From a virus, in the IMG/VR virus record IMGVR_UViG_3300036760_000327, positions 42,487 to 106,486 of that record: a DNA stretch of 64,000 nt; one strand, 5' to 3'. Position 1 is the first letter of the stretch, and each line of letters starts with the position of its first letter. Position numbers and translations under genes: made by a program. Under the pieces are notes generated by a model that saw nothing but the letters and a program-made list of their open reading frames with translations, made no database searches and was not told the origin of the DNA. Positions 1-64,000 of this stretch are shown in pieces.

Positions 1-1
1 A

Positions 2-217
2 ATTGGGGCTAACTCGTTTGATCTTCTTATGCTAGATGAAATTCTTGATCTATCTCTGGCAGAAAGAGGACAAGAAGAAACCTTGGATTTGTTATATTCT
101 AAAAAACCAACCATAAATCATATTATTTTGATCAGTCACAAAGACTTGTTAAAGGGTCAATTTGATAAAGAAATTAATATTTTACGAGGCGAAGATGGAA
201 TATCAAGAATTGGATAA
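2..217 (+). CDS. Rad50/SbcC/gp46-like recombination ATPase, C-terminal fragment
   Basis: The reading frame is open from base 2, so this is the 3' end of a gene that starts left of the window. The fragment carries a Walker B box (LLMLDE), a D-loop-like stretch after it (SLAERGQEETLDLL) and an H-loop-like ILISHKDLL, in the order found at the C-terminus of SMC/Rad50/SbcC and T4 gp46 ATPases. Such proteins pair with an Mre11/gp47 nuclease in recombination-dependent replication. The rightward strand and replication-type function mark the end of an early operon. The next gene follows after 11 bases. Family is well supported; whether it is gp46 or RecF-like is not decided. Confidence 0.72.
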   Translation: MGANSFDLLMLDEILDLSLAERGQEETLDLLYSKKPTINHIILISHKDLLKGQFDKEINILRGEDGISRIG

Positions 218-228
218 AGGAGGAAAAT

Positions 229-483
229 ATGAAATTGTGGTTATTGAGACCAAGAAAAGAATGTATTAAGAAAGATAATCCATGGGAGCCGTGGTATGAT
301 AAAGCGTTTGGATTTGTTATAAGAGCAAAAACAGAAAAAAAAGCTCGTTGTTTGGCTGATCAAGACGCGGGGGATGAAAATGACAATTTCTCTGCTTGGA
401 CAGACAAAAAATATTCAACTTGTATTGAATTAACTCCATCAGGTAAAGAACAAATAATTCTGCGAGATTTTTACAGTGCTTAA
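229..483 (+). CDS. Small conserved phage protein, unknown function (84 aa)
   Basis: A GGAGGAAAAT ribosome binding site precedes the ATG. The protein opens with MKLWLLRPR, has a DPWxPWYDKAFG-like aromatic stretch and an acidic middle, and ends in ILRDFYSA. The pattern resembles small accessory phage proteins that I have seen annotated as hypothetical, but I cannot give a function. It follows the ATPase gene on the same strand and its stop lies 8 bases from the stop of the convergent gene, leaving no room for a terminator. Confidence 0.7.
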   Translation: MKLWLLRPRKECIKKDNPWEPWYDKAFGFVIRAKTEKKARCLADQDAGDENDNFSAWTDKKYSTCIELTPSGKEQIILRDFYSA

Positions 484-491
484 AATATAAA

Positions 492-821
492 TCATTCCTT
501 TAACAATCCAGCCGATCTTAAAGCTCCCGTTAATACACGAGAAAATGGATTAACAATTAATTCTTCTATTTCGGCAAATTTAGCTGATACATCGGCTGGT
601 ATTACGGTTTCCAAACTCCCGTGTATTAATTCATGAATTAAAGTTGAAATTTTTTCAGACGATGCCATTCTTTTTAATATATTTATTATTCTTTTATTAA
701 AATCTATGTCACCTTTGGTTTCTATATCTTTATTCGAGTTAGAAATATGTTTCTTATATTTTATCTGATATAAAATCCCTCCAATTTCAACCGTCTTACC
801 ATTAAATCTACGATTTTTCAT
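492..821 (-). CDS. Small HEXXH metallopeptidase-like protein
   Basis: The 109-residue protein contains LIHELIHG (around residues 63-70), a classic HExxH zinc-binding and catalytic motif, followed by an acidic EIEE that could supply a third ligand. This is what short phage Zn-peptidase-like proteins (ImmA/SprT-like superfamily) look like, although length and surroundings are too limited for subfamily assignment. It is the last gene of the leftward unit, overlapping the lysozyme gene by 14 bases, so it may be part of the lysis module or of late host takeover. Activity is inferred from the motif only. Confidence 0.65.
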   Translation of the reverse strand: MKNRRFNGKTVEIGGILYQIKYKKHISNSNKDIETKGDIDFNKRIINILKRMASSEKISTLIHELIHGSLETVIPADVSAKFAEIEELIVNPFSRVLTGALRSAGLLKE

Positions 822-1278
822 TATTTTCCCCTAGTATAAATAATTTTGCTTCTCGTGCTCGTCTACCCATAAGACCTTTATTTATCTTTCCTCCGGCATA
901 TATCCAAGATAGCATAGCTTCTGGAACTCTGCTATATTCACTCCTATTCAATCTAGACCTAGCCGTACTGGCCTGGAATCCTCCTGTCCCAATGTTAAAA
1001 ACAAAGGAAAGAAGAGCCGCATATTGGTTATCCGTAAGAGGAACTCTAACTAATCTCATAATGGCCGTAGCTGTACGTAATAAATCTTTGCGCAATAAAT
1101 CATCGGCTTGAGATTCAGTTATGCCATCTTTAAATATAGTTTCTTCATTTGGCAATAAAAGATGTCCTACACCAATTGTTTTTTTGCCAGCTACATCAAG
1201 ATAAATATGGAGGACACAAGCTTCTTCTCGTTTAATAAACTCTATAGCAATTTGGGGTATTTGACGAACCGTTATCAT
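808..1278 (-). CDS. T4-type lysozyme (GH24 endolysin)
   Basis: The 156-residue protein matches GH24 phage lysozymes in length and order: FIKREEACVLHIYLD supplies the catalytic Glu, followed by AGKKTIGVGH with the conserved Asp/Thr spacing, then the NQYAALLSFVFNIG helix typical of T4 lysozyme and P22 gp19. It cleaves the MurNAc-GlcNAc bond of peptidoglycan at the end of infection. No signal peptide is visible, so release should depend on a holin; the gene before it in the operon (4-base ATGA overlap) encodes a membrane protein that fits this role. Confidence 0.93.
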   Translation of the reverse strand: MITVRQIPQIAIEFIKREEACVLHIYLDVAGKKTIGVGHLLLPNEETIFKDGITESQADDLLRKDLLRTATAIMRLVRVPLTDNQYAALLSFVFNIGTGGFQASTARSRLNRSEYSRVPEAMLSWIYAGGKINKGLMGRRAREAKLFILGENNEKS

Positions 1279-1799
1279 TTTTTAATTCCATTCTTCAATG
1301 CGCTTATTACAGAAGAAGATGGCATGGAAGTTCTGCCTAAACTATACCTCATAAAACGGGCTCCAAACCAAAATGCCAAAATTGTCGATAGTACAGCAAA
1401 GTCTTCGCTGTTCCATATTTGCGTTCCGACTTCGTTCCATTTGGCCCCTGCTTGAACTAAAGAATAGATTAAAGAATATTTAACGTACATATAGAGCACC
1501 ATAAAACCGTATGTGATCGTTGGACGTACTGAGGAATTGTATAATGATACGATTCCATCAATCCAGCGAACACCAGTGATCTTTTGTTCTGATGCTTTAT
1601 AGATCGCTTCTGTTTCAGCTATATCAGCCTGCGCACCCAACTCCTCTAGTTTAATCTGGCCCTGTAACTTCGCGGCTTCCATCTGTAATTTTCCCATCTC
1701 TATTTCATGTTTATGATCTTCTTTATTGTTCCAAAATTTCAAAATTTCGGGCAATAATGAACCTAACAAACCAAATATAGTACCTAAAAGTGTTAGCAT
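1275..1799 (-). CDS. Holin-like membrane protein with coiled coil
   Basis: The 174-residue protein has an N-terminal hydrophobic segment (LLGTIFGLLGSLLPEIL), a charged helical stretch rich in Glu, Lys and Gln (about residues 25-75, probably coiled coil), then VRPTITYGFMVLYMYVKYSLIY and ILAFWFGARFM as further membrane segments. This architecture matches three-transmembrane phage/GTA holins. It overlaps the lysozyme gene by the ATGA sequence, the usual lysis-cassette coupling. Function is inferred from topology and context; a membrane-anchored virion protein is an alternative. Confidence 0.7.
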   Translation of the reverse strand: MLTLLGTIFGLLGSLLPEILKFWNNKEDHKHEIEMGKLQMEAAKLQGQIKLEELGAQADIAETEAIYKASEQKITGVRWIDGIVSLYNSSVRPTITYGFMVLYMYVKYSLIYSLVQAGAKWNEVGTQIWNSEDFAVLSTILAFWFGARFMRYSLGRTSMPSSSVISALKNGIKK

Positions 1800-1802
1800 A
1801 AA

Positions 1803-2078
1803 TTATTTCACCTCTTTCGTTGTGTTATGATGGGGATAAAGGATCGTCTGTTGTGGGTGCATAATTTGAGCAATATGTGGATCCTCTGTTGTATTACAGT
1901 GGTAGAAGGACGGTGCGGGTAAAGGACCATTTGTTGTGGGTACAGGATTTGGCGGGTATACAGGACCACTTGGAAAAACTTCATAATTCCATATTGCTGG
2001 ACTACAATCACATGTTTCTTTCCACGGTGCATTTACTCTACTACATCTTGGACAAATCCATCCATAATTTGATGACAT
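1803..2078 (-). CDS. Small zinc-ribbon protein with Pro-rich tail
   Basis: A strong ribosome binding site (GGAGG) precedes ATG. The N-terminus reads YGWICPRCSRVNAPW then TCDC, giving a CxxC...CxC zinc-ribbon pattern, followed by a proline- and histidine-rich tail of about 55 residues. Short proteins with this N-terminus occur beside phage tail and lysis genes and have no known role. The overlapping frame in the same interval is Arg/Gln-rich and looks like a shadow. Confidence 0.65.
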   Translation of the reverse strand: MSSNYGWICPRCSRVNAPWKETCDCSPAIWNYEVFPSGPVYPPNPVPTTNGPLPAPSFYHCNTTEDPHIAQIMHPQQTILYPHHNTTKEVK

Positions 2079-2098
2079 AAATTTATCCTCCTTTGATT

Positions 2099-3229
2099 TT
2101 ATTTGTTTTCTTGAATTTTTTCACATATAAACGATATATTATCTTCGGACAATTCTACATGCAATGGAAGACTAATACACCTTTCAAAAAATTTAATGGC
2201 CTCCTGGCAACCATTATCGGTTTCGTATGTACGATACATTTTATAAAGATGATTCAGGCGATAATGAACGCCGCATTGTATCCCTTGTTCAGACAAATAT
2301 TTCATTAATTTATCCCTGTTATTTACAAGAATTACAAATAAATGATTAGCAGATATTCTATCTGGAAATATTTTTAATAATTCAATCTGTTCTGTATTAG
2401 CTAATAATTTTCTATATTTATCTACTAGCATTTGTCTATAGATTCTATCTTCTTCATAATGTTGCAACTGCCCTAATCCAATAGCTGCTTGTATATCATT
2501 CATATGATTTTTCCAACCCATTGATACTATATCATAGTCCCATGAATATTTTTCATTATTTGTTCGTTCGGATGTATTTTTATTTATGCCAAACCATCGC
2601 AATAATCTGGCCATTTTATCAATTTCTGGATCATAGGTAGTTAACAAACCACCATCTCCGATAGCAAGTGGTTTAACAGAATGGAGACTAAAAGTGCAGA
2701 ATCTAGAATGCAAACATCCTATTTTCTCGTTTTGATACTCAGCGCCGAAAGCGTGAGAGCTATCCTCAATTACATCTAAATGATATTTAGTAGCTATATC
2801 ATATATTGCATTCATATCAACTGGCATACCGCCAAAATGGACAACCATAATTGCTTTTGCTCTAGAATTAATAAATGGATTGGTCATTAATCTTTCAATA
2901 GATTTTGGATCTATGTTGCCGGTATCTGGTTCAATATCTGCAAAAACAGGATAGTAACCAGCTTGTAAAATACAATGATTTGTGGCAATAAAAGTCAACG
3001 GGGTCGTAATGACATAAGAGCCTTTGGGAGCTTTAAGACAAGCTAAAGCTATTTGTATGGCCGCCGTGCCAGAATTAAGTGCAATTACATATGGAGTATT
3101 CAAATATTGGGATACTGCCTGTTCAAACTCAGCAACACGAGGGCCAAGGCCGGTCCAGCCGCTTTTTAATACTTCTGTAACATTATCAATGCTTTTCTGG
3201 TAAACGTGGTGGCGGAATAAAGTTATCAT
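2099..3229 (-). CDS. DegT/DnrJ/EryC1/StrS-family PLP aminotransferase
   Basis: A full-length sugar aminotransferase of fold type I (376 residues). ALNSGTAAIQIAL binds the cofactor phosphate, DVIEDSSHAFGA supplies the Asp that contacts the pyridine nitrogen, and SLHSVKPLAIGDGG holds the PLP lysine. Relatives (PseC, DesI, ArnB) transfer an amino group to a nucleotide-linked 4-keto sugar. I chose the ATG at 3229, one base beyond the stop of the preceding gene, over an upstream ATG overlapping it by 32 bases. With the GNAT and glycosyltransferases nearby it suggests an amino sugar for glycan modification. Confidence 0.9.
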   Translation of the reverse strand: MITLFRHHVYQKSIDNVTEVLKSGWTGLGPRVAEFEQAVSQYLNTPYVIALNSGTAAIQIALACLKAPKGSYVITTPLTFIATNHCILQAGYYPVFADIEPDTGNIDPKSIERLMTNPFINSRAKAIMVVHFGGMPVDMNAIYDIATKYHLDVIEDSSHAFGAEYQNEKIGCLHSRFCTFSLHSVKPLAIGDGGLLTTYDPEIDKMARLLRWFGINKNTSERTNNEKYSWDYDIVSMGWKNHMNDIQAAIGLGQLQHYEEDRIYRQMLVDKYRKLLANTEQIELLKIFPDRISANHLFVILVNNRDKLMKYLSEQGIQCGVHYRLNHLYKMYRTYETDNGCQEAIKFFERCISLPLHVELSEDNISFICEKIQENK

Positions 3230-3230
3230 T

Positions 3231-3458
3231 TTATTCTTTTTCCCCCAGATATTCATAGCCAAACGGACGAATTTCCCACATGTCCATTCCCAATGATTCT
3301 AAAGCACAATGGGCACATAATACGCAATCTTTTCCCATTATATCAATTATCTTTTTCCAGTACTTATTACTAAGCTGATAATCATAGTGCATACGGGCAT
3401 GGCATTTTTTACATACCATACCATTATGTAAGATTGTCTCTAGTATTTTTTTTCTCAT
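3231..3458 (-). CDS. Small double-CxxC zinc protein
   Basis: Seventy-five residues with two CxxC knuckles, VCKKCHARMH and CVLCAHCALE, separated by about 25 residues, the spacing of a treble-clef or zinc-ribbon fold. It ends next to the aminotransferase start and begins eight bases after the stop of another tiny Cys protein. No specific function is recognised; DNA/RNA binding or protein scaffolding are both possible. Confidence 0.6.
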   Translation of the reverse strand: MRKKILETILHNGMVCKKCHARMHYDYQLSNKYWKKIIDIMGKDCVLCAHCALESLGMDMWEIRPFGYEYLGEKE

Positions 3459-3465
3459 CTTTCCT

Positions 3466-3603
3466 TTATTTTTCTCGCATAGCCCATTGTATAAAACATT
3501 CTTTACTACAAAAATAATATTTTTTATTATTTTTTATTACAACATATACCGGATATTTAATTCCTTGAGATAATTTTTCTAATCCACAATAAGCACATTT
3601 CAT
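3466..3603 (-). CDS. 45-residue MYM/TRASH-like zinc-finger protein
   Basis: A short frame begins MKCAYCGLEKL and ends with YYFCSKECFIQWAMREK. The CxxC...CxxxC arrangement, with an aromatic residue before the third Cys and a hydrophobic helix after the fourth, is typical of TRASH/MYM-type metal-binding fingers. It sits in a tightly packed operon, five bases from the upstream gene and seven from the downstream one. Function unknown. Confidence 0.6.
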   Translation of the reverse strand: MKCAYCGLEKLSQGIKYPVYVVIKNNKKYYFCSKECFIQWAMREK

Positions 3604-3607
3604 ATTT

Positions 3608-3784
3608 TTATCCTATCCTACTTGGTTTTTCCACGTCTTCTAAACTATCAATCATTAGTTGAAGTAATGAAATTGATTTTTGATAATTAGGATAATTTTT
3701 AATTAAAGCCTGAAGTTGCTGGTCCAGATTTAATTTTATCATTTCCATTTTCATTTTAGAAGTCCAACTTCGTCTTAATTTCAT
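3608..3784 (-). CDS. Small helical protein, unknown (58 aa)
   Basis: The frame starts MKLRRSWTSKMKMEM and is rich in Lys, Met, Leu and Gln, with predicted helices over most of its length (for example DQQLQALIKN). It fills the gap between the TSCPD gene and the small zinc-finger gene without overlap, and codon use is like its neighbours. The start has only a weak purine-rich site upstream. Nothing diagnostic of function is visible. Confidence 0.5.
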   Translation of the reverse strand: MKLRRSWTSKMKMEMIKLNLDQQLQALIKNYPNYQKSISLLQLMIDSLEDVEKPSRIG

Positions 3785-3798
3785 GCTGTTTTACCTAG

Positions 3799-4329
3799 TT
3801 AGCACCTAGTAAATCCACAAGAATAACATTTTGCACAACCTTCTTCCATAATTAAACCAGAACCACACTCTGGACAAGGCTCGGTAATAAATTTTGGGGT
3901 CTTTTTGACCGCAGTTTTTACTTCAGCAATAACTTTATCAAAATTGATCTTATGCACTTCTGGTAATTTTTCTTCTTTCTTTTCAATTATTGTTATAGAT
4001 TTCTCTTGTTTTTTTCTGCTTTTAGCCAAACATTGAGCTACAGCATCAGCACAACTTAATGTTTTTGTATTTCCAAAACCATTAGATTGATGGCAACCTA
4101 TACCTGCCAACTGTTTGATTATTGTTTCCATACTTGTTCCAGCTTTTAAAGCTAAACTAATAAGTCTTCCTAGAGCTTCAGATTGGCTGGCGGCACATCC
4201 TCCCGCCTTTCCTAAACGAATAAACACCTCCCACGGTTTTCCTTCAGCATCTTCATTTATAGTAATATATAAATTTCCACACCCCGTACTTATACGACGT
4301 GTATGTCCCCTAAGCACTTCTTCTCTCAT
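3799..4329 (-). CDS. Stand-alone TSCPD domain protein (NrdJ C-terminal-like)
   Basis: The 176-residue product matches the C-terminal part of adenosylcobalamin-dependent class II ribonucleotide reductase: TGCGNLYITINEDAEGKPWEVFIRLGK-type core (seen in pieces), GGCAASQSEALGRLISLAL, then LSCADAVAQCL, ending in CPECGSGLIMEEGC and CYSCGFTRC. That last Cys-rich tail serves redox or zinc roles in NrdJ. The catalytic barrel is absent from this window. The ATG at 4329 directly follows the stop of the GNAT gene; the longer frame upstream runs through that gene. Either a split reductase or an independent regulator. Confidence 0.8.
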   Translation of the reverse strand: MREEVLRGHTRRISTGCGNLYITINEDAEGKPWEVFIRLGKAGGCAASQSEALGRLISLALKAGTSMETIIKQLAGIGCHQSNGFGNTKTLSCADAVAQCLAKSRKKQEKSITIIEKKEEKLPEVHKINFDKVIAEVKTAVKKTPKFITEPCPECGSGLIMEEGCAKCYSCGFTRC

Positions 4330-4330
4330 T

Positions 4331-4888
4331 TTACATGTCCTTGATATTTGTGGCCTGATTTTCATATGAATCTGATAGATCATCATAGCTGTAAATAACA
4401 GATGGTTTTTTTGAATCAAAATTATGATTAATGGCCTCTAATAATTGAATAGGTTTTGTAACGGATTTAAATCCTGCTCTTGCATAGATAGCAATAGCAT
4501 CTATATTGTCCATATGGACTTCTACTCTAACTTTGTACAGTTTCATTTCTTCAAATGCAATACGGAGAATTCTTTTAACCATTTCTTCAGCATATCCATG
4601 TTGCCGAAATTCTTCTAATAATAATACTCTTCCTAATTTAGCCGTTCGACTAGTGATGTCAGTAGCATAAAGAGCGATAGTCCCGATCTTTTCACCGGAT
4701 TTAAGCATTACAATAAACATATTATCCGTACCAATATCCCTATATTTTTGATACCAAGCTTTTTGTTGTTCTTTGGTTATCTCATTTGCATCAAAAAAAT
4801 GATCTCTATATTTATTACGAGTTTCTCTTAACCATTCAATATCATTCTCATTTACGGGCTTAAAAACTAATCGTTCACTTTTTATCAT
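4331..4888 (-). CDS. GNAT-family N-acetyltransferase (RimJ/PseH-like)
   Basis: The protein shows the GNAT order: an N-terminal LVFKPVNENDIEWLRETRN, central strands (MFIVMLKSGEKIGTIAL), an acetyl-CoA pyrophosphate loop within LLLEEFRQHGYAEEM (normally Q/RxxGxG/A; here RQHGYA), then KVRVEVHMDNIDAIAIYARAGF, the usual N...A..lYek.GF motif. This set-up is common to RimJ-type enzymes and to sugar N-acetylases such as PseH. Position between an aminotransferase and glycosyltransferases favours acetylation of an amino sugar. Confidence 0.85.
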   Translation of the reverse strand: MIKSERLVFKPVNENDIEWLRETRNKYRDHFFDANEITKEQQKAWYQKYRDIGTDNMFIVMLKSGEKIGTIALYATDITSRTAKLGRVLLLEEFRQHGYAEEMVKRILRIAFEEMKLYKVRVEVHMDNIDAIAIYARAGFKSVTKPIQLLEAINHNFDSKKPSVIYSYDDLSDSYENQATNIKDM

Positions 4889-5759
4889 TTAATATTTCCT
4901 CCCATTTATGACCAATTGTATCTATTGAATATTTATCCAGTACATCTTCTCTTGCCTGTTGTCCAATTTTAATTCGCAAATCTCTATTTTTTAATATCTC
5001 AAGATACATTGTCCATTCGTTCTTTGAATTATTTAAACAAACAAATCCATTTTTGCCTTGACGAATGATCTCTGTATAAGCCGGAATTGGAGAAGTTATT
5101 ACAGGCAACCCTAATATCATTGACTGGGTTAAACGATTATTCCCCTTCGCAAGTTCAAATGGCGGCAGTTCACCGAGAAACGGTATTACAATAATATCTG
5201 AATCAATTAAATCTGACCATATAGTATCTAATCTCCATTGTTTTGTTGCTTCTTTACAGGCACTAATGGTAATATATTTAAAGCCCAGAGATTCTATTAA
5301 TGGCCGTATGGTTTCGGCTTGGGGAAAATGAAGAAGAGTACCAAACCAAGAAATTATGAGATTATCTTCCCTGTGTTCTTTTTTATATAAATTTCTTGGG
5401 GTTTCATACGCGTCATTTATCGTGTATAATTTAGCTTTTGTATAAGATTGAATCCATTCTCGGATGTACTCAGAGCCACAGACAACTTTATCAGCAATCT
5501 GGGCCATTGGAATACCTTCAAAGTATAGATCATCCAGTATATAAATTACTTCTTTCCCCTTTTCTTGGCATTCTTTAGCCCTATTAATTTCAGTAAATAT
5601 TTTTTGGAATATAATAATATCATATAAATCAATATTATAGGGGGATATAAGTATATCCGAAATGATACCGTTTTGATTCATCCAGTTAGAAACATTTATA
5701 CCCATAATACGACTGCTAGGAGTATTTTTATCACCAATTAAAATCCATCCTATATACAT
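4875..5759 (-). CDS. Glycosyltransferase, GT-B fold (GT4-like)
   Basis: The C-terminal half carries ASPIPAYTEIIRQGKNGFVC-like donor-binding sequence (written here as TSPIPAYTEIIRQGKNGF), followed by QQAREDVLDKYSIDTIGHKW, which is the standard GT4 ending. The N-terminal half contains GDKNTPSSRIMGINVSNWM, a typical Rossmann acceptor domain opening. At 294 residues it is shorter than most GT4 enzymes (350-400). It overlaps the GNAT gene by 14 bases and the methyltransferase gene by 10. Substrate unknown. Confidence 0.82.
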   Translation of the reverse strand: MYIGWILIGDKNTPSSRIMGINVSNWMNQNGIISDILISPYNIDLYDIIIFQKIFTEINRAKECQEKGKEVIYILDDLYFEGIPMAQIADKVVCGSEYIREWIQSYTKAKLYTINDAYETPRNLYKKEHREDNLIISWFGTLLHFPQAETIRPLIESLGFKYITISACKEATKQWRLDTIWSDLIDSDIIVIPFLGELPPFELAKGNNRLTQSMILGLPVITSPIPAYTEIIRQGKNGFVCLNNSKNEWTMYLEILKNRDLRIKIGQQAREDVLDKYSIDTIGHKWEEILNDKK

Positions 5760-6280
5760 AAATTTACCAAATATAAAGTATGATTTCCTTTACTTTTAAG
5801 AGTATCTATTCCAATAATTTCATTGGAACAAGATTCTAATTCAAATAATGCATCGCTACATATAAAATATCTAGTATGTTCTTTAAGCCAACAAATCAAA
5901 TTTTTTCTCCATACTAAATTTTCATCTGGTAACATATCCCATCGTCGCCACGTTTCTAGCATTAAAGTTAAATCAAAATTATTATTATAAGTATTAATAA
6001 AATCTTGAAATGTAGTATGATAAAATTTAATATTATTATATTTCGTCCATTCATCATATGTCCATATATCCACACCTTGACAAATAGTATTTGGAAATTT
6101 TTTGCTCAAACCGAAAAGAACATAACCCTTGCCACAGCACAAATCAAGTATATTATGAGGACGTATATTTCTATTTATAAGTGCTTCAAAGATTTTATAT
6201 CCTCGTCCAATTCCTTCTTCTTCATTATTATTCTCGTCATTTCCCCATACTCTTTTAATTTCCATATCGCCTTCTGTCAA
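5750..6280 (-). CDS. Class I SAM-dependent methyltransferase
   Basis: Motif I is clear (ILDLCCGKGYVLFGL), followed by QGVDIW as the end of strand 2 that holds the ribose. I use a TTG start at 6280 because GGAGG lies seven bases upstream, whereas the in-frame ATG five codons later has no site. The target could be a sugar, protein or small molecule; the neighbouring glycosyltransferases suggest a glycan. Confidence 0.8.
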   Translation of the reverse strand: MTEGDMEIKRVWGNDENNNEEEGIGRGYKIFEALINRNIRPHNILDLCCGKGYVLFGLSKKFPNTICQGVDIWTYDEWTKYNNIKFYHTTFQDFINTYNNNFDLTLMLETWRRWDMLPDENLVWRKNLICWLKEHTRYFICSDALFELESCSNEIIGIDTLKSKGNHTLYLVNLCI

Positions 6281-6444
6281 TTTAATTCCTCCAATAATAT
6301 ATTACAAGGTTGCCCACATAAAGAACATATATAATAACAAGTGCCTATTTTTTGTTTCTTTACATCTTCTCCAATAAAATCAGGCATATCTGAAAATACT
6401 ATTAATACTTCGGCTTGGCAACATGTACTTAGATTGGTATTCAT
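6277..6444 (-). CDS. 55-residue Cys-rich protein
   Basis: The frame begins MNTNLSTCCQAEVLIVFSD and ends with GTCYYICSLCGQPCNILLEELN. The CxxxCxxCxxxC cluster plus the N-terminal CC suggests a small zinc-binding fold. It is coupled by ATGA to the upstream methyltransferase gene and overlaps the TTG start of the downstream one, so translation is likely coupled. Function unknown. Confidence 0.6.
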   Translation of the reverse strand: MNTNLSTCCQAEVLIVFSDMPDFIGEDVKKQKIGTCYYICSLCGQPCNILLEELN

Positions 6445-6935
6445 TTTACTGCCCTTAAAATAAAGACTATATTATAAATTATATTTAAATAATGTTTTTT
6501 AGCAAATTCTAATTCTTTACCGGATAATTTTTGTCCCTCTGGTGTCAGGGTTTCAATTAATTGGACTAGATCAAATTTTCCAGTGTAAGTATAATGTGGA
6601 ACTTGTTTTTGTCGGCAATCAAGATACTCATAGGTTCTGTGAGTCCAATACTTTTTATGTGTTGGATCTCTAAAGGCTGATTCGCAACCCCAATACGGCA
6701 CTTGTATTTCAACCAAAGCTCCAGGCATACAAACGCGATAAATTTCTCCCATAATCCTTAAGGGGTTATCCACATGTTCAAAAAAGTAAATAGCTCTTAC
6801 TGCTGCTACACTATTGTCCTCAAAGGGTAAATCTTCATTTTCTAAATCACATATAATCTCAGCTGGTGGAAGTTTATCTACCCCAATCCATCCTGGTAAA
6901 CATTGATTTCCACAACCAATATCTAATTTAATCAT
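6441..6935 (-). CDS. Class I SAM-dependent methyltransferase
   Basis: Starts directly in motif I (KLDIGCGNQCLPGWIGVD), then CDLENEDLPFEDNSV and IYFFEHVDNPLRIMGEIYRV, the regular post-I and motif IV region of methyltransferase type 11 proteins. The protein is 164 residues, short but containing the complete SAM-binding half. It is one of three methyltransferases in this cluster, so the cluster probably methylates several positions or several glycans. Confidence 0.85.
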   Translation of the reverse strand: MIKLDIGCGNQCLPGWIGVDKLPPAEIICDLENEDLPFEDNSVAAVRAIYFFEHVDNPLRIMGEIYRVCMPGALVEIQVPYWGCESAFRDPTHKKYWTHRTYEYLDCRQKQVPHYTYTGKFDLVQLIETLTPEGQKLSGKELEFAKKHYLNIIYNIVFILRAVK

Positions 6936-7062
6936 AAACGCACCATTTACATCCTATAGGATTATGTTTAGTAATAATATTTAAACGTATTAACACATGT
7001 TCAAAAAAGTCGCAAAAGTCTTTACCCTGGGATAATAAAGCATTAATTTCTTTTTCCGTCAC
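6928..7062 (-). CDS. Possible 44-residue protein with GTG start
   Basis: A GTG start overlaps the stop of the radical SAM gene by four bases (GTGA) and the frame ends inside the ATG of the next gene, so it fits the overlapping style of this operon. The product begins VTEKEINALLSQGKDF and ends GCKWCVYD. A GAGGGG site is close to the GTG. The gene is plausible but short and without recognised motif. Confidence 0.45.
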   Translation of the reverse strand: MTEKEINALLSQGKDFCDFFEHVLIRLNIITKHNPIGCKWCVYD

Positions 7063-8435
7063 ATGCCCCTCTGAATAGGTATCTCGTCTTTTTCTCTACA
7101 CTTCCAAAATTGATTTATAAAATAATCCCATTTAAATTCCCACCCATGTTCGGGTAAAAATTTAACCATAAAAAAATTAATCATATCGCTAATTTCTCTA
7201 CTGCACCAGGGAGGAACATATCGCAAAGTATATTCGCTCCATTCTTTTAATGTTTGTGGCATTTTATATCCTTGTTTTTTAAAATCATCGTATAATTTTG
7301 AACCTGGGTAGGGACGAATATAGAAAAGTTTAAATTTCATATAAGGATTAATTCGATGGGCTTCTTGAAGCATTAATATTGTATCTTTAAAGTCTTCTAA
7401 TTCATCTGAATCCGGAAAACCAGTCATAGTAGAAAGATCTGGAACCATTCCAAATTTAGTTATCTTTTCTACAAATTGTAATATATTATCTTTAGTTTGA
7501 TGTTTCTTTAGTCGATCTAAAATAATCTGATTTCCACTTTCCGCTCCAATTAATATTTCCTTAATTCCAGCCTGCGCTAATGTAAGATACATTTCATCTG
7601 AATATGTTAAAGCAGCTCTTACATGCACCAAAATAGAAATTGGAACAAAATTATATCCGGTTTTTATCCATTTTTCACAAAATTCCATGACTCTAGATTT
7701 TTTAAAAAACCATTCGTCATCATCAATATTTAAATGGGATATAGACTTCTTGTGAGTAAATATATATTTAAGATCATTAATAATCTCATCAATATCCCTA
7801 AATACATATTTATGTTTGGATATAACTTGCAAGCAACAAAACCGGCAGGTTTCATAACATCCAAAACTGGTTAAGTACCCGAAATAAGGACCATATTTAT
7901 CTAAATCAATCATCTCCCATGGAATTTTTCCAAATTTTAATGGTAAACTGTCAAGACCTGTATCAATTATACCTTCTGGTTCTTTCCACAATACACCAGG
8001 ACAAGACTTTTTATTATTAGCTATATCATCTACTAGGTTAACAATTAGATGCTCAAACTGGCCTTTGGCCACAATATCTGCATAAGATTCTTGAATAATA
8101 TTTTCTGGAATTAAGGAAGCAGCCCATCCCCCCCAGACAATCGGAATAGATTTATCAAATGATCTTATATACTTAGCAAAATTAATAGCTCCTCTTAATT
8201 GTTGTCCAATTAAACTACTAATCCCCACAAATAAAGGTTTACTTTTAAGATAAGTACTTAATATTTCAGGATTATCAACTCGGGCATCGAATAGTTTAAC
8301 CTCATATCCAGCTTCCACCAATGGTCCAGATAGATTTAAAATTGAATAAGGAACTCTATGTAAACCATCGGTTTTAATATACGATATTTCTGGATAATAC
8401 AAAAGGATAGTTCCTTTACTTATGTTCCATCCCAT
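7059..8435 (-). CDS. B12-binding radical SAM protein (BchE-like class)
   Basis: The N-terminal 160 residues resemble a cobalamin-binding Rossmann domain (GPLVEAGYEVKLFDAR, VGISSLIGQQ, PIVWGGWAASLIPE). The radical SAM core follows with SFGCYETCRFCCL, giving the canonical CxxxCxxC cluster site, and later LIGAESGNQIILDRL and LSTMTGFPDSDELEDF. Such enzymes perform radical methylations or rearrangements at unactivated carbons. The gene lies between methyltransferases and glycosyltransferases, so the substrate may be a sugar or lipid. A DxHxxG base-off B12 motif is not visible, so cobalamin use is inferred from the family. Confidence 0.85.
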   Translation of the reverse strand: MGWNISKGTILLYYPEISYIKTDGLHRVPYSILNLSGPLVEAGYEVKLFDARVDNPEILSTYLKSKPLFVGISSLIGQQLRGAINFAKYIRSFDKSIPIVWGGWAASLIPENIIQESYADIVAKGQFEHLIVNLVDDIANNKKSCPGVLWKEPEGIIDTGLDSLPLKFGKIPWEMIDLDKYGPYFGYLTSFGCYETCRFCCLQVISKHKYVFRDIDEIINDLKYIFTHKKSISHLNIDDDEWFFKKSRVMEFCEKWIKTGYNFVPISILVHVRAALTYSDEMYLTLAQAGIKEILIGAESGNQIILDRLKKHQTKDNILQFVEKITKFGMVPDLSTMTGFPDSDELEDFKDTILMLQEAHRINPYMKFKLFYIRPYPGSKLYDDFKKQGYKMPQTLKEWSEYTLRYVPPWCSREISDMINFFMVKFLPEHGWEFKWDYFINQFWKCREKDEIPIQRGM

Positions 8436-8437
8436 AA

Positions 8438-9307
8438 TTAATCCTCAAATGTTCCTGTTATATTTACTAGTTTACCTTGTTCACAGAAATTCCAATTTTC
8501 ATTGCTGCCATTAATATAAGACTTGCTTGCTGTATTCCATCCGCCAAATCTGGATTCAAGCATTATATTATTATCTTGAGTATAATAACTGTAATAAGCA
8601 GGTGATTTTATTACATTTTTATTATACAATGCCTTAGCTATCCATTTTCTAGGATGAATATTTTCTTCTAATTGATATTCATTTTGCTTGATAACACAAT
8701 CCGGTAAATATATGTTTTTCAATGCTAACATGCTAATTCTAAGCGGCATATCAAGATCATCACATTGGAGATCTTCATTAAAAAATTGTAATTGATCTAA
8801 CATCTCGCCCTTAAAGGCCCATACACACCCGACAACCCCCGCTCTATCCGGCGATATGTATATCCAGAAATGTGGTGCCCGTTCTTCAATTTTTATTTCC
8901 TTGTAGAAAAATTCTTTACGACCAGGAGAATCTACAAAAAATGTAGGTCGAATAGCTAAAGCTGATCCAATGTCAGGATAGGACAAAGCTTTTAATATTA
9001 AATTTAACCAATTATCTGATTCAATAACTGAATCATCGTCCCATTTTATATAAATTTGTGAGGGTTGGCGTAATGACATTAAGAAATTATGTCCAAAGAC
9101 TATACCCGTATTAAAAGAATTTTGTCCAATATAATCAAATTCTTTTCTATATTTATGGATAACTTCTTTAACTTCTGGAGTTGCATTTTGATCTAAAACA
9201 GCCCATTGAAATTTAGATCTGTCTGTATGTAATAATAAGGCTTTAATACATTTTTCAGTAGCTTGAGGACGACCAAGAACGCACATTCCAATCAAAGGCT
9301 TTTTCAT
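8438..9307 (-). CDS. Glycosyltransferase family 2-like (GT-A)
   Basis: The N-terminus (PLIGMCVLGRPQATEKCI) and IYIKWDDDSVIESDNWL show a GT-A nucleotide-sugar domain; WDDD is the metal-binding DxD. GCVWAFKGEMLDQL and NEDLQCDDLDMPLRI fit the acceptor half of GT2 proteins. It is separated by two bases from the radical SAM gene and shares an ATGA with the upstream methyltransferase. Donor and acceptor are unknown. Confidence 0.85.
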   Translation of the reverse strand: MKKPLIGMCVLGRPQATEKCIKALLLHTDRSKFQWAVLDQNATPEVKEVIHKYRKEFDYIGQNSFNTGIVFGHNFLMSLRQPSQIYIKWDDDSVIESDNWLNLILKALSYPDIGSALAIRPTFFVDSPGRKEFFYKEIKIEERAPHFWIYISPDRAGVVGCVWAFKGEMLDQLQFFNEDLQCDDLDMPLRISMLALKNIYLPDCVIKQNEYQLEENIHPRKWIAKALYNKNVIKSPAYYSYYTQDNNIMLESRFGGWNTASKSYINGSNENWNFCEQGKLVNITGTFED

Positions 9308-9849
9308 TTTATACCCCGCACATAAATTTTTAATTGAATAAAGTCTTCTGGCGTAATTCCTTTAGCTTTTAATTCTACATCTTCTCGTAACATATCTAGT
9401 TGCTCCAAAGCTACATCTTTAACATTCGAAAATCCAACACTTTTTAATTCTTCTATTATCATACTTGGCCATAATAAAGACCGATGGTAATCATACGGAG
9501 TTTGTCCTTGACCGAGTATATTATATATAACATAGGAATAATATTTACCTTGGTGAAGTAAATGAACAGAACCTTCAAAATTGGGACAGGTAATAAATAA
9601 TGTTCCGTTAGGAACTAAAACTCTATAACATTCTTTTAAAAGTCTATAAATATCAGGTAATTCCAGATGTTCTATAAATTCTACTGATACAATATTGTCT
9701 ATGGATTCATCTTTATATGGAATTCCTTTTCTTAAATCCCAGATAATATCTACATTTGGATGTTCAATAATATCAATACCAATATAATCTTTATACTGAT
9801 TATATCTATTCTTTAAAGGATTTATACCGCATCCAAGATCAAGATTCAT
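9304..9849 (-). CDS. Class I SAM-dependent methyltransferase
   Basis: MNLDLGCGINPLKNRY provides motif I at the very N-terminus, followed by YIGIDIIEHPNVD, DIIWDLRKGIPYKDESID and VEFIEHLELPDIYRLLKE, the methyltransferase 11 pattern. The 181-residue length is normal for this compact type. It overlaps both neighbours by four bases, so it is made in step with the two flanking glycosyltransferases. Confidence 0.85.
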   Translation of the reverse strand: MNLDLGCGINPLKNRYNQYKDYIGIDIIEHPNVDIIWDLRKGIPYKDESIDNIVSVEFIEHLELPDIYRLLKECYRVLVPNGTLFITCPNFEGSVHLLHQGKYYSYVIYNILGQGQTPYDYHRSLLWPSMIIEELKSVGFSNVKDVALEQLDMLREDVELKAKGITPEDFIQLKIYVRGIK

Positions 9850-12017
9850 ATTAATACCTCTAAGTATTTTTTAATCATAATTTCGGCTGTATAAGTATCC
9901 TGTATTTTTTTTAATAATCCTTTTCTTATTGACTGTATAAATTCTTTGTCCTCTAATTGTACTTCAAAGATATATCGCAAATCATCTATTGTGTCAAATC
10001 CAAAAACTAAATCTTCTCCAAACATTTCGGGAACTACGTTACATTTTTTATTATAAATTATTGGACATTGACAAGCTGCTGCCTCGAGCGCTGTATTACT
10101 ACATCCTTCATGTTCGCTAAGAAACAACATAGCATCTGTTGATCTATATAAATTTACTAATTGTTTTGGCGCTTTAACCGGCCCATAATACATAATATTA
10201 GGTAATTGTGAAAATAATTCCATTGTTTTAGCCGTATCTAAACTAAAATAATTACCCACTAAATGAAAATCTATATTAGGATATTGTTTAGCAATTCCTT
10301 CAATTAAATCAGCACGTTTGTGTGGAAATATACTCCAAGAATTTATTAAGATTTTTGTTTTATTACCTGGCAAAGAAATATGTGGTCCACTGGTATTAAA
10401 AATTTCTGTATCCACGCCATTATAAATTACTACACTTTTCTTCGTAGTATCTACATAAGGCTCCCATACTTTCTTTGCAAATTCGGATTGCCATACAATT
10501 AAATCTGCTAGTTCATAATTATCCTTCATTACTTTCAGTGCACATTCTTGTATCTCTCCTGGTTTCTGCCCAGAGTTATCTCCGAGGTACGAGACAAAGG
10601 GTAAACCATCCATTCGTTCTATAAATTTTATGCTTGGATCTCGCTTTTTGGCCGCTTGCAGAATTTCAGCATTTAAAAATGCTATCGAAAGTATATATTT
10701 AACTGCTGGTGAATCTTGATCCACAATCTTATATTTATTATTGGTTAATCTAGGTATATATTTTTTTAATGTATTTCCAAAAGTTCCAGGACCACCGTCT
10801 GAGATTGCTGTTAATATTCCGATACTATTATCTATTTCTTTATAATTTCCCATAATGGCATCACGATATAATGGATACCTTATTTTAATATCATAATTTT
10901 CTTCAATATCTTCTCTGGCCTGTAATCCGATTTTCGTGGATTCTATAGGATTTGCTTTACAATACAATATCTTATCCAGAAACTCATCTGCCGAACGAAC
11001 AATAAATCCAGTTTTTCCATCTTGAATTGCTTCAGTATATGATCGACTAGGAGAAGAAATAATCGGTATTTTAGCCGCTCCGGCCATTGTATATTTTACT
11101 GCACTTTTAGAATCGAGCCATGTACTTTGCCACATGGGCGGCACGAGATAATCAATATCTTTATTACTAACAGGATTAATTATAAGATTCACTGATTTGC
11201 ATAAACGGTAATAATCTTCGATAGATAGCCAATCTATATAGGTTTTATATAAATTTCTAAATCCATTAATAAGTGTGCGCATCTGGGCCACGCCATTAGC
11301 ATTTATAATCCATTCAATATCTTTAAATTCTTCCCATCGTGCATTGGCCTTCTCGCACATTTCAAATAATAAAGTTGCTCCAACTCTACCGCTACTGGTC
11401 ATTAAAACTTTATATTTAGAAATTTGACTAATCCAATCTAATTTTGGCAGGTAATCAAAGATCGGTAAATTAATATGTGTAGGTACATGAATAACTGGCA
11501 CAGCAAAATTAGATAATTTTTTAAAGAAATCCTTTAATTCAGAAGTAGCCACAATAACAGCATCACACATATTTGCAATTTGTATTGGAGCGTTCTGATT
11601 AGCATTAACCAGAAAATCATCAATATAATAAACTATTCTTACGCCAAGTTGTTGTAAATGTTTAACAATTCTTGTTACATTATTAAGACCAATTTCCTGA
11701 CCAAATTCAGAATTTGTACCAACTCTTACCAAGACAACCCATTTAGGCACAAATTGAATGATTTCTTGCATGCCTTTTTGTAATGTAAATACAATTTGAT
11801 ATCCTTCTTTTTCAAAGAATGGCACATATTCTTTAACAATTTTGTCGATACAACAGTCACTTTTAGGGCCCACGAAGCAAATGGTCTTATCTGTGATTTT
11901 GATATCTCGTGCAGCCATTACTTGAGGCGGGGCTGTCAGATTAACCTTACATACTGGCAACTTAACATTATTTGCCCAATAAGGTCTAGCTATTTTGCGT
12001 CGTCTATGTTCTCCCAT
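9846..12017 (-). CDS. Two-domain (tandem GT-B) glycosyltransferase
   Basis: The 723-residue protein contains two glycosyltransferase units. In the first, SSPSRSYTEAIQDGKTGFIV near residues 320-340 is the GT4 donor-site segment. The second starts near residue 395 (IGILTAISDGGPGTFGN) and carries GVDTEIFN, LINSWSIFPHKRADL and LFLSEHEGCSNTALEAAAC, the E-x7-E motif of GT4. A double enzyme could add two residues in succession. It sits 11 bases after a damaged glycosyltransferase gene and four bases overlapping the next methyltransferase. Confidence 0.85.
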   Translation of the reverse strand: MGEHRRRKIARPYWANNVKLPVCKVNLTAPPQVMAARDIKITDKTICFVGPKSDCCIDKIVKEYVPFFEKEGYQIVFTLQKGMQEIIQFVPKWVVLVRVGTNSEFGQEIGLNNVTRIVKHLQQLGVRIVYYIDDFLVNANQNAPIQIANMCDAVIVATSELKDFFKKLSNFAVPVIHVPTHINLPIFDYLPKLDWISQISKYKVLMTSSGRVGATLLFEMCEKANARWEEFKDIEWIINANGVAQMRTLINGFRNLYKTYIDWLSIEDYYRLCKSVNLIINPVSNKDIDYLVPPMWQSTWLDSKSAVKYTMAGAAKIPIISSPSRSYTEAIQDGKTGFIVRSADEFLDKILYCKANPIESTKIGLQAREDIEENYDIKIRYPLYRDAIMGNYKEIDNSIGILTAISDGGPGTFGNTLKKYIPRLTNNKYKIVDQDSPAVKYILSIAFLNAEILQAAKKRDPSIKFIERMDGLPFVSYLGDNSGQKPGEIQECALKVMKDNYELADLIVWQSEFAKKVWEPYVDTTKKSVVIYNGVDTEIFNTSGPHISLPGNKTKILINSWSIFPHKRADLIEGIAKQYPNIDFHLVGNYFSLDTAKTMELFSQLPNIMYYGPVKAPKQLVNLYRSTDAMLFLSEHEGCSNTALEAAACQCPIIYNKKCNVVPEMFGEDLVFGFDTIDDLRYIFEVQLEDKEFIQSIRKGLLKKIQDTYTAEIMIKKYLEVLI

Positions 12018-12028
12018 CTTATCTCCAG

Positions 12029-13174
12029 TTAAATATCGTTGATCCCATTAACAACTACCAGATTTTGTATTCTTTCGGCTTCTTCAAAATTCCACACTTT
12101 ATCTTCGTATCCAGGCACTTTAAGATTAGTGCCCTTCAATTTATTATACATTTCATAAAAAATAGCCGCGTGTTCTGCTATATAAGTATTGATATTATGG
12201 TGTTCTAATACATAATAATATGCTCGTTTTGCCATTGCCTCTCTTTTCTCTTTATTTTCAATAAGATATGAAATAGCACTAATCCAATCTTCTGATGCAT
12301 TACTCTTTGGAATAACTGCGCATTTCTTCTCGTCCCAACCAAGATAAGGCAATACGGGAGATAATATCATTGGTATCCCCAAAATTGCATATTCTAGAGC
12401 TTTTCTATTTGTTTTACCCCAATTAAAGGCATTATCTTGTAATGGCGCTATTCCGATATCCATATCCAATGATGCTAGTGCAGGATAGAAAGCATCTACC
12501 GGAACAAAATTATAGTACTCGTACTTATTTTTAGGCAAAGTAGCAATTGATGGCGGCAGCCATCCCATCATAATCCATTTGACTTGCGGATAATGTTTAG
12601 TAATTTTAGGAACTACATCCTTAATTATATCGGCATCTGGCTTATGATGTGGGGTTAAATGCCATCCAATTCTCAAAGTATTCTCGTCGTTTTTATCCCT
12701 TCCTGGACTTACAAATTCATTTAAATGAGATTCAACTAAATTTCGCTCTACAAACACGTTTTGATTAAATTTTAAAGCAAGTTTTTTTAAATAAGGCGTA
12801 GAAGTCGTAAGAAAATCAACCTCTTTAAGAACTTGTTCATATCGCGCAAGAACTTGTGGTGTATAAACAGATTTGGCTGGATTATCTGTGGGTAAATGCC
12901 ATACATCGTCATCTACATTACTGCCAAGTATAATTTCTTTTTGTTTGATTTTTCGTATATACATAATAATTTCAGGAACATACTGACGCTGCATCATAAA
13001 AATATCTGCATTCTCGGCTAGCGCTTGATCTAAAGTATAAATTAATTTTCCCTGAAGCAAATTAAACTTATGAAAGTATTGCAATGGTAAGAATTGAACG
13101 TGGTAGTTCTAATTAGGGCCAGAATTATCAGCTCCCACAAATAGAACTTTTAATAATTTTTTCTGGTCCATCAT
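12029..13174 (-). pseudogene. Glycosyltransferase (GT4-like) with in-frame TAG near the N-terminus
   Basis: From an ATG at 13174 preceded by AAGGAG the frame reads MMDQKKLLKVLFVGADNSG and two more residues, then TAG at 13109-13111, then continues in frame without gap as NYHVQFLPLQYFHKFNL and a GT4-like protein (GWHLTPHHKPDAD, FNWGKTNRKALEYAILGIP). The part before the stop is the first strand of a GT-B domain, so the stop interrupts one gene. A TTG at 13084 could restart, but no ribosome binding site precedes it. TAG terminates intact genes elsewhere (for example 44886), so general recoding is unlikely; nonsense mutation, readthrough or sequencing error remain. Confidence 0.7.
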
Positions 13175-13275
13175 TGGCATCACTCTCCTTTTGATAAGGA
13201 CAAATTCCTTTATTATATTAATTAGTTATAATTTATTGGATTAACCAGGTAATATTACGAGGGCCTCTATATATA

Positions 13276-13305
13276 TTAATAGTAAAATGAGCTTATTTGT
13301 GACAA
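13276..13305 (-). promoter_or_regulatory. Leftward sigma70-like promoter P-L2
   Basis: On the minus strand TTGTCA (13300-13305) and TATTAA (13276-13281) are separated by 18 bases. Flanks match the promoter at 63594-63623 almost perfectly: 23 bases around the -10 and 19 bases around the -35 are identical. It lies in the 230-base gene-free stretch at 13.19-13.42 kb, ahead of the glycosyltransferase/lysis cluster, which it should drive. Confidence 0.7.
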
Positions 13306-13313
13306 AATATTTT

Positions 13314-13354
13314 ATGCCCGCCAACCAAAAATTGCTTAATTGATCAACGGGCAT
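13314..13354. other. Inverted repeat (7-bp stem, 27-nt loop)
   Basis: ATGCCCG (13314-13320) pairs with CGGGCAT (13348-13354). It lies just upstream of promoter P-L2 and downstream of the structural operon. On the minus strand the stem is followed by AAAATATTTTG rather than a clean U-run, so it is at best a weak terminator; an operator is also possible. The rest of the 13.19-13.42 kb gap holds nothing else that I recognise. Confidence 0.35.
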
Positions 13355-13416
13355 ATTTTATATTGTTCTGATTTAAGGTAGGACTTTAAGGTAGGTGTTT
13401 AAAATTGTTAAGAAGT

Positions 13417-13794
13417 TTACTTCCTCCCGTAACCAACGAATCTTACAGTAAATGCTGAAAGATTTGTTCCATTAGGAATTTCTACTGCCATTTGAGATGC
13501 CGGACCTCCAGATGTGTCTCCCAAAGCCATAACTTTAGCGTTGTTATAATCATATTGAGCAATAAAAGATTGCCCAAGATTAGTTGCACCAGCACTTGGT
13601 TCAACACTAAATGAAATGAATAGAATCTCTTCGAGATCAATATCCGAAGCTGCTAAAGACTCGCCGCCAGACGCGTAAGAAGAATCCATGGTAAATTCAC
13701 CAATGACCATAGATAAATCTGAAAAAGTCTTTGATCTAACCGGTCTTACACTACCACCAGGACTATATCCTGTTTTAGAAAAAGTAAGTGCCAT
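13417..13794 (-). CDS. Small virion protein (structural-type), unknown role
   Basis: GAAAGGAGGCGA precedes the ATG. The 125-residue product is rich in Ser, Gly and small residues, has alternating hydrophobics (ILFISFSVEPSAGATNLG) and ends in AFTVRFVGYGRK, as expected for a beta-sandwich virion component. Being the last gene of the structural operon, with a very strong ribosome binding site, it may be an abundant protein such as a decoration protein. That role is inferred. Confidence 0.6.
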   Translation of the reverse strand: MALTFSKTGYSPGGSVRPVRSKTFSDLSMVIGEFTMDSSYASGGESLAASDIDLEEILFISFSVEPSAGATNLGQSFIAQYDYNNAKVMALGDTSGGPASQMAVEIPNGTNLSAFTVRFVGYGRK

Positions 13795-13872
13795 TAAAAT
13801 CGCCTCCTTTCTATTGTAATATTTTATCCAGAATACCTCTGGAAAGGAGATCTAATGATCCCCTTAGTTCAA

Positions 13873-14064
13873 TTACTTATAAATCGCTCCAGAGCCCATT
13901 TCTTTGCCTTTATGTTCTCCTCGCTCACTCCGTTCCCGCATATCTTTAAGTTTATTCTTCGCATTCTTGAGATCAGGAGCTGCAGGTACCCAATCGGGAA
14001 TCCAGTCTATTATATTTTCTAAAGTGCTTTTCTTTTTTGAAATTTCGTTATATGTTTCTTCCAT
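13873..14064 (-). CDS. Small charged protein, unknown (63 aa)
   Basis: The product has a Trp/Pro segment (IIDWIPDWVPAAP) and a basic C-terminal half (NAKNKLKDMRERSERGEHKG). The hydrophobic segment is too short and Pro-rich for a membrane span. It follows the 100-residue gene by four bases and is in the structural operon. A 78-base gap separates it from the downstream virion-protein gene, containing only that gene's ribosome binding site. Confidence 0.5.
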   Translation of the reverse strand: MEETYNEISKKKSTLENIIDWIPDWVPAAPDLKNAKNKLKDMRERSERGEHKGKEMGSGAIYK

Positions 14065-14068
14065 ATTA

Positions 14069-14371
14069 TTACTCCTTGGTTAAAATACGGTCAATAATTT
14101 TATACATAAAATCAAAAAGTATGGATTGTGTAGAAGTCATATAATCCAAGAAATCACTTAGACATATTGAATTATTATTTGTTTTCTTGGCAATCATATT
14201 AGAAAGAATGGTTTCTTTGGAGTTCTGCAAGCCAAGATTAAATTTTTTCAATGGACTTGTCCAATTAGGATCACGTATACTACCCCAATCATTAGTCCTA
14301 TCTATTTCAACTTCATCCTGATCAACAGGCAATATTCCAAAAACCTCTTCTATGGTTAGTTTATCTTTCAT
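14069..14371 (-). CDS. Hypothetical protein (100 aa)
   Basis: An acidic N-terminus (KDKLTIEEVFGILPVDQDEVEID) and a Ser/Ile-rich helical C-terminus (LSDFLDYMTSTQSILFDFMY). No family recognised. The ATG has an AGGAAAT site upstream. Translation with the 63-residue gene after it is probably coupled. Confidence 0.5.
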   Translation of the reverse strand: MKDKLTIEEVFGILPVDQDEVEIDRTNDWGSIRDPNWTSPLKKFNLGLQNSKETILSNMIAKKTNNNSICLSDFLDYMTSTQSILFDFMYKIIDRILTKE

Positions 14372-14411
14372 ATTTCCTCTTAATTAAAAAATTTCTAAAT
14401 CAGGAATATTA

Positions 14412-15284
14412 TTATGAATATTGTTTGCCAATTATATAAATTACTTTTCCCTCTATGGCATCAAATCCAATTATTGTAACACTCTGACCTGGAATGGTTA
14501 TACTGGCTGGTAATCCTGTAATAATATAAGATCCAGGATTAGCAGAAAGAATATAGTTTACAATTACACCGATATCAATTCCAGTAACTATATAGATTCC
14601 TGGTTCAACATTCAATAATCTATCTGTAATAAGACCAGCATTTACTCCCGTAACAGCATAAATACCATTTTCAGCATTAAGAATTCGGGTTGCATGTAAC
14701 CCTGCTTCTGTTCCAATTACCAAATAACTACCCGAATCGGCTGTAAGTACATATGCTCCAACACCTGAATAAACTAAATCAGCAACAGATCCAGTTAAAT
14801 TATAACTTCCCACTTCAGCGTTGAGCAATCTATCAGCAAGAATTTGAGCAGTTGCTCCCGTCACAAGGTAACTTCCTATATCTGCCGAGATAAGTCTCTG
14901 GGCAAGCAAGACCGCATCTGCACCCGTAATTGTGTAAACACCACCATCTGCTGAAATGAAATATCCACGAGCAAGCACGGCATCTGCACCCGTAATTGCA
15001 TAAACACCACTATTTACCGAGATAAGTCTCTGGGCAAGCAAGCCGGCATCTACTCCAGTTAATACATAACTGTCTGACAATGCCGCTATAATTCGATCAG
15101 CTAATACACCTGAAGCTATCCCAGATACGGCATAGGAACCTGGATCGACAGATAAAAAATAACTTCCCGCCGCTGCCGGCCAAATAATCAAGCCATTTTC
15201 GGTTAATAATCCACTCCAAACGAATCTACCAAATTCGTCTATTAAGTATCCCGTTAAAACAATTCTTCCATCTTCTACGATCAT
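14412..15284 (-). CDS. Repeat-containing virion/fibre-type protein
   Basis: After an N-terminal module (MIVEDGRIVLTGYLIDEFGRF) the protein is built of about nine tandem repeats of roughly 22-25 residues, each resembling ADxGSYxxTGxxAxLLAxRxL (for example GVYAITGADAVLARGYFISA). Two 24-base copies at 14887-14910 and 15019-15042 are identical, showing recent internal duplication. Similar GSYxxTG repeats are common in phage appendage proteins and suggest a beta-rich rod. The C-terminus ends with a small domain (VTIIGFDAIEGKVIYIIGK). It shares an ATGA with the upstream gene. Confidence 0.7.
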   Translation of the reverse strand: MIVEDGRIVLTGYLIDEFGRFVWSGLLTENGLIIWPAAAGSYFLSVDPGSYAVSGIASGVLADRIIAALSDSYVLTGVDAGLLAQRLISVNSGVYAITGADAVLARGYFISADGGVYTITGADAVLLAQRLISADIGSYLVTGATAQILADRLLNAEVGSYNLTGSVADLVYSGVGAYVLTADSGSYLVIGTEAGLHATRILNAENGIYAVTGVNAGLITDRLLNVEPGIYIVTGIDIGVIVNYILSANPGSYIITGLPASITIPGQSVTIIGFDAIEGKVIYIIGKQYS

Positions 15285-15574
15285 GCTGACGTCACTATTC
15301 CATCGTAGCCGATCAGTTTCGCAAGCGAAGCATGAGTATTTTTTACCCTGAGATAACGGGTGTTATTAAGATGGAAAGCATAATAAGCCATAGCTCCTGC
15401 ACCCTGCTCAGTTGTAAAAACAAGGCTATTTGTTCCATCATAAAGTTCAACCGTGATATCATATTCGTGGTAAATGTTATGAATAACCCATTCCACTCCC
15501 GCCCCAGGCTGTATTGTTAAATAACCTGCTGAGGCTACTGAAGTAAGTGCAGAAATAACATCTCCTCTTGCCAT
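15281..15574 (-). CDS. Small beta-rich phage structural protein
   Basis: Ninety-seven residues beginning MARGDVISALTSVASAGYLTI and containing GAGVEWVIHNIYHEYDITVELYDG (in parts) and a C-terminal RYLRVKNTHASLAKLIGYDG. The WVIHNIY...VELYDGT pattern recurs in small phage tail or capsid accessory proteins. Preceded by GGAGGTTAAT. Probable virion protein; exact place not identified. Confidence 0.6.
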   Translation of the reverse strand: MARGDVISALTSVASAGYLTIQPGAGVEWVIHNIYHEYDITVELYDGTNSLVFTTEQGAGAMAYYAFHLNNTRYLRVKNTHASLAKLIGYDGIVTSA

Positions 15575-15583
15575 ATTAACCTC

Positions 15584-16624
15584 CTATACTTTCAATTTTC
15601 TCGTAAACCTTACCCCATCATCAAAAGAATCTACCAATAATGCCATCTGAACTCTTCTTAACGTATCCTGAGTCCATGCGCCTGCATCTGTTCGAGATGT
15701 TTGATAACACTTCTGCCCAAGAGAATAGGAATTCATCTGACCAGCAAGATCAACGGCAAAGTAAGATAAACCTATACTTGTAACTGTATTAGGGACTACC
15801 GTCATCCTATACCAGGTATCCTTCAATAAATTAACTGGAGTAGCAAAATAAGCCCAACATAAACCAACTGCCGTTCCAATTCTTTGGGCAAGGAGTAATT
15901 GTTTTGAAGCTAAGACAGTGGTTCCGTCTGAATCATACAGAGTGAACGTAGCAGATTCGTCGAGATCACTATAAGCAACTATCCCCACTGCCCTACAAGG
16001 AAAGGGAATTTGAAAATAGTTTCCATATTCATCTGGAGACGATCCTGAATTGTAAGTGTAATAAGATAGAGTAGACATTGGATGAGTAAAACCAGAGGAA
16101 TAAGAGCCATCAGAATATTCGAGGGCTACATTGATTAAATTGGCACTTTTAGCCCACGCAGCTGTATATAAATCTGTATACACATTATAGTGGTTAGTCC
16201 CAATCCCTGTCCCACCTGCTGAAATATTTAAGTTCCCTGCTACCCAAGCATTAAACTCAATGACGATAGCTATTGGGTCATTTTTTGTAACTGAGGCTCC
16301 AGCAACAAGGGTAACAAGAAACCATGTATTATCATTGGTATCTGCAACAACCAGTGTCTGGTAAGCGTTTCCACTCGCAAGTATTGTTCCGTCAGGATTG
16401 CCTGAAGCATTAACACCCTGAAGAGATATTTTTAAAGTATCTCCTGTGGTGACTGTTCCAGTTCTAAATCCAACCTTTGAAATTGTTCCTGTCTTGGGGG
16501 CGTAGGTTATGAATGCCGCTTTTTCAGCAGCAGCATCTATAAGCAGAGAACTCCAATAATAACTATGACAATAATCTATCAAACCAGGAATTAGTATGGG
16601 CGGATTAATTGCTTGTAACGTCAT
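15584..16624 (-). CDS. Beta-sandwich appendage protein (346 aa)
   Basis: The sequence alternates Thr/Ser/Gly-rich strands with a repeated type of segment: GDTLKISLQGVNASGNPDGTIL and later ESATFTLYDSDGTTVL, each followed by a W-bearing strand (NTWFLVTL; CWAYFATPVNLLKDTWYRM). This is the look of two carbohydrate-binding-like jelly rolls in tandem. It starts inside the stop of the 81-residue gene. Likely a virion surface or fibre component; receptor or host-glycan binding is inference. Confidence 0.6.
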   Translation of the reverse strand: MTLQAINPPILIPGLIDYCHSYYWSSLLIDAAAEKAAFITYAPKTGTISKVGFRTGTVTTGDTLKISLQGVNASGNPDGTILASGNAYQTLVVADTNDNTWFLVTLVAGASVTKNDPIAIVIEFNAWVAGNLNISAGGTGIGTNHYNVYTDLYTAAWAKSANLINVALEYSDGSYSSGFTHPMSTLSYYTYNSGSSPDEYGNYFQIPFPCRAVGIVAYSDLDESATFTLYDSDGTTVLASKQLLLAQRIGTAVGLCWAYFATPVNLLKDTWYRMTVVPNTVTSIGLSYFAVDLAGQMNSYSLGQKCYQTSRTDAGAWTQDTLRRVQMALLVDSFDDGVRFTRKLKV

Positions 16625-16866
16625 ACCTTAAACACCGTCCCTTCGATCAAAGTTTTTAAATTCGAGAGTGACACTAAAGGATTCTCAACAATTATTTTTC
16701 TCATCTGCCCAAATAATAACTGCTCTACTTCATCAAGAGAATCAGGAACCAAAGCTTCCCTTAGTTCCTGAATCGTTGTAACTTTGGTCATGGTTTTTGT
16801 GCCCGATGTATAGGTTAATATTACATGAGAACACGGAAGCTTATTAATTTTTACTGTGACGTCCAT
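16621..16866 (-). CDS. Hypothetical protein (81 aa)
   Basis: N-terminal strand region (DVTVKINKLPCSHVILTYTSG) then a helical half (IQELREALVPDSLDEVEQLL). Overlaps the downstream appendage gene by four bases (ATGA), implying coupled translation and perhaps joint assembly. No family recognised. Confidence 0.5.
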   Translation of the reverse strand: MDVTVKINKLPCSHVILTYTSGTKTMTKVTTIQELREALVPDSLDEVEQLLFGQMRKIIVENPLVSLSNLKTLIEGTVFKV

Positions 16867-16924
16867 ATCTATTTCCCTACTTTGATAATCTCAAATTTCC
16901 TGGGAGTGTAGCCGCCGATATTTT

Positions 16925-17242
16925 TTATCTCATTTCTTTTCCACTAACCCCCAATTTTCCAGCATCCATAGAAAGTTCAAAGTGTCTGCATTGACAAATC
17001 CGACATTTGAAAATCGTAAGATCGGGTTTATCACTCGGTTGAAGTTCAAGATTTTCGGGATTTTTACAACAGTCCTTCCGTTTATCATCTTGTTCTTTTG
17101 CCAAAACCTCTAACTCATGGGTGATCTCTATGATTGGATCATTATTATGATCCCCTTCTTCAGTTGAAATAAACCAATTATCATTTAGAATAGAAAGCAA
17201 TCTTCCCATGAGTTCGGCTGAAATATTGTATGTCTTAATCAT
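16925..17242 (-). CDS. Hypothetical protein with C-terminal Cys cluster
   Basis: Start chosen at ATG 17242, preceded by GGGGGTC, rather than an upstream ATG that overlaps the homing endonuclease gene. The N-terminus MIKTYNISAELMGRLLSIL is helical and acidic; DCCKNPENLEL and FKCRICQCRHFEL give a likely zinc site. It directly follows the LAGLIDADG gene, which may have inserted between it and the structural gene upstream. Confidence 0.5.
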   Translation of the reverse strand: MIKTYNISAELMGRLLSILNDNWFISTEEGDHNNDPIIEITHELEVLAKEQDDKRKDCCKNPENLELQPSDKPDLTIFKCRICQCRHFELSMDAGKLGVSGKEMR

Positions 17243-17252
17243 TTTGACCCCC

Positions 17253-17723
17253 TTATGCAAGTTGTTTACGTGGACGTGGGCCGATAAGTGGCCCATGTGC
17301 CCTATATTTTCGCATATAACAAGTCTGACATAGTCCCATTCCAGCTATTCTTTTGTCTGGATGGCATGTTGCAGTCCAATGGATTCCTCGGGGAGCACGA
17401 TGTGAAGTCATCTTTTTCCATTGTTCAATAATAAATCGAATCTTTTCCCTTCTTCTTTCACCCAAAAATTGATATAATGTCATCATCCATCCAATGGCTC
17501 GTGATCCATAAATCCCGCATTTCCATGTTGGTTTATGGTTTTTTCTTTTCCAATAGTAAGGCTTTTCTGGACTTTTTACTCCCAACAAAAAGGCTGCACG
17601 GATTACAATATCACAATCTGTCATCTGCAAGCCTATGACGGGCCACTTTTTGTCTTTTAGACCGAACCAACCTTCACCCTCTAAAAGACCAGCTAACCAT
17701 GCAATGTCCATTATACGTTTCAT
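17253..17723 (-). CDS. Free-standing LAGLIDADG homing endonuclease with zinc-finger tail
   Basis: WLAGLLEGEGWFGL near the N-terminus is a LAGLIDADG helix with the acidic residue at its end (LLEGEG). The middle (GIYGSRAIGWMMTLYQFLG) fits a single-motif homing endonuclease that dimerises. After about residue 115 comes CHPDKRIAGMGLCQTCYMRK, a Cys/His zinc finger that often accompanies such enzymes. It starts four bases from the end of a structural gene and is not inside any recognisable intron. It is the only copy of this class outside the capsid region. Confidence 0.82.
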   Translation of the reverse strand: MKRIMDIAWLAGLLEGEGWFGLKDKKWPVIGLQMTDCDIVIRAAFLLGVKSPEKPYYWKRKNHKPTWKCGIYGSRAIGWMMTLYQFLGERRREKIRFIIEQWKKMTSHRAPRGIHWTATCHPDKRIAGMGLCQTCYMRKYRAHGPLIGPRPRKQLA

Positions 17724-17727
17724 AGGT

Positions 17728-18162
17728 TTATGTCAAAGTCAGTATCGTTCCCGTTGTCTCTGATCCATCGAACTTGACCGAAAATGTCTCACCGACCTGT
17801 AAGGTTAAGGACGAACCATAATCCCACCAGCTAACAAGAGGATCAGCAGGGCTAGTCTGAGTATCGTTATAAAGAACAACATACCGAAAAGCTGCCATTG
17901 CTGCTGTATCGCATGTCCAAACTATTTTTGTTCCTGTTGCCGTTCCAGTTCCTCCCGTTTCAGCCCATGTAAGTTGTGCATCCTCACCACCTGCCGTATA
18001 TCCATTGCCAGAAGCAACCTCGGTTAAATCGGCCTTGACGGAATTCGTTGCGGACGGCGCTGGAGTATTAACTAACATACATTTAAATACGGCTGTTCCA
18101 AGTACATGCTTACCTTGACCTAATTGATCAACAAAATCAAAAAATTTCTGATATGTAGCCAT
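17728..18162 (-). CDS. Conserved phage structural protein (144 aa)
   Basis: MATYQKFFDFVDQLGQGKHVL followed by VKADLTEVASGNGYTAGG and FRYVVLYNDTQTSPADPLVSWWDYG. This combination is a widespread tailed-phage virion family; the order DL..GNGYTAGG..W...Y.VLYND..T..PL..WWDYG is easily recognised. Strong AGGAGAG ribosome site. Probably a small capsid or tail accessory protein made in high amounts; exact role uncertain. Confidence 0.75.
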   Translation of the reverse strand: MATYQKFFDFVDQLGQGKHVLGTAVFKCMLVNTPAPSATNSVKADLTEVASGNGYTAGGEDAQLTWAETGGTGTATGTKIVWTCDTAAMAAFRYVVLYNDTQTSPADPLVSWWDYGSSLTLQVGETFSVKFDGSETTGTILTLT

Positions 18163-18209
18163 TTTTCTCTCCTCTTTTCTCTCCTTAAATAAATTTTATT
18201 TTGTTCAAA

Positions 18210-18434
18210 TTAAAACACATCATGAAAATAATTATAATCTAAACTTGCTCTATTATTCCAATCAGTTATATAACTTTCATTAGCGCTTCCTCTATAATAT
18301 CTTGCAGTGGTATCCGTCATTGCTAATATGTAATAATTTCCAGTCTCGTCCAGAAAACCATAATATTTTGTAGTTCCAGACGCGTCTAAATCAGATATTG
18401 CATATCCATCTTTAATAAAGAATTGTTTACTCAT
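18210..18434 (-). CDS. Small conserved phage protein (74 aa)
   Basis: KYYGFLDETGNYYILAM and ITDWNNRASLDYNYFHDVF define a short family seen beside phage tail genes, with a strand-rich N-terminal half and an aromatic C-terminus. It lies between the conserved 144-residue structural gene and a small membrane protein. Probably virion-associated; function unknown. Confidence 0.55.
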   Translation of the reverse strand: MSKQFFIKDGYAISDLDASGTTKYYGFLDETGNYYILAMTDTTARYYRGSANESYITDWNNRASLDYNYFHDVF

Positions 18435-18440
18435 ATAGTA

Positions 18441-18689
18441 TTACCTATGTCCTGCTACTAGCCAACCTATTATGGCAATTATTATACTTGCAAGAAACCC
18501 CGCCATTGCTCCCCATACAGAAGCTTTGCCCTTAATTGTGCTAACGTCTTCAATAGATTTCATTTTAAATGTATCTAAATCACCGGATATTTTATTTAAA
18601 ACCACCAGTATCTCTTGATGTGCTATATCATTTTGGGCCAGCTTCGTGTCGATACAGCCTAGCCGATACTCTAGAGATTCATTTGTCAT
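18441..18689 (-). CDS. Small membrane protein, XhlA/holin-like
   Basis: An N-terminal helix (SLEYRLGCIDTKLAQNDIAHQ) with coiled-coil heptads leads to one membrane span near the C-terminus (VWGAMAGFLASIIIAIIGWLVAG). This helix-then-anchor plan is that of XhlA-type hemolysin/holin accessory proteins. A second holin-like gene lies at 1275-1799 beside the lysozyme, so this one may be an accessory holin or a virion protein used in DNA entry. Confidence 0.55.
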   Translation of the reverse strand: MTNESLEYRLGCIDTKLAQNDIAHQEILVVLNKISGDLDTFKMKSIEDVSTIKGKASVWGAMAGFLASIIIAIIGWLVAGHR

Positions 18690-18690
18690 A

Positions 18691-21600
18691 TTATTCCTCT
18701 TCTTCTGTTTTTTGTTCCCCCGACCACATAGATCGTCCGGCTACATTTTCTGCTTTACCAAATTTAGATGGCATTAATCCTTCTTCTAATTCCTGAATTC
18801 TTTTTTGCATTGCAGGACGTAAATGTTTTGGCAATCTTTTTAATTGTGCCTGCAAATAAGTTATGGTTTTATGTGTTCTATAATATTTTGACAATTCAGA
18901 ATATGTTAATACAATATTATTTTTTTGCGCCTTCTCAAAAACTTGACGCACATCTTCCATTTTACCTTTATCTAGAGCATTAATACCTTTTAATACTAAA
19001 TCTTGTTTATCTTTTCGGTAGGTATAAGCTTCATCACGCATTTGTTGATATAAATCATAGGTTGCTTTAGATCCTACATACGGAAATCCTGTAAGATCCA
19101 TAATGGCATGTAATGGACTTGTTTCCATCGTCATTAATTGTTGTTTTCCCGCTGCTTTATATCCACGTTCTAAATCAGTTGCAGTCCTTAATGCTTTTGC
19201 TCCATATCTAAATTGCGGAATAGATATAATGCCCAAAGCATTTAGTAAATCATCTGCTCCAGAAGATTTGTCTTCTGCGCTTTGACCAAATGTGGCCTGA
19301 TAAGCTCCTTTCATAATTTCCCATGGAACGGATAATATTTTTACTGGCATTAACCCAACACCAAAAATTGAACTAACATCCATGCCCAATTGGGCCATGG
19401 CTGCTGCAATAGTAAGTTGAAATCCAGCGTATAAACCAAATCTTGCTAGTACACTTTTATCTCCACTTTTAATACCCTCGGTTAATCCACGAGCCATAAA
19501 TTGAATTGTATTAGCAGGATATGACCAAAATATAGTACTTATTTTTGCCACCGGTCCACGTGTTAATGGATTTCTCATGGTTTTAGAATAACCATATTGT
19601 GATGTAATTGTAGATTTAAAAGCATTAAAATAAGCATCAGGAATTATTAAATCTGGTATATCTTCCATACTTTTTAATAATCCTAATCTAACGCCCTTTT
19701 CAAAACTCCAACCTCTTTCTCCTGCTTCGCTTAAAGCAGTCTGAAACGCTAAAAATTTATTAAAATGTTCTGTAGCCCTCATTGGACTCATTGCCATATC
19801 GCTAATCCAATCATAAAAAGCTAATCCTTTTCCAGGTAAGGTTTCTGCTCTGCCCAATCTTGCTTTTAATGCCTTGCCACCAGGCCCTACTTCTTCATAA
19901 TATTCTTCTGCCCCTAATAACATATCGTACCATTTTTTAACTTCTGGATCCCCTTTTCCTTTAATATATTCAAGATAAGAATTTAATCCTTTGGCAAATT
20001 TTCCTGGTCCTTCATTAACTAGTGTTTGAACTGATTGTAAAATATTACGAATTGCCGTATCTGGCCCAATAGCTCCTCTGGCCACTTGTCCTGCCAATCG
20101 ACCAGCTATTATATTTGGAAAATTAGGATTTAATACCTCTTGTCCTATAACATTATTTAATCTTTCCACCTCTTGTGATAGCCACCTTGCTCCCATAGTT
20201 CTAGTTCCTAAAGCCTGTTTTACTTGTTTTTCCATATACCATCTAACAGATCTAATAATATCACTTCTAGGATATTTATTAATTATGGGCATGACCTCTT
20301 GTTTAAATATCCTATCACATTCTTTATTAATCATTGTATAAAGATATTGAGACAATACTTCTTGCGAATCATGTTTATATGACAGTAAATTTCCACCTGT
20401 TCTCTCTTGTAAATGGGGGTTAAATGTCTTTTCTCTAGTTCTAGCCATTACATCAGAAGGCAAAAATGCCCATTGATCATAAATTCCTTCAAAATCAAGA
20501 ACATTATATCTAATTCTGTTCTTCTCAATAGGAGATAATTCTTTCCATGTTTTGTTAGCAGCAAAAATGGTTTTTAATTCTAAAAATTCTTCATTTGATA
20601 AGGCTGATTGTCCTGCTATAATATATCTACTAGGCAAACCACGCGGATTATTAATTTTATCATATGGTGCATTATTATCAAAATTTGCAAACATTCCTTT
20701 AACTTTAAGATAAGTATTCTCATTATCTACAATTAATGGAAAATACTCATCTATAAAAAATTTACGTTCTCGTAAATTATTCGCATCCCCAAACTTATCC
20801 AAAAAAGAACGAATATTGTTTTTTACCTCTAATACTAATAGATTATTTGGAATAGTCTTACGAATAAATGAATCAGATACTTGTTCTCTTAATTCTTGAG
20901 CATTAGACTGCTCATTAATTTTCTTATATATGGTATTTAATACACTATTAGCATCATAAACTAATTTCTTTTTTAAATCTCGTTTACGCACTTCATTTAA
21001 AGTTGCTTTTTCAGCCACCGCACGAATATCTGGATTTGCATTTGCCATACTCTGTCCAAGCATATCTGTAGCTTTTACCATTGGAACATCACCCTTTGAA
21101 ATACCCTCAGGAGCTCCCATAGTTGTTACTGGTACTTTTGTAATATCCTTAGCCATGCTTTCAGTATGCATTGCAGCTATCTCGGCATCAGATAGTTTTA
21201 ACTTTTCTCCGTCCATCGTATCTTTTAGAACAGATGGCATTTCTTCCCGAGATATCCGTTTATTTGTACCCTTTCGGTCAGCAAATCCTTGATAAATACT
21301 TATTGTTTTTTGTTTAAGTCGAGATGCCATTTCTTTGGCCAAATCAATATCTATACCAGTACGAAGTTTAAGTCCAGTAGGTCCTGGTAATCCAAACCCT
21401 TGTTTTTCATAATAACTTTGAATACTATTTTTAAATTCTTCTTTAAAGAAATCTTGTTGTGGTATATCCAGAGTATTGGGAAAATCTATTTTTGTGGGTT
21501 TTCCATCAACCGTTTCAACCCTAGCTCTTCCAGCTATATTTAATCCCGTATCTCCAGGAATAGGGGATTGTCCCTCTTTGGTTAAAAGTTGAAATTCATC

Positions 21601-24528
21601 AATATTATTAGATACTTTCTTTAATACAACAATGGCCCCATTATTATCCTTTACCAATGAAGAAAGTGATACAGAATCCCCCACTTTTAATGGAACATCG
21701 GCTTTCCTTTTTAACTCATTTTGCCTTTTCTCTATTGCTTTTAAAGTATCAACTCTATTATTAATAATTAAATCCAGATCAGCTTTATCAATTAAATCAG
21801 CATCATAATCGGCCTGGGCCTTCATTTCTTTCCGTTTTAGTTCTGTGTATTTTCTTTTTAATCGAGTCAATTCAGAATCTATAACAGGATTTTTAGATAT
21901 AATTTCATTATATGTTTTGGTCGCCTCAACTTTTTCCTTTTCTATTACTTTACCGATTTTCGTAGCTTTTTCTACATTCTGATCTGCATACTGTAAATAT
22001 GTATTAATAGCATTACGTTTATCAATATCTGGTAAAGCGGCAACGGTTTTATATGGTACGCCCATAAACTCGGCAGCAGCTCGTAATTGGCCTTCATCAA
22101 TACCCGTAATAGTAGGTTTAATCTTATCTCGAACTTCAGCAGCTTCTGGTGTTGTGGTGCCCAATATAGTTGCTAAAGCTTTATCCCCTAGTTTAATTTT
22201 TATTAATTTACCAGTTGGTGTAATAGCAGCTTGTTCTGGAGTAATTTTATTTGTAACAATATCATGTAAATCCACATCTGATAACGTAGCTAGATCCATT
22301 CGCCGGTTGGGCCACAGAACAGCAGCCTGATTAATATACGCATCCCTATCTGGCGCTTCCTCCAGAGCTTGAATTCGCTCCAATTCAGCTTTTACCCCAG
22401 CTATTTTTTCGGCCTCGGATTTTGGCGTCCTCTTCTCTTTTCCAAGAATCTTTTCCTCGGCCTTAGTAAGTTTGGTTAATTTATTATTTGTCTCTTGAAT
22501 AGCATCTTGAATTTTCTTTAAAATAGCTTTATTTTCTGGAGTATCAACATATTTCTTAGCAATGGTCTCTTTATTTGTTAATTTAAGTAATTGGCCTTTT
22601 GTTTTATCTATTTCCTTTGTAATGGTTTTCCAAGCCTCTACATCTTTTCTTGCTTCAAACTTTTGAGTTTCTTTGGTTAATTGTGCTTCAGCTTTAGCTT
22701 CCTCGGTTGCCACAAACTCTGGTGTTTGTTTCTGTATATGCTTGGCTAAATTTTGGCCCTTTGGAAGTTGCGGAATTGATTCAAAAAATTTAGACGCATC
22801 TGTAGGAACCGTGATACCCTTTTCTGCAAGTAACAGGGCTGATTTTTTAGCATCAGCATTAGTAATACCAAATTTCCATTTTAATTGATTAACTAATTCT
22901 TGATTAATAGGTTTTTTAACACCACTAATTAACTTATTTTCGATAACTTCAGGCGTTAATGATTCTTTTCCCGTAACCCCAAGATATGCTTCCACTTGCT
23001 CTCGCAACATTTGCTTTTTAAATGCTTGAGTTACATCTTTAACATCAATAGTTTTATATTGTTGCCATATCTTCCTGGCTTCTTGTTGGGATAAATTTTT
23101 ACCAGTTGCAATAGCCTCTTCGGTAGTTGTGGGCATTTTTCCTTTCGGCAGCTCAACTTTAGGCGCAAATATATCTGGAGCAATCTTTATAATGGTCTCG
23201 ATCATTTGATCTCGATCCATGCCCTCCGTTTTAATGCCAGCAGCCGTAGCTTTAGCTTTAATCTCCGAGGTAGGCATGCCCTGATATGGTTCCATTAATT
23301 TTGCAACATCAACTCTTCCTAAATTAGTTTTAAGCGCGTCTACCATTGCTGCACTTTTAACTGGATCAACCGCAATATCTTCCACCGTCACTTGAGGTAT
23401 AAATTTTTTGCCCTGGGATAATTCTATTGGTGGAGGCGCCATGTCTCTTGTGGGTTTACCTGTTAACGTTAATTGACCGGTAATACTATTCACTTTTACT
23501 GTAGTAGGATCATGCAAACTATTAACAATAGCTAATTTAGTCTCATAAGGCATTGCATATATTTGTTTATCCTCAAAACCTCTGGCAGATAGTATTTTGT
23601 CATAAATTAAACCTTGCGGATCAGTTATTGCTGCCTTGGCCGCGGCAGTTTGAGCTTCTTGTTCTTTATTTATTAAGCCAGACAAATCTCCATAAGTAAC
23701 CGGTGAAACTGGAGTAGTTTCTGTAACTGGTTCTTGAGCTACAAATTTTTCTTTATTTTTAACTATTTCTCTAGCTCGTTTAACCGAAGTTTTATTAACA
23801 ACCTCATTAGGATATCCAAGTTTATTTAATTGTTTTTGTAATCCAGACGGCAGTTTAGGCCCAAGAGCGCCTAAGCCAAACATTGTAAGACCAGTAAGTG
23901 CCAAGTCTTCTGGCTTAGTTTCACCCCCAGCGGCAGCTATTGCTGTTGCTCCACCACCAACAACTCCAGCCCTAGGCCATCTGGCCAATTTACTTCCAAC
24001 TGGCCCTAACAAAGTACCATAAGCCGCACCTCCTAATAGCGCCTTAGCTATATCTTTGGGTGGGGCATTTTGTCCCCAGGCTGTTGCTGCCTCTACACCA
24101 GCCATCGCTGGAATTGCGGTTGCTGTCCCCAATCCCAAAGGACCTAGTGCGGCTATTGCCGAACCGTATTTTGGTAGCGCTACAGCTAAACCCCCAAAAA
24201 CCCTTCCTATTTTTCTGGTAAGAGTTGGCTGGTCGTCCAAATCTTTAGGTTCAATTGTATCAGCTAGTTGTTTAAATATTTGTAAACGATCTACTTTGGC
24301 GCCCTCTGATGTGGCGGCATTACCAATAGCATCGGTAACTTTCTGTAGCACCTTTGGCAAATCTGCAACTCCAGATCTAAATGCCTCTATCGCGCCACCT
24401 GCTAAATCTAAGAAAAATCCTTGCGATTGCGCTGGTTGATTATAGGCTTCAAGTGGTAGCGAGGGTGCGCCTTCGGGAATCTGTAATCTGTTTCTTAATG
24501 TTTTTGCTAGATCTAATGGTTCTGCCAT
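18691..24528 (-). CDS. Giant internal virion/ejection-type protein (1945 aa)
   Basis: The largest gene. The N-terminal 250 residues hold Gly/Ala-rich hydrophobic segments (AALGPLGLGTATAIPAMAG, GVVGGGATAIAAAGG). Residues about 450-1000 are Lys/Glu/Ala-rich and strongly helical, including long coiled-coil stretches (RKRKYTELKRK-like). The last 450 residues contain more hydrophobic segments (FQLTIAAAMAQLGMDVSSIFG) and a helical end. Size, position after the nozzle and partner genes, and alternation of amphipathic helices fit ejection proteins such as T7 gp16 or P22 internal proteins. No lysozyme or polymerase motif was found, so catalytic activity is not claimed. Confidence 0.65.
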   Translation of the reverse strand: MAEPLDLAKTLRNRLQIPEGAPSLPLEAYNQPAQSQGFFLDLAGGAIEAFRSGVADLPKVLQKVTDAIGNAATSEGAKVDRLQIFKQLADTIEPKDLDDQPTLTRKIGRVFGGLAVALPKYGSAIAALGPLGLGTATAIPAMAGVEAATAWGQNAPPKDIAKALLGGAAYGTLLGPVGSKLARWPRAGVVGGGATAIAAAGGETKPEDLALTGLTMFGLGALGPKLPSGLQKQLNKLGYPNEVVNKTSVKRAREIVKNKEKFVAQEPVTETTPVSPVTYGDLSGLINKEQEAQTAAAKAAITDPQGLIYDKILSARGFEDKQIYAMPYETKLAIVNSLHDPTTVKVNSITGQLTLTGKPTRDMAPPPIELSQGKKFIPQVTVEDIAVDPVKSAAMVDALKTNLGRVDVAKLMEPYQGMPTSEIKAKATAAGIKTEGMDRDQMIETIIKIAPDIFAPKVELPKGKMPTTTEEAIATGKNLSQQEARKIWQQYKTIDVKDVTQAFKKQMLREQVEAYLGVTGKESLTPEVIENKLISGVKKPINQELVNQLKWKFGITNADAKKSALLLAEKGITVPTDASKFFESIPQLPKGQNLAKHIQKQTPEFVATEEAKAEAQLTKETQKFEARKDVEAWKTITKEIDKTKGQLLKLTNKETIAKKYVDTPENKAILKKIQDAIQETNNKLTKLTKAEEKILGKEKRTPKSEAEKIAGVKAELERIQALEEAPDRDAYINQAAVLWPNRRMDLATLSDVDLHDIVTNKITPEQAAITPTGKLIKIKLGDKALATILGTTTPEAAEVRDKIKPTITGIDEGQLRAAAEFMGVPYKTVAALPDIDKRNAINTYLQYADQNVEKATKIGKVIEKEKVEATKTYNEIISKNPVIDSELTRLKRKYTELKRKEMKAQADYDADLIDKADLDLIINNRVDTLKAIEKRQNELKRKADVPLKVGDSVSLSSLVKDNNGAIVVLKKVSNNIDEFQLLTKEGQSPIPGDTGLNIAGRARVETVDGKPTKIDFPNTLDIPQQDFFKEEFKNSIQSYYEKQGFGLPGPTGLKLRTGIDIDLAKEMASRLKQKTISIYQGFADRKGTNKRISREEMPSVLKDTMDGEKLKLSDAEIAAMHTESMAKDITKVPVTTMGAPEGISKGDVPMVKATDMLGQSMANANPDIRAVAEKATLNEVRKRDLKKKLVYDANSVLNTIYKKINEQSNAQELREQVSDSFIRKTIPNNLLVLEVKNNIRSFLDKFGDANNLRERKFFIDEYFPLIVDNENTYLKVKGMFANFDNNAPYDKINNPRGLPSRYIIAGQSALSNEEFLELKTIFAANKTWKELSPIEKNRIRYNVLDFEGIYDQWAFLPSDVMARTREKTFNPHLQERTGGNLLSYKHDSQEVLSQYLYTMINKECDRIFKQEVMPIINKYPRSDIIRSVRWYMEKQVKQALGTRTMGARWLSQEVERLNNVIGQEVLNPNFPNIIAGRLAGQVARGAIGPDTAIRNILQSVQTLVNEGPGKFAKGLNSYLEYIKGKGDPEVKKWYDMLLGAEEYYEEVGPGGKALKARLGRAETLPGKGLAFYDWISDMAMSPMRATEHFNKFLAFQTALSEAGERGWSFEKGVRLGLLKSMEDIPDLIIPDAYFNAFKSTITSQYGYSKTMRNPLTRGPVAKISTIFWSYPANTIQFMARGLTEGIKSGDKSVLARFGLYAGFQLTIAAAMAQLGMDVSSIFGVGLMPVKILSVPWEIMKGAYQATFGQSAEDKSSGADDLLNALGIISIPQFRYGAKALRTATDLERGYKAAGKQQLMTMETSPLHAIMDLTGFPYVGSKATYDLYQQMRDEAYTYRKDKQDLVLKGINALDKGKMEDVRQVFEKAQKNNIVLTYSELSKYYRTHKTITYLQAQLKRLPKHLRPAMQKRIQELEEGLMPSKFGKAENVAGRSMWSGEQKTEEEE

Positions 24529-24537
24529 AAATTTTCC

Positions 24538-26424
24538 TTATTTGGATAATGGAACCTTGTGCTCAATCAATATTTCTTGTACGGCCTGCCACAATAAAGC
24601 ATCCTCGCCTCTATCAGCAGCCGTGGCTATTCTTTGCATTTCTGTATCAGTTAATAATGGTTTTTTAGCATTTATTAACGTCTGATTAACTGCATCAAAT
24701 ATATCCTTATATTTATTGATCATAATTGTTCGTATACTCTTCTGGATTTCAGGGTTTATATCTACCCACATCTTTAATTTATCGCCATCTTTTGCAGTAT
24801 TAGGAGGGGCCATTTTGGCAGCCATTCCGTATGGCCATGGAAGTTGTATACCCGCTACACCACCCTTATATAAAAAATCCATGGGGGTAATTCCTTTATG
24901 TTTAGTTGTAAATGCTTTTTCTGCCGCTGGATTTCCTAGAGCTGCGCGAGCCTCCTGTTTTATTTGTTCGTCAACTTTAATTTCTCTCGGTGTTCTTTGT
25001 GGCGGCATCTTAGCCTTTTCTCCCTGTAAGGCTTGCAAATAAGTTTGACTTTTCATGTACTGAGCATCTTCTTTATTAGAAAACATTTTATCATAAATAG
25101 TTAGTTTCGGATCATTTTTTATTAAATTCAATGCTTTTTCCTGTACTAGATCTCTTTGTGTAAATTCTTGATAAGTTCTAATTTGCGCCCCTATTTTTTC
25201 AGCCTTTTTTGTATCATTATTCGTAATAGCATTCTGATATTGTTGACCCAAAAAATCAAATATTTCTTTACTGCCACCAGCAGCAATATAAGCAGCACGA
25301 TCGGGCGGTACGCCCACATCTATAAGATTTTGCTTGGTCCAATTCATCAAAGCTTTTTGCTGTTGTATGAGTCTTTCCTCTGGCGGAACACTTAATTTTA
25401 ATTCACCTGTAGTTGGATCATAAGATTCTCTGATTATTTTAGCAGCCTCAGATGGAGGTACTCCTAGGTTAGAAGCTGCTGCTTGCACAAAAGATAAATT
25501 ATCCATTAATTCTGGTTTACTTTTGACCAGAAATTCTAACCATTTAGCATGGCGCTCTCTTTCAATATCTTCCCTTCTTACTTGTTCTTGCAAAGCTATA
25601 AGCTTTAAATTGGCTGTTTTAGATGCTCTATCAATAATATAATTTCTGGCTTCTTTAGTTTTGGCTTCCGCCTCTTGTTCTTCTGCCTTTATTACGGCGT
25701 AAGGATCTTTGCCACTTCTTTGTAAAGCCATTAAACGACCAAATTCACCCAACCATTCTATTATATTAGTGGGTTTTTTATATTGTGCTTTAGGTAAATC
25801 TTCCTCTTTAGGAATTGCCTCATCTAAAATCTGTTTAAAATTTTCCGTAAAATCTGTTTTTGGTTTCCAGGGAGTTATTCCAGCAGCAATTTGTTCTGTA
25901 GAAGGAATAGGTGCTGGCGCCCCAGCAGAAGGAGTTGTAGCAGAAACGGTTGATGGAGGAGCATTAGTATAGTTTTCAGCAGGAGCAGCCTCGTACGATG
26001 GATATGCTGGTTCATTCCCAAGAACTTGTCCTAGTCCTGGGGCAGTATATTGTGGCATTCCAATCTGTTTGCCAGGCGCTGGAGTTTGAGGAATAGCTCG
26101 TTTGATAGGCGTTTCTGGTCGGATAATTGCTCCTGGCGGAGAAACCGCGGACGGAGGAGAAGGAGTTGCTGATTCTGTACCAAAACCAAACGAAATTGGC
26201 CATCCTTGAAATAATCCTGGTTGAGGTTTTTTAACAACCTCGATTTTAGGAAAAAAATTATTTTCTATCCAGTCTCTAACGGTTTTATCAATAGATTTTA
26301 AATTTTGAAAAAATCCAGTTTGTTGCACATTAGTTTCTGGTGGAGGTTGTTCCTCCTGTTGTTCAGGAGAAATATTTAACAATTGTTGATATATTTGTAA
26401 TATATCTGGATTTATATCTGCCAT
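24538..26424 (-). CDS. Internal virion protein (628 aa)
   Basis: Start placed at ATG 26424, preceded by AAAGGAG, rather than an upstream ATG inside the previous gene. Residues 50-200 are Pro/Ala-rich and disordered and contain PSYEAAPAENY, which also occurs in the preceding gene's product. The rest is helical and rich in Gln, Lys and Ala (EQEAEAKTKEARNYI; AALGNPAAEKAFT). It sits between two putative ejection proteins and probably forms part of the same internal complex. Confidence 0.6.
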   Translation of the reverse strand: MADINPDILQIYQQLLNISPEQQEEQPPPETNVQQTGFFQNLKSIDKTVRDWIENNFFPKIEVVKKPQPGLFQGWPISFGFGTESATPSPPSAVSPPGAIIRPETPIKRAIPQTPAPGKQIGMPQYTAPGLGQVLGNEPAYPSYEAAPAENYTNAPPSTVSATTPSAGAPAPIPSTEQIAAGITPWKPKTDFTENFKQILDEAIPKEEDLPKAQYKKPTNIIEWLGEFGRLMALQRSGKDPYAVIKAEEQEAEAKTKEARNYIIDRASKTANLKLIALQEQVRREDIERERHAKWLEFLVKSKPELMDNLSFVQAAASNLGVPPSEAAKIIRESYDPTTGELKLSVPPEERLIQQQKALMNWTKQNLIDVGVPPDRAAYIAAGGSKEIFDFLGQQYQNAITNNDTKKAEKIGAQIRTYQEFTQRDLVQEKALNLIKNDPKLTIYDKMFSNKEDAQYMKSQTYLQALQGEKAKMPPQRTPREIKVDEQIKQEARAALGNPAAEKAFTTKHKGITPMDFLYKGGVAGIQLPWPYGMAAKMAPPNTAKDGDKLKMWVDINPEIQKSIRTIMINKYKDIFDAVNQTLINAKKPLLTDTEMQRIATAADRGEDALLWQAVQEILIEHKVPLSK

Positions 26425-26434
26425 AACTACTCCT

Positions 26435-27286
26435 TTATGCTTTTTGACCAGCCAGCGCACCTAGAACCGGCGCTAATTTACTCCAAATATCTTGATCAGT
26501 ATAGTCTTGGCCAGAAATCATCTGTGGTTGGCCACCTTTTTCTAAAGTAGCAAGTAAATTATATAAATTTGCTATACTTGTTGTTGCTCCTTGTTGATAA
26601 GTTTGCGGATAATTTGCTAGACCTAGCAAGCTGGATAATTGAGTTGGTTGAGCCAGCGTGGCTGTCTGTTCTGCTTGCGCTCGTTGTGTCAATAAATTCG
26701 TTAGTAATTGTCGAGTTTGGTAATCAGTTGAAGCAACCTGTTTTATCATATCCTGAATATTTGTACCCATAGAATATGCACGAGGAGCCACTCGTCCTAA
26801 CACCTGCGCCAAATTAGCTTCCAGAGCGGTTTGTGTTGACGGTATGTTTGCTTCGGCTCTATTCCATATTTCTGCTGGAAATGCGTTCATATAATCAGAT
26901 AAATTCATTTGTCCAAATAAATTTTGCGCCTGCGGAGATATCGTAGTTGGTAATGACATTGCCTGCCCGAACATTCCTGGCAAAAATGTTTGGCCGTATT
27001 GTCCTAGCGGCTGCGTGGTAGTTTGACTTAATTTTCTTGTATCGGGACTAGAAAGTAGTGAAGCGACACCGCCCCCAAGACCCAATAAACCCTTACCAGT
27101 ACTTGAGCCAAGAAAGTTAAGTAAACTAGATCCGGCCGAACCTAATGTATTTAGAAGACCACTACTGGTATTCGCATAGTTTTCAGCAGGAGCAGCCTCG
27201 TAAGATGGAAAATTGTAATAATCGGACCAATTTGTAGAATAATCCGTATCTGCTGGATTGTAAAAATCATAATATTCATCAGCCAT
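26435..27286 (-). CDS. Internal/ejection-type protein (283 aa)
   Basis: An acidic, aromatic N-terminus (ADEYYDFYNPADTDYS) and the sequence PSYEAAPAENY are followed by a Gly/Leu-rich hydrophobic segment (SSTGKGLLGLGGGVASLL) and Gln/Ala/Thr-rich helices (TQTALEANLAQVLGRV). Small amphipathic Gly-rich proteins next to giant internal proteins are typical of DNA-ejection sets. Ribosome site AAGGAGATAT. Confidence 0.6.
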   Translation of the reverse strand: MADEYYDFYNPADTDYSTNWSDYYNFPSYEAAPAENYANTSSGLLNTLGSAGSSLLNFLGSSTGKGLLGLGGGVASLLSSPDTRKLSQTTTQPLGQYGQTFLPGMFGQAMSLPTTISPQAQNLFGQMNLSDYMNAFPAEIWNRAEANIPSTQTALEANLAQVLGRVAPRAYSMGTNIQDMIKQVASTDYQTRQLLTNLLTQRAQAEQTATLAQPTQLSSLLGLANYPQTYQQGATTSIANLYNLLATLEKGGQPQMISGQDYTDQDIWSKLAPVLGALAGQKA

Positions 27287-27309
27287 TTTAATATATCTCC
27301 TTATTTTAT

Positions 27310-27552
27310 TTAAAACTTATCACTTATATTGTTTTTATTATCTATTAAATCTTTTTCCACCTGAAATAATTCCCATGTTCTTTCATCCAATTTCCACTCT
27401 TCGGGATTGCACTTCAGACGTTTAAATTCTTCCTTAAGGACTCTATCTCTTTCTGCCATTATCTGATTCGCTTGCATTTGAAGAATTTGGAGAGATAAAT
27501 TAGCATTTTGAAGTTTTAGTTTTGTTAATTCATTTATTGGTTTTCGCTTCAT
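27310..27552 (-). CDS. Small coiled-coil protein (80 aa)
   Basis: Almost fully helical: KLQNANLSLQILQMQANQIMA and MAERDRVLKEEFKRL have heptad-like spacing. It lies 12 bases from the fibre gene upstream. It could be a chaperone or a linker in the tail; sequence alone does not decide. Confidence 0.55.
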   Translation of the reverse strand: MKRKPINELTKLKLQNANLSLQILQMQANQIMAERDRVLKEEFKRLKCNPEEWKLDERTWELFQVEKDLIDNKNNISDKF

Positions 27553-27564
27553 AAGGACTCCTGA

Positions 27565-28803
27565 TTAAGCACATACCATAATCTTTCTTAATGTTCCTCC
27601 ACCATCTTTTAGGGTAATAAACCCTGCGAATGCTTCTGCCCCCTTTGCGGTATAAGTTCCAAAACTTAAATACCCTCCTCCCTGTGGGGTAATGACTACA
27701 TCGCCAGCGTCTGCCACTTGAATAATAGCTGCTGATATAGCATTATTTAGCAGTTGAAATCCCGACTCCCCGCCTTTTATTCTAAGCCAGGGACCTCCAG
27801 TATCTGACCAGATTGCCCCAGAGTTGCCAGAAGGCATCACAAATTCTAAGAACTTTGCACCTGAAAAGACCAAACCTCCACCAGCATTAAAATAAGACTT
27901 GTAGACTCCAACCGCTGTACCAATCCCCCAAATCATCTGTGCTCCATCATAGCCAACTCCTTCTGGGGTTTCAATAAACAATGCCTTTCGATTAGCTGTA
28001 AATTTTTGTAGAAGATGATCACTATTAAGGTTGTTCTGTTTTCTTAAGTAGATTCCAACTGGGCCACCAGAGATATTAGTTTGACTCCAATCGTAAATTT
28101 GAATTCCATAACCCGTAAAAAGAGTCGAATTTTCAACAGACCCATTTCTATTCAAATCCACTCCAAGTCCAGTTGGGCTTGACGCAACTGCTCCAGCCTT
28201 ACCCTTTACACTCATATAAATTGTATCAGCTTTCCCTGAATTTGTTAGTCCGATGGCTCCACCCGTATCAATGGCATCAGAATCAAAGTTAATTACAAGT
28301 CCCCAAAGAAAACTATTTGCATCAACAGTGTCAGTATTTTTAATATTCAAATTGATAAGGGACAAATTCTGTCCTACATTTGGAGTTACAGAAAGCTGAG
28401 AAGCATGTTTAATTAAAACTCCATCACCCTGCAAAGCAGTTGGATTGTCGAACAGAACCCCATCTGCTATTTTGATATTACCTTTTATGGGATGAGAAGT
28501 TGATTTTAAATAAAGATTTTCTCCAGAACCAATTCCGCCATAAAGAGTTTGACCGCCAGAACGACCAATAAGTTTTGCATAATCACTTAGATCTCCGCCC
28601 GTACCATCAGTACTATGATCATGTTGGGCATTAGTAAAATCATCAATTAAAGGAACTTTAAGAACTTTACGCGATAAAGTTTGTATACTATCCGTATTAA
28701 CAAAATTCTTGGATAAAGAACGTTCTTTATCCATTTGTTCTTTAAACGCTTCTAATACTTTTATTTTTTCTTCTAATAGAGATATTTTATCTTGAATGAT
28801 CAT
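27565..28803 (-). CDS. Tail fibre/spike-type protein (412 aa)
   Basis: A coiled coil of about 30 residues (DKISLLEEKIKVLEAFKEQM) is followed by DFTNAQHDHSTDGTGG, a sequence often seen at fibre necks, then repeated short beta-strand units (GENLYLKSTSHPIKG, LINLNIKNTDTVDAN). The C-terminus ends GFITLKDGGGTLRKIMVCA. Trimeric fibres with a coiled-coil start and beta-rich shaft look like this. It lies directly after the nozzle-like gene. Confidence 0.7.
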   Translation of the reverse strand: MIIQDKISLLEEKIKVLEAFKEQMDKERSLSKNFVNTDSIQTLSRKVLKVPLIDDFTNAQHDHSTDGTGGDLSDYAKLIGRSGGQTLYGGIGSGENLYLKSTSHPIKGNIKIADGVLFDNPTALQGDGVLIKHASQLSVTPNVGQNLSLINLNIKNTDTVDANSFLWGLVINFDSDAIDTGGAIGLTNSGKADTIYMSVKGKAGAVASSPTGLGVDLNRNGSVENSTLFTGYGIQIYDWSQTNISGGPVGIYLRKQNNLNSDHLLQKFTANRKALFIETPEGVGYDGAQMIWGIGTAVGVYKSYFNAGGGLVFSGAKFLEFVMPSGNSGAIWSDTGGPWLRIKGGESGFQLLNNAISAAIIQVADAGDVVITPQGGGYLSFGTYTAKGAEAFAGFITLKDGGGTLRKIMVCA

Positions 28804-28805
28804 AT

Positions 28806-30422
28806 TTAAGAAACTAGAGTCCTACCTTTTATAAGAAAATCTAATACAATTTTATGTATAGTTATTAATGCATTTAATTGATTAATTGATAATTTAAATT
28901 TAAAAGCTCTTCCAGGCAATGTAAAATCTAATCGTTTTTCCGCAATATCCTTATCAGCAGCAGTGGATGTAAATGTTATAGTCTTAGCTGCTGTAACGTC
29001 GTTCCAATCAGTATATACAGTAAGTGTAATCGTATATTCAGTAGCTCCGCTAGAATCTATGAATGCAGATGTTCTTAATATTCGTTTATTTCGGTCAGGA
29101 TAGCCAATATCAATCCAAGGACTAACCCAATAACTATTTATAGTGGCTCCCAAATCATTTTCACTTTCTCCAAATCTTTGAAGCTTACCATCGTAAGACC
29201 CAAATGCCAGAAAAGTATCCCCAGCGCCACCAGCTTCTCCAACTATCAGAGAATATGTTTCATATGCATTTGGAAAATCTATATACATTAAATTTGCGCC
29301 ATACAATATGCTCGACAAAGATGCTGCACTTACAGACCATTGAGTCCAATTTTTTACTGTTGGATCATAAATATATATTTTATTTTTCCGTTCGGATGAG
29401 CCCTCGGCTATGTTAAAGAAAATTTGTCCTTTCGTGTCAAAATTATCAGCTTCAAAAACGTGTATTTTGGATGAATTCATACGTTCTACCAATCGTTCGA
29501 TCTTATCAGAAATCCTATAGGGAGGACTTGTACCATCGAAGGCATAAAATCCATCCGCCCCAATAAAATATAAAACTCCATCTTTTTCACATATGGCATT
29601 TGGTCCAACGCAACCTACAGAATTATCTATCTTTTCCCAATCAAAAATTTGTGTTCCTCCCACATATTTAATGACATACGTTTTATATTTTTTAAACACG
29701 ACAATTACATTTTTTAAAAGCCACATGGCTGTAATTACATCGCCTTCTTCACTATCTAAATCCATATAATTTGCGGCTGGCCATGTATCTTGATTTAAAG
29801 CATCATTCCATACCACTCGATATCGGTATCGTATCCCGCCCACTAATACATTACCAGCAAATAAGTACGATCCCCACGCAGCAACTGTTTTTGCTCCAGA
29901 AGGATTGCCTGTTCCTAATATTGGAGCAATATAATCTCCTCCTGTATATACGGCCAGCGGAAGATTACCACCATAAGCCATTACCGCAGACCCTGCATAA
30001 GCCGTTATATCAATCATATTATCAATTGACGGCGCCCAATTACTTAAAGCAGAACCTGACGCGGATACAGAAGCAAAAGTAGCCGAACCACCGGATACGG
30101 TTACTGTAGCAATAGCAGCAGATGCGGCGCCAGAAGTACATGAAAATACTAATGTAAATTCATTTGTGGATGCGCTCTGCCATTGATATATTCTAGTAAT
30201 GGCAGAATCTTTCCATGCGGTAGAATTTAAATTCTCTCTGCCTTGCATTTTATTTAATGCACCGCGAGTATAAAAATCCATGGCATTTATATCAGTAGCC
30301 GGACAGTCGGATAAACGTACTTCTTGGCTACTAATACCTGGTTTAATATTAGCCAATCCCATACGAGTTATCGTATTTTCATCAACTAAACCTTGAGAGA
30401 ATCCTTCAATAATTAATTTCAT
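28806..30422 (-). CDS. Tail nozzle/stabilisation-like beta-propeller protein
   Basis: The protein opens MKLIIEGFSQGLVDENTITR, has FYTRGALNKMQGRENLN, then repeated WD/propeller-like blades: RIYQWQSASTNEFTLVF, VAAWGSYLFAGN, YRVVWNDALNQDTWP, CEKDGVLYFIGADGFYAFDG. This order (opening module, propeller blades with ENL...W...R motif) matches P22 gp10/T7 gp12-type proteins that form the distal tail tube of short-tailed phages. It lies among fibres and internal proteins, as expected. Assignment to gp10 or gp12 type is not certain. Confidence 0.7.
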   Translation of the reverse strand: MKLIIEGFSQGLVDENTITRMGLANIKPGISSQEVRLSDCPATDINAMDFYTRGALNKMQGRENLNSTAWKDSAITRIYQWQSASTNEFTLVFSCTSGAASAAIATVTVSGGSATFASVSASGSALSNWAPSIDNMIDITAYAGSAVMAYGGNLPLAVYTGGDYIAPILGTGNPSGAKTVAAWGSYLFAGNVLVGGIRYRYRVVWNDALNQDTWPAANYMDLDSEEGDVITAMWLLKNVIVVFKKYKTYVIKYVGGTQIFDWEKIDNSVGCVGPNAICEKDGVLYFIGADGFYAFDGTSPPYRISDKIERLVERMNSSKIHVFEADNFDTKGQIFFNIAEGSSERKNKIYIYDPTVKNWTQWSVSAASLSSILYGANLMYIDFPNAYETYSLIVGEAGGAGDTFLAFGSYDGKLQRFGESENDLGATINSYWVSPWIDIGYPDRNKRILRTSAFIDSSGATEYTITLTVYTDWNDVTAAKTITFTSTAADKDIAEKRLDFTLPGRAFKFKLSINQLNALITIHKIVLDFLIKGRTLVS

Positions 30423-30426
30423 AAAA

Positions 30427-31923
30427 TTACAGACAATCTACTGGCAAACGATGAATAGCCAAATAAGTAAATTGAGATGCCCCATAAAGTGTATCATCTA
30501 TCATTGTTTTTGTATAAGCAATTTTAATAGTATCTCCAGCAGATAAAAATATAATTGAAAAAATACTTCCTACTTGGTAAGATGCTATTCCAGGTTCTTT
30601 AATAGGACAATAAGTAGATTGATATAAATTATTATTCTTATAAATATGGACACCAATTACAGGTCTAGCAGGATACCAACTTAATGTCATATAACACTGG
30701 CTTATATCTGCCGAGCATCCAGTTGTTCCTTGCGCTGCCGTATAACCAAATCCTTGAATTCCCGATACTCCAGCAGCCGTCCATGGCAATCCAGTAGTCG
30801 GATCGTTTGCCCATGTCTGATCATAATCTACAAAGGCAGTTGTCAATAAAGTTGTATCTCCAAAATAGTTAGTATTACTTTTGCGTAACACAGCCGCCGG
30901 TCTGGTGGTATCTTCGGAATAACAAACTTGATCACACGAGCATCCAGCAGAACCGTATACTGTAGCATTACAAGTACAACTAAAGGTATAGCATGTAAAA
31001 TTACAAGAACATGCAGAGTAGCCATAACAAGTATTATTACAAGTACAACCACCGTAACCGTCCTGTGCATAACATGTATTATTACAGGAACATGCAGAAT
31101 ATCCATAACATGTATTATAACAAGTACAACTTTCCCCGTAGCATGTATTGTTGCACGTACAACCTTCACCATAGCATGAAATATTACAAACGCATCCTCG
31201 TCGTCTGCTTCTAAATCTTACGGATACATAAGTAGCCCCAGAATCTCCTGGTAACGTTGGCAGCGCACCACTAAACGTATCTGTGCTTCCGCTGGTTTGC
31301 GTAACATTTAAATCTGTATCAATAGCTGTTGGATATTCATCAATATTTTGATAATTTTCGGCCGCGCCACTTGGCGACCATGAATATGTGCCTAATCGTC
31401 CTGTTGCGGATGTAATTCCTGTATCCGTTTGAGTTCCAGAGGCAACCATTGAAGCTTGCGCAATAACTATATAATATCCCGACGCCTTTGCCGTAAATAT
31501 TCCTGTAGCATTATCATATTCATTTAAAGTATCATAATCTTCGGTATCATAAATTAAGGTCTGAGCTGATGCGCCGGCTGTTACACTAGCGCCGCTAGAC
31601 GCGTAAGCTCGTACCCGTGACCAATAATTTGATCCTATATCATTCCAGGATGCGCCATCATATCTGCGTAATATCCCGACAGTTGTATCATATGAAAGCG
31701 CTCCAGATAGTGGGGAAGAACCCGTTAATTCGGCGGTTGTCCCTTCACCCACAATGCCTACAATTCCCAATTGATGCGCTCCTGATGTTGTATTCATTGA
31801 CAAAGGACTATAATGCTCTAATTCATACGCATCTTCAATTGCATCCAGATTGTCTTGTACAACCGCAGGTATATCTTTTATTTTATGTTCTGAATTTGGA
31901 AAAGTTTTTTGCCAACTTCCCAT
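30427..31923 (-). CDS. Fibre with C1q-like domain and 23-Cys repeat insertion
   Basis: The N-terminal module (GSWQKTFPNSEHKIKDIPAVVQ, LEHYSPL, GALSYDTTVGILRRYDGASW) is shared with the next two genes. A C1q-like sandwich (DNATGIFTAKASGYYIVIAQA) begins near residue 140. Residues 244-334 are an insertion of eight repeats resembling xCxCNxTCYGxx, with 23 cysteines in 91 residues (GCTCNNTCYGE and ACSCNNTCYAQ are examples). The sandwich then resumes (GVHIYKNNNLYQSTY). Metal binding, disulfides or post-translational cross-links are possible for the repeats. Likely a receptor-binding fibre. Confidence 0.75.
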   Translation of the reverse strand: MGSWQKTFPNSEHKIKDIPAVVQDNLDAIEDAYELEHYSPLSMNTTSGAHQLGIVGIVGEGTTAELTGSSPLSGALSYDTTVGILRRYDGASWNDIGSNYWSRVRAYASSGASVTAGASAQTLIYDTEDYDTLNEYDNATGIFTAKASGYYIVIAQASMVASGTQTDTGITSATGRLGTYSWSPSGAAENYQNIDEYPTAIDTDLNVTQTSGSTDTFSGALPTLPGDSGATYVSVRFRSRRRGCVCNISCYGEGCTCNNTCYGESCTCYNTCYGYSACSCNNTCYAQDGYGGCTCNNTCYGYSACSCNFTCYTFSCTCNATVYGSAGCSCDQVCYSEDTTRPAAVLRKSNTNYFGDTTLLTTAFVDYDQTWANDPTTGLPWTAAGVSGIQGFGYTAAQGTTGCSADISQCYMTLSWYPARPVIGVHIYKNNNLYQSTYCPIKEPGIASYQVGSIFSIIFLSAGDTIKIAYTKTMIDDTLYGASQFTYLAIHRLPVDCL

Positions 31924-31931
31924 ATATTTCC

Positions 31932-32651
31932 TTACGACAGGCGATAAATGTGAATAAAATTTCTATCGCTGCCGCCTTCTAAGACAATACTTGTAGTTCT
32001 ATTATGCCAAACCCAAGTTTTAATTTTATCCCCAGCCGACAAAGAGAATAAAACCGTGGTGCCTGTTGAAATCTCATCTGCTGATAATGTATATTTTAAA
32101 TATGTACTATTATTAATTAATGCATCACTTGAATTATATTGCGCTATTTGTACTCCTATTTCAATTCCTCCAATAGCCGTAAAACTTGCCACTAGTCTAA
32201 CATAGTAAAATCCAGCGGTTTTAGCAACAAAAACATAAGATGAAGCATCGTATTCACTTAATGTATCAAATTGTTCTGTATCAAAGGGTATAACTGCCGT
32301 AGTTCCGGTTGTGACTAAATAATCAGTATTTCGATACGCGCTTACTTGACTATGCGCCAATAAATTAATCTGCTGCCAAGTACTGCCATCATATACTTTA
32401 TGCATTCCTAAAGTCGTATCTTGATATAACGCTCCCGTGGCGGGTAGTGTTACTGCCGTTATAGCTGATGTTGCTGCTGATCCCATTGCTGGAGTTATAC
32501 CAGGTTTATGTCTGCCAGAGAGTACATCAGTAAAAGTATAATGTTCTACGCCTAGAATATTCTCTATTGCGTTCCAATTATCGCCATATATTGTAGGAAT
32601 ATCTACAATATAAGATCCAGTAACTGGGACTGTCTTTGACCAACCACCCAT
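31932..32651 (-). CDS. C1q-like fibre protein, paralogue 2
   Basis: Shares the opening GGWSKTVPVTGSYIVDIPTI, EHYTF and GALYQDTTLGMHKVYDGSTW with its two neighbours. The C-terminal half (SYVFVAKTAGFYYVRLVAS, GVQIAQYNSSDALI, SLSAGDKIKTWVW) is a C1q/TNF-like sandwich, which trimerises in phage fibres. It lies between the other copies with gaps of 2 and 8 bases. Confidence 0.75.
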   Translation of the reverse strand: MGGWSKTVPVTGSYIVDIPTIYGDNWNAIENILGVEHYTFTDVLSGRHKPGITPAMGSAATSAITAVTLPATGALYQDTTLGMHKVYDGSTWQQINLLAHSQVSAYRNTDYLVTTGTTAVIPFDTEQFDTLSEYDASSYVFVAKTAGFYYVRLVASFTAIGGIEIGVQIAQYNSSDALINNSTYLKYTLSADEISTGTTVLFSLSAGDKIKTWVWHNRTTSIVLEGGSDRNFIHIYRLS

Positions 32652-32653
32652 TC

Positions 32654-33367
32654 CTAGCTTAACCTCATGATATGGATATTCCCGCCCACAATATCAACTG
32701 AAGATGTGTGTTCATGATAACATGCTAATACTATATAATCTCCAGCAGCTAAGGATAAAATATCATTGACTTCAGTAGTAACTATTGACGCACCATGAAG
32801 AACAGATTTCGTAGTTAAAACACCGTTTTTGCCAATACCAACACCTTTTGTATAATTATCAGTCGTTACGGGAAATTTCGCCGCGCCTTTAACAAAATAT
32901 GTCCCAGCCTGTGTGGCCGTAAATCGAAATGTAGTTGCATTCCATTCTCCAAGTGTGTCATAAGTGCCTGAAACAGTTGCCGAAGAGGCGCTCATAGTAG
33001 TCCATGCTGTCGTAGGAATAGTTTGGGTTCCAAATCCCTGTCGGATTCTAGAATATTTATTACTAGTTAACCGCACCCAACTAGTTCCGTTATACCGCAA
33101 AAGCTGGCCATTAGTTGTATCATATCCTATTGCTCCAGTGCCTGGCGATGTTAAAGCTGTAATGGCAGAATTAGCCGCGGTTATAAGAACTCCAAACTTG
33201 CCAAAAGTATGAGTGCCACTACCACCACTAGTAAAAGTACTATGCTCTACGTTCCACCAATCTTCTAGAGCCTCCCAATTATCCCTAACATTTTCGGTAG
33301 GATCTGTATGAGCAGAGCCACTTACTGAAGTGCTTGCTAAAGGAAAAAGCTTATTCCATCCCGACAT
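32654..33367 (-). CDS. C1q-like fibre protein, paralogue 1
   Basis: First of three tandem paralogues in transcription order. It begins MSGWNKLFPLASTSVSGSA, has EHSTF and GAIGYDTTNGQLLRYNGTSW, then the C1q-like domain (FRFTATQAGTYFVKGAAKF, LAAGDYIVLACYHEHTSS). It overlaps the SPASM-protein gene by 17 bases, which places the radical-SAM cassette and fibres in one transcript. Confidence 0.75.
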   Translation of the reverse strand: MSGWNKLFPLASTSVSGSAHTDPTENVRDNWEALEDWWNVEHSTFTSGGSGTHTFGKFGVLITAANSAITALTSPGTGAIGYDTTNGQLLRYNGTSWVRLTSNKYSRIRQGFGTQTIPTTAWTTMSASSATVSGTYDTLGEWNATTFRFTATQAGTYFVKGAAKFPVTTDNYTKGVGIGKNGVLTTKSVLHGASIVTTEVNDILSLAAGDYIVLACYHEHTSSVDIVGGNIHIMRLS

Positions 33368-34334
33368 ATCTATCCTTAATTTTTATTAACTTAGGAAATA
33401 ACTTTTTAAATTCATTACAAAATGGAGTTTTTTTATCGTATGTACCATATGCTAACTTACGCGTGTAAGGACAACCAGCCTGGCAAAGAGTGATCCACTC
33501 GCAACCTTGACATTCAAGAATATTTTTTGCACTCCAACGTTGGTGCATCTTTAATTCTTTCCAGTGTTTGTGTGTATAAATTGAACCTATTTTTGTATCT
33601 AAATCTGCATTGCAACTTCTTAATGTTCCATCTGGATCAATAACAGCAAGCCATTTACCACAACTGTAACAATTTTTAGGACTCTGCCATGTTGGATAGG
33701 TTGACTCGATGATCCAGTTCGGCCACATTGGTTTTGGTGCTGTAAGTATTAAATCTAAAACTTTATCCATTTGCCTTCCATATTCTTTAACATATTCAGG
33801 ATCTTTTCCTCCATTATATAAACGATTTATCCGAATATGTCCATTATGTTTAATAATTAATTTTGTAAGATCTACAATACGAGGCAGATTCATTTCATCC
33901 AGAACTACTGCCAAACTACATCCGTGACAAAAGTACTTAATATATTCGATCTTTTTTTCTACAATATCCAAATTATCATAAGTAGGATTTAACATGATAT
34001 AAATCTGATGCTTTTTGCATTCCTTAAGGACATCCTCTGACAAATAATCTCCGTTAGTAAATACTAAAAATTGCCCATCTAGATATGCTTTAACATGTTC
34101 AGGCAACCTTGCCTGCAATGCATTGATAAAAAAGAAAACAGTATCAATGGCTATAAATGGTTCACCTCCTAAGAAATTAACTCTTAGGGATTTAACGTTT
34201 TCCTCTTTACATATATCCACTATCCAGTTCGCACTATCCAGCGCAACTTGAGGAGACATCGCGCTTTCACCGTGTGGCCAATAACAATATGGACACACAC
34301 GATTACAATTATTTGTAATATAAACAAAAATCAT
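33351..34334 (-). CDS. Radical SAM/SPASM-domain protein A
   Basis: YITNNCNRVCPYCYW is the canonical CxxxCxxC cluster motif; NFLGGEPFIAI is the conserved GGEP. The C-terminal domain has NCYSCGKWLAVIDPDGTLRSC, then CQGCEWITLCQAGCPYTRK and a final FCNEF, matching SPASM auxiliary Fe-S sites. Such proteins usually modify peptides (anSME, sactipeptide or quinone maturases). It is the last of five overlapping genes placed between internal protein and fibre genes. Confidence 0.88.
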   Translation of the reverse strand: MIFVYITNNCNRVCPYCYWPHGESAMSPQVALDSANWIVDICKEENVKSLRVNFLGGEPFIAIDTVFFFINALQARLPEHVKAYLDGQFLVFTNGDYLSEDVLKECKKHQIYIMLNPTYDNLDIVEKKIEYIKYFCHGCSLAVVLDEMNLPRIVDLTKLIIKHNGHIRINRLYNGGKDPEYVKEYGRQMDKVLDLILTAPKPMWPNWIIESTYPTWQSPKNCYSCGKWLAVIDPDGTLRSCNADLDTKIGSIYTHKHWKELKMHQRWSAKNILECQGCEWITLCQAGCPYTRKLAYGTYDKKTPFCNEFKKLFPKLIKIKDRYVGME

Positions 34335-35035
34335 TAAAGCGTCGATTGAAAATCCCTCACTTGCTGTGCGGCCTTATTCATCTCTGACAGCCACTGTTCA
34401 ATCTTATTTTCAGAACGACCAGGAACAGCCATCATATATTTTTTTAAATCCATATTTTTATATATATCGCCATTTATTTCGATTAAAATATAAGGATAAC
34501 TCAAAACATTAAACCTTTTTTTAATTAGAATATATTTTTGGACATTTATCCCGTCGCTTTCAAATCTTGGACTAGCGCATGTAAGCATATCTCTATTGAT
34601 TGCGTCCATAAAAAATTCTGAGTTATTTTTAACCGGCACATAACAATATAAATTATTACCCATGCCAGACATAAAAATAATATGTAATAGATCAGCTATC
34701 GCATATCTAGAATATTTTGTATGAATATACTCTTTCCGCACTAATTTAAAATAATAAAAATCGTTATTAGAATAACCATCGGGATTGTCTAAAAATTCCA
34801 TAAGTACGATACTACAAATATTAGAATCATTCTTTTTTACTCTAACACAATATTGCCTGCTCATTCTTTTACCCTTAGGAATATATCCCCCAATTTTATT
34901 AAGAACTATTTGGCACGGGTCATGTTCAAAATAATATTTGACTTTATTACTTTCTTTTTCAGGAATATCGTGTATATCTATATAATGAACTCCTGTCATA
35001 TAACATCCACCAGGAGGTAATAACCTATCATACAT
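34334..35035 (-). CDS. Unknown protein of radical-SAM cassette (233 aa)
   Basis: The C-terminal half resembles the layout of a GNAT fold (RYAIADLLHIIFMSGMGNNL then VPVKNNSEFFMDAINRDML) but lacks a convincing acetyl-CoA loop, so I do not assign it. The N-terminus reads MYDRLLPPGGCYMTGVHYID. It shares one base with the SPASM gene and overlaps the 211-residue gene by eight, so the three are expressed together. It could act on the same substrate as the radical SAM enzymes. Confidence 0.6.
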   Translation of the reverse strand: MYDRLLPPGGCYMTGVHYIDIHDIPEKESNKVKYYFEHDPCQIVLNKIGGYIPKGKRMSRQYCVRVKKNDSNICSIVLMEFLDNPDGYSNNDFYYFKLVRKEYIHTKYSRYAIADLLHIIFMSGMGNNLYCYVPVKNNSEFFMDAINRDMLTCASPRFESDGINVQKYILIKKRFNVLSYPYILIEINGDIYKNMDLKKYMMAVPGRSENKIEQWLSEMNKAAQQVRDFQSTL

Positions 35036-35663
35036 AAAATTTATATTTCCTGCATGTTCCTAGATCTATAATTTGATTTGGTATAGGCATATTTGAATCC
35101 GTATAATTAACTGGCAATATTTGATATATTTCTTTCTTATTTAAGTAATTAAAACAAAAGGTTAAAAATTCTTTACTGCATTCTTGCATAATATTATCAT
35201 TTCTTAGAGTTACTGGGCGATACCACAAAGCCTTGTCTCGATAATGAAATAAAATTTCCTTTGAAACCGCCTGCCCATCATAAATAATATACCAAGAATC
35301 TGCTGCATCATAAACAACATCATCAACTAAAAAAGATAACAAATAATCCGTAGACGCGTGATCTTCTTTAAAATCCATTCTAGTTTGTCTGCTGGCCGCT
35401 ACAAAACTCAATATCTCTATGTTCCCGTTTTTATATCTTATATTTGGAACTTCCGTATCTATTGTAATTTGACCCGAAACATATCTTTTAATCATATCCT
35501 CAATAGAATAATTATCTAGAGATAAGGCAGTATATTTATTAACTAATTCAATCCAAGGAGTAATTGTAATTAAACTAATATTATCTTCTTCCAATGCAGG
35601 AATAGGATAATTAATATTTTTTCTTAGACGTAACGAATTAGCAAATGGATAAAGTCTTGGCAT
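35028..35663 (-). CDS. Unknown protein of radical-SAM cassette (211 aa)
   Basis: A mixed alpha/beta sequence starting MPRLYPFANSLRLRKNINY with SWYIIYDGQAVSKEILFHYR in the middle and a short aromatic end (CRKYKFYV). No motif recognised. It lies between the HxGH protein and the 233-residue protein with an eight-base overlap, which argues for joint function. Confidence 0.6.
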   Translation of the reverse strand: MPRLYPFANSLRLRKNINYPIPALEEDNISLITITPWIELVNKYTALSLDNYSIEDMIKRYVSGQITIDTEVPNIRYKNGNIEILSFVAASRQTRMDFKEDHASTDYLLSFLVDDVVYDAADSWYIIYDGQAVSKEILFHYRDKALWYRPVTLRNDNIMQECSKEFLTFCFNYLNKKEIYQILPVNYTDSNMPIPNQIIDLGTCRKYKFYV

Positions 35664-35668
35664 AATTT

Positions 35669-36463
35669 TTAATTATAATAATCAACCTCTTCAACAATTG
35701 ATGTTCCACGATCTGTCAAAAACTCGAATAGTACCATTTCCAGTCGTCCTGGTACCATTCCTCCTTCATATACTGCAACAGCTTTTATATTCCAAGGTTT
35801 ACTACTATAAGCACTATTTAACTCGGCTATCAAATCATGATTTTTACCAGGTTTAAAATAAGGTTTTGCGCCATCTATAACAGAACGTAACCGATTAATA
35901 TGTGCATTACAAAAAGATGGCAAATAATCAAGAGAACCTTGTTCTTTAATTTTATTCTCTTTATTTTTAATTATTTTAGAATAAATTTTTACTTCCGGAC
36001 CGCCGATCAATTTCCGAACTGAATTTTGAAAGAACGATACTAATTCTGGACCTCTTACATATACATCGCTTCTGGAAATGGTTGAATGTGTAAAAGCAAA
36101 TAATCCCATTAAAAGTACGGTAGCTCTCCATTTATATTCGTCTAAAAGTAAGGCATCATTATAAAGCGACACTAGAGCACTAGCCTTTTTGTACATAGCC
36201 GCTCTTTGTGGTTCTGGAATTGGTTGAACATTTACTTCTTCCATTGGAACATTTATTTTATTAATATCCTTATACATTTTTGGCGATACTGGTTGAGGAA
36301 TAAACGGGCCCCCATGCGTGAGGTGTTGCCTCCAATTTCTTGCATCCTTAATAACTTTAATAATTGGATTGCCTGGAAATTCCTTAGCAAAATTAATTAC
36401 TTGTAAATGTCCATTATGTAATCCTGATACATGATCTGCTATAGGTATTATTACTCTGCTCAT
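35669..36463 (-). CDS. HxGH nucleotidylyltransferase-superfamily protein, PanC-like
   Basis: IPIADHVSGLHNGHLQVI contains HNGH in the place of the HxGH of pantoate-beta-alanine ligase (compare its GxLHxGHxxL) and other adenylyl-forming enzymes. Around residue 130 TISRSDVYVRGPE resembles the second PanC motif (SSRNxYLxxE). The family activates a carboxylate with ATP and joins an amine, so this could be an amide-forming partner of the SPASM enzymes. Sequence match is limited to the motifs, so family is likely but reaction is unknown. Four-base overlap with radical SAM B. Confidence 0.55.
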   Translation of the reverse strand: MSRVIIPIADHVSGLHNGHLQVINFAKEFPGNPIIKVIKDARNWRQHLTHGGPFIPQPVSPKMYKDINKINVPMEEVNVQPIPEPQRAAMYKKASALVSLYNDALLLDEYKWRATVLLMGLFAFTHSTISRSDVYVRGPELVSFFQNSVRKLIGGPEVKIYSKIIKNKENKIKEQGSLDYLPSFCNAHINRLRSVIDGAKPYFKPGKNHDLIAELNSAYSSKPWNIKAVAVYEGGMVPGRLEMVLFEFLTDRGTSIVEEVDYYN

Positions 36464-37710
36464 TTAATTTTTTTCTCTAATACAGCGATCCTATTATTCA
36501 AATCTGATACCAATAAAGCTAAAGTTTCTACAGTTATTTGAGGATGATTAGTTGGCCCAGTATAATTTGCATTATAACAATCACAACTAAATCTTTCGCC
36601 TTGATATGGCATGCAACTTACATCCTTTGTATTTTCCACCATTCTCTCTTTATAATATTGGGATACTCTTTTTTGCATCTCAACATATCTACATACCTGA
36701 AAATAAGGTTTAGTAATATCTTTATTAAAATCCCAGTTTACCATATAGCACCCGCCCCAGCACGGACTTGTTCCCCAGCATCCCTTACCTTTACATTCAG
36801 GCTCAAAATTAATAAATTTCTCCCGAATTTCTGGTTTAGTAATCCCTTGGTCAATATGTCCTAAACATAATTCTTGTTCTATAAAAGGTCGATTATCATT
36901 AAATTTTTCGGCACGATGACAACTAAAAATATATCCCTCATGATTAATATGACAATAATTACGACCACTTCCGCAGGGCCAGCGGCTATTATCTGGACCA
37001 ATATAGGATTTAAAATGTTCTATTTCAACCTTTCTTCCTTTTAATTTAAGTTCTGCCATATAATCTACAACTTGTTTACATTGATTTTCCCATATATTCC
37101 ATTTTTCTTCTGTCCAATTTGATTCGTAGACAGGCGAAAACATTAAATAATTACATCCAAGATCAAAAATATATTTACAATCTTCATAAAAATGATCTAT
37201 TCTTTCAGCAAAAGGAGACATCCGTACTCTATAAAAGGGCCACTTGTTTAATATTTGCTTTAAATTTTTTTCTACAATTGCATGAGATCCAAAACCTTGT
37301 TTTGTCTTTCTATGATAATCATGTGTTTCTTTTGTCCCGTCAAAACTGATCATAAAAAATATTTTATGTTCGTCTAAGAAAGAAAAACGCTCTGGAACTA
37401 ACAAAGTTCCATTAGTTGTGCCTCCAAATTGAATAGGAATAGCTGTTCTTTTCGACATGTCTTCTGCATATAGTGTAATATCTTTTAATAAATCCCACTT
37501 TAATAAAGGCTCGCCCCCCCAAAAAGAAATTTCAACTTGTCGTTCATTTTCATCCGCCAATAAAGCATTAGTAAATAACCATTCTATTGCTTTAAACGCT
37601 ATTTCTTTGGACATATCCCCTTCTGTGCAACCATAAGTAAAGCACGGATAAGTACACCTAAGATTACACGAACGAGTTAAATTAAAAGAAGCCCGAGTTA
37701 AATTATACAT
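36460..37710 (-). CDS. Radical SAM/SPASM-domain protein B with CxxxCxxxC cluster site
   Basis: SCNLRCTYPCFTYGC gives C-x3-C-x3-C, one residue longer than the normal CxxxCxxC; codons in the DNA are unambiguous. ISFWGGEPLLKW is the GGEP strand, MISFDGTKETHDYHR the usual downstream site. The SPASM part includes CGSGRNYCHINHEGYIFSC and CKGKGCWGTSPCWGGC, then CRYVEMQKR. The C-terminus (ALLVSDLNNRIAVLEKKIK) has a short coiled coil. It starts the five-gene cassette. Possible roles: peptide maturase or glycan/aminoacyl modifying enzyme. Confidence 0.85.
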   Translation of the reverse strand: MYNLTRASFNLTRSCNLRCTYPCFTYGCTEGDMSKEIAFKAIEWLFTNALLADENERQVEISFWGGEPLLKWDLLKDITLYAEDMSKRTAIPIQFGGTTNGTLLVPERFSFLDEHKIFFMISFDGTKETHDYHRKTKQGFGSHAIVEKNLKQILNKWPFYRVRMSPFAERIDHFYEDCKYIFDLGCNYLMFSPVYESNWTEEKWNIWENQCKQVVDYMAELKLKGRKVEIEHFKSYIGPDNSRWPCGSGRNYCHINHEGYIFSCHRAEKFNDNRPFIEQELCLGHIDQGITKPEIREKFINFEPECKGKGCWGTSPCWGGCYMVNWDFNKDITKPYFQVCRYVEMQKRVSQYYKERMVENTKDVSCMPYQGERFSCDCYNANYTGPTNHPQITVETLALLVSDLNNRIAVLEKKIK

Positions 37711-37721
37711 CTTGTACCTTT

Positions 37722-38795
37722 TTACTTATGAGATATTTGAGTTGGTGGTCCTTTACTTGATGGTGGCAACGCATTTCCCAAAGGCAATAAAGTATCAATA
37801 TAATCTAATACACCTCCGGGCTGGTAGAAAAAATTAATATCCTCTTGGGATAGGCCAGCAAATGGATTTACTCCCATGTATGAAATTAAAGGCCCACTTA
37901 CATCACCCCCGACAATACCCCTTCCAGGAGTATAATATGCCGATATCAATGATTTTTCCCCCCCAGCTCCTTTTCCTAAACTAGCTGGTTGATTAGCTTT
38001 ATCTCTTGCTTCTAATATCTTCCACCATTTTTCAAGAGGAGAACCAACGGGAGGAGTCCATGGTGTAAGCGTATCAAGGCTTTCGCTTTGATATCCTCCT
38101 TGACCTATTAGTTCCATCAATCCATGGGGAGAGAACAATTGTGAAGCGTAAGGCGCCCAATCTTGCAAATACCATTGTGAACTAGCAGCATCGGTTGGTC
38201 GCGCCAACGTAGGAGCGGGCTTCCCATATCCAGCTTTTGTGGTAGGATCATATTCCTCTTTCCACGTTCCCTGGGACCCCCACCTAGGATCTAAATACTT
38301 TCTTTGCTGTGCTGCAAACCAGTCTGGTGATATTGGTTCATTTGCAAGAGGATCTTTACCGCCCAGAACACCCTGCAATAATCCTCCTAGTACAGAACCA
38401 ACAAACGGAATAGCAGACAGATAGCTACTATATGGATTAGTAAAAGTATTTTGTCCTGCCATAAATGCTCCCAAACCACCTAGGGTTGCTCCTCCCAGAG
38501 AAGCGGCTGGCAGAACGCCAAGTTGTTGTCCTACGGTAGAACCCAAATTACTAGTTATGTAATTCAAAGCCGGATTGCTATTAGGTATAGCTGTATTTAA
38601 TATAGATGACAAAAAGCCAGGAGCACCGCCAGCTAAAGCCGCGGATAAATCTTGATTGCCCAATAATGTATTTCCTAAAACACTTCCAGCATATTTTCCA
38701 ATAGGACTGGTATATTTTCGTTCTTCTCCACCTAAAATATTTCCAAGTAATCCTCCTGCTGTGCTTCCAAGTTGGCTATAATTTATATTAACCAT
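37722..38795 (-). CDS. Gly-rich internal/ejection-like virion protein
   Basis: Residues 1-155 are Gly/Leu/Ala-rich with several hydrophobic segments (STAGGLLGNILGG, GSVLGGLLQGVLGG), suited to membrane insertion during DNA entry. The second half is polar and Pro/Trp-rich (KYLDPRWGSQGTWKEEY). It follows the adaptor gene by 13 bases, a position often taken by ejection proteins in short-tailed phages. Confidence 0.6.
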   Translation of the reverse strand: MVNINYSQLGSTAGGLLGNILGGEERKYTSPIGKYAGSVLGNTLLGNQDLSAALAGGAPGFLSSILNTAIPNSNPALNYITSNLGSTVGQQLGVLPAASLGGATLGGLGAFMAGQNTFTNPYSSYLSAIPFVGSVLGGLLQGVLGGKDPLANEPISPDWFAAQQRKYLDPRWGSQGTWKEEYDPTTKAGYGKPAPTLARPTDAASSQWYLQDWAPYASQLFSPHGLMELIGQGGYQSESLDTLTPWTPPVGSPLEKWWKILEARDKANQPASLGKGAGGEKSLISAYYTPGRGIVGGDVSGPLISYMGVNPFAGLSQEDINFFYQPGGVLDYIDTLLPLGNALPPSSKGPPTQISHK

Positions 38796-38808
38796 TTTCT
38801 CCTTTGCC

Positions 38809-39522
38809 TTAATTATTCATCTTGGTAATTCGTTTAAATTGTTCTACATTAAAATCTTTATAGGATTTCATTCGTACCATTACATCACTAGATTTCCTAT
38901 CCTTTTCTCGTTTTATCATTCGTTGAATCTCACTAGCATATACTCCAGCAAATTTTTGTGCTTTAGCATCATCCTCTAAGTATATAGCCCCACGTAAAAC
39001 AGCCCCAAATATTACAGCCTCAGTATGAAATGTGGATATATAATCATACTCGGCATCCAATGTCCAATCCGCTGGATTAGCATAATATTTTATAGTAAGG
39101 GTATAAGTAGCATCAGGAATAGGATATAAATCAAATTCCATACCTCGATCAATATAATAATCCGGTTCCCCTGTTTCAGATGAGCTCGTAGTAAATAATT
39201 TCTCTGGAGAACTATCTGTAGATGCAATATCCGAATCACTACCATGAATTGAATCAAACTCATTTGGCAATATTCTAATTAATTTTTTAGTCCCAAGAAA
39301 TATATTCAAATGACCTAGATAGTCGGAAGGCAGTGCATATCTTGCAGTGCTGGCTGATACGGTAGCAGTAGATTCAGTGTATAAATAATTAAAATTATAT
39401 TCTCCCGCCAGCGCTCTTCGTGCATCATTGATCCACTGCCCGATTTCGGTATCTATGTCTGTCCGATTGTCCAAATAGGATTTAACTCTGGTTTTTATAG
39501 TTCCAAAATCATTAAAACTCAC
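38809..39522 (-). CDS. Head-to-tail adaptor protein (T7 gp11/P22 gp4-like)
   Basis: RVKSYLDNRTDIDTEIGQWINDARRAL near the N-terminus, a central ARYALPSDYLGHLNI and a C-terminal YDYISTFHTEAVIFGAVLRGA helix match phage adaptor proteins that sit under the portal. The length of 237 residues is usual. It lies between the zinc-finger protein after the capsid gene and a membrane-type internal protein. Class assignment is likely, subtype open. Confidence 0.75.
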   Translation of the reverse strand: MSFNDFGTIKTRVKSYLDNRTDIDTEIGQWINDARRALAGEYNFNYLYTESTATVSASTARYALPSDYLGHLNIFLGTKKLIRILPNEFDSIHGSDSDIASTDSSPEKLFTTSSSETGEPDYYIDRGMEFDLYPIPDATYTLTIKYYANPADWTLDAEYDYISTFHTEAVIFGAVLRGAIYLEDDAKAQKFAGVYASEIQRMIKREKDRKSSDVMVRMKSYKDFNVEQFKRITKMNN

Positions 39523-39580
39523 ATCAATTCTCCTTATAAAAAGGGCAGTTTATAGCCTCATGCCCAGGAGGATTGTCTGG

Positions 39581-40150
39581 TTAAATCTCCGATATATGTT
39601 TCTCCTTTTTATGAGCACCAAGTTCAATACCACTTCTAAATATTTCCCCGCAACCAGGAACAGGACATGTAAAAACCTTTTTAGGTTTTTCTGCCTTAAC
39701 TTCCGGCGTGGCAAGTAACCGATCTAATTTTTCGGATAAAGAATTAAATTTCTCGCCAATCTTCTTGTCAATAATTTCTTCAATATTAACCACCGGATCT
39801 GGAACTCTTGCGGGAATATGAGATCTGGCCGCACTCAATAGAGGAGCAGATGCTGAATTAATTGTTGCTACAGCACCCGTAATCATCTCAATCGCAGGTT
39901 TAAAATATTCTGGATGAGCAATCTTCCATTCTTTCTCGTCCTCTACTGCTGCAAACTTGATATTACAATAATCGTGCTTAAGCATTAATGCAATAGTATC
40001 AGGATCTTCAATCTCTATTCTTCCATTCATAAATTCGACTGTTTTTCCTGGAATTTGTACCCGCTGTCCATTAGCATCTAAAATATAAAAAGCGGGTTTC
40101 AATATTACTCGTAATCGTTTTGCTTTTGCCATAAAAATCATCTTTGTCAC
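39581..40150 (-). CDS. Virion-operon protein with C2H2 zinc finger
   Basis: The N-terminal part (RLRVILKPAFYILDANGQRV, KTVEFMNGRIEIEDPDTIA) resembles a small conserved domain downstream of capsid genes. The C-terminus FTCPVPGCGEIFRSGIELG followed by AHKKEKH is a C2H2 finger (C-x4-C-x12-H-x4-H type). GTG at 40150 has AAAGGA four bases upstream; ATG codons at 40141 and 40132 are alternatives. Probably structural; DNA binding by the finger is plausible. Confidence 0.65.
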   Translation of the reverse strand: MTKMIFMAKAKRLRVILKPAFYILDANGQRVQIPGKTVEFMNGRIEIEDPDTIALMLKHDYCNIKFAAVEDEKEWKIAHPEYFKPAIEMITGAVATINSASAPLLSAARSHIPARVPDPVVNIEEIIDKKIGEKFNSLSEKLDRLLATPEVKAEKPKKVFTCPVPGCGEIFRSGIELGAHKKEKHISEI

Positions 40151-40159
40151 CGTTTCCTT

Positions 40160-40549
40160 TCACTCACCCATATCATCTCTTTTTAAGAGGTTTAGGCGCG
40201 TTTTTAATGGTTGTACATAATCTTTAGGATCGTTGGTTGTGAATTTAAATTCTTGAAATTCGATACCAACTTCTGCCTGGTCCCTTTTGATAATCAAATG
40301 TGGAAGCATAATTTTTAATAGTCTATATGCTTGTTCATCTTTCCATTTTGCCCTAAATTGTCCCCCAGAAATTCTACCAATAATAGCATCAAACATTTGT
40401 AAGAATTTCATAAGTTCCGTATATTTAGAGGTGATCCATACATATAATGATGAATCAGATAAATTTTTCTTGTCTACAATTATCTTGATGCTCCCATGAA
40501 TATCAAAAATTCCTGCCGTATAAGCAATTTCGGATCTATTGTACCTCAT
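40160..40549 (-). CDS. LAGLIDADG homing endonuclease-like protein, short
   Basis: YTAGIFDIHGSIKIIV aligns with the LAGLIDADG helix, with GEGS replaced by IHGS, and IMLPHLIIKRDQAEVGIEF matches the second half of related enzymes (ILPYLIVKKEEALVGL in the gene before it). At 129 residues it is short and the altered motif may mean reduced activity. No intron features surround it. It lies ten bases before the C2H2 gene. Confidence 0.7.
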   Translation of the reverse strand: MRYNRSEIAYTAGIFDIHGSIKIIVDKKNLSDSSLYVWITSKYTELMKFLQMFDAIIGRISGGQFRAKWKDEQAYRLLKIMLPHLIIKRDQAEVGIEFQEFKFTTNDPKDYVQPLKTRLNLLKRDDMGE

Positions 40550-40573
40550 ATATCCTCCATTGAATTTTAAGTG

Positions 40574-40619
40574 CTGGAGGCTTCTGCTTTCTTTCGATTG
40601 CTTTTAATGAAGCCTCCAG
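40574..40619. other. 10-bp perfect stem-loop between two homing endonuclease genes
   Basis: CTGGAGGCTT (40574-40583) is complementary over all ten bases to AAGCCTCCAG (40610-40619), loop 26 bases. There is no U-run on either side. It could protect the 3' end of the capsid transcript, act as an attenuator, or be the remains of an intron. The 92-base gap holds nothing else. Confidence 0.5.
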
Positions 40620-40641
40620 GTTAAAGGTTAAAAACTAAATG

Positions 40642-41091
40642 CTAAAGACTCAGTTTTTTAAGTTCACTAAGTTTTACTCGCAAAGATTCTCGATAAACGA
40701 TAGTATCTTCCGATAGACCACGTGCACCATTAGATGTCCCCATTAAATCCTTATGTTTCTGTAAAGTTAAGCCAACCAAGGCTTCTTCTTTCTTTACAAT
40801 TAAATAAGGTAAAATCAATGTTAACATCTTTGCTGCCTTTCGATCCATCATAACTGCAACCCAGCATCGTTTCCAATGCGGTAATTGAGATTTCGCTGTA
40901 CGCTCTCGAATATAAAATCCAAGTTCCTTAAGAAAAATCATCAATTTAGCAGATGTATTAGTAATTTGCAACTTCAATCGGTATCGCTTACTACGATAAC
41001 CTTTATTAACTTTAGCTGCATTAATTCTAATACAACCCTCGCCATCTACAATCCCCGCAAGATATATTATCTTAGTGGTCGCTTCATCCAT
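40642..41091 (-). CDS. Free-standing LAGLIDADG homing endonuclease
   Basis: IYLAGIVDGEGCIRI is a good LAGLIDADG motif with the catalytic Asp, and LTLILPYLIVKKEEALVGL is the characteristic later helix. ATG 41091 is preceded by TGGAGGTGG; the ATG at 41106 lies on that site itself and is not used. The gene begins 42 bases after the MCP stop and has no exon downstream, so it is intergenic rather than intronic. The family relationship to the three intron-borne enzymes suggests local spread. Confidence 0.85.
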   Translation of the reverse strand: MDEATTKIIYLAGIVDGEGCIRINAAKVNKGYRSKRYRLKLQITNTSAKLMIFLKELGFYIRERTAKSQLPHWKRCWVAVMMDRKAAKMLTLILPYLIVKKEEALVGLTLQKHKDLMGTSNGARGLSEDTIVYRESLRVKLSELKKLSL

Positions 41092-41133
41092 TGTAACCAC
41101 CTCCATAATAAAATACTCAATGATTTCAATAAC

Positions 41134-44100
41134 TTAGCCGGTTACCCCGGTCAACAACCCGTGCTTTTCTTCGTTGTGGAATTCAAATCCGACTTCGCAG
41201 ATGTATTGCAATTTGTTGCTGTCTTTTCAGACGAGTCAAACATTTCTGTTGACTTCTTAATGTTCCCATTAAGTTCGGACTGTGTCTTCTGATCATTAAG
41301 ATCTGGGCTATGTACAGTCTCTACAGGAATTATAAGATCATAAGTTCTATTAATTTTATCTACTTTTTTGATTAAAGAATTAAACGCTTTTGTATATTCT
41401 TTATCATGCACATATCCATTGTCTTTAACTAATGTATTTCTATAATTTAAGAAACTACATATCAAATCAGCAATGGATTTTTTTAAGCCCACCATACATT
41501 TCCTAGTAATGTTTAAAATTCTATGAACATCATTAAACTTTGATATTACCAAACGGTAACATTGTCTAGTTCTTAGTCCATTTGGATTGGATACTGAATA
41601 TATTTTAACTGGATGCTCTAGTTCTTTCTCAAAAACTGATTTAGCCCAATTAATAATACCTATATCAGTATTACTAATCTCTATTCCAAGATGCGGCGAA
41701 CTTAAACAATTCTCACCAGTTCGTTTGTATGGTCTGCATACTCTAATTGAACCTTCTGATTCAATCAACATGCTTAATCTGGCGACGTCTTTAAGCTTCA
41801 TAAAAAGCACCTCCTTGGCATGTCTTACGATCTGATTATTTCCCTCGGCGTTGTCCATTCTAGGACTTTCACCGATTAAATAGCCTTTTACAAGGACCAA
41901 TTGTCGATCCTTCACGAAATCGTCCCCTGGATGTTGAATATCAGCTTCCATGGTCACGTCTCTATTTTGTAAGAAACGATAGACCATTTCATCTAACTTC
42001 AATCCAAAGGCATATCCACCATAAAGAGCGGTATTGCTAACAGAACCAGCATTCTCTAACATATAATCCTTAATCAGATTCAAGGTTCCATGAGGAGAAA
42101 GGTATTGCGCTATCGCAATTCCGTACGTTCTATCTTTGGGGTACATTTGAAGTTTTCCTTGTGCCCACTGGCTGATTACTGAAATAATCAGCGGGGATGC
42201 AAACAGATAAACTTCATCTCCACCAAAGCGCGTCACTGTCCTAATGAATGCCTCAAAATCTGCTTCAGTAAGGATTCCACCCACTGCTGTAACGTTAGTG
42301 TTGATAAAGAAATCAGCTCCACCAGATGTCCGTCTAGCATGGGTAATAGTAGAATCTAATCCCGAAGAAGTGTCTTCTAATCTTTCTCCGTACAAAGCCA
42401 TTCGCTCGATGTCGCGCATAAGCTCGATGCCTTTAACTTTCCGCTCGTATGCACGGTAATTTCCGCCATCAATTGTGTTATTCTGAATCCTTAAGATTCA
42501 ACTCTTTGCATCGCTGCAAAGTTCGGACTGTATCATCATCCATCCCTAATGGAATGGATGCCTTACGTGCGGTCTCTGAGGAAATATATTTAGGTTTGCG
42601 CTGTATTTCATACCGTTCAAACCAACGATTAATTTGTTCTTCAGAAATTGTTTTTCGTAAATTCGTATAGCCTTGTTGTTGCCTCCACTTAATATATTCT
42701 AGCAAAAACATAGCTAAGTATTTCTTATTTCGCAAATAGGGTAAAATAGCATTTAAAAACTTTTTACAGGTATTTAGCCCATTTGATTCGATCTTAAGAG
42801 CCATATTCCATTTTTTATTTCTAAGATTATTCTTTTGCAAACTAAAATGAAAGTTAATGCTTAAAGCATACAAAATATTACTAATTTCCTTAATCATTAT
42901 TTCATCACAGTTCGTAACAGAAATACCTGTCGCTATCCATCCATATTTATGACCGGATGATTTATCCATATCTTTCTTTCTGAAAAACATGATGGAACCT
43001 TCTCCATCAATAATACCAGCTAACCAAGCTAAATCGGTATCTTTTATAATCATTTTATATCTCCTGCTGATTAACCCCACCTTTCTCTTTTACCAAACAG
43101 GTGGAAAGGATACTGGGTTTTTCCAGCATTTTATAAGGTTTTCATTATATCATTACTGATATACGCTGCATGCCTTATACAGCTCGGAATTTAACATAGT
43201 ATTAGTCACCTCAACGGATTTTCTAATAGTCTGTAAATAGTTATAGACTCTTGCGGCTTTGCGACTCTTTGTATAAAGAGCAGTAGAAGGAGATCCTTCT
43301 TCAAAGGCTGCACCGATGATCACCATCGTTGCTGCATTGGCTGCCGAGGCCGCGGCTGTAGCACCATAAGCTCTAATAGCTGTTACAGCGCACGCTGCTG
43401 TAGCTGTTACTAAAATAACTTCGCCGGTTGAAGGAATTTTAACCAAGTCATACTTGTTAAAATAATTACCTTCGCCCGAGGCTACAGTTAATCCAGTAGC
43501 TGCTGACGTAGCAGAAGCTGCTAATGAAGACCAACTCGGATTAAGATCCAGATGTGTATTCTAGTCATTACTGACTAGCTCGGACTTTATCATCATCTTG
43601 CGATGTTTCACGTAAAGTCTCTGAGGAACGGAGTTTTGTCAAATCAAGTACGCTATTAGCCAATCGTGGAAGATGTAACATATTATATCTTTCTGCTTTT
43701 GCGAGTTTATGTTTCTCTATTAACTGATTAACATAATCTCGATCAATATAATCTTTATATCTCCCATCAGGTCCGCGGTTTTTTATTAATTGTTCGCGAT
43801 AATTTGCGTATTCTAGCATGATATCTACTTCTGCTTGTTTGGTTTTTAAGTAAGGACGTATCATTTCTATTAATTTTCTACAACTCCCCGTACTATTACA
43901 AACTATTGTAATAGCATGATTTTGTTTACCGTGTAAATTATAAGCATTAATAGTATAATGAAATTTTAGTCCTAACTTATGCCACATTTCACTAACAGCT
44001 CTAATCATATATGGATTAGTATTACAAACCGTAACTATCATAGAGATAAATGTTGCCATATCACTCTTATTTAATTGTTTTCTTGATTGGTAACACAACA

Positions 44101-44840
44101 TTAAACATCCTTCTCCTTCTATGATAGCCGCTAGCCATGCTTTATCTTGCTCTGACAACATATAATTTCCTTTCCTGCTGATTGTCCCGCCAAAGGAATT
44201 GTCACATAATGTATCCTTGACATAGGAGTTTCCAGCATATGGTGAAATTTTATGAGAACAATGTTGTTTATTCTCAGGCCATTCTACTGTAGTGTTGATG
44301 GCTACCCTTTTGTTAAGCTTTGAAACCAAAACGTACAAAGGCATAAATGTTAACTGCAATTTCGTATTACGATTATTTTTGCAGATCAGACTGTCGCATC
44401 ATCTTTCGATGTCTCCTCGCTCAGTCGTTCACGGTGCTTTCGCTTCCGCCCTGTTGTCCATCTCTGGATGTCCAAGTCAATCAGAGGAGATTTATAGCGG
44501 CCCGCTTTGTCAAGCCGCCTCTGGCTGTAAAAGATAAATTTTATCCAAATTTGTTAATGATTTCAATAAGTTATGAAATCATGCTTGCTCATTTCTGTCA
44601 AGCTCTGCATATTCATTTATATGCAGTTCAGACTGTCGCTTCTACTTTCGTAGTCTCTCCACTCAGTCGTTGCAACTGCACGGCTTTCGCCTGCTTGTTG
44701 AGGGTTGCCATCTCAGGTGTTCCCCATTAATCAGGAGAGATTTTATATGACCAAGTAGTTTACCAAGCCATATCCACCACACGTAGATTTGACAATATGT
44801 TTTGTGAGCCTGTTCCGCCCGTTACCATTGTTGCTGCCAT
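41134..44840 (-). CDS. Major capsid protein, 399 aa from six exons: join(44766-44840, 44513-44545, 44270-44341, 43179-43560, 41907-42469, 41134-41208)
   Basis: The spliced frame is uninterrupted. Junction residues are ...VVDMA|DKIYLLQPEAA|PLYVLVSKL..., VEWPEN|NTHLDLNPSW, NSEL(Y)GGNYRAYERK and GDDFVKD|QYICEVGFEF, ending KHGLLTGVTG. Joined, it resembles SU10-like (DUF5309-type) capsid proteins: YNYLQTIRKSVEVTNT, GIELMRDIERMALYGE, QWAQGKLQMYPKDRTYGI, QYLSPHGTLNL and YGGYAFGLKLDEMVYRFL. Start ATG 44840 has AGGAGGT ten bases upstream; the scaffold-like gene lies just before. Exons are 75, 33, 72, 382, 563 and 75 nt. Unspliced, each fragment meets a stop quickly, so splicing is needed for a capsid. 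Confidence 0.93.
41151..41801 (-). CDS. Intron 5 LAGLIDADG homing endonuclease (216 aa)
   Basis: ATG 41801 is preceded by AAGGAGGTG. LSMLIESEGSIRV is the LAGLIDADG helix (LIESEGS); ISNTDIGIINWAKSVF, YRLVISKFNDVHRIL and MVGLKKSIADLICSFL fit the fold. The frame is also open upstream through exon 5, so an unspliced message could give a capsid-endonuclease fusion. The C-terminal 20 codons read the 3' exon in another frame and the core region (VETVHSPDLNDQKTQSEL) is translated too. Catalytic residues look intact. Confidence 0.85.
   Translation of the reverse strand: MKLKDVARLSMLIESEGSIRVCRPYKRTGENCLSSPHLGIEISNTDIGIINWAKSVFEKELEHPVKIYSVSNPNGLRTRQCYRLVISKFNDVHRILNITRKCMVGLKKSIADLICSFLNYRNTLVKDNGYVHDKEYTKAFNSLIKKVDKINRTYDLIIPVETVHSPDLNDQKTQSELNGNIKKSTEMFDSSEKTATNCNTSAKSDLNSTTKKSTGC
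41209..41906 (-). ncRNA. Group I intron 5 of MCP (698 nt, with homing endonuclease)
   Basis: The 5' exon ends AAGGAT and pairs with GTCCTT inside the intron (P1, U.G at the splice site). The 3' exon starts CAAT, complementary to ATTG just before the guide sequence (P10). The intron ends in G. The P7-like motif ACAGTCCGAAC lies at 41273-41286 on the complementary strand. Removing it joins GDDFVKD to QYICEVGF. The endonuclease frame starts about 105 bases inside and runs past the 3' splice site. Confidence 0.85.
41907..42469 (-). CDS. MCP exon 5 (563 nt)
   Basis: Encodes from the last two bases of a Tyr codon through GGNYRAYERKVKGIELM to GDDFVKD, 187 complete codons. This holds most of the conserved capsid sequence, including QWAQGKLQMYPKDRT and the YGGYAFGL strand. 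Without splicing at its 5' end no start codon with a ribosome site is present; an ATG inside (RDIERM) is not a plausible start. Confidence 0.88.
42470..43178 (-). ncRNA. Group I intron 4 of MCP (709 nt, with homing endonuclease)
   Basis: The 5' exon ends GCTGT, pairing with GCAGC in the intron (P1; U.G at the site). The intron ends in G before ATGGCGGAAAT. The exon junction rebuilds ELYGGNYRAYERK by splitting a Tyr codon after its first base. The P7-like ACAGTCCGAAC is at 42521-42534 (complement). Other possible junctions were tested by hand and either lose the U.G pair or the capsid-family spacing. Confidence 0.83.
42478..43056 (-). CDS. Intron 4 LAGLIDADG homing endonuclease (192 aa)
   Basis: ATG 43056 has AGGAGAT upstream and is preferred over an earlier ATG without a site. 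AWLAGIIDGEGSIMFF is a perfect LAGLIDADG helix; FLNAILPYLRNKKYLAMFL is the later conserved helix and RQQQGYTNLRKTISEEQINRW follows. The C-terminal ISSETARKASIPLG and DDDTVRTLQRC translate the intron catalytic core. The stop lies eight bases before the 3' splice site. Confidence 0.88.
   Translation of the reverse strand, partial: KMIIKDTDLAWLAGIIDGEGSIMFFRKKDMDKSSGHKYGWIATGISVTNCDEIMIKEISNILYALSINFHFSLQKNNLRNKKWNMALKIESNGLNTCKKFLNAILPYLRNKKYLAMFLLEYIKWRQQQGYTNLRKTISEEQINRWFERYEIQRKPKYISSETARKASIPLGMDDDTVRTLQRCKELNLKDSE
43179..43560 (-). CDS. MCP exon 4 (382 nt)
   Basis: Codes for NTHLDLNPSWSSLAASATS through YNYLQTIRKSVEVTNTMLN and SEL, ending in the first base of a Tyr codon. The middle (NKYDLVKIPSTGEVILVTA) is the typical second part of SU10-like capsid proteins. 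The unspliced frame reads KACSVYQ and stops 15 bases after the splice site. Confidence 0.88.
43561..44269 (-). ncRNA. Group I intron 3 of MCP (709 nt, with homing endonuclease)
   Basis: TGAGAAT at the end of exon 3 pairs over seven positions with GTTCTCA in the intron, with U.G at the splice site. AAT of the 3' exon can pair with ATT before the guide (P10). The intron ends GACTAG. P7-like AAAGTCCGAGC at 43578-43591 (complement). An alternative 5' site four codons earlier gives a sensible frame but no P1. Confidence 0.85.
43568..44161 (-). CDS. Intron 3 LAGLIDADG homing endonuclease (197 aa)
   Basis: ATG 44161 follows AGGAAAGGAAATTAT. KAWLAAIIEGEGCLML is the LAGLIDADG helix and LIEMIRPYLKTKQAEVDIML the second conserved helix. 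Toward the C-terminus RSSETLRETSQDDDKVRAS is translated from the intron core and echoes the sequence in intron 4. The frame also extends upstream through the intron start into exon 3. Confidence 0.88.
   Translation of the reverse strand: MLSEQDKAWLAAIIEGEGCLMLCYQSRKQLNKSDMATFISMIVTVCNTNPYMIRAVSEMWHKLGLKFHYTINAYNLHGKQNHAITIVCNSTGSCRKLIEMIRPYLKTKQAEVDIMLEYANYREQLIKNRGPDGRYKDYIDRDYVNQLIEKHKLAKAERYNMLHLPRLANSVLDLTKLRSSETLRETSQDDDKVRASQ
44342..44512 (-). ncRNA. Group I intron 2 of MCP (171 nt, no ORF)
   Basis: P1 is GGCGGCT with GGCCGCT, U.G at the splice site; P10 is a perfect five-base CTTTG/CAAAG between the 3' exon and the start of the intron. The intron ends in G (ATG) before CCTTTGTACG. The P7-like ACAGTCTGATC is at 44384-44397 (complement). 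Only 171 bases, near the lower size limit of a group I core. Related to intron 1 by AACGACTGAG and GACAGTCTGA. Confidence 0.85.
44546..44765 (-). ncRNA. Group I intron 1 of MCP (220 nt, no ORF)
   Basis: ATATGGCT at the end of exon 1 pairs over eight positions with GGTCATAT (P1), U.G at the site. The intron ends in G before GATAAAATT. Hairpins GGCGAAAGCC and CTACGAAAGTAG and the P7-like ACAGTCTGAAC (44625-44639 complement) sit in the usual order for a minimal group I core. Splicing turns DMAW-stop into DMADKIYLLQPEAA. Confidence 0.87.
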
Positions 44841-44850
44841 ATAATTTTTC

Positions 44851-44857
44851 ACCTCCT
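44851..44857 (-). promoter_or_regulatory. Ribosome binding site of MCP exon 1
   Basis: AGGAGGT ten bases upstream of ATG 44840, full complement to the anti-Shine-Dalgarno. It fixes the MCP start in the short first exon and supports translation of exon 1 after splicing. Confidence 0.8.
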
Positions 44858-44885
44858 TCTGTCATAGAATAAAATTACAACTGGA

Positions 44886-45902
44886 CTATTTCTTCGATGC
44901 TAAATCAAGTCCATGCAAGAAATTAGCCGAGACTGGTCCAGCTTTTAACATGTCATCAAACATCTTTTCTTCCTCTGTCATAGGCACTGTGGCATCACGA
45001 GGAGCCATCCTATTTGTAGGAGTAATAGGCATTGTCTGATTAGATGTTAATGGAACCGAGGCATTCCTTCGTTTACGAATCTGTTCTTTCAATCTTTGTT
45101 CAAGTTTTGAAAGAATTTCTTCTTCTGATAATCTTGGCGCAGCCTGTACAGTAGGAGGTACAGAAGTTATAGGAATATTTAATTCCCGTTTCATTGCTTC
45201 TAAAGCAGCAGTTTTACGTCTTTTGGCTTCATCATACACACGAGGAAGCGCATTAGGATTATCATTAACTGATGGATTTTCAGCCACAATTTGACGCATA
45301 AGAGGTCTTAATTCATCAAAATCTGTGTGTTCAGATCTGAATCTATTTACAAAATCTCTTGTGTTTCTAATATTATCGTATTCTGAAAAAGCTGCTGGCA
45401 AAGCAGTCTGGAGCACCGCACGAACAGTCTTTACGACATTTTCTTTTGGTGACTGAATGATTGCCTGATCATCAATTTCATCCAGAGGATCTGGTTGTGA
45501 CCTATTTAGCTCTGTTCCAGTTGCCTGAGATTTCTTTAAAAGTTCCTGAACAATCAGTGATAATTGTGCAATTTGATTGTTGGTTTCTTTTAAAGAATTT
45601 TCTAAGTCATTAGACTTATCAGAAGTTGGCACTTCTGGCCGTGGGGGCTCAGGCTGGGCTACCACGTGCGTTGGTACAACCACGTCTGCTGTTGGTACCG
45701 TTGGTTCGGTAACAGGAGGCGTTGGCGTCACCGGCTCTACAGTCGGGGTGGCAGTTGCTGGAGTTGGACTTGGGGTTGGTTCTTCAACCTTCTTATCCTC
45801 AAAAAGCAATTGCAAATCTGCATCGGAAATTCCGAAGTTACTTGATAGTGTGTCATCCACAATCTGATCAAGTGTTTTTTTAGGTCTACTTTCTTCTGCC
45901 AT
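44886..45902 (-). CDS. Scaffold-like protein upstream of the capsid gene (338 aa)
   Basis: Acidic, Pro/Thr/Val-rich N-terminal third (EEPTPSPTPATATPTVEP), a coiled-coil middle (LENSLKETNNQIAQLSLIVQ) and a basic helical stretch (LEQRLKEQIRKRRNASV) before an end with FLHGLDLASKK. Length, composition and the position directly before MCP are typical of scaffolding proteins. Ends in TAG. No protease motif is visible. Confidence 0.7.
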   Translation of the reverse strand: MAEESRPKKTLDQIVDDTLSSNFGISDADLQLLFEDKKVEEPTPSPTPATATPTVEPVTPTPPVTEPTVPTADVVVPTHVVAQPEPPRPEVPTSDKSNDLENSLKETNNQIAQLSLIVQELLKKSQATGTELNRSQPDPLDEIDDQAIIQSPKENVVKTVRAVLQTALPAAFSEYDNIRNTRDFVNRFRSEHTDFDELRPLMRQIVAENPSVNDNPNALPRVYDEAKRRKTAALEAMKRELNIPITSVPPTVQAAPRLSEEEILSKLEQRLKEQIRKRRNASVPLTSNQTMPITPTNRMAPRDATVPMTEEEKMFDDMLKAGPVSANFLHGLDLASKK

Positions 45903-45928
45903 AATAATTTCTCCTTCTTTTTTGTTTG

Positions 45929-46234
45929 CTATTTCTTTAGCATTTTAAAAGCCTTTTCACCTTCCTCAATCTTTTTATTAACAAAATTGAGCAAGTCGAA
46001 AATTTCCCGTTGTGCTGCTCTAATATCAGTTAATTCTTCAGCCTTGGCCATTAAATATCTTTCTTGAGATATTCTCCGATTAATGAAATTTTCCATCAAA
46101 TGTTTCCATCCTGAAGAACTTACCAAAGCTAAGTACATCCCTCCATCGTCGCAGCTCTTCCTCAGTTTTGATTCCTGTTCTGTTGTTAACTCAACAGATT
46201 TAGTATCATTCATTAATAAATCTTTACGATCCAC
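45929..46234 (-). CDS. Small helical protein (101 aa)
   Basis: Highly charged and helical: TTEQESKLRKSCDDGGMYLALV, FINRRISQERYLMAKAEELTD and LNFVNKKIEEGEKAF. It lies between the 658-residue gene and the scaffold. The composition suits a small assembly factor. Preceded by AAAGGAGGTAATG. Confidence 0.55.
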   Translation of the reverse strand: MDRKDLLMNDTKSVELTTEQESKLRKSCDDGGMYLALVSSSGWKHLMENFINRRISQERYLMAKAEELTDIRAAQREIFDLLNFVNKKIEEGEKAFKMLKK

Positions 46235-46246
46235 ATTACCTCCTTT

Positions 46247-48223
46247 TTAAAATTCCCACTTTCGAGCACCCGTTTTAGGATCATAACTTGTAGGGCTCGG
46301 CAATTCTTCTAAATATGGACTTATCTTTCCTGTTTTATTAACAATCAGTCCGCTACCTTTTCGTGAACCACCACTCATCGGAATATATTTTCCGATCTCT
46401 TCTTTAATCATATCTATTATTTCTTTGTTTTTTATAATATCCTTCTGTTCTTTAACTGCTTGCCGTCCGATAGGTTTATTACTAAACGAACCCCGTTCTG
46501 ATTTCAACAGAGGCCCTGGTGTGCCTTCTGATTTAGATCCAACTTTTTCAAAAAATGTCTGATAAGCGCCTGGCTTAACTTGATTGGATAAATGGGACTT
46601 AATATATTCGGGATCCCATCCCTCGGCTTGCGCCCAATCATTCCAATCAAATCCCTTTTCTAGTTTTTTTATCCTGGTTATTCTATACACATCTCCAGAT
46701 TCATCAAATTTTACCACATCCCCAATCTTTCCAAGAGGTTGACTACGAGTAGTTGCGGTTCTAACCCCATCCTTAATCATTTGCAAAGTAGACGTGCCTT
46801 CTGGATATAAATTATATAAATCTGTACGTACTCCTTCCGCAGGAACCTTATAATACATGGGTTTATATACGGCCATTTCTTTAGAAACAACCCCTGTGAT
46901 TTTTCCACCAGGAGGATTTAATATAACATACTTTGTCCCACCACCCGTTGTGCTTTCTCCAGATACACTCCATCCTTTTTCTATCCATTGATTTGCTTTA
47001 TCTTTAGTTACACGAATTGGGCCACCCTTAGATTTTAATAAAGGCCCTTCTTCTAATTTACTCCATAATTTATCAATTATCTTATTAGCATCTGTTTCAC
47101 CAAATTCTGCTTTAAGAAGATCTTCGTATTTTTTAGCCTGTAATCTTGTATTTAAATGTACATCTTGGGCAATTAATTCTAATTTTAAGGCGGATTTTGG
47201 ATCTTTAGGATCTGTAATACTAGTAATATCTTTCATTAATTTATTTTTAAAAGGACTATCATCAAAATTATTTATTTTAGTCTTTAGGTCATTGGTAAAT
47301 CTAACCCTGGCAAATGGATCAGTTTCTATTTTGGACCTAATCGGATTAGATTCAGTGGTAAAAGTCACAACATCATTATATAAATTTAACAACTTATCTG
47401 AAGTACTAAGTGGTTTAGTTTTAGATAAACCTTGTACTGTACTTTTTATACCCGTTTCTGTTCTAGTGCCTGGAGTTTGTAATAATTTCCACATTTCCTC
47501 TTTAGCTTCTGGAGTAAATGGAATTGGTCCAGACGAAAGCGGCAAATCTAATTTCTTGGCCACTTGTTCCGCCAAAGTATCCTCTATAAGTCTGGCCCCG
47601 AATTCTTCTCTTAATAAATTAGGAGGTACGCCTAATTTAGTTAATGCAGTTTCAGTACCAGTTGGTGATTTCATATATAAATCGTACACTAAATTTTTAA
47701 TTTCTGGATCCATGGCCTGTAATCCATGCCCAGCTCCTTCATGCAACAAAGCCGTAGGATCAGGTCTATATATATTTGCAGTACCTAATGGTCGTAATGG
47801 AGAAGGTGAAAGATATTCAGCAATTGAACTTGGGCGCCTTTCTAAAGGTTGAAATAAATTTACCGGCATTTCCTTTGTAATAGCTCCAACACGAGGAGCT
47901 ATTTCTTCAGCCGCCGCACCAACCCGTTTAATTGTATCCAGTGATTTTAATATCTGGGGTGATGTTAATGGGGATGTTTTATAAATAAAACCAGCGGGAC
48001 CACCCATCATTCCAGATGGGTCAGCCAACCCTAAGGCTCGTGCAAGACCATATATAAGTTTAGGCAAATCTGGTCCTATATTTGGTCCTGGTTGTTGTCC
48101 CAATAATGATTGATATTTATTGCCTTGTGTAAATGGACCCAGTACTGCATTCTTAATTTGTTCTGCTATTTCCTGTCCACTTTCTGGAGGCGACATTTGA
48201 ATAGGTGCTAATAAATCTGCCAT
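46247..48223 (-). CDS. Large protein between portal and scaffold, with HExxxH and ASCH-like segments
   Basis: ALLHEGAGHGLQAM at about residue 160 has HE and a following H with one extra residue compared with HExxH, so peptidase activity is doubtful but possible. Near residues 500-580 KDGVRTATTRSQPLGKIGDVVKF and VYRITRIKKLEKGFDWNDWAQ resemble an ASCH (RNA-binding) fold. Elsewhere the protein is Pro/Gly-rich. It overlaps the portal gene by one base. It may be a multidomain virion protein delivered with the DNA. Confidence 0.6.
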   Translation of the reverse strand: MADLLAPIQMSPPESGQEIAEQIKNAVLGPFTQGNKYQSLLGQQPGPNIGPDLPKLIYGLARALGLADPSGMMGGPAGFIYKTSPLTSPQILKSLDTIKRVGAAAEEIAPRVGAITKEMPVNLFQPLERRPSSIAEYLSPSPLRPLGTANIYRPDPTALLHEGAGHGLQAMDPEIKNLVYDLYMKSPTGTETALTKLGVPPNLLREEFGARLIEDTLAEQVAKKLDLPLSSGPIPFTPEAKEEMWKLLQTPGTRTETGIKSTVQGLSKTKPLSTSDKLLNLYNDVVTFTTESNPIRSKIETDPFARVRFTNDLKTKINNFDDSPFKNKLMKDITSITDPKDPKSALKLELIAQDVHLNTRLQAKKYEDLLKAEFGETDANKIIDKLWSKLEEGPLLKSKGGPIRVTKDKANQWIEKGWSVSGESTTGGGTKYVILNPPGGKITGVVSKEMAVYKPMYYKVPAEGVRTDLYNLYPEGTSTLQMIKDGVRTATTRSQPLGKIGDVVKFDESGDVYRITRIKKLEKGFDWNDWAQAEGWDPEYIKSHLSNQVKPGAYQTFFEKVGSKSEGTPGPLLKSERGSFSNKPIGRQAVKEQKDIIKNKEIIDMIKEEIGKYIPMSGGSRKGSGLIVNKTGKISPYLEELPSPTSYDPKTGARKWEF

Positions 48224-50067
48224 TATTCACTAACTCCTGGAGCTTGTCCACTAACTGGCTGTGGTGATAATCCAGCTCTATTAAGTAATCCGCCGCCCGC
48301 GACACGACTCATTTCTTGCATTTGTTGTACTGCCGGAACAGGAGGACTTCCTGGAGGAGGTACATTTGGAACATTACCAGGCCCACCTGGTCTTTCTTGT
48401 GGCTTACCGCCGCCCTTTGTTCCCTGGCCTTTAAGCTGGTTTTCCATTTGCATTAACATTAATTTTTGTTGCAATGCTTGCTGTTGTTCTTGCTGTATTT
48501 GTTCGGGTGATTTTAATAATCTATTAATATTTTTTATATCCAACACATCCAAAACCATTTTTCTTAATTCCAATTGGTTAATTGCAGGATCCTGATTAAA
48601 TAATTTATAAGCTTGCATTAATTGTTGAATTCGCACTTCTTTTATTGCCGTAGTAGAAGAACCCATTGGCTGAAAATTATATTGCTTAAGAATTTCATTA
48701 ATATCCTGTTGATAAAATGATGTTCCATTATATCGTTGAAATTCTTCTATACCCACAATTCTAGCAAACTCCTCAGGGGGTAAAAAATGATAATCTAGCC
48801 ATATGAACATTTTAGCCATAGCTCTTAATACAGTAAATTCCAACATCTTAACAACTGTATCAAATCGTATGTTGCTCGCCTGCTGTAATCTAACAATACC
48901 TGTAGCTGTTTCTCTTCTTTCTGGCAGTCCGCCACGAGAGTACAAAGATTCTCCACTAGCATCGTCAATATCTTTTTTAATTATACTTTCTTCTACATAA
49001 GCTGATTTAGTAACATCCCGAGTATCCAGTGACTTAATAGCATTAATATCATTAGACAATATAACATTTCCTGGATAAGATACCATATTATCAAAATCAA
49101 TATCAGCATATTTATTAGCAATCCACATACGGTTAATAATTAAATTAACATTATCCATGCGTTGATTTCTAACACTATTCAACTCTTCTTGTAAATTTTC
49201 AGAAACTTCAGGAATTCCTATCCCATATAATTCATGCGGAACCGGAATATATCTTGCCATAATAAAAGGCAATAAACCCTGAAAAGGATTGTCTTCAATT
49301 TTTAATACAAAATTTCTTGCTCCTACAACAATAATCTTATCCCTATCCCAATATTCTAATATTTCTACAATTTGCCGATTACTATCAAAACCATATTCAT
49401 CCAATATACCAACACTAGATAATCTTTCTTTCTTATAAGAATCTACAGTGGCCATAGATTCTGTATGGTTCAATAATTCTGGAACATTTTCATAAAACCC
49501 CTGGTCATATAATCTTTGTAATTCATCATAATCAACATAAGAAAGATGGATAATGTATTTCATTCGACGGACAGACTTGGCCCTATAATCTGGAAAAACA
49601 TTAAAAATATCAAGTGGTTCAATATCTATATAATTAAAACTTACAATTTCATCATCATTAAATTTAGGAATTACTTTAGCAAATGAAGTTCCGTACATTA
49701 CTGTTTCTTTAAAAAACTCCATGATTTTATTAAATAATTCTAATTGTTCTTCATCTAATTGATATTCAAGTAATCTTTCTAATAAGACAGACATTCCTTC
49801 AGCAGCACCCTTGCGAGGAATAACCGAAAGAATAGGACGAACATTAAATATCGTGCCCAACATTTTTGGTGTAATACTCTCAACAATTGCAAATATGTAA
49901 GGAACAAAAATATTAGATTTAAAGGGAGTAATGGTCACGTCTCTCCAACTGCGATATAATTTATAAAAACGTTTCCAACGTTCCTCGTAAGGTGCCCGCC
50001 ACTGCTTAGCAGCTTCGTAAGTAGTGGTAACAAACAAACTTGGATTCTCATCTCTATTGATCGGCAT
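48223..50067 (-). CDS. Portal protein
   Basis: The protein begins EERWKRFYKLYRSW, then VPYIFAIVESITPKML, ERLLEYQLDEEQLELFNK and FFKETVMYGTSFAKVIPKFN, followed by IDIEPLDIFNVFPDY. These features (early helix, the ...E.YG.g..k. strand, the wing ...P.d...Pd) are those of podovirus-type portals. A Gln/Pro-rich tail follows. It is next to the transglycosylase and terminase genes. The portal forms the dodecameric DNA gate. Confidence 0.85.
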   Translation of the reverse strand: MPINRDENPSLFVTTTYEAAKQWRAPYEERWKRFYKLYRSWRDVTITPFKSNIFVPYIFAIVESITPKMLGTIFNVRPILSVIPRKGAAEGMSVLLERLLEYQLDEEQLELFNKIMEFFKETVMYGTSFAKVIPKFNDDEIVSFNYIDIEPLDIFNVFPDYRAKSVRRMKYIIHLSYVDYDELQRLYDQGFYENVPELLNHTESMATVDSYKKERLSSVGILDEYGFDSNRQIVEILEYWDRDKIIVVGARNFVLKIEDNPFQGLLPFIMARYIPVPHELYGIGIPEVSENLQEELNSVRNQRMDNVNLIINRMWIANKYADIDFDNMVSYPGNVILSNDINAIKSLDTRDVTKSAYVEESIIKKDIDDASGESLYSRGGLPERRETATGIVRLQQASNIRFDTVVKMLEFTVLRAMAKMFIWLDYHFLPPEEFARIVGIEEFQRYNGTSFYQQDINEILKQYNFQPMGSSTTAIKEVRIQQLMQAYKLFNQDPAINQLELRKMVLDVLDIKNINRLLKSPEQIQQEQQQALQQKLMLMQMENQLKGQGTKGGGKPQERPGGPGNVPNVPPPGSPPVPAVQQMQEMSRVAGGGLLNRAGLSPQPVSGQAPGVSE

Positions 50068-50093
50068 TATTTATTATCCTTTATATCTTAATC

Positions 50094-51050
50094 TTACTTT
50101 AAATAATCAGATAAGAACGGTAATGACGGAAAAAGATCAGGCATACCAGATTGTCCTATTGGTACTGCTGCCGTTTCACCTGATTGTGCAAAAGGACTTA
50201 AACCAAGATTTAATCGTTTCATAGCATGTTCAACTGCCTTATCTACTATTGCTTGCGTTGGAGTTCCACCACCCAACAAATAATCAATTTCCTTTTTAGT
50301 TAATGTTGGAACAAGAGTTGGCACTTCTGTTTCTTTTCCCTGAATTGGCACTCCAATTGATATTTCGGTAGATACTCCCTTATCCGGTCTGGTTAATGTA
50401 CCCCAAAAACCTGGACCCTTCTGCCTTACTTTAGGTATATTACTCGGTAATACATCAGATAATTTTGGTTCAAATAATCCAGTAAGTTCTGGATTTTCTC
50501 TTAATAAATTAGCAATTCCAACAATTCTATTTGCTTGAGGCTTATCTTTCCAAAAATTTATTTTTTGATACGGCTTTCCAAATACCCGCGTTGTATCAAG
50601 TTGATATTTAACAACATCAGGATGACCAGTATAAATAGTTTTTCCTGTTCCTGAATAAGCCTGCAAAGCTGATAACAAATCTCCTGAATAACGTTTAAAT
50701 TGATCAGCTAAATACTTAGCCCCATAATCAATTATCGTTTGTCGTTGTTTTTCTAATTGCGTATCCGGTATTTTCTCCATTTGTTTTTGTAATTCAGGAT
50801 GCTTGTTCCAGAATATATGAACAGGATTACCATAATCCTGATTACCTAATCCACTTTCTGAAATACCAAGAGCCGTATAAAGAGAAGGATCTACTTCATG
50901 GCGTTTGGCTGCATCTATAAAATCTAGCATTGCATTTAAACTATACCAATCTGCCAATTTAGGATGTTCTAGATAAACCCAACTCGAGGGATCCTCGTGC
51001 GCTCCAGTTTCATAAAATCTTTTTGTTTTCCAATCTTTATAATCAGGCAT
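50094..51050 (-). CDS. Virion transglycosylase-like protein
   Basis: Start chosen at ATG 51050, which overlaps the terminase TAA (TAATG). ALGISESGLGNQDYG carries the catalytic Glu of lytic transglycosylases (ESxxG), and YLADQFKRYSGDLLSALQAYSGTG the following helix. The C-terminal part (RPDKGVSTEISIGVPIQG, TEVPTLVPTLT) is a conserved module of phage virion proteins. It could pierce the cell wall at infection. Confidence 0.8.
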   Translation of the reverse strand: MPDYKDWKTKRFYETGAHEDPSSWVYLEHPKLADWYSLNAMLDFIDAAKRHEVDPSLYTALGISESGLGNQDYGNPVHIFWNKHPELQKQMEKIPDTQLEKQRQTIIDYGAKYLADQFKRYSGDLLSALQAYSGTGKTIYTGHPDVVKYQLDTTRVFGKPYQKINFWKDKPQANRIVGIANLLRENPELTGLFEPKLSDVLPSNIPKVRQKGPGFWGTLTRPDKGVSTEISIGVPIQGKETEVPTLVPTLTKKEIDYLLGGGTPTQAIVDKAVEHAMKRLNLGLSPFAQSGETAAVPIGQSGMPDLFPSLPFLSDYLK

Positions 51051-52417
51051 TAGAAATATCCTGTCACTCGACTTATTTTTACTGGAGTTTTGGGAATTGC
51101 GTGAAAATCTGGATGTCGATAAACTATTGGGACCATGCACGCGTAGCGCAATGCATCGAGTATATGATTATCTTTTTTTAATATTCTCTCTTTTGGATCT
51201 CTTTGATCTCTATTACGCGCCCAATTATCCCAAATTAAATGATGAAATTGTCTTATTGTATTTACACAATTCCGAGTTACAAATAATCTTGGCCTTTTAT
51301 TTTTTCCCTGATCTAATAATGCATTTAATTCCAAAATACCCTCGGATACTCTTTTATCTGCATCCTGACAATATAAACCATACGGCATCAACATTTCTTT
51401 ATAACTTTTACCAGATGTTGCTTGTACAATATTACCTGATGTATCCATTACGCATAATTGCGGTTTTCTTCCTTTTAATTTTTTAAGTATTTCCTCTGCA
51501 ATTTCAGGAACTGTGCCTGCCTGTAATATTTCATCATAAACAATATATTCATTTTCTCGATTAAATGCTATAAAAGGAATCCCCCACGGATTTCGATCAT
51601 GTGGATCAATACCAAGAATAATCATATGATCATTTGTTATAACCATAGGTTCAATTATATTTTTATCCGAAAATGATTTAAAAACTAATCCACTTTTAGG
51701 TATAAATTCACCCATTAACGCGGCGTCTAAATTATCCCGCATCGCAGGATTGGCTTTAACCGCCTCAATCTCATCTTTAGAAATATGCGGATTTTCATCT
51801 GTTCTAACATGCCAATGCTCTACCGCTGGCGGAACAGCATCTGGATTATCATATAATTCTGAATACAACCAGGAAAGCCCGTGGATCGGCGTACAACTTA
51901 TAATTAATTTTCCCCCGACATCTACTGTTCGCATAAAGTTACTTTGAAAAATATCCAATGGAGGTTCTTCATCCATTCCAACGATTTGACGACTGGTTCC
52001 TTCAAAAGACTCAAGTTCAGATTCAAATGATTTTAATTCAATCTCGGTTCCATTTCTCAATAATATAATTGGACGTTCTTTACTACAATGACCATCCCAT
52101 GCCCAAGGATATAAGAACCGTTTAAAATATGGTAAAGCAATTCTAAATATTGCATTAAAATCTACTGTACAATATCGAATTTGCAAAGGGGGCGGGGGAT
52201 ACGGTAAGAATGGATGAATACCAGTTGCCGCCCAACAAATTTCTACAATATGCGAATAAGTTTTGCCGGATCGTTTTCCCCCGAGCAATAATCTCGTTTT
52301 AGAATTACTCTTGTGGAAAGCCAACATCTTATTATTATTCGGCTTATAAGAAAGTAAATCTGTAGATTGTTCTAGTTTAGATTGAGTTAAAGGATCATAA
52401 TTTTCTATATTCATCAT
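51050..52417 (-). CDS. terL: Terminase large subunit (ATPase-nuclease)
   Basis: Walker A is GGKRSGKT, Walker B with the catalytic Glu is QIVGMDEEP, and the coupling motif SCTP follows. The nuclease half has ILGIDPHDRNPWG (first Asp), CVMDTSGN and DNHILDALRYA (the other acidic residues). All motifs are complete. It packages DNA into the procapsid. The small subunit is at 56971-57426, unusually 4.5 kb upstream. Confidence 0.95.
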   Translation of the reverse strand: MMNIENYDPLTQSKLEQSTDLLSYKPNNNKMLAFHKSNSKTRLLLGGKRSGKTYSHIVEICWAATGIHPFLPYPPPPLQIRYCTVDFNAIFRIALPYFKRFLYPWAWDGHCSKERPIILLRNGTEIELKSFESELESFEGTSRQIVGMDEEPPLDIFQSNFMRTVDVGGKLIISCTPIHGLSWLYSELYDNPDAVPPAVEHWHVRTDENPHISKDEIEAVKANPAMRDNLDAALMGEFIPKSGLVFKSFSDKNIIEPMVITNDHMIILGIDPHDRNPWGIPFIAFNRENEYIVYDEILQAGTVPEIAEEILKKLKGRKPQLCVMDTSGNIVQATSGKSYKEMLMPYGLYCQDADKRVSEGILELNALLDQGKNKRPRLFVTRNCVNTIRQFHHLIWDNWARNRDQRDPKERILKKDNHILDALRYACMVPIVYRHPDFHAIPKTPVKISRVTGYF

Positions 52418-53676
52418 TAAAATTTTATATTAATTTGCTGGGACAAAGCGGCCAATTCTTTTATTCCCTCGTCTAAACTATCCGTAAAAGTATCTATATA
52501 ATATCCTTCAACCTGGGAAGCATATTCTTTAACTTTCCCGATTGCTTCTTCTATTGTATCTCCAACAGCTACCACAGCCGCAATTTCGGGTATTCCTACT
52601 AGTTGTGGAACAACATAATATTCTTTGTTAATAATGGTTAAATTTCTAAGTTTTATATTTTTTCGTATGCCAGAAGGAAATTGCACAGCTTGCCAATTCT
52701 TATCTGCCCACATAGACTGTATTAACAATTCTGCGCCGTACGTATATGAACAAATAGGATCAATTAATTTACCGTTTGCTCCGTTCCATATAATATCCGA
52801 CAAATTCTCTATCATAATTTGGTATAACTCGCCAGGCGGACTTCCCATACGAGTGCAGGGATCTAAAAAATATGGTATCTTATTTTTTATACGTAACTCA
52901 GATGAAAAAAAATTTCTATATCTATAACTTTTTAAAACGGGAGATAAGCGCTCATTAACATAAGAAATCTGTTTAGGCATTTTAGAAGCATCTGTAAATT
53001 TTTCTAAATAACCTTTGTCCTTAACTTCTATTCCATAAAAAGCACTTCTTGGAAATTGTCCGTCAATTGTATATCCATCATAACCAATCTCTATGGCATC
53101 ATCTATGGCATCCTCGACAATAAACTTCGTAATACTATTTTTTGCCCCCAATAAATATTCTATTTCATTTAATTTTGGTTCAATTAATTTATAATTTTTA
53201 GACGGAAAGGTTTCAAAATCTCCACGAGTAACATTTATTTTTATCCATTTATTATCATTCAATTTCAAATATTTACGAAGATTATCCATTCCAATAATAA
53301 CTTCATATTTATTTATGGGAATTTTTAAACTTTTAAAAAGTTGTTTTGTTTTATCCCTTTGTAATTCTAATTGTTCTCCCTTCCGGCTTCCCCATACTCT
53401 TTTTCCTAATTTTTCCAAATGTAATTGCAGCGGACCAAAATATATATCAGGAAATACAAATAAATCTATATCATCAATAATACTCCAGAAATCATTAACT
53501 CTAGTGATTCCAGGAACACCATACCCAACCAGCATATCATTAGATCTAGGAAACGAACTCTCCCACGGACTATAATAATAAACTTTTCCAAAAGACTCTG
53601 ATAAAGTAATTGCCAACTCTACGAACAAACCATTATCTATAATACAGACAGATTTAGTTTTATAATTATTTTCCAT
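52417..53676 (-). CDS. ATP-grasp protein (PurD/GARS-like), unknown substrate
   Basis: The layout is an N-terminal Rossmann-like part (YSPWESSFPRSNDM, DIDLFVFPDIYFG), then GKRVWGSRKGEQLELQRDKTKQLF, the usual entry into an ATP-grasp domain, IEVKDKGYLEKF and YFLDPCTRMGSPPGEL-like loops, and a C-terminal AAVVAVGDTIEEAIGK helix. ATP-grasp enzymes join a carboxylate and an amine. This one shares a TAATG with terminase. Its partner could be the SpeD-like protein before it, overlapping by 11 bases. Confidence 0.75.
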   Translation of the reverse strand: MENNYKTKSVCIIDNGLFVELAITLSESFGKVYYYSPWESSFPRSNDMLVGYGVPGITRVNDFWSIIDDIDLFVFPDIYFGPLQLHLEKLGKRVWGSRKGEQLELQRDKTKQLFKSLKIPINKYEVIIGMDNLRKYLKLNDNKWIKINVTRGDFETFPSKNYKLIEPKLNEIEYLLGAKNSITKFIVEDAIDDAIEIGYDGYTIDGQFPRSAFYGIEVKDKGYLEKFTDASKMPKQISYVNERLSPVLKSYRYRNFFSSELRIKNKIPYFLDPCTRMGSPPGELYQIMIENLSDIIWNGANGKLIDPICSYTYGAELLIQSMWADKNWQAVQFPSGIRKNIKLRNLTIINKEYYVVPQLVGIPEIAAVVAVGDTIEEAIGKVKEYASQVEGYYIDTFTDSLDEGIKELAALSQQINIKF

Positions 53677-54025
53677 TTAATCGAAGTTCCATTATCTTTT
53701 TCTGATTTACTTTTAAACCAAATTCTTTTAATTTAATCATAACTCTTTTTGCATCAAACGGTTTACAACTTGCAATAAATAAATATGCTCCATGAAAATC
53801 ATCCCATACATCAAATGCCATAAAAGATTCAGTCAGTGCTTGAAAAAAAGTAAATCCATTACCACCCTTAGAATCAAATGGATATGTACATAATAAAGCA
53901 CCTGGCATGGACGTCATTCCAATTGTTTTTATAATAGCATTTGACAACTTTAAAATATCTTCTTGACTAATAACTCCCTTAAGAGAAAGCGCTATTATAT
54001 TTATTCTCTCTCCAAATTTAAGCAC
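53666..54025 (-). CDS. SpeD (AdoMet decarboxylase)-like protein
   Basis: GNGFTFFQALTESFMAFDVW aligns with the prokaryotic AdoMet decarboxylase cleavage region, in which an ESH tripeptide is followed by a Trp-containing loop, and LFIASCKPFD aligns with its DVFTCG strand. The Ser that would become the pyruvoyl group is present but the following His is Phe, so self-processing is uncertain. The 119-residue length is typical. Polyamine-type activity or a new function are both possible. Confidence 0.6.
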   Translation of the reverse strand: MLKFGERINIIALSLKGVISQEDILKLSNAIIKTIGMTSMPGALLCTYPFDSKGGNGFTFFQALTESFMAFDVWDDFHGAYLFIASCKPFDAKRVMIKLKEFGLKVNQKKIMELRLNGK

Positions 54026-54365
54026 AAAAAATTTCCTCGTATTTCTTCCAGGGAATTTTTAAATAACTACAAATTAATCTTTCTATGCCTTCTGCAAATA
54101 AATGTGCATCTCTATACGGTGCATCTATCTCAAGTCCAGGTTCTTCTACATTTAAATGATTTTTATCAAAATTGGATATTACTTCCTCTGGAATACCAGC
54201 ATGTTTAGTTAACATTTCTTCGATTATGGCGTGTATCAAAATTAATTTATCATATATTTCATTACCAGTTTCAGCAATCTCAAATACTAATTCGCCATTT
54301 TTATAAAAAAAATCATCATATTGTAGATTTCTGATGGTGTCTTTCGGCTTAATCTTAATTTGCAT
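54018..54365 (-). CDS. Conserved phage protein of a peptidase-like family (115 aa)
   Basis: LILIHAIIEEMLTKHAGIPEEV, PGLEIDAPYRDAHLFAEGIE and LKIPWKKYEEIF match a small family in which HELxE-like helix, aPY..AH and W..Y recur. Here the motif reads HAIIE, so a metal site is not assured. The gene overlaps the next by eight bases and the membrane-protein gene by 11. Confidence 0.6.
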   Translation of the reverse strand: MQIKIKPKDTIRNLQYDDFFYKNGELVFEIAETGNEIYDKLILIHAIIEEMLTKHAGIPEEVISNFDKNHLNVEEPGLEIDAPYRDAHLFAEGIERLICSYLKIPWKKYEEIFCA

Positions 54366-54621
54366 TTTTTCTCAACTGAATATAATTCCAAATACAAGTA
54401 CCAATTAAAATCATGTCAACCGGAATAAGAACTGCCCAATTGCCAAAATAACCGAATAGTCCAATCAATATTTGACCAGCAATTTTAGCTGGCAATAACC
54501 CCAAAAATTTTATAACAGGATTAAGTTCTTTCCCGCCTTTACGTAAAATTATTCTGGTAAAATAAAAATCTAGCCAATTTAAAATTGTAAATAAAATATA
54601 CAAAGAAATAAAAGGAATCAT
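54355..54621 (-). CDS. Small integral membrane protein (DUF5658-like)
   Basis: Three hydrophobic stretches: LYILFTILNWLDFYFT, AKIAGQILIGLFGYF and WAVLIPVDMILIGTCIW. LNWLDFYFTRIILRKGGKELNP fits a widespread family of three-span proteins with the pattern LNxxDxxxT...GGxELNP. Function is unknown. It could be an extra holin or antiholin, but it lies far from the lysozyme. Confidence 0.65.
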   Translation of the reverse strand: MIPFISLYILFTILNWLDFYFTRIILRKGGKELNPVIKFLGLLPAKIAGQILIGLFGYFGNWAVLIPVDMILIGTCIWNYIQLRKNAN

Positions 54622-54852
54622 TTACACCCCCGCAATTGTCTTAATCTGATCCTTCTGGGCTTGAGTTAAAAAGTCCCACCTATCCCTTATAGATTTAGAT
54701 TCTTCATCAAGCATTTCTCTAATCCAGGATGCCAAAAGACTTTTCACGACATAACCATCAAAGACCTGAGCCTTAGTCTTCTTCTCTTTTGTTGCCTTCC
54801 AAGTAAGTGCCTTATCTTCTAAATCTGAAATTGTAATTGAATAGATTGCCAT
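54622..54852 (-). CDS. Small protein, unknown (76 aa)
   Basis: Begins MAIYSITISDLEDKALTWKA and ends LTQAQKDQIKTIAGV. Helical and charged. Preceded by GGAGGATTAAA. Small proteins with this N-terminus occur with phage structural genes. Follows the fibre-like gene by 48 bases and is adjacent to the membrane protein. Confidence 0.5.
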   Translation of the reverse strand: MAIYSITISDLEDKALTWKATKEKKTKAQVFDGYVVKSLLASWIREMLDEESKSIRDRWDFLTQAQKDQIKTIAGV

Positions 54853-54900
54853 TTTAATCCTCCTTTATGGCGAGATTTAAAATTTCTTCTCATTTTAATA

Positions 54901-55779
54901 TCACGAAGTGGGTGCTATAGAATCCTCATACCACACTGTTATCCTTACTTGCCCAGTCGCAGCCGCTGGTGTTGCATTTGGAGTAATTCTTATCTTTTGC
55001 GCCGCCCCATTGTTGTAAGGACAATTTAGATTGCCCTTATCTGTACTATTTGCTGCCGTAGAAACCGCTGCCGTATTAAATACTGTTGTAGAAGTTGCTC
55101 CAGTCACTGTGAAGGTGGCTGCTGTTGGAATGACTGTCACGACCCTAACCGAAACAGCTTTTACAATTACATTAGCAGGAATTTGAATCACTGTATCAGT
55201 GGTGGCCGCAGCCGCTATGGTGGTGAGTTCACTTAGAGACTTATAAGAAATTTGCTGACCATTTGCTAATCCCGTGCTTAATTGACCGTCTGGAGCAGGC
55301 GTCCCGATGCCGACATTGCCGCTTGTTGTATACACATTTCCCGTTGTTGAATCAAACCGTAAAAACTCGGTGAGAGCATTAACTTTCCATCCAGAAAACC
55401 TCATATCTACATTTGTACTAGAGGGAGAAATCATCTGAATATGCCCTAACTTTGTTGCGCCTTGATAAAATCCTAATGTGGCTGATGCCCCAACCGGAAA
55501 TTCTGCTGTTTCTAACCTTATTTCCGAAGCTGAAACATGACTCACTTGCAACCCCGCCCCCGGCCCCGTCGTCCCGATGCTGACGTTGCCTCCCATTATT
55601 GAGAGTAAGCCAGCTCCTGAACGATAAAGACCAAGTGTCGGCTCACTTGCAAAAGCCAAACTCAGAGCAGTCGACAAACCATCGAGAAGAAAGATGGGCA
55701 ATGTTGATGTTATTTTTGATCCGTCTGAACTTAATCCAGCAACTCCACTATTCCACGCACCAGCACGATCCCAACTCAT
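54901..55779 (-). CDS. Fibre/appendage protein with GIGT repeats
   Basis: GLYRSGAGLLSIMGGNVSIGTTG and GNVYTTSGNVGIGTPAPDG are repeat units of the SGNVGIGTxxP type found in phage tail fibres before an intramolecular-chaperone or receptor domain. The C-terminal 100 residues are Ala/Thr/Val-rich (ATFTVTGATSTTVFN) and look like a beta-sandwich. Likely part of the virion. Confidence 0.65.
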   Translation of the reverse strand: MSWDRAGAWNSGVAGLSSDGSKITSTLPIFLLDGLSTALSLAFASEPTLGLYRSGAGLLSIMGGNVSIGTTGPGAGLQVSHVSASEIRLETAEFPVGASATLGFYQGATKLGHIQMISPSSTNVDMRFSGWKVNALTEFLRFDSTTGNVYTTSGNVGIGTPAPDGQLSTGLANGQQISYKSLSELTTIAAAATTDTVIQIPANVIVKAVSVRVVTVIPTAATFTVTGATSTTVFNTAAVSTAANSTDKGNLNCPYNNGAAQKIRITPNATPAAATGQVRITVWYEDSIAPTS

Positions 55780-55781
55780 TT

Positions 55782-56027
55782 TTATTTCACCTCGTCTAGG
55801 ATAATACTATAATCATTTGCTATATTGCCATTTTCATAACCATGATTCTTAACTATCTTTTTAATCAATTCATCCAATTCTTTTTGCATTCTAGGAATTT
55901 GATCATTTAAAACTATAAACCTTTCTTTAATAGCCATAGCTTCATTCTGTCGAGCTAAAATCTTACTATTCAATTCCAATAATTCAATTTTCTCCGCATC
56001 ATTTAAATATACTTTTTCGTCCATCAT
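55782..56027 (-). CDS. Small coiled-coil protein (81 aa)
   Basis: EKIELLELNSKILARQNEAM and MQKELDELIKKIVKNHGY show heptad-like hydrophobic spacing. It follows the structural gene at 56048 and precedes the fibre; a fibre trimerisation or assembly factor is plausible. The upstream sequence has AAAGGAGG. Confidence 0.55.
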   Translation of the reverse strand: MMDEKVYLNDAEKIELLELNSKILARQNEAMAIKERFIVLNDQIPRMQKELDELIKKIVKNHGYENGNIANDYSIILDEVK

Positions 56028-56047
56028 CTTCCTCCTTTTATTAGGGA

Positions 56048-56416
56048 TTAGGATTGTTTAAAAAATCTAACTGATAAGGTAACATTTGGATCGCTTGTAC
56101 TTAAAGCCGTAGCCCTAAATCTTATAAATCGCATTGGAACAGGAGCTATACTTTTTACCACTGTCCCAGCCCCTTTATCAGATTCTATATCTGAAACTCC
56201 TGTTGGATATACAAAATTACTAGAAGTATTGTCATAACTTTCTTCCACATATATTCTTGCATGAGCAGTTCCTGTAGACGCGACAGTATACCATATTCCA
56301 AAATAACCTTGATCACTAACATCTATAGGATCACTAACTGCTGTTGCACCACTTGTCAATATGGTTAATGAAAATACTGACAATATCTCCCCTTCTCCTT
56401 TTACTGGTTGGCCCAT
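56048..56416 (-). CDS. Small beta-rich structural protein (122 aa)
   Basis: Starts MGQPVKGEGEILSVFSL and contains FGIWYTVASTGTAHARIYVEE and PVPMRFIRFRATALS, the pattern of a phage virion beta-sandwich. Strand periodicity is clear and there are no Cys. Near the terminase small subunit and fibre genes. Probably a minor virion protein. Confidence 0.6.
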   Translation of the reverse strand: MGQPVKGEGEILSVFSLTILTSGATAVSDPIDVSDQGYFGIWYTVASTGTAHARIYVEESYDNTSSNFVYPTGVSDIESDKGAGTVVKSIAPVPMRFIRFRATALSTSDPNVTLSVRFFKQS

Positions 56417-56417
56417 T

Positions 56418-56987
56418 TTAATTGATCTCCTTATCTTTATTTGTTTCCTGTATAACTTCTTCTTGCTCTAAGTACTTAATAGCATTTAATAAAATTAATT
56501 TATTGTCATAAAATAAACCAAGTGCACTATTACAGGTAGGACATAGCAAACCTCGAATTTTTCCTGTTATATGATTATGATCCACACCTAATTTTGTAAT
56601 TTTACCACAAATTGCACATTTTCCATTCTGCTTTTCTATTAATTTATTATATTCTATTAAAGTCAAATTATAATTATTTCACAATTTTCGTTGTTTATCG
56701 GCCTCTTTTCGTTTTCCGTTATATCGCTTTCGATCATATTCTCTTACATGCTCTCTGTTATTTTCAATCCATTTCTTTCTATATCCTTTGACTTTACCTG
56801 GATTTTCTTTACTCCATCGCCGACGATAAGCTTTATTGCGTTCATATAGTTGTGCTTTATGTTCCTGATAATATAAACTTTTATATTTCTTATTTTTATC
56901 ACTGCGTCTCAAACTTGATTTTTTATTACTAGCTAGTATTCGGTCTTTATTCTTCTGATAATATTCTTTGCTATACGCTACCATCAT
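56418..56987 (-). pseudogene. Endonuclease VII-like HNH gene with in-frame TGA
   Basis: The first 102 codons are the helical, basic N-terminal extension (YYQKNKDRILASNKK; RWSKENPGKVKGYRKKW). A TGA at 56679-56681 interrupts; the same frame continues NNYNLTLIEYNKLIEKQNGK and CAICGKITKLGVDHNH, CPTCNSALG, the endonuclease VII zinc/HNH core. No frameshift is involved. A TTG at 56666 could start a core-only protein but lacks a ribosome site. TGA stops other genes here, so it is a nonsense mutation or readthrough. Confidence 0.72.
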
Positions 56988-57426
56988 TAACCTTCTCTTG
57001 TTCCGGTTCCGGTTCTTCCAGTTGTGCTCTTATCATATCCCGAATATCTTCCACGCTAGCACTACCAAATATCCCAATAGCTTTAAGCTCTACCTGTTCA
57101 GGCGGCTTGAGACCAGCACCCCAGAGAATCTCGCGGTTTGCTTCCAGCCGTACTTTCTCGCTTTCTGCATTATTGGCCAAATTAATAATATTGTCCAAAG
57201 CTTCGGGAGAAAGTAGTACAAATTGTGCTCTTATACCCTGTTGAATTTCTTCAATCAAAGATTTGATCTTCGGATCAGATAATTTATGATAAGCTGTTGA
57301 TTTTAAATACTTTACCTTTTTTGCATTATCCGGATAAGCCAATTTATAACTTTCTACAGCATCCTGAGTTTCAGCATAATATTTTGCAAAAGCTATTTGT
57401 TGAGCAGTAGGTTTTCCGTTTGACAT
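56971..57426 (-). CDS. Terminase small subunit
   Basis: TAQQIAFAKYYAETQDAVESYKLAYPDNAK is the N-terminal HTH of Terminase_2-type small subunits (seen in pieces), then STAYHKLSDPKIKSLIEEIQ and a C-terminal oligomerisation part. It recognises packaging sites and feeds DNA to the large subunit at 51050-52417. A 96-base gap upstream contains only a possible 17-codon frame and no recognisable site. Confidence 0.8.
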   Translation of the reverse strand: MSNGKPTAQQIAFAKYYAETQDAVESYKLAYPDNAKKVKYLKSTAYHKLSDPKIKSLIEEIQQGIRAQFVLLSPEALDNIINLANNAESEKVRLEANREILWGAGLKPPEQVELKAIGIFGSASVEDIRDMIRAQLEEPEPEQEKVNDGSV

Positions 57427-57522
57427 ATTATAACACTCTCTTAAATAAATTTAGATGTTTTTCTCCATACAAATATGTTATCCCCTAAAGCCATAAATTA
57501 TCCTGCCAAATTAGCCATTGCC

Positions 57523-59082
57523 TTAATTCACACTTCTTGAAACTTCATACCAGTTCCCATCCGCCTTTTGAATTAAAGTAAGCGTATCTGTGGCTTTCAT
57601 CACAAAATTGGCACTTCCATTAAGAAAAATATTTGTTCCATCTGTGATGGTGATGGCATGTTCGGAAATAATGGTGATAATTTTTCCAACAGTACCTTCG
57701 GTAAAGTTAGTAATTGTTGTTGTTCCACCAGTTAACCATTTTTCTGATCTTAAAACTGATGGAGTTGCACTATTGACAAGAGTAGCAATGGTAAGGGGAA
57801 GGGGTGTGCCACTTTCAGTATCGCCATGAAAAAGGTTATATTGTGGTCTTTCAATTCGAGTATTTGAAGAATATCTATTGCCAATCGAAACTAAATTGGT
57901 GATATAATCGGCATTTAAAATAACTGGATCACCAGCCCTCGAAGCCGTAAGGGTATTAGAAATAAGAATTAAAGAACCGATTCCAGCAGTAGCTGCATTA
58001 TTAATAATTTCTCCACGGGCGGATAAAATATCACAATTTTCAATTCGTAAAAGGGAAACTCCAGCATTTCCGACATCTCCCACCAATCTAATTAATTCTA
58101 ATCCATCATTTGTTCCACCCGTAAGCCCCCAATCTGCAAAATGGAGATTCCGCAAAGCTACAATTCCAGTTCTGCCTATTAAAACAGGGATTGAAGTGGT
58201 CGTTATTGTACCGTTAAAAAGAGAGTTTTCTATCGTTATATTTGTAGATATCGTACTATTATCACATCCTCCAATATAAACTTGATATCCTCCATTTTTC
58301 GGATTCTCCCAGGAACAAGTATCAAAATGAATGTTATTTACCATTGCATTTAAGACAGAATAGAATCCATATTTAACATCATAAAAATTGCAGTTTCTAA
58401 AATCAGCTTTTACGATTCCTCCATCAGCTCCTTTACTATCATCTAATACTTGAAATGCCTTGTCAGAAATTGTTAAAAAGGTACATTCATCGAAAATGAT
58501 ATTTGTGAGCATTTTGGTGTCTGGAAGAGAAAAGGCAATGTCGGTATTGTAAAAAGTCAATCGTTTAAATGTGATATTTAGGCAATCGTGACCAAAAGTA
58601 AACAAGGTTACTCCTGTTCCACCGGAGATCAAACTGGAGCCAAGATTTCTTGTATCATTCATTCCCTCGATGATCAGATCGGTAGTGGATGCTGGAATAG
58701 TTAAACCGGTGACTTTATAATTCCCGTTTGGTATAAGGATAGTTTTATTAGACCCAATGATAGCCTGAATCGCTGCCGTATCATCTGTTACTCCATCACC
58801 TTTAGCACCATAGGCACGGACATCTACCCAAGGAGACTTAGTAATAATATCAACTATTGGTCCAGCCGATGTTCCCAGTGTTTTATTAGTAATAACCTGA
58901 CTATCCGTAGTTCCTACTACTAATCCTGTTATTCCGTGAATTCCTGTTGACGCCGAACGATGGTTATATCCAGATAATAGCTCTGTACCAGCGGATGCTA
59001 ATCCAGTATCAAAATTAGTAAATTCTGTTAATCCGGTAGCTCCCAATGATGGTCGGTATAAAAAATTTGTCCAAGAACTCAT
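57523..59082 (-). CDS. Tailspike with pectate-lyase-type beta-helix
   Basis: WVDVRAYGAKGDGVTDDTAA near residues 87-106 is the start of the Pectate_lyase_3 right-handed beta-helix common to phage tailspikes and depolymerases. The helix continues with repeated short strands (LTNIIFDECTFLTIS, VNNIHFDTCSWENP). The N-terminal 80 residues (SWTNFLYRPSLGATGLTEFTN) form a virion-attachment module. The end (GTNIFLNGSANFVMKATDTL) is a typical cap. It probably degrades or binds a surface polysaccharide. Confidence 0.88.
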   Translation of the reverse strand: MSSWTNFLYRPSLGATGLTEFTNFDTGLASAGTELLSGYNHRSASTGIHGITGLVVGTTDSQVITNKTLGTSAGPIVDIITKSPWVDVRAYGAKGDGVTDDTAAIQAIIGSNKTILIPNGNYKVTGLTIPASTTDLIIEGMNDTRNLGSSLISGGTGVTLFTFGHDCLNITFKRLTFYNTDIAFSLPDTKMLTNIIFDECTFLTISDKAFQVLDDSKGADGGIVKADFRNCNFYDVKYGFYSVLNAMVNNIHFDTCSWENPKNGGYQVYIGGCDNSTISTNITIENSLFNGTITTTSIPVLIGRTGIVALRNLHFADWGLTGGTNDGLELIRLVGDVGNAGVSLLRIENCDILSARGEIINNAATAGIGSLILISNTLTASRAGDPVILNADYITNLVSIGNRYSSNTRIERPQYNLFHGDTESGTPLPLTIATLVNSATPSVLRSEKWLTGGTTTITNFTEGTVGKIITIISEHAITITDGTNIFLNGSANFVMKATDTLTLIQKADGNWYEVSRSVN

Positions 59083-59249
59083 TATGTTTTACTCCACAAA
59101 GGAATATTTTTATCTATATTTTCCCAACCACCCAATGTACCTACAAAAAACGGGGATGTAAACCATTTAGTAATAAAATAATCATAGTATACATTTCCAT
59201 ATATCAAAGACCAATATAGATTATTTTTATCTATTTTAATCCAGTTCAT
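59082..59249 (-). CDS. 55-residue aromatic protein
   Basis: MNWIKIDKNNLYWSLIYGN and FVGTLGGWENIDKNIPLW give a Trp/Tyr-rich product. ATGA coupling to the upstream gene and TAATG to the tailspike gene support it as real. It has no known relatives that I can name. It might act on the tailspike. Confidence 0.6.
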   Translation of the reverse strand: MNWIKIDKNNLYWSLIYGNVYYDYFITKWFTSPFFVGTLGGWENIDKNIPLWSKT

Positions 59250-59518
59250 AAAAAATTACTCAATTTATCTTTAGGGTTAATTTCTGATTTCTCTACTTTT
59301 TTAGAAGGCGCAAATTTAAGCAAGGACGTTATAGTTCCTGGAATAGGTAATTTAAATTCTTCTTGCTTCCTCACGGGAACTCGAGCACCAGGATCTCTGT
59401 ACTCATCCTTTAAAGTATTAGGATCAATTTTAAATCGAGTGATTTTAGAATAAGATTTTTTGATATGAATCTTATTGCTTTTATTACTCTTTTCCGCTTT
59501 TATGGTGAATCTCCCCAA
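59246..59518 (-). CDS. Basic small protein (90 aa)
   Basis: Very Lys/Ser-rich start (GRFTIKAEKSNKSNKIHIKK), middle RVPVRKQEEFKLPIPG and end KDKLSNFL. The start is a TTG with only a weak site; the region upstream of it has no ATG in frame. Could be a nucleic-acid binder. The stretch 59519-59650 between it and the next gene holds nothing I recognise. Confidence 0.45.
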   Translation of the reverse strand: MGRFTIKAEKSNKSNKIHIKKSYSKITRFKIDPNTLKDEYRDPGARVPVRKQEEFKLPIPGTITSLLKFAPSKKVEKSEINPKDKLSNFL

Positions 59519-59650
59519 TAAAATAAAAAAATGCTATAATTATTCCTTAATTCTGAATAAATAAATTTTGGCTGTCTTGAGAAATTTAATTTGGTGAGAT
59601 TTCTTGATATACAGCTTGACAGAAAATCTTAAATCTTGTGGTTGTTACTT

Positions 59651-59833
59651 TTATAAAAGTTCGTCAATTTTAGCTTTTAACTCAGCTAATTTATCTTTAC
59701 CTATCGCTGAAAGCTCGTCTCGTTTTGCTTTCAATATATCATCAATATTAAAATATTTTGGATTATTTCTCATCACAAAAAACATTACTACTGCTCCGAT
59801 AATTAATCCAGCAATACCAGTAATGACTGCCAT
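59651..59833 (-). CDS. Small membrane-anchored protein (60 aa)
   Basis: An N-terminal span (VITGIAGLIIGAVVMFFVM) is followed by a charged helix (DDILKAKRDELSAIGKDKLAELKAK). This is the layout of a short membrane-anchored coiled coil. Preceded by a strong GGAGGATAAA. It could be a spanin-like or superinfection-exclusion protein; neither is shown by the sequence. Confidence 0.6.
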   Translation of the reverse strand: MAVITGIAGLIIGAVVMFFVMRNNPKYFNIDDILKAKRDELSAIGKDKLAELKAKIDELL

Positions 59834-59845
59834 TTTATCCTCCTT

Positions 59846-60016
59846 CTATATCTTTATCTTTATTTTAGGAAATATTGATTTGAATTTTCGTTGCACAGGC
59901 GGCTTCAATGCAATTGAAAGTTTCTCAGCCTTTGGTTCCTTTAGCGGCATCTTTGGCAATTTTATCTTTACCTCTTGAAGCCAAGAAATATCTTTATTTT
60001 TATCTTTAAAAGCCAT
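59846..60016 (-). CDS. 56-residue basic protein
   Basis: MAFKDKNKDISWLQEVKIKL and KSIFPKIKIKI show alternation of Lys and hydrophobic residues. It starts in the stop of the preceding gene (TAATG) and ends in TAG just before the GGAGG of the membrane-protein gene. It has codon use like its neighbours. Function unknown. Confidence 0.5.
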   Translation of the reverse strand: MAFKDKNKDISWLQEVKIKLPKMPLKEPKAEKLSIALKPPVQRKFKSIFPKIKIKI

Positions 60017-60228
60017 TATTTTTTCCTCTTTTTATATCCGGCTTCCGCAGCGTTCCAATATGCTTCTCCAGCAACTTTTTTTGCCCTTGCTTTACTTAAT
60101 CCACCAGCCTCTGCTTTCTGCATAATATCTTCAAATGTAGATGGCTTCATAATAACCCCTGGTTTTTGCCGGCTCCGCCAGGCCAACATATCCTTACCTT
60201 GCCTAGGTTTCGGTTTTCCTCGTGCCAT
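60016..60228 (-). CDS. Small conserved phage protein (70 aa)
   Basis: MARGKPKPRQGKDMLAW and a C-terminal KAEAGGLSKARAKKVAGEAYW motif (a short helical module with GLSKxRAxKVAxxA) known in small phage proteins. It is strongly basic at both ends. Preceded by AGGAGGATAAA. May bind nucleic acid; unproven. Confidence 0.6.
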   Translation of the reverse strand: MARGKPKPRQGKDMLAWRSRQKPGVIMKPSTFEDIMQKAEAGGLSKARAKKVAGEAYWNAAEAGYKKRKK

Positions 60229-60244
60229 TTTATCCTCCTAAATT

Positions 60245-60433
60245 TTAAATCCTGGGATTTACTACTTTGCTTTTTCTTTTTGCTTGAACAAATTTTATTT
60301 TTATTCCATTATTTCGTCCCTGATACTTAGTGCTATCGCTTCCCGCAATATCGGGTCGCATCAGTATCGTTTTTGTGTTCTCGGGTCCAGACGTGCTTAA
60401 ACCGCTAAACCCCCTACCATGTATATGTGCCAT
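60245..60433 (-). CDS. Small basic protein (62 aa)
   Basis: MAHIHGRGFSGLSTSGPENTK, a Gly/Ser-rich start, with a basic end KFVQAKRKSKVVNPRI. Its ATG lies only two bases from the serine-protease stop. No family recognised. Confidence 0.45.
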   Translation of the reverse strand: MAHIHGRGFSGLSTSGPENTKTILMRPDIAGSDSTKYQGRNNGIKIKFVQAKRKSKVVNPRI

Positions 60434-60434
60434 A

Positions 60435-61310
60435 TCAATCAGTATCCAGCCAGCGTTTTATTTCATCTATTCGAGTGAAATAATAATGTACTTCCTTGTC
60501 TTTCAAAAAAATAGCCCTTGCAATACCAACAATCACTGGTGTACCATTCTGATAAACAAACACTGGCGATCCAGAATCTCCAGGAATTAATGGTACATCA
60601 ATAGTAACATCGTACACATTAAACCAGGGCAAGACTTGCGGCATTGAACATGTAGCATAAATGTTTTCTATCTTTCCAGATCTAAGTTCATATAACCATG
60701 TTTTTTGCCCTTCTTCATCTCTTTGAGACACGAGTACAGAAACTGCATCACCTATTTTTAAAACCAAATTTGGATCAGATGTACTAAAGGTATAACTAGT
60801 ATTATATTCTAGTGCAGCCAATCTTTTGGACGGAGCATTTAGTTCCAATATGGCCATATCGTTAGCCAGATCAGTCCATACTATTTCAGCCGTAAGATAA
60901 GGAGAATAAGTATCACCAATAAATATTATTCTTTGTATAATTTTAAATGATCTTGTAATAAAATAAGAAGCAGGATTTTCGGATGGTACAGAAACTGTAG
61001 CGGGTTCTATAACATGAGCAGCCGTTATAATATATAATTTACCCTTTTGGCTTTTTACCACAAATCCAGTACCTTGCATATCGAATATACCTTGTTGCCA
61101 AATTAAATCAATTTTATTCGTTTTTGAATTGTAAACTGGAACTGATCCCATGGCAGAACCGAATGTATAAATATTTACCACGGATCGAGATAAATAATAT
61201 GATCTGTCTTCTTCAAATTCTTTAAATTTACCATGTGTAGAATCAAAAGCAACAACAGTTGCTGTCAATAAAAACAAGGCAACAACGACAGCAAAAATTT
61301 TTTTAAACAT
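60435..61310 (-). CDS. Exported trypsin-like serine protease
   Basis: The start at ATG 61310 gives a clear Sec signal (MFKKIFAVVVALFLLTATVV). The catalytic triad is His in YIITAAHVIEP, Asp in DLANDMAIL and Ser in IPGDSGSPVF; the fold is of trypsin/DegP type without a PDZ domain. It ends EIKRWLDTD. A secreted protease is unusual among phage early-type genes; it may act on host envelope proteins or processing of virion proteins in the periplasm. An upstream ATG in frame belongs to the tail of the 44-aa gene. Confidence 0.85.
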   Translation of the reverse strand: MFKKIFAVVVALFLLTATVVAFDSTHGKFKEFEEDRSYYLSRSVVNIYTFGSAMGSVPVYNSKTNKIDLIWQQGIFDMQGTGFVVKSQKGKLYIITAAHVIEPATVSVPSENPASYFITRSFKIIQRIIFIGDTYSPYLTAEIVWTDLANDMAILELNAPSKRLAALEYNTSYTFSTSDPNLVLKIGDAVSVLVSQRDEEGQKTWLYELRSGKIENIYATCSMPQVLPWFNVYDVTIDVPLIPGDSGSPVFVYQNGTPVIVGIARAIFLKDKEVHYYFTRIDEIKRWLDTD

Positions 61311-61437
61311 TTTTCTTATTGGTCCTCTTGGATTTTTTCTTTCGCTTTTTGCTAACAATTTTCCATGCCATATCTGAAATTTTTAAATTTGGTAAAATAT
61401 TTTGAGTTCCGGTTGCTCCGGTTACCATATTGGCCAT
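61303..61437 (-). CDS. 44-residue MCP N-arm mimic with Lys/Arg-rich tail
   Basis: ATG 61437 follows AGGAGTT. The first 24 residues (MANMVTGATGTQNILPNLK, then ISDMA) match MCP exon 1 (MAATMVTGGTGSQNILSNL, then RVVDMA) at most positions; after it comes WKIVSKKRKKKSKRTNKK instead of capsid sequence. The DNA has diverged while the peptide is kept. The last codons overlap the protease start. It may be incorporated into the capsid or compete with MCP. Confidence 0.75.
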   Translation of the reverse strand: MANMVTGATGTQNILPNLKISDMAWKIVSKKRKKKSKRTNKKNV

Positions 61438-61502
61438 ATTAACTCCTAATTTGCCCCTTGCCCACCCTCGCCCTTTATTTATCTAATTTATGGGCTACAC
61501 TC

Positions 61503-61649
61503 TTATTTATGTTTTTTATTTTTAATACTCTTGAACATTTTTAACTGGCCTATTCTTTTATCCGCAGCAGCCGCAGAAGGATATACTTTTGGGAGTAATT
61601 TTCCCGACTCTAAGCGAATTTTATAACCGTCTTTAACCTTTACTTTCAT
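61503..61649 (-). CDS. Nested 48-residue protein (internal start)
   Basis: Inside the HTH gene, in frame, AAGAAGGAGCATATT precedes ATG 61649, giving MKVKVKDGYKIRLESGKLLP and ending MFKSIKNKKHK. Small phage proteins of this type (KVKxGYKxxxxSGKxxPKxYxSxxxAxxR) occur as independent genes. Both a long and a short product may be made. Confidence 0.5.
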   Translation of the reverse strand: MKVKVKDGYKIRLESGKLLPKVYPSAAAADKRIGQLKMFKSIKNKKHK

Positions 61650-61976
61650 AATATGCTCCTTCTTTATCTTTAGTTGATTTCGTCTGTCTTCATAAATAAC
61701 ATTTCTAAGGGTTTTCTTAGTAATTCCAAGTAGTTGTGATATTTCTTCTCTAGTAAGTCCTTTCGCAATTAGCGTCCCTATCTGTTCTTTTCTAGGCAAT
61801 TTATATAATTTATATAAATATCTACGTATCAATTTATCATCTAAATCAACATTACCAAAAGTAGGTGTTCCTATTGCAATTTCTTTAAGACCAACCCAAT
61901 CTTGATCAGCAAATACTTCGGCCTCAGGACATAATGAAGTACAAAGATTTCGTTTACTGCATTCTTGACAAAGCAA
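61503..61976 (-). CDS. HTH DNA-binding protein with N-terminal Cys cluster
   Basis: The N-terminus LCQECSKRNLCTSLCPEAE could bind a metal. Residues 62-95 (RKEQIGTLIAKGLTREEISQ, LLGITKKTLRNVI) form an HTH like that of sigma-70 region 4 or LuxR-type regulators. The last 48 residues resemble a separate small protein. TTG start with AGAGG upstream. Located before the protease and after the structured RNA. A regulator of phage late transcription is plausible. Confidence 0.65.
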   Translation of the reverse strand: MLCQECSKRNLCTSLCPEAEVFADQDWVGLKEIAIGTPTFGNVDLDDKLIRRYLYKLYKLPRKEQIGTLIAKGLTREEISQLLGITKKTLRNVIYEDRRNQLKIKKEHIMKVKVKDGYKIRLESGKLLPKVYPSAAAADKRIGQLKMFKSIKNKKHK

Positions 61977-62000
61977 CTTTAATATTCCTCTTATATAAAC

Positions 62001-62212
62001 TGTGCTATGGAAGGATTGCCACGTTTTTCAACGTTAGGACCGTCGTCCCACCTTCAATTCCCCTTTCGTCTCGGCTGTAATAATCGAAATAGTTTGCTGA
62101 AGAAAGGGGAAAACCAGAACCTTCGTTTCCCAGGCCAAACTCGGATGTCTCCCCTAAATGCCTGGGCTGTGCGTTATCCGCCGACAAGCAGATTCTTCCG
62201 CCACATAGCACA
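62001..62212 (-). ncRNA. Structured RNA element, unknown class
   Basis: Strong perfect stems are present: TGTGCTATG (62001-62009) with CATAGCACA (62204-62212) closes the element; TTCCCCTTTC (62058-62067) with GAAAGGGGAA (62102-62111); CCCAGGC (62129-62135) with GCCTGGG (62160-62166); and short hairpins at 62021-62034 and 62037-62048. GC content is well above the surroundings and no good reading frame exists. It starts directly after the stop of the upstream gene. Strand is taken from the operon. It is not a known riboswitch, RNase P, tmRNA or group I intron as far as I can judge. Confidence 0.65.
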
Positions 62213-62398
62213 TTACTCCTCAATGATTATTGCACTCACTGGACATAATTCATAATATTCACAATCATCTATTTTAATCTTTAAATATTTACACCATCCA
62301 AGAACATCATCAAATAATATACAATTTAAACAATGCTTGTCCGGTTTAATAGTGGTTCTATTTACAAATTTATAAGTACCCAAAGAATTAATTTTCAT
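62213..62398 (-). CDS. Small Cys-rich protein (61 aa)
   Basis: KHCLNCILFDDVLGWCKYLKIKIDDCEYYELC has five cysteines in CxxC...C...C...C order, suggestive of a metal-binding or disulfide fold. It shares a TAATG with the peptidase-like gene and ends directly before the structured RNA. Small proteins like this occur in archaeal and bacterial viruses; function unknown. Confidence 0.55.
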   Translation of the reverse strand: MKINSLGTYKFVNRTTIKPDKHCLNCILFDDVLGWCKYLKIKIDDCEYYELCPVSAIIIEE

Positions 62399-63165
62399 TA
62401 TACACTTCTTTTTATTAAATCTAAAAATTTATTTATTATGGCCACATTACAATCAATACGTTTCTCTAACTTAGCCTTCCCTGGGGTTTCAGTAACAGCC
62501 ACACGATTTACTCCTTTATGAAAGAGATAATCCTCAAAACTTCCGTCACAATATTTATATACAAGTCCATTTACAGCAAAAGGAGGAGTCTTTAAACCAG
62601 AATCTGCTGCTGATGCGCCATTTAACGGTTTTTCCCACCACAGAGCTAGTTCTTCCAAAAGTCCACAGGTAAATTGACCTGGATCAGAGGTAGGTTCAAA
62701 TATATAAAGATAGTATTCTTTACGCAGTTCTATGTCCTCATGTAAGGATAAAAAACCATCCATGGATAATGAGTGCAATCTATTAATATGTTTAAGTAAA
62801 ATCTTTCCTTCTTCTGATGGTTCTTCCTGATCATGACAAAATCCACAATTAGATTTTTGATTCCATGTGTTATATCGCACATACTTATTAAAAGCGGTAG
62901 GATTAACCACAGGTATAATTGAAATATCCATACCAGGATAACCTGTAAATGATTCTAACCATTTTAAAATTGCCCAGGGACCGGCTTTCTCTTCTCCATG
63001 AAAACCAGCAACCACCAGAACTCTTTTCTTTTTAGAGGTTTCTTTTATCTGGGTTCTAATCAGCCATATTGGCCATGGACCAACTTCCCCTAAGGGGAGC
63101 ATAGAAAAGCTTTTTTCAGCGCATATACTAATCAATTTTTTAGTGTACTTGGGTAATATAGTCAT
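62398..63165 (-). CDS. M14/aspartoacylase-like zinc hydrolase
   Basis: VVAGFHGEEKAGPWAIL holds an HxxE metal site; DGFLSLHEDIE supplies the later His; VAVTETPGKA carries the catalytic Glu region. The order matches zinc carboxypeptidase M14 and succinylglutamate desuccinylase/aspartoacylase folds. The ATG at 63165 overlaps the previous stop (ATGA). Possible targets: peptidoglycan peptides or amide metabolites. No signal peptide. Confidence 0.75.
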   Translation of the reverse strand: MTILPKYTKKLISICAEKSFSMLPLGEVGPWPIWLIRTQIKETSKKKRVLVVAGFHGEEKAGPWAILKWLESFTGYPGMDISIIPVVNPTAFNKYVRYNTWNQKSNCGFCHDQEEPSEEGKILLKHINRLHSLSMDGFLSLHEDIELRKEYYLYIFEPTSDPGQFTCGLLEELALWWEKPLNGASAADSGLKTPPFAVNGLVYKYCDGSFEDYLFHKGVNRVAVTETPGKAKLEKRIDCNVAIINKFLDLIKRSV

Positions 63166-63425
63166 TTTAATTTCTTTATCTTCTGGATACAACCTCGAGG
63201 CACTGTAAAAGCCTCGGTAAACATACCTCCATTATCCACAGCATAACTCTGACAAATGGTTATTCCATCTTTACATTCATTTACATAATATCCGATTGCT
63301 TTATGATAAAGCGCGTTATAATGATTTTTCCAATTAAATTCTTCAGGTGTTTTCCAACCACTTGTATTGCTTACACTATCCATCCAGTCAATTTCTAGTT
63401 TGTCCCACAGTTTAAATTTTCTCAT
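63162..63425 (-). CDS. Hypothetical protein (87 aa)
   Basis: RKFKLWDKLEIDWMDSVSNT, then NWKNHYNALYHKAIGYYVNE and a strand-rich end. The pattern DWxDS...GW...F looks like a small phage protein family related to WYL or DUF folds, but I cannot assign it. Overlaps the first small gene by 14 bases and the peptidase by four. Confidence 0.55.
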   Translation of the reverse strand: MRKFKLWDKLEIDWMDSVSNTSGWKTPEEFNWKNHYNALYHKAIGYYVNECKDGITICQSYAVDNGGMFTEAFTVPRGCIQKIKKLK

Positions 63426-63573
63426 TATATAACCTCTTGGTTTTCTGGTAAATAGACCTTAAGGATGTTTCTACATTAATTATTTGACCATTTTTTAATG
63501 TTTCGTAATCTCGTATAGGATAAGTATTACCATACACCGTTTTTCTTAATAATTTAGCTTTTTTATCATTCAT
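63412..63573 (-). CDS. First gene of the leftward operon, 53-residue basic protein
   Basis: MNDKKAKLLRKTVYGNTYPI followed by NVETSLRSIYQKTKRLYNEK. Starts 21 bases downstream of the -10 of promoter P-L1 with GAAGGG as ribosome site, so it is translated from a very short leader. Lys/Arg-rich, possibly nucleic-acid binding. Confidence 0.6.
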   Translation of the reverse strand: MNDKKAKLLRKTVYGNTYPIRDYETLKNGQIINVETSLRSIYQKTKRLYNEKI

Positions 63574-63593
63574 AATATACCCTTCTATATATA

Positions 63594-63623
63594 TTAATAG
63601 TAAAATTTCAATATTTGTGACAA
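63594..63623 (-). promoter_or_regulatory. Leftward sigma70-like promoter P-L1
   Basis: Minus strand TTGTCA (63618-63623) and TATTAA (63594-63599) with an 18-base spacer, the same as P-L2 at 13276-13305 including the flanking TATATATAG and AAATATTTTG. It precedes the 53-residue gene and probably drives most of the leftward operon. Confidence 0.72.
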
Positions 63624-63637
63624 AATATTTTTAATTA

Positions 63638-63724
63638 TGACACATGTCACCCTTTTTATAAAATATGACATGCATCCCCTACCATTAATAATAAGTAATT
63701 AAATAAAAATCATGACAAATGTCA
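63638..63724. promoter_or_regulatory. Cluster of TGACA-NN-TGTCA dyads (operator-like)
   Basis: Perfect dyad TGACACATGTCA (63638-63649), a close half match ATGACATGCAT (63665-63675) and TGACAAATGTCA (63713-63724) lie just upstream of P-L1. The -35 itself reads TGACAA on the plus strand. Spacings of about 27 and 48 bases suggest cooperative binding of a dimeric repressor or activator. Confidence 0.6.
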
Positions 63725-63925
63725 CCTTTTCCATGAAAACTATATAAATATACAATATAAAGGGGGTTTGAAAGATATTTTTATACATATCGGCAGTAAC
63801 ATCTTTTCGTGGGTTGGCAGGGTGGCTATTTGGTGGTATAGTCGTCTCATTCCCCTCTTCTTTTTAGATAGTTTTCACTTTCACAATGTCGATTAACCTA
63901 TCGAAATCATTCATGATTTTTCTAT

Positions 63926-63954
63926 TTGACTTTTCGTTTGTGAAAAGTTAGAAT
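63926..63954 (+). promoter_or_regulatory. Rightward sigma70-like promoter
   Basis: TTGACT (63926-63931), 17-base spacer, TAGAAT (63949-63954). It points away from the leftward operon toward the right edge, where the rightward early genes probably start. The stretch 63725-63925 has no reading frame of note. Confidence 0.6.
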
Positions 63955-64000
63955 TGTCTCAAATTTGGAAGAAAAGTTTGAGAATTTGAGAAGAAAGAAG

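Follow-up and report, generated by a model that had tools for sequence, protein, structure and literature searches.

The closest described relatives of enzyme A, one of the two radical SAM/SPASM enzymes considered here, are the maturases PapB (NF047865) and CteB (TIGR03974; structure 5wgg), which combine a radical SAM domain with a SPASM domain and act on short, Cys-rich leader-core peptides encoded beside the enzyme gene. Several other bacterial systems, among them the His-Xaa-Ser (HxsB/HxsC), CXXX-repeat and Cys-every-fifth maturases, employ one or two SPASM enzymes on repeat substrates, the motifs of which are unlike the one described below. Cross-linking of cysteines by a SPASM enzyme inside a functional protein has its best precedent in QhpD and quinohemoprotein amine dehydrogenase, a cellular periplasmic enzyme that involves no virion repeat.

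Radical SAM genes have been known in phages since at least 2010 and have been interpreted as aids to metabolism or as activating anaerobic enzymes (PMC2853527, PMC3322345). The corresponding family, phrog_1802 (phage radical SAM domain-containing protein), is a name without a function, for which no substrate had been proposed. It takes in CP220 gp136 (2e-66), from a cultured Campylobacter phage, as well as both SPASM enzymes of the present locus. In CP220, a CTC[DN]CNY repeat protein, the repeats of which are annotated as 21-bp repeats, is encoded 2.2 kb before a SPASM enzyme (CPT_0180 to CPT_0184). In the CP220 publication, 11 radical SAM genes and the 21-bp repeat are each described, but separately and with no connection drawn between them (PMC2853527), and no link between radical SAM enzymes and Cys-repeat tail genes was found in the literature searched.

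The locus compared here lies in a window of 64,000 nucleotides (positions 42,487 to 106,486 of the IMG/VR virus record IMGVR_UViG_3300036760_000327) and comprises five genes, A to E (Table 1). The initial annotation had placed them at 33351-37710, and all five minus-strand open reading frames are found there, overlapping or nearly touching: A and B overlap by 4 bp, B and C are 5 bp apart, C and D overlap by 8 bp, D and E have 1 bp in common, and E overlaps the first fibre gene by 17 bp. Its account of the flanks was also borne out, a 357-aa protein preceding the cassette and three fibre-like genes following it. The former had no Pfam match and no significant PHROG match. The first fibre-like protein is a paralogue of the second and third by tblastn; the second has a C1q/BclA-like C-terminus (BclA_C 3.1e-5, under the cut-off), and the third matches C1q just above the cut-off (5.3e-5). 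Because the gene-neighbourhood check that the annotation had suggested revealed the order A-B-(C)-D-E in independent viral contigs, the cassette is not a product of chance. The further statement that no such phage system had been described holds for everything searched, but the enzyme family itself exists as phrog_1802 and occurs in cultured Campylobacter phages. The present locus differs from that of CP220 in its repeat unit and enzyme clade, and B, C and D are absent from CP220.

Table 1. Features of the cassette and of the adjoining tail genes, in window coordinates.
Feature	Position	Strand	Size or form	Basis or remark
Third fibre-like protein, Cys-tract carrier, proposed substrate	30427..31923	(-)	498 aa	phrog_13286 tail 1e-5
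Cys-repeat tract	30913..31194	(-)	8 units C-x-C-[ND/Y]-x-x-[C/V]-Y, 11-12 aa spacing	24% Cys
Second fibre-like protein	31932..32651	(-)	239 aa	phrog_13286 tail 7.8e-8
First fibre-like protein	32654..33367	(-)	237 aa	phrog_35360 tail fibre 5.5e-7
E, second radical SAM/SPASM enzyme	33351..34334	(-)	327 aa	PF04055 4.9e-8
D, protein with GNAT acyltransferase fold	34334..35035	(-)	233 aa	AlphaFold2 pLDDT 88, pTM 0.85
C, orphan protein	35028..35663	(-)	211 aa	present only in window and G003
B, HxGH protein with PanC (pantothenate synthetase) fold	35669..36463	(-)	264 aa	AlphaFold2 pLDDT 84.6
A, radical SAM/SPASM enzyme	36460..37710	(-)	416 aa	PF04055 2.9e-9
Substrate-like motif at C-terminus of A	36562..36585	(-)	CDCYNANY, residues 376-383	motif scan
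Flanking protein upstream of cassette	37722..38795	(-)	357 aa	"internal protein" of the initial annotation

Profile searches agree with the earlier identification of two SPASM enzymes. Both A (37.8 bits) and E (33.8 bits) exceed the gathering score of PF04055 (29.5 bits), and E passes the cut-off of the SPASM domain TIGR04085 (42.3 bits against 27) and matches phrog_1802 across residues 2-317 (1.3e-19). A matches radical SAM/SPASM maturase profiles across its whole enzyme part, including PapB (4.9e-61; 206.8 bits, under the equivalog cut-off of 340), the SCIFF maturase TIGR03974 (144.6 bits, under the cut-off of 425), CteB 5wgg (1.6e-55 with the family profile) and phrog_1802 (6.2e-27 across residues 5-362, most of the protein). 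Its matches to QhpD (TIGR03906, 1.2e-40), CXXX (5.8e-29), HxsB (4.5e-22) and CefB (9.3e-18) are all below cut-offs. Among profiles and solved structures alike, the ranthipeptide maturases (PapB, SCIFF/CteB) come closest to it, with 5wgg as the nearest structure. Six cysteines of A are nearly invariant (C246, C264, C306, C317, C321 and C340). The cluster motif in the window's A is CX3CX3C (CNLRCTYPC), with an extra proline, whereas its homologues have the canonical CX3CX2C; because of this departure the window's copy may be impaired, while E, with a canonical motif (CNRVCPYC), is intact. A also differs from PapB and CteB at both ends. It begins at the catalytic domain, the N-terminal region that SCIFF maturases have being absent (the alignment starts at CteB residue 98), and it ends in a substrate-like motif. 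A repeat-like motif stands at the C-terminus of A in most lineages and almost nowhere else: outside repeat proteins (578,000 aa scanned), 15 of 17 matches were C-termini of A enzymes.

No SCIFF precursor is encoded next to A in the window; the repeat tract is found in the third fibre-like protein instead and is absent from the first and second. This tract was not mentioned in the initial annotation. Its eight units follow the pattern C-[ST]-C-[ND]-x-[TS]-C-Y-G-x2-3; a strict search of the DNA gave seven matches, against 0.16 expected by shuffling and a largest shuffled count of 1. Homologues of the carrier in related loci (L002, L003 and L141) have 7 to 28 repeats. When 84,980 genomes of bacteria and archaea were searched for this window-type repeat (type 1), all six matches proved to be low-complexity artefacts, and thus no cellular source was found for it. 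The first scan with a repeat pattern had yielded mostly low-complexity, wrong-frame artefacts, which were excluded once Asn/Asp and reading frames were made a condition.

The pairing of enzyme and Cys-repeat tail protein is seen again in dozens of phages that differ in other respects, and it appears not to have been described before. All 13 viral records with the window-type repeat also encode a radical SAM enzyme, as do 44 of 47 with the second type, CTC[ND]CNY, but only 1 of 46 control phage records, these being the artefact records from the first scan (Fisher p 4e-25, uncorrected for near-identical contigs). Conversely, among 43 loci found only by similarity to A, 37 encode a Cys-tract tail protein within the fetched flank, compared with 1 of 28 background pieces, a set that leaves out L214, itself a repeat locus. 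Two loci counted as lacking a repeat by the strict rule show one by eye: a J-like protein of L144 has two or three units, and L151 has a third repeat type, CxxCDGDxC. The tract is carried by a fibre in the window, L002, L003 and L141, by the tail-tip J protein in L144 and L145, and by S74-chaperone fibres in L163, L170 and L157; in L058, a phage with a baseplate gene, a stand-alone repeat peptide adjoins the enzyme. On the enzyme tree, repeat type requires 7 changes, whereas the mean over shuffles was 19.7 and none of 200 was as low, so that enzyme clade predicts repeat type. Distant relatives of A were withdrawn as repeat-free controls, as a looser search for Cys tracts found that most carry a different Cys repeat. 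Three human faecal 'Bacteriophage sp.' records (H2, H3 and H6) proved to be clostridial SCIFF loci (peptide KGGCGECQTSCQSACKTSCTVG) and were left out of the phage evidence.

Building on the genes, folds, repeats, association and clade/repeat-type agreement obtained by computation, and on the grouping of A with SPASM maturases that modify Cys-rich peptides, we consider it probable that the cassette serves to mature a virion protein and that A together with E modifies the Cys tract of the adjacent fibre, probably by thioether cross-links. The annotation had supposed that the pathway modifies a virion protein or a surface compound; the first kind of target is strongly supported and can be specified as the third fibre's tract or its counterparts in other phages, and the second is unsupported here. 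We infer that the tract is the substrate of the radical SAM/SPASM enzymes, and thioether formation, assumed by analogy with PapB and the SCIFF ranthipeptide maturases, is the most likely chemistry. A, partnered by E, would use SAM-derived radicals to join repeat cysteines to nearby carbon atoms through successive thioether bridges within the molecule, for which the conserved Asn/Asp or Tyr in every unit are candidate acceptors. The result would be a rigid, cross-linked domain on the receptor-facing tail, and such links, unlike disulfides, could form in the reducing cytoplasm ahead of assembly.

The same repeats might instead be unmodified metal-binding or disulfide repeats, with enzymes that merely travel alongside them in an exchangeable host-range region. 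Radical SAM cassettes of the pelagimyophage host-recognition cluster have been reported to be exchangeable (PMC7029224), closeness of enzyme and tract within single records is only modestly significant (combined p 0.005, with distances of 22 kb in G008 and 25 kb in G011), and co-inheritance of enzyme and repeat in related phages would also yield the tree pattern. This explanation is nonetheless unlikely, as in either direction the association comes close to being obligate and is seen across different tail architectures, repeat type follows enzyme clade, the enzymes themselves bear the repeat motif, and characterised members of their family modify Cys-rich peptides.

The remaining genes of the cassette are less constant. 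B was correctly described as a PanC-like HxGH protein at the level of fold: H16, G18 and H19 are invariant among six homologues, and the top 22 PDB matches to its model are all PanC (best E 6e-8, TM about 0.5-0.6). The window protein did not match PF02569, and its best homologue scored 11.5 bits against a cut-off of 20.7. Homologues of B were obtained only via A and E loci; short peptide patterns found none in viral contigs or among 50,697 phage records. Of the two proteins formerly listed as unknown, the 233-aa D can now be assigned a GNAT fold, as Foldseek matched its model to GNATs in the PDB down to 7.6e-6 (83 matches below 0.001, among those listed mostly GNATs). The acyl-CoA P-loop, Q/RxxGxG/A, is not conserved, the window having HTKYSRYA at the matching place, where only L144 has a glycine-rich loop. 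B and D resemble PanC and GNAT proteins in fold, while sequence identity is about 10-14% and scores are below Pfam cut-offs. The 211-aa C still has no match in Pfam, PHROGs or NCBIfam and occurs in two records in all. Gene content varies further: a 15.9-kb fragment (L142) has A without repeat, B, D or E, and the 101.8-kb L187 encodes B and D together with two E genes (E and E') but neither A nor repeat, so that some of the module's genes can be present where the tract is not. The five genes are a variable module rather than an obligate set or one fixed pathway, in which B, C and D are optional extras, accessory in some lineages only; speculatively, they perhaps add further acyl or amide modification.

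It was also considered that the enzymes act on some other target, such as a surface compound or another fibre, for example one with SGYSG repeats, and that B and D make or transfer the group that is added. In L187 the genes B, D, E and E' adjoin an SGYSG-repeat fibre, and L050 also has such a fibre; PanC folds join carboxylates to amines. This account is quite improbable and would concern E, B and D at most: A is nearly always accompanied by a Cys tract, and in the window, L002, L003 and L035 no SGYSG fibre lies near the cassette.

It is very improbable that the Cys-repeat proteins do not belong to the virion but give rise, as precursors, to a released RiPP-like toxin or signal. Some carriers are short and stand-alone (204 aa in L050, 185 aa in L058 and about 130 aa in L123), and the enzymes are similar to maturases of bacteriocins and ranthipeptides. 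However, the window and most of its relatives have the tract inside a large fibre, a tail-tip J protein or an S74-chaperone fibre, the neighbouring open reading frames showed no leader peptide, protease or exporter, and no cassette protein matched a protease or exporter profile; the window's tract, within a fibre of 498 aa, is unlike a short leader-core precursor that is cleaved and exported. A viperin-like defence role or other metabolic role unrelated to the tail, suggested by weak PADLOC matches to prokaryotic viperins (1e-10 to 5e-12) and by the metabolic benefit proposed for CP220 (PMC2853527), is hardly credible, since the matches are confined to the common radical SAM core and do not rise above generic radical SAM background, the PapB profile scores far higher, a SPASM domain is present and the genes sit in the tail module.

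The preferred reading, modification of the fibre's Cys tract by A with E, gives phage radical SAM genes a specific, testable candidate substrate in the Cys-repeat domains of tail proteins. It is conceivable, at somewhat less than an even chance, that these enzymes form a general, undescribed class of maturases, in phages whose tail structures differ, that equips receptor-binding tail proteins with Cys-repeat domains held by non-reducible cross-links; the number of repeats could then grow or shrink as a host-range variable, and the enzyme would bear a tethered copy of its substrate motif. If the preferred reading is right, phages have made RiPP-like chemistry part of the virion, with a bearing on host recognition and particle stability, and these loci would provide new cross-linking enzymes for repeat proteins; tract proteins would also escape ordinary peptide searches in virion proteomics.

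The five overlapping or almost touching ORFs reported by the initial annotation (33351-37710, minus strand), including the radical SAM/SPASM proteins A and E, were confirmed in this window, which comes from an IMG/VR virus record of 106,486 bases. A Cys-repeat tract had been missed in the last of the three mutually paralogous, fibre-like genes that follow E and end at 30427. The DNA pattern of the repeat has seven matches in the window, all in this third fibre gene, versus 0.16 expected. The core of the module is A plus the tract. E is frequent (comparison loci are given L-numbers and records G-numbers); B and D occur together with E in the window, L002, L003, L141 and L145, and L050 and L144 have D and lack B. 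No relative of C was found outside the window and record G003; among the loci, C occurs only in the window and L141. In L003, duplicates of D and E (6661-8699) lie upstream of A and adjoin a second, short Cys-repeat protein.

Cassette genes and Cys-repeat tract, with related features of Campylobacter phage CP220
Feature	Position	Strand	Description
A	36460-37710	minus	416 aa; radical SAM/SPASM protein
B	35669-36463	minus	264 aa; PanC-like model, HxGH
C	35028-35663	minus	211 aa
D	34334-35035	minus	233 aa; GNAT-like model
E	33351-34334	minus	327 aa; radical SAM/SPASM protein
Cys-repeat tract	30913-31194	minus	8 units C-x-C-[ND]-x-x-C-Y-G in third fibre gene, spacing 11-12 residues
CP220 CPT_0180 (L252)	2137-3741		CTC[DN]CNY repeats in hypothetical protein
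CP220 enzyme (L252)	5947-7116		SPASM enzyme near CPT_0180

When 2.9 million viral contigs were scanned with the repeat pattern, there were true repeats of the window's type in 13 records, window included, and all 13 encode a radical SAM enzyme (12 detected via PF04055 and L050 via tblastn to E, at 53% identity). The reverse search with an alignment of A yielded 43 viral loci, 37 of which have a Cys-tract ORF in the flanking sequence retrieved, versus 1 of 28 comparable phage DNA pieces (one misplaced piece was left out of this background). Many of the 37 carry a second repeat type, C-T-C-[NDQ]-C-N-Y, often placed immediately ahead of a fibre's S74 intramolecular-chaperone domain; scanning for it identified 47 records, 44 with radical SAM proteins, mostly several each, versus 1 of 46 control viral records, which were those found only via low-complexity artefacts. 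The combined Fisher p value was 4e-25, without correction for near-identical contigs; several of the contigs are near-duplicates (L145/L146, L150/L152, L154/L155/L179). Enzyme-tract closeness within single records was modest (combined p 0.005). On a tree of 36 enzymes, repeat type changed 7 times, versus a shuffled-label mean of 19.7. L151 has a third repeat type, CxxCDGDxC, which overlaps a divergent A enzyme at its start (8530-9978).

Across 578,000 translated residues, C-x-C-[NDYHF]-x-x-x-Y has only 17 matches outside repeat proteins. Fifteen lie at the C-termini of A enzymes (CDCYNANY in the window), and this motif links enzyme to tract independently of gene distance. L142 has A alone, without tract or C-terminal motif. 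In the window group the tract is carried by fibre genes, in L144 and L145 by a lambda-J-like tail-tip protein, and in large phages by S74 fibres; L050 and L058 have short repeat proteins next to the enzyme, and L058 also has a baseplate wedge gene. The earlier proposal that a virion protein is modified is strengthened, with the tract as its probable target.

Among curated families, the best matches of A are to maturases of ranthipeptides and related peptides, namely PapB (4.9e-61), SCIFF maturase (4.2e-42), QhpD-type (1.2e-40) and CcpM (4.5e-36), all scoring under their own family cut-offs. The closest solved structure for the A family is 5wgg (1.6e-55), which is CteB, the SCIFF maturase; the match starts at residue 98, so A lacks the N-terminal part that CteB has. 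The cluster motif of A is CX3CX2C in relatives and CNLRCTYPC in the window's own copy; the variant may be tolerated, may mark the copy as inactive or may be an error. Intein-like insertions in two A enzymes (L064 2266-4569; L147 1449-3119) occupy different sites near the SPASM cysteines and end HN before Cys, which suggests a well-conserved, important enzyme.

SPASM peptide maturases cleave SAM and thereby generate a radical at a carbon atom of the substrate. In the ranthipeptide enzymes and their kin, this carbon is then bonded by a cysteine of the same substrate; with PapB the cysteine is joined to Asp or Glu (PMC9413430). The tract is rich in cysteines, and each unit also offers a Tyr and an Asn/Asp that follows the second cysteine. 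Of 145 units in 17 proteins, 92% have Asn or Asp at position 4, 88% have Cys at position 7 and 82% have Tyr at position 8; these figures are descriptive, as the search rule fixes positions 1 and 3 and restricts others. The homologous L002 fibre has 28 units. Given the maturase chemistry and this composition, multiple thioether links from the tract cysteines are proposed, at positions that are tentative. Links of this kind can form under the reducing conditions of the cytoplasm and stay intact extracellularly. The system would represent radical SAM protein maturation, in a variant acting on a tail-protein Cys-repeat tract.

AlphaFold2 gave good models of B and D from homologue alignments. For B (pLDDT 84.6), the top 22 PDB matches are exclusively pantothenate synthetases, and HxGH is unchanged across six homologues. 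D (pLDDT 88) has the strand and helix order of GNAT and matches GNAT acyltransferases, although the glycine-rich acyl-CoA loop usual in GNATs is not conserved. Because L187 carries B, D and two E genes, with no A or tract in the record searched, a different or additional target is possible for E, B and D; in L187 (6347-12355) these genes adjoin an SGYSG-repeat fibre.

CP220 and relatives are reported to have 11-12 radical SAM genes, for which metabolic use was suggested, and a 21-bp repeat within CPT_0180 (PMC2853527); the repeat translates to CTC[DN]CNY. Cultured CP220 is a practical test case for enzyme-tract pairing. Activator or methylation roles have been suggested for phage radical SAM proteins (PMC3322345), and pelagimyophages are reported to differ by radical SAM cassettes in their host-recognition cluster (PMC7029224). 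None of these three studies connects enzyme and tract, nor was the link found in the literature searched (no preprints, few subscription papers), and novelty is claimed within that scope.

Elsewhere in the window, a separate minus-strand cluster (3799-12017) holds a B12-type radical SAM protein (7059-8435; HpnJ/BchE-like, 6e-26) with methyltransferase-like and glycosyltransferase-like genes, and the relatives G002 and G003 have an additional radical SAM match distant from the cassette. A major-capsid-like gene (40160-44359, minus) contains and is surrounded by several ORFs that look like LAGLIDADG genes, and it seems split by them or fused to them; in L003 the gene is uninterrupted. Three records filed as human-gut bacteriophage (MT835472, MT835702, MT837264) are probably bacterial, since they hold clostridial SCIFF peptide and maturase loci. 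Erwinia phage Caitlin (L257, 7912-8118 and 9037-11275) has a pair of radical SAM genes near a 68-aa peptide ending in CGGSCSWTCSGGCSHGAGNR, possibly a further RiPP-like precursor in a phage.
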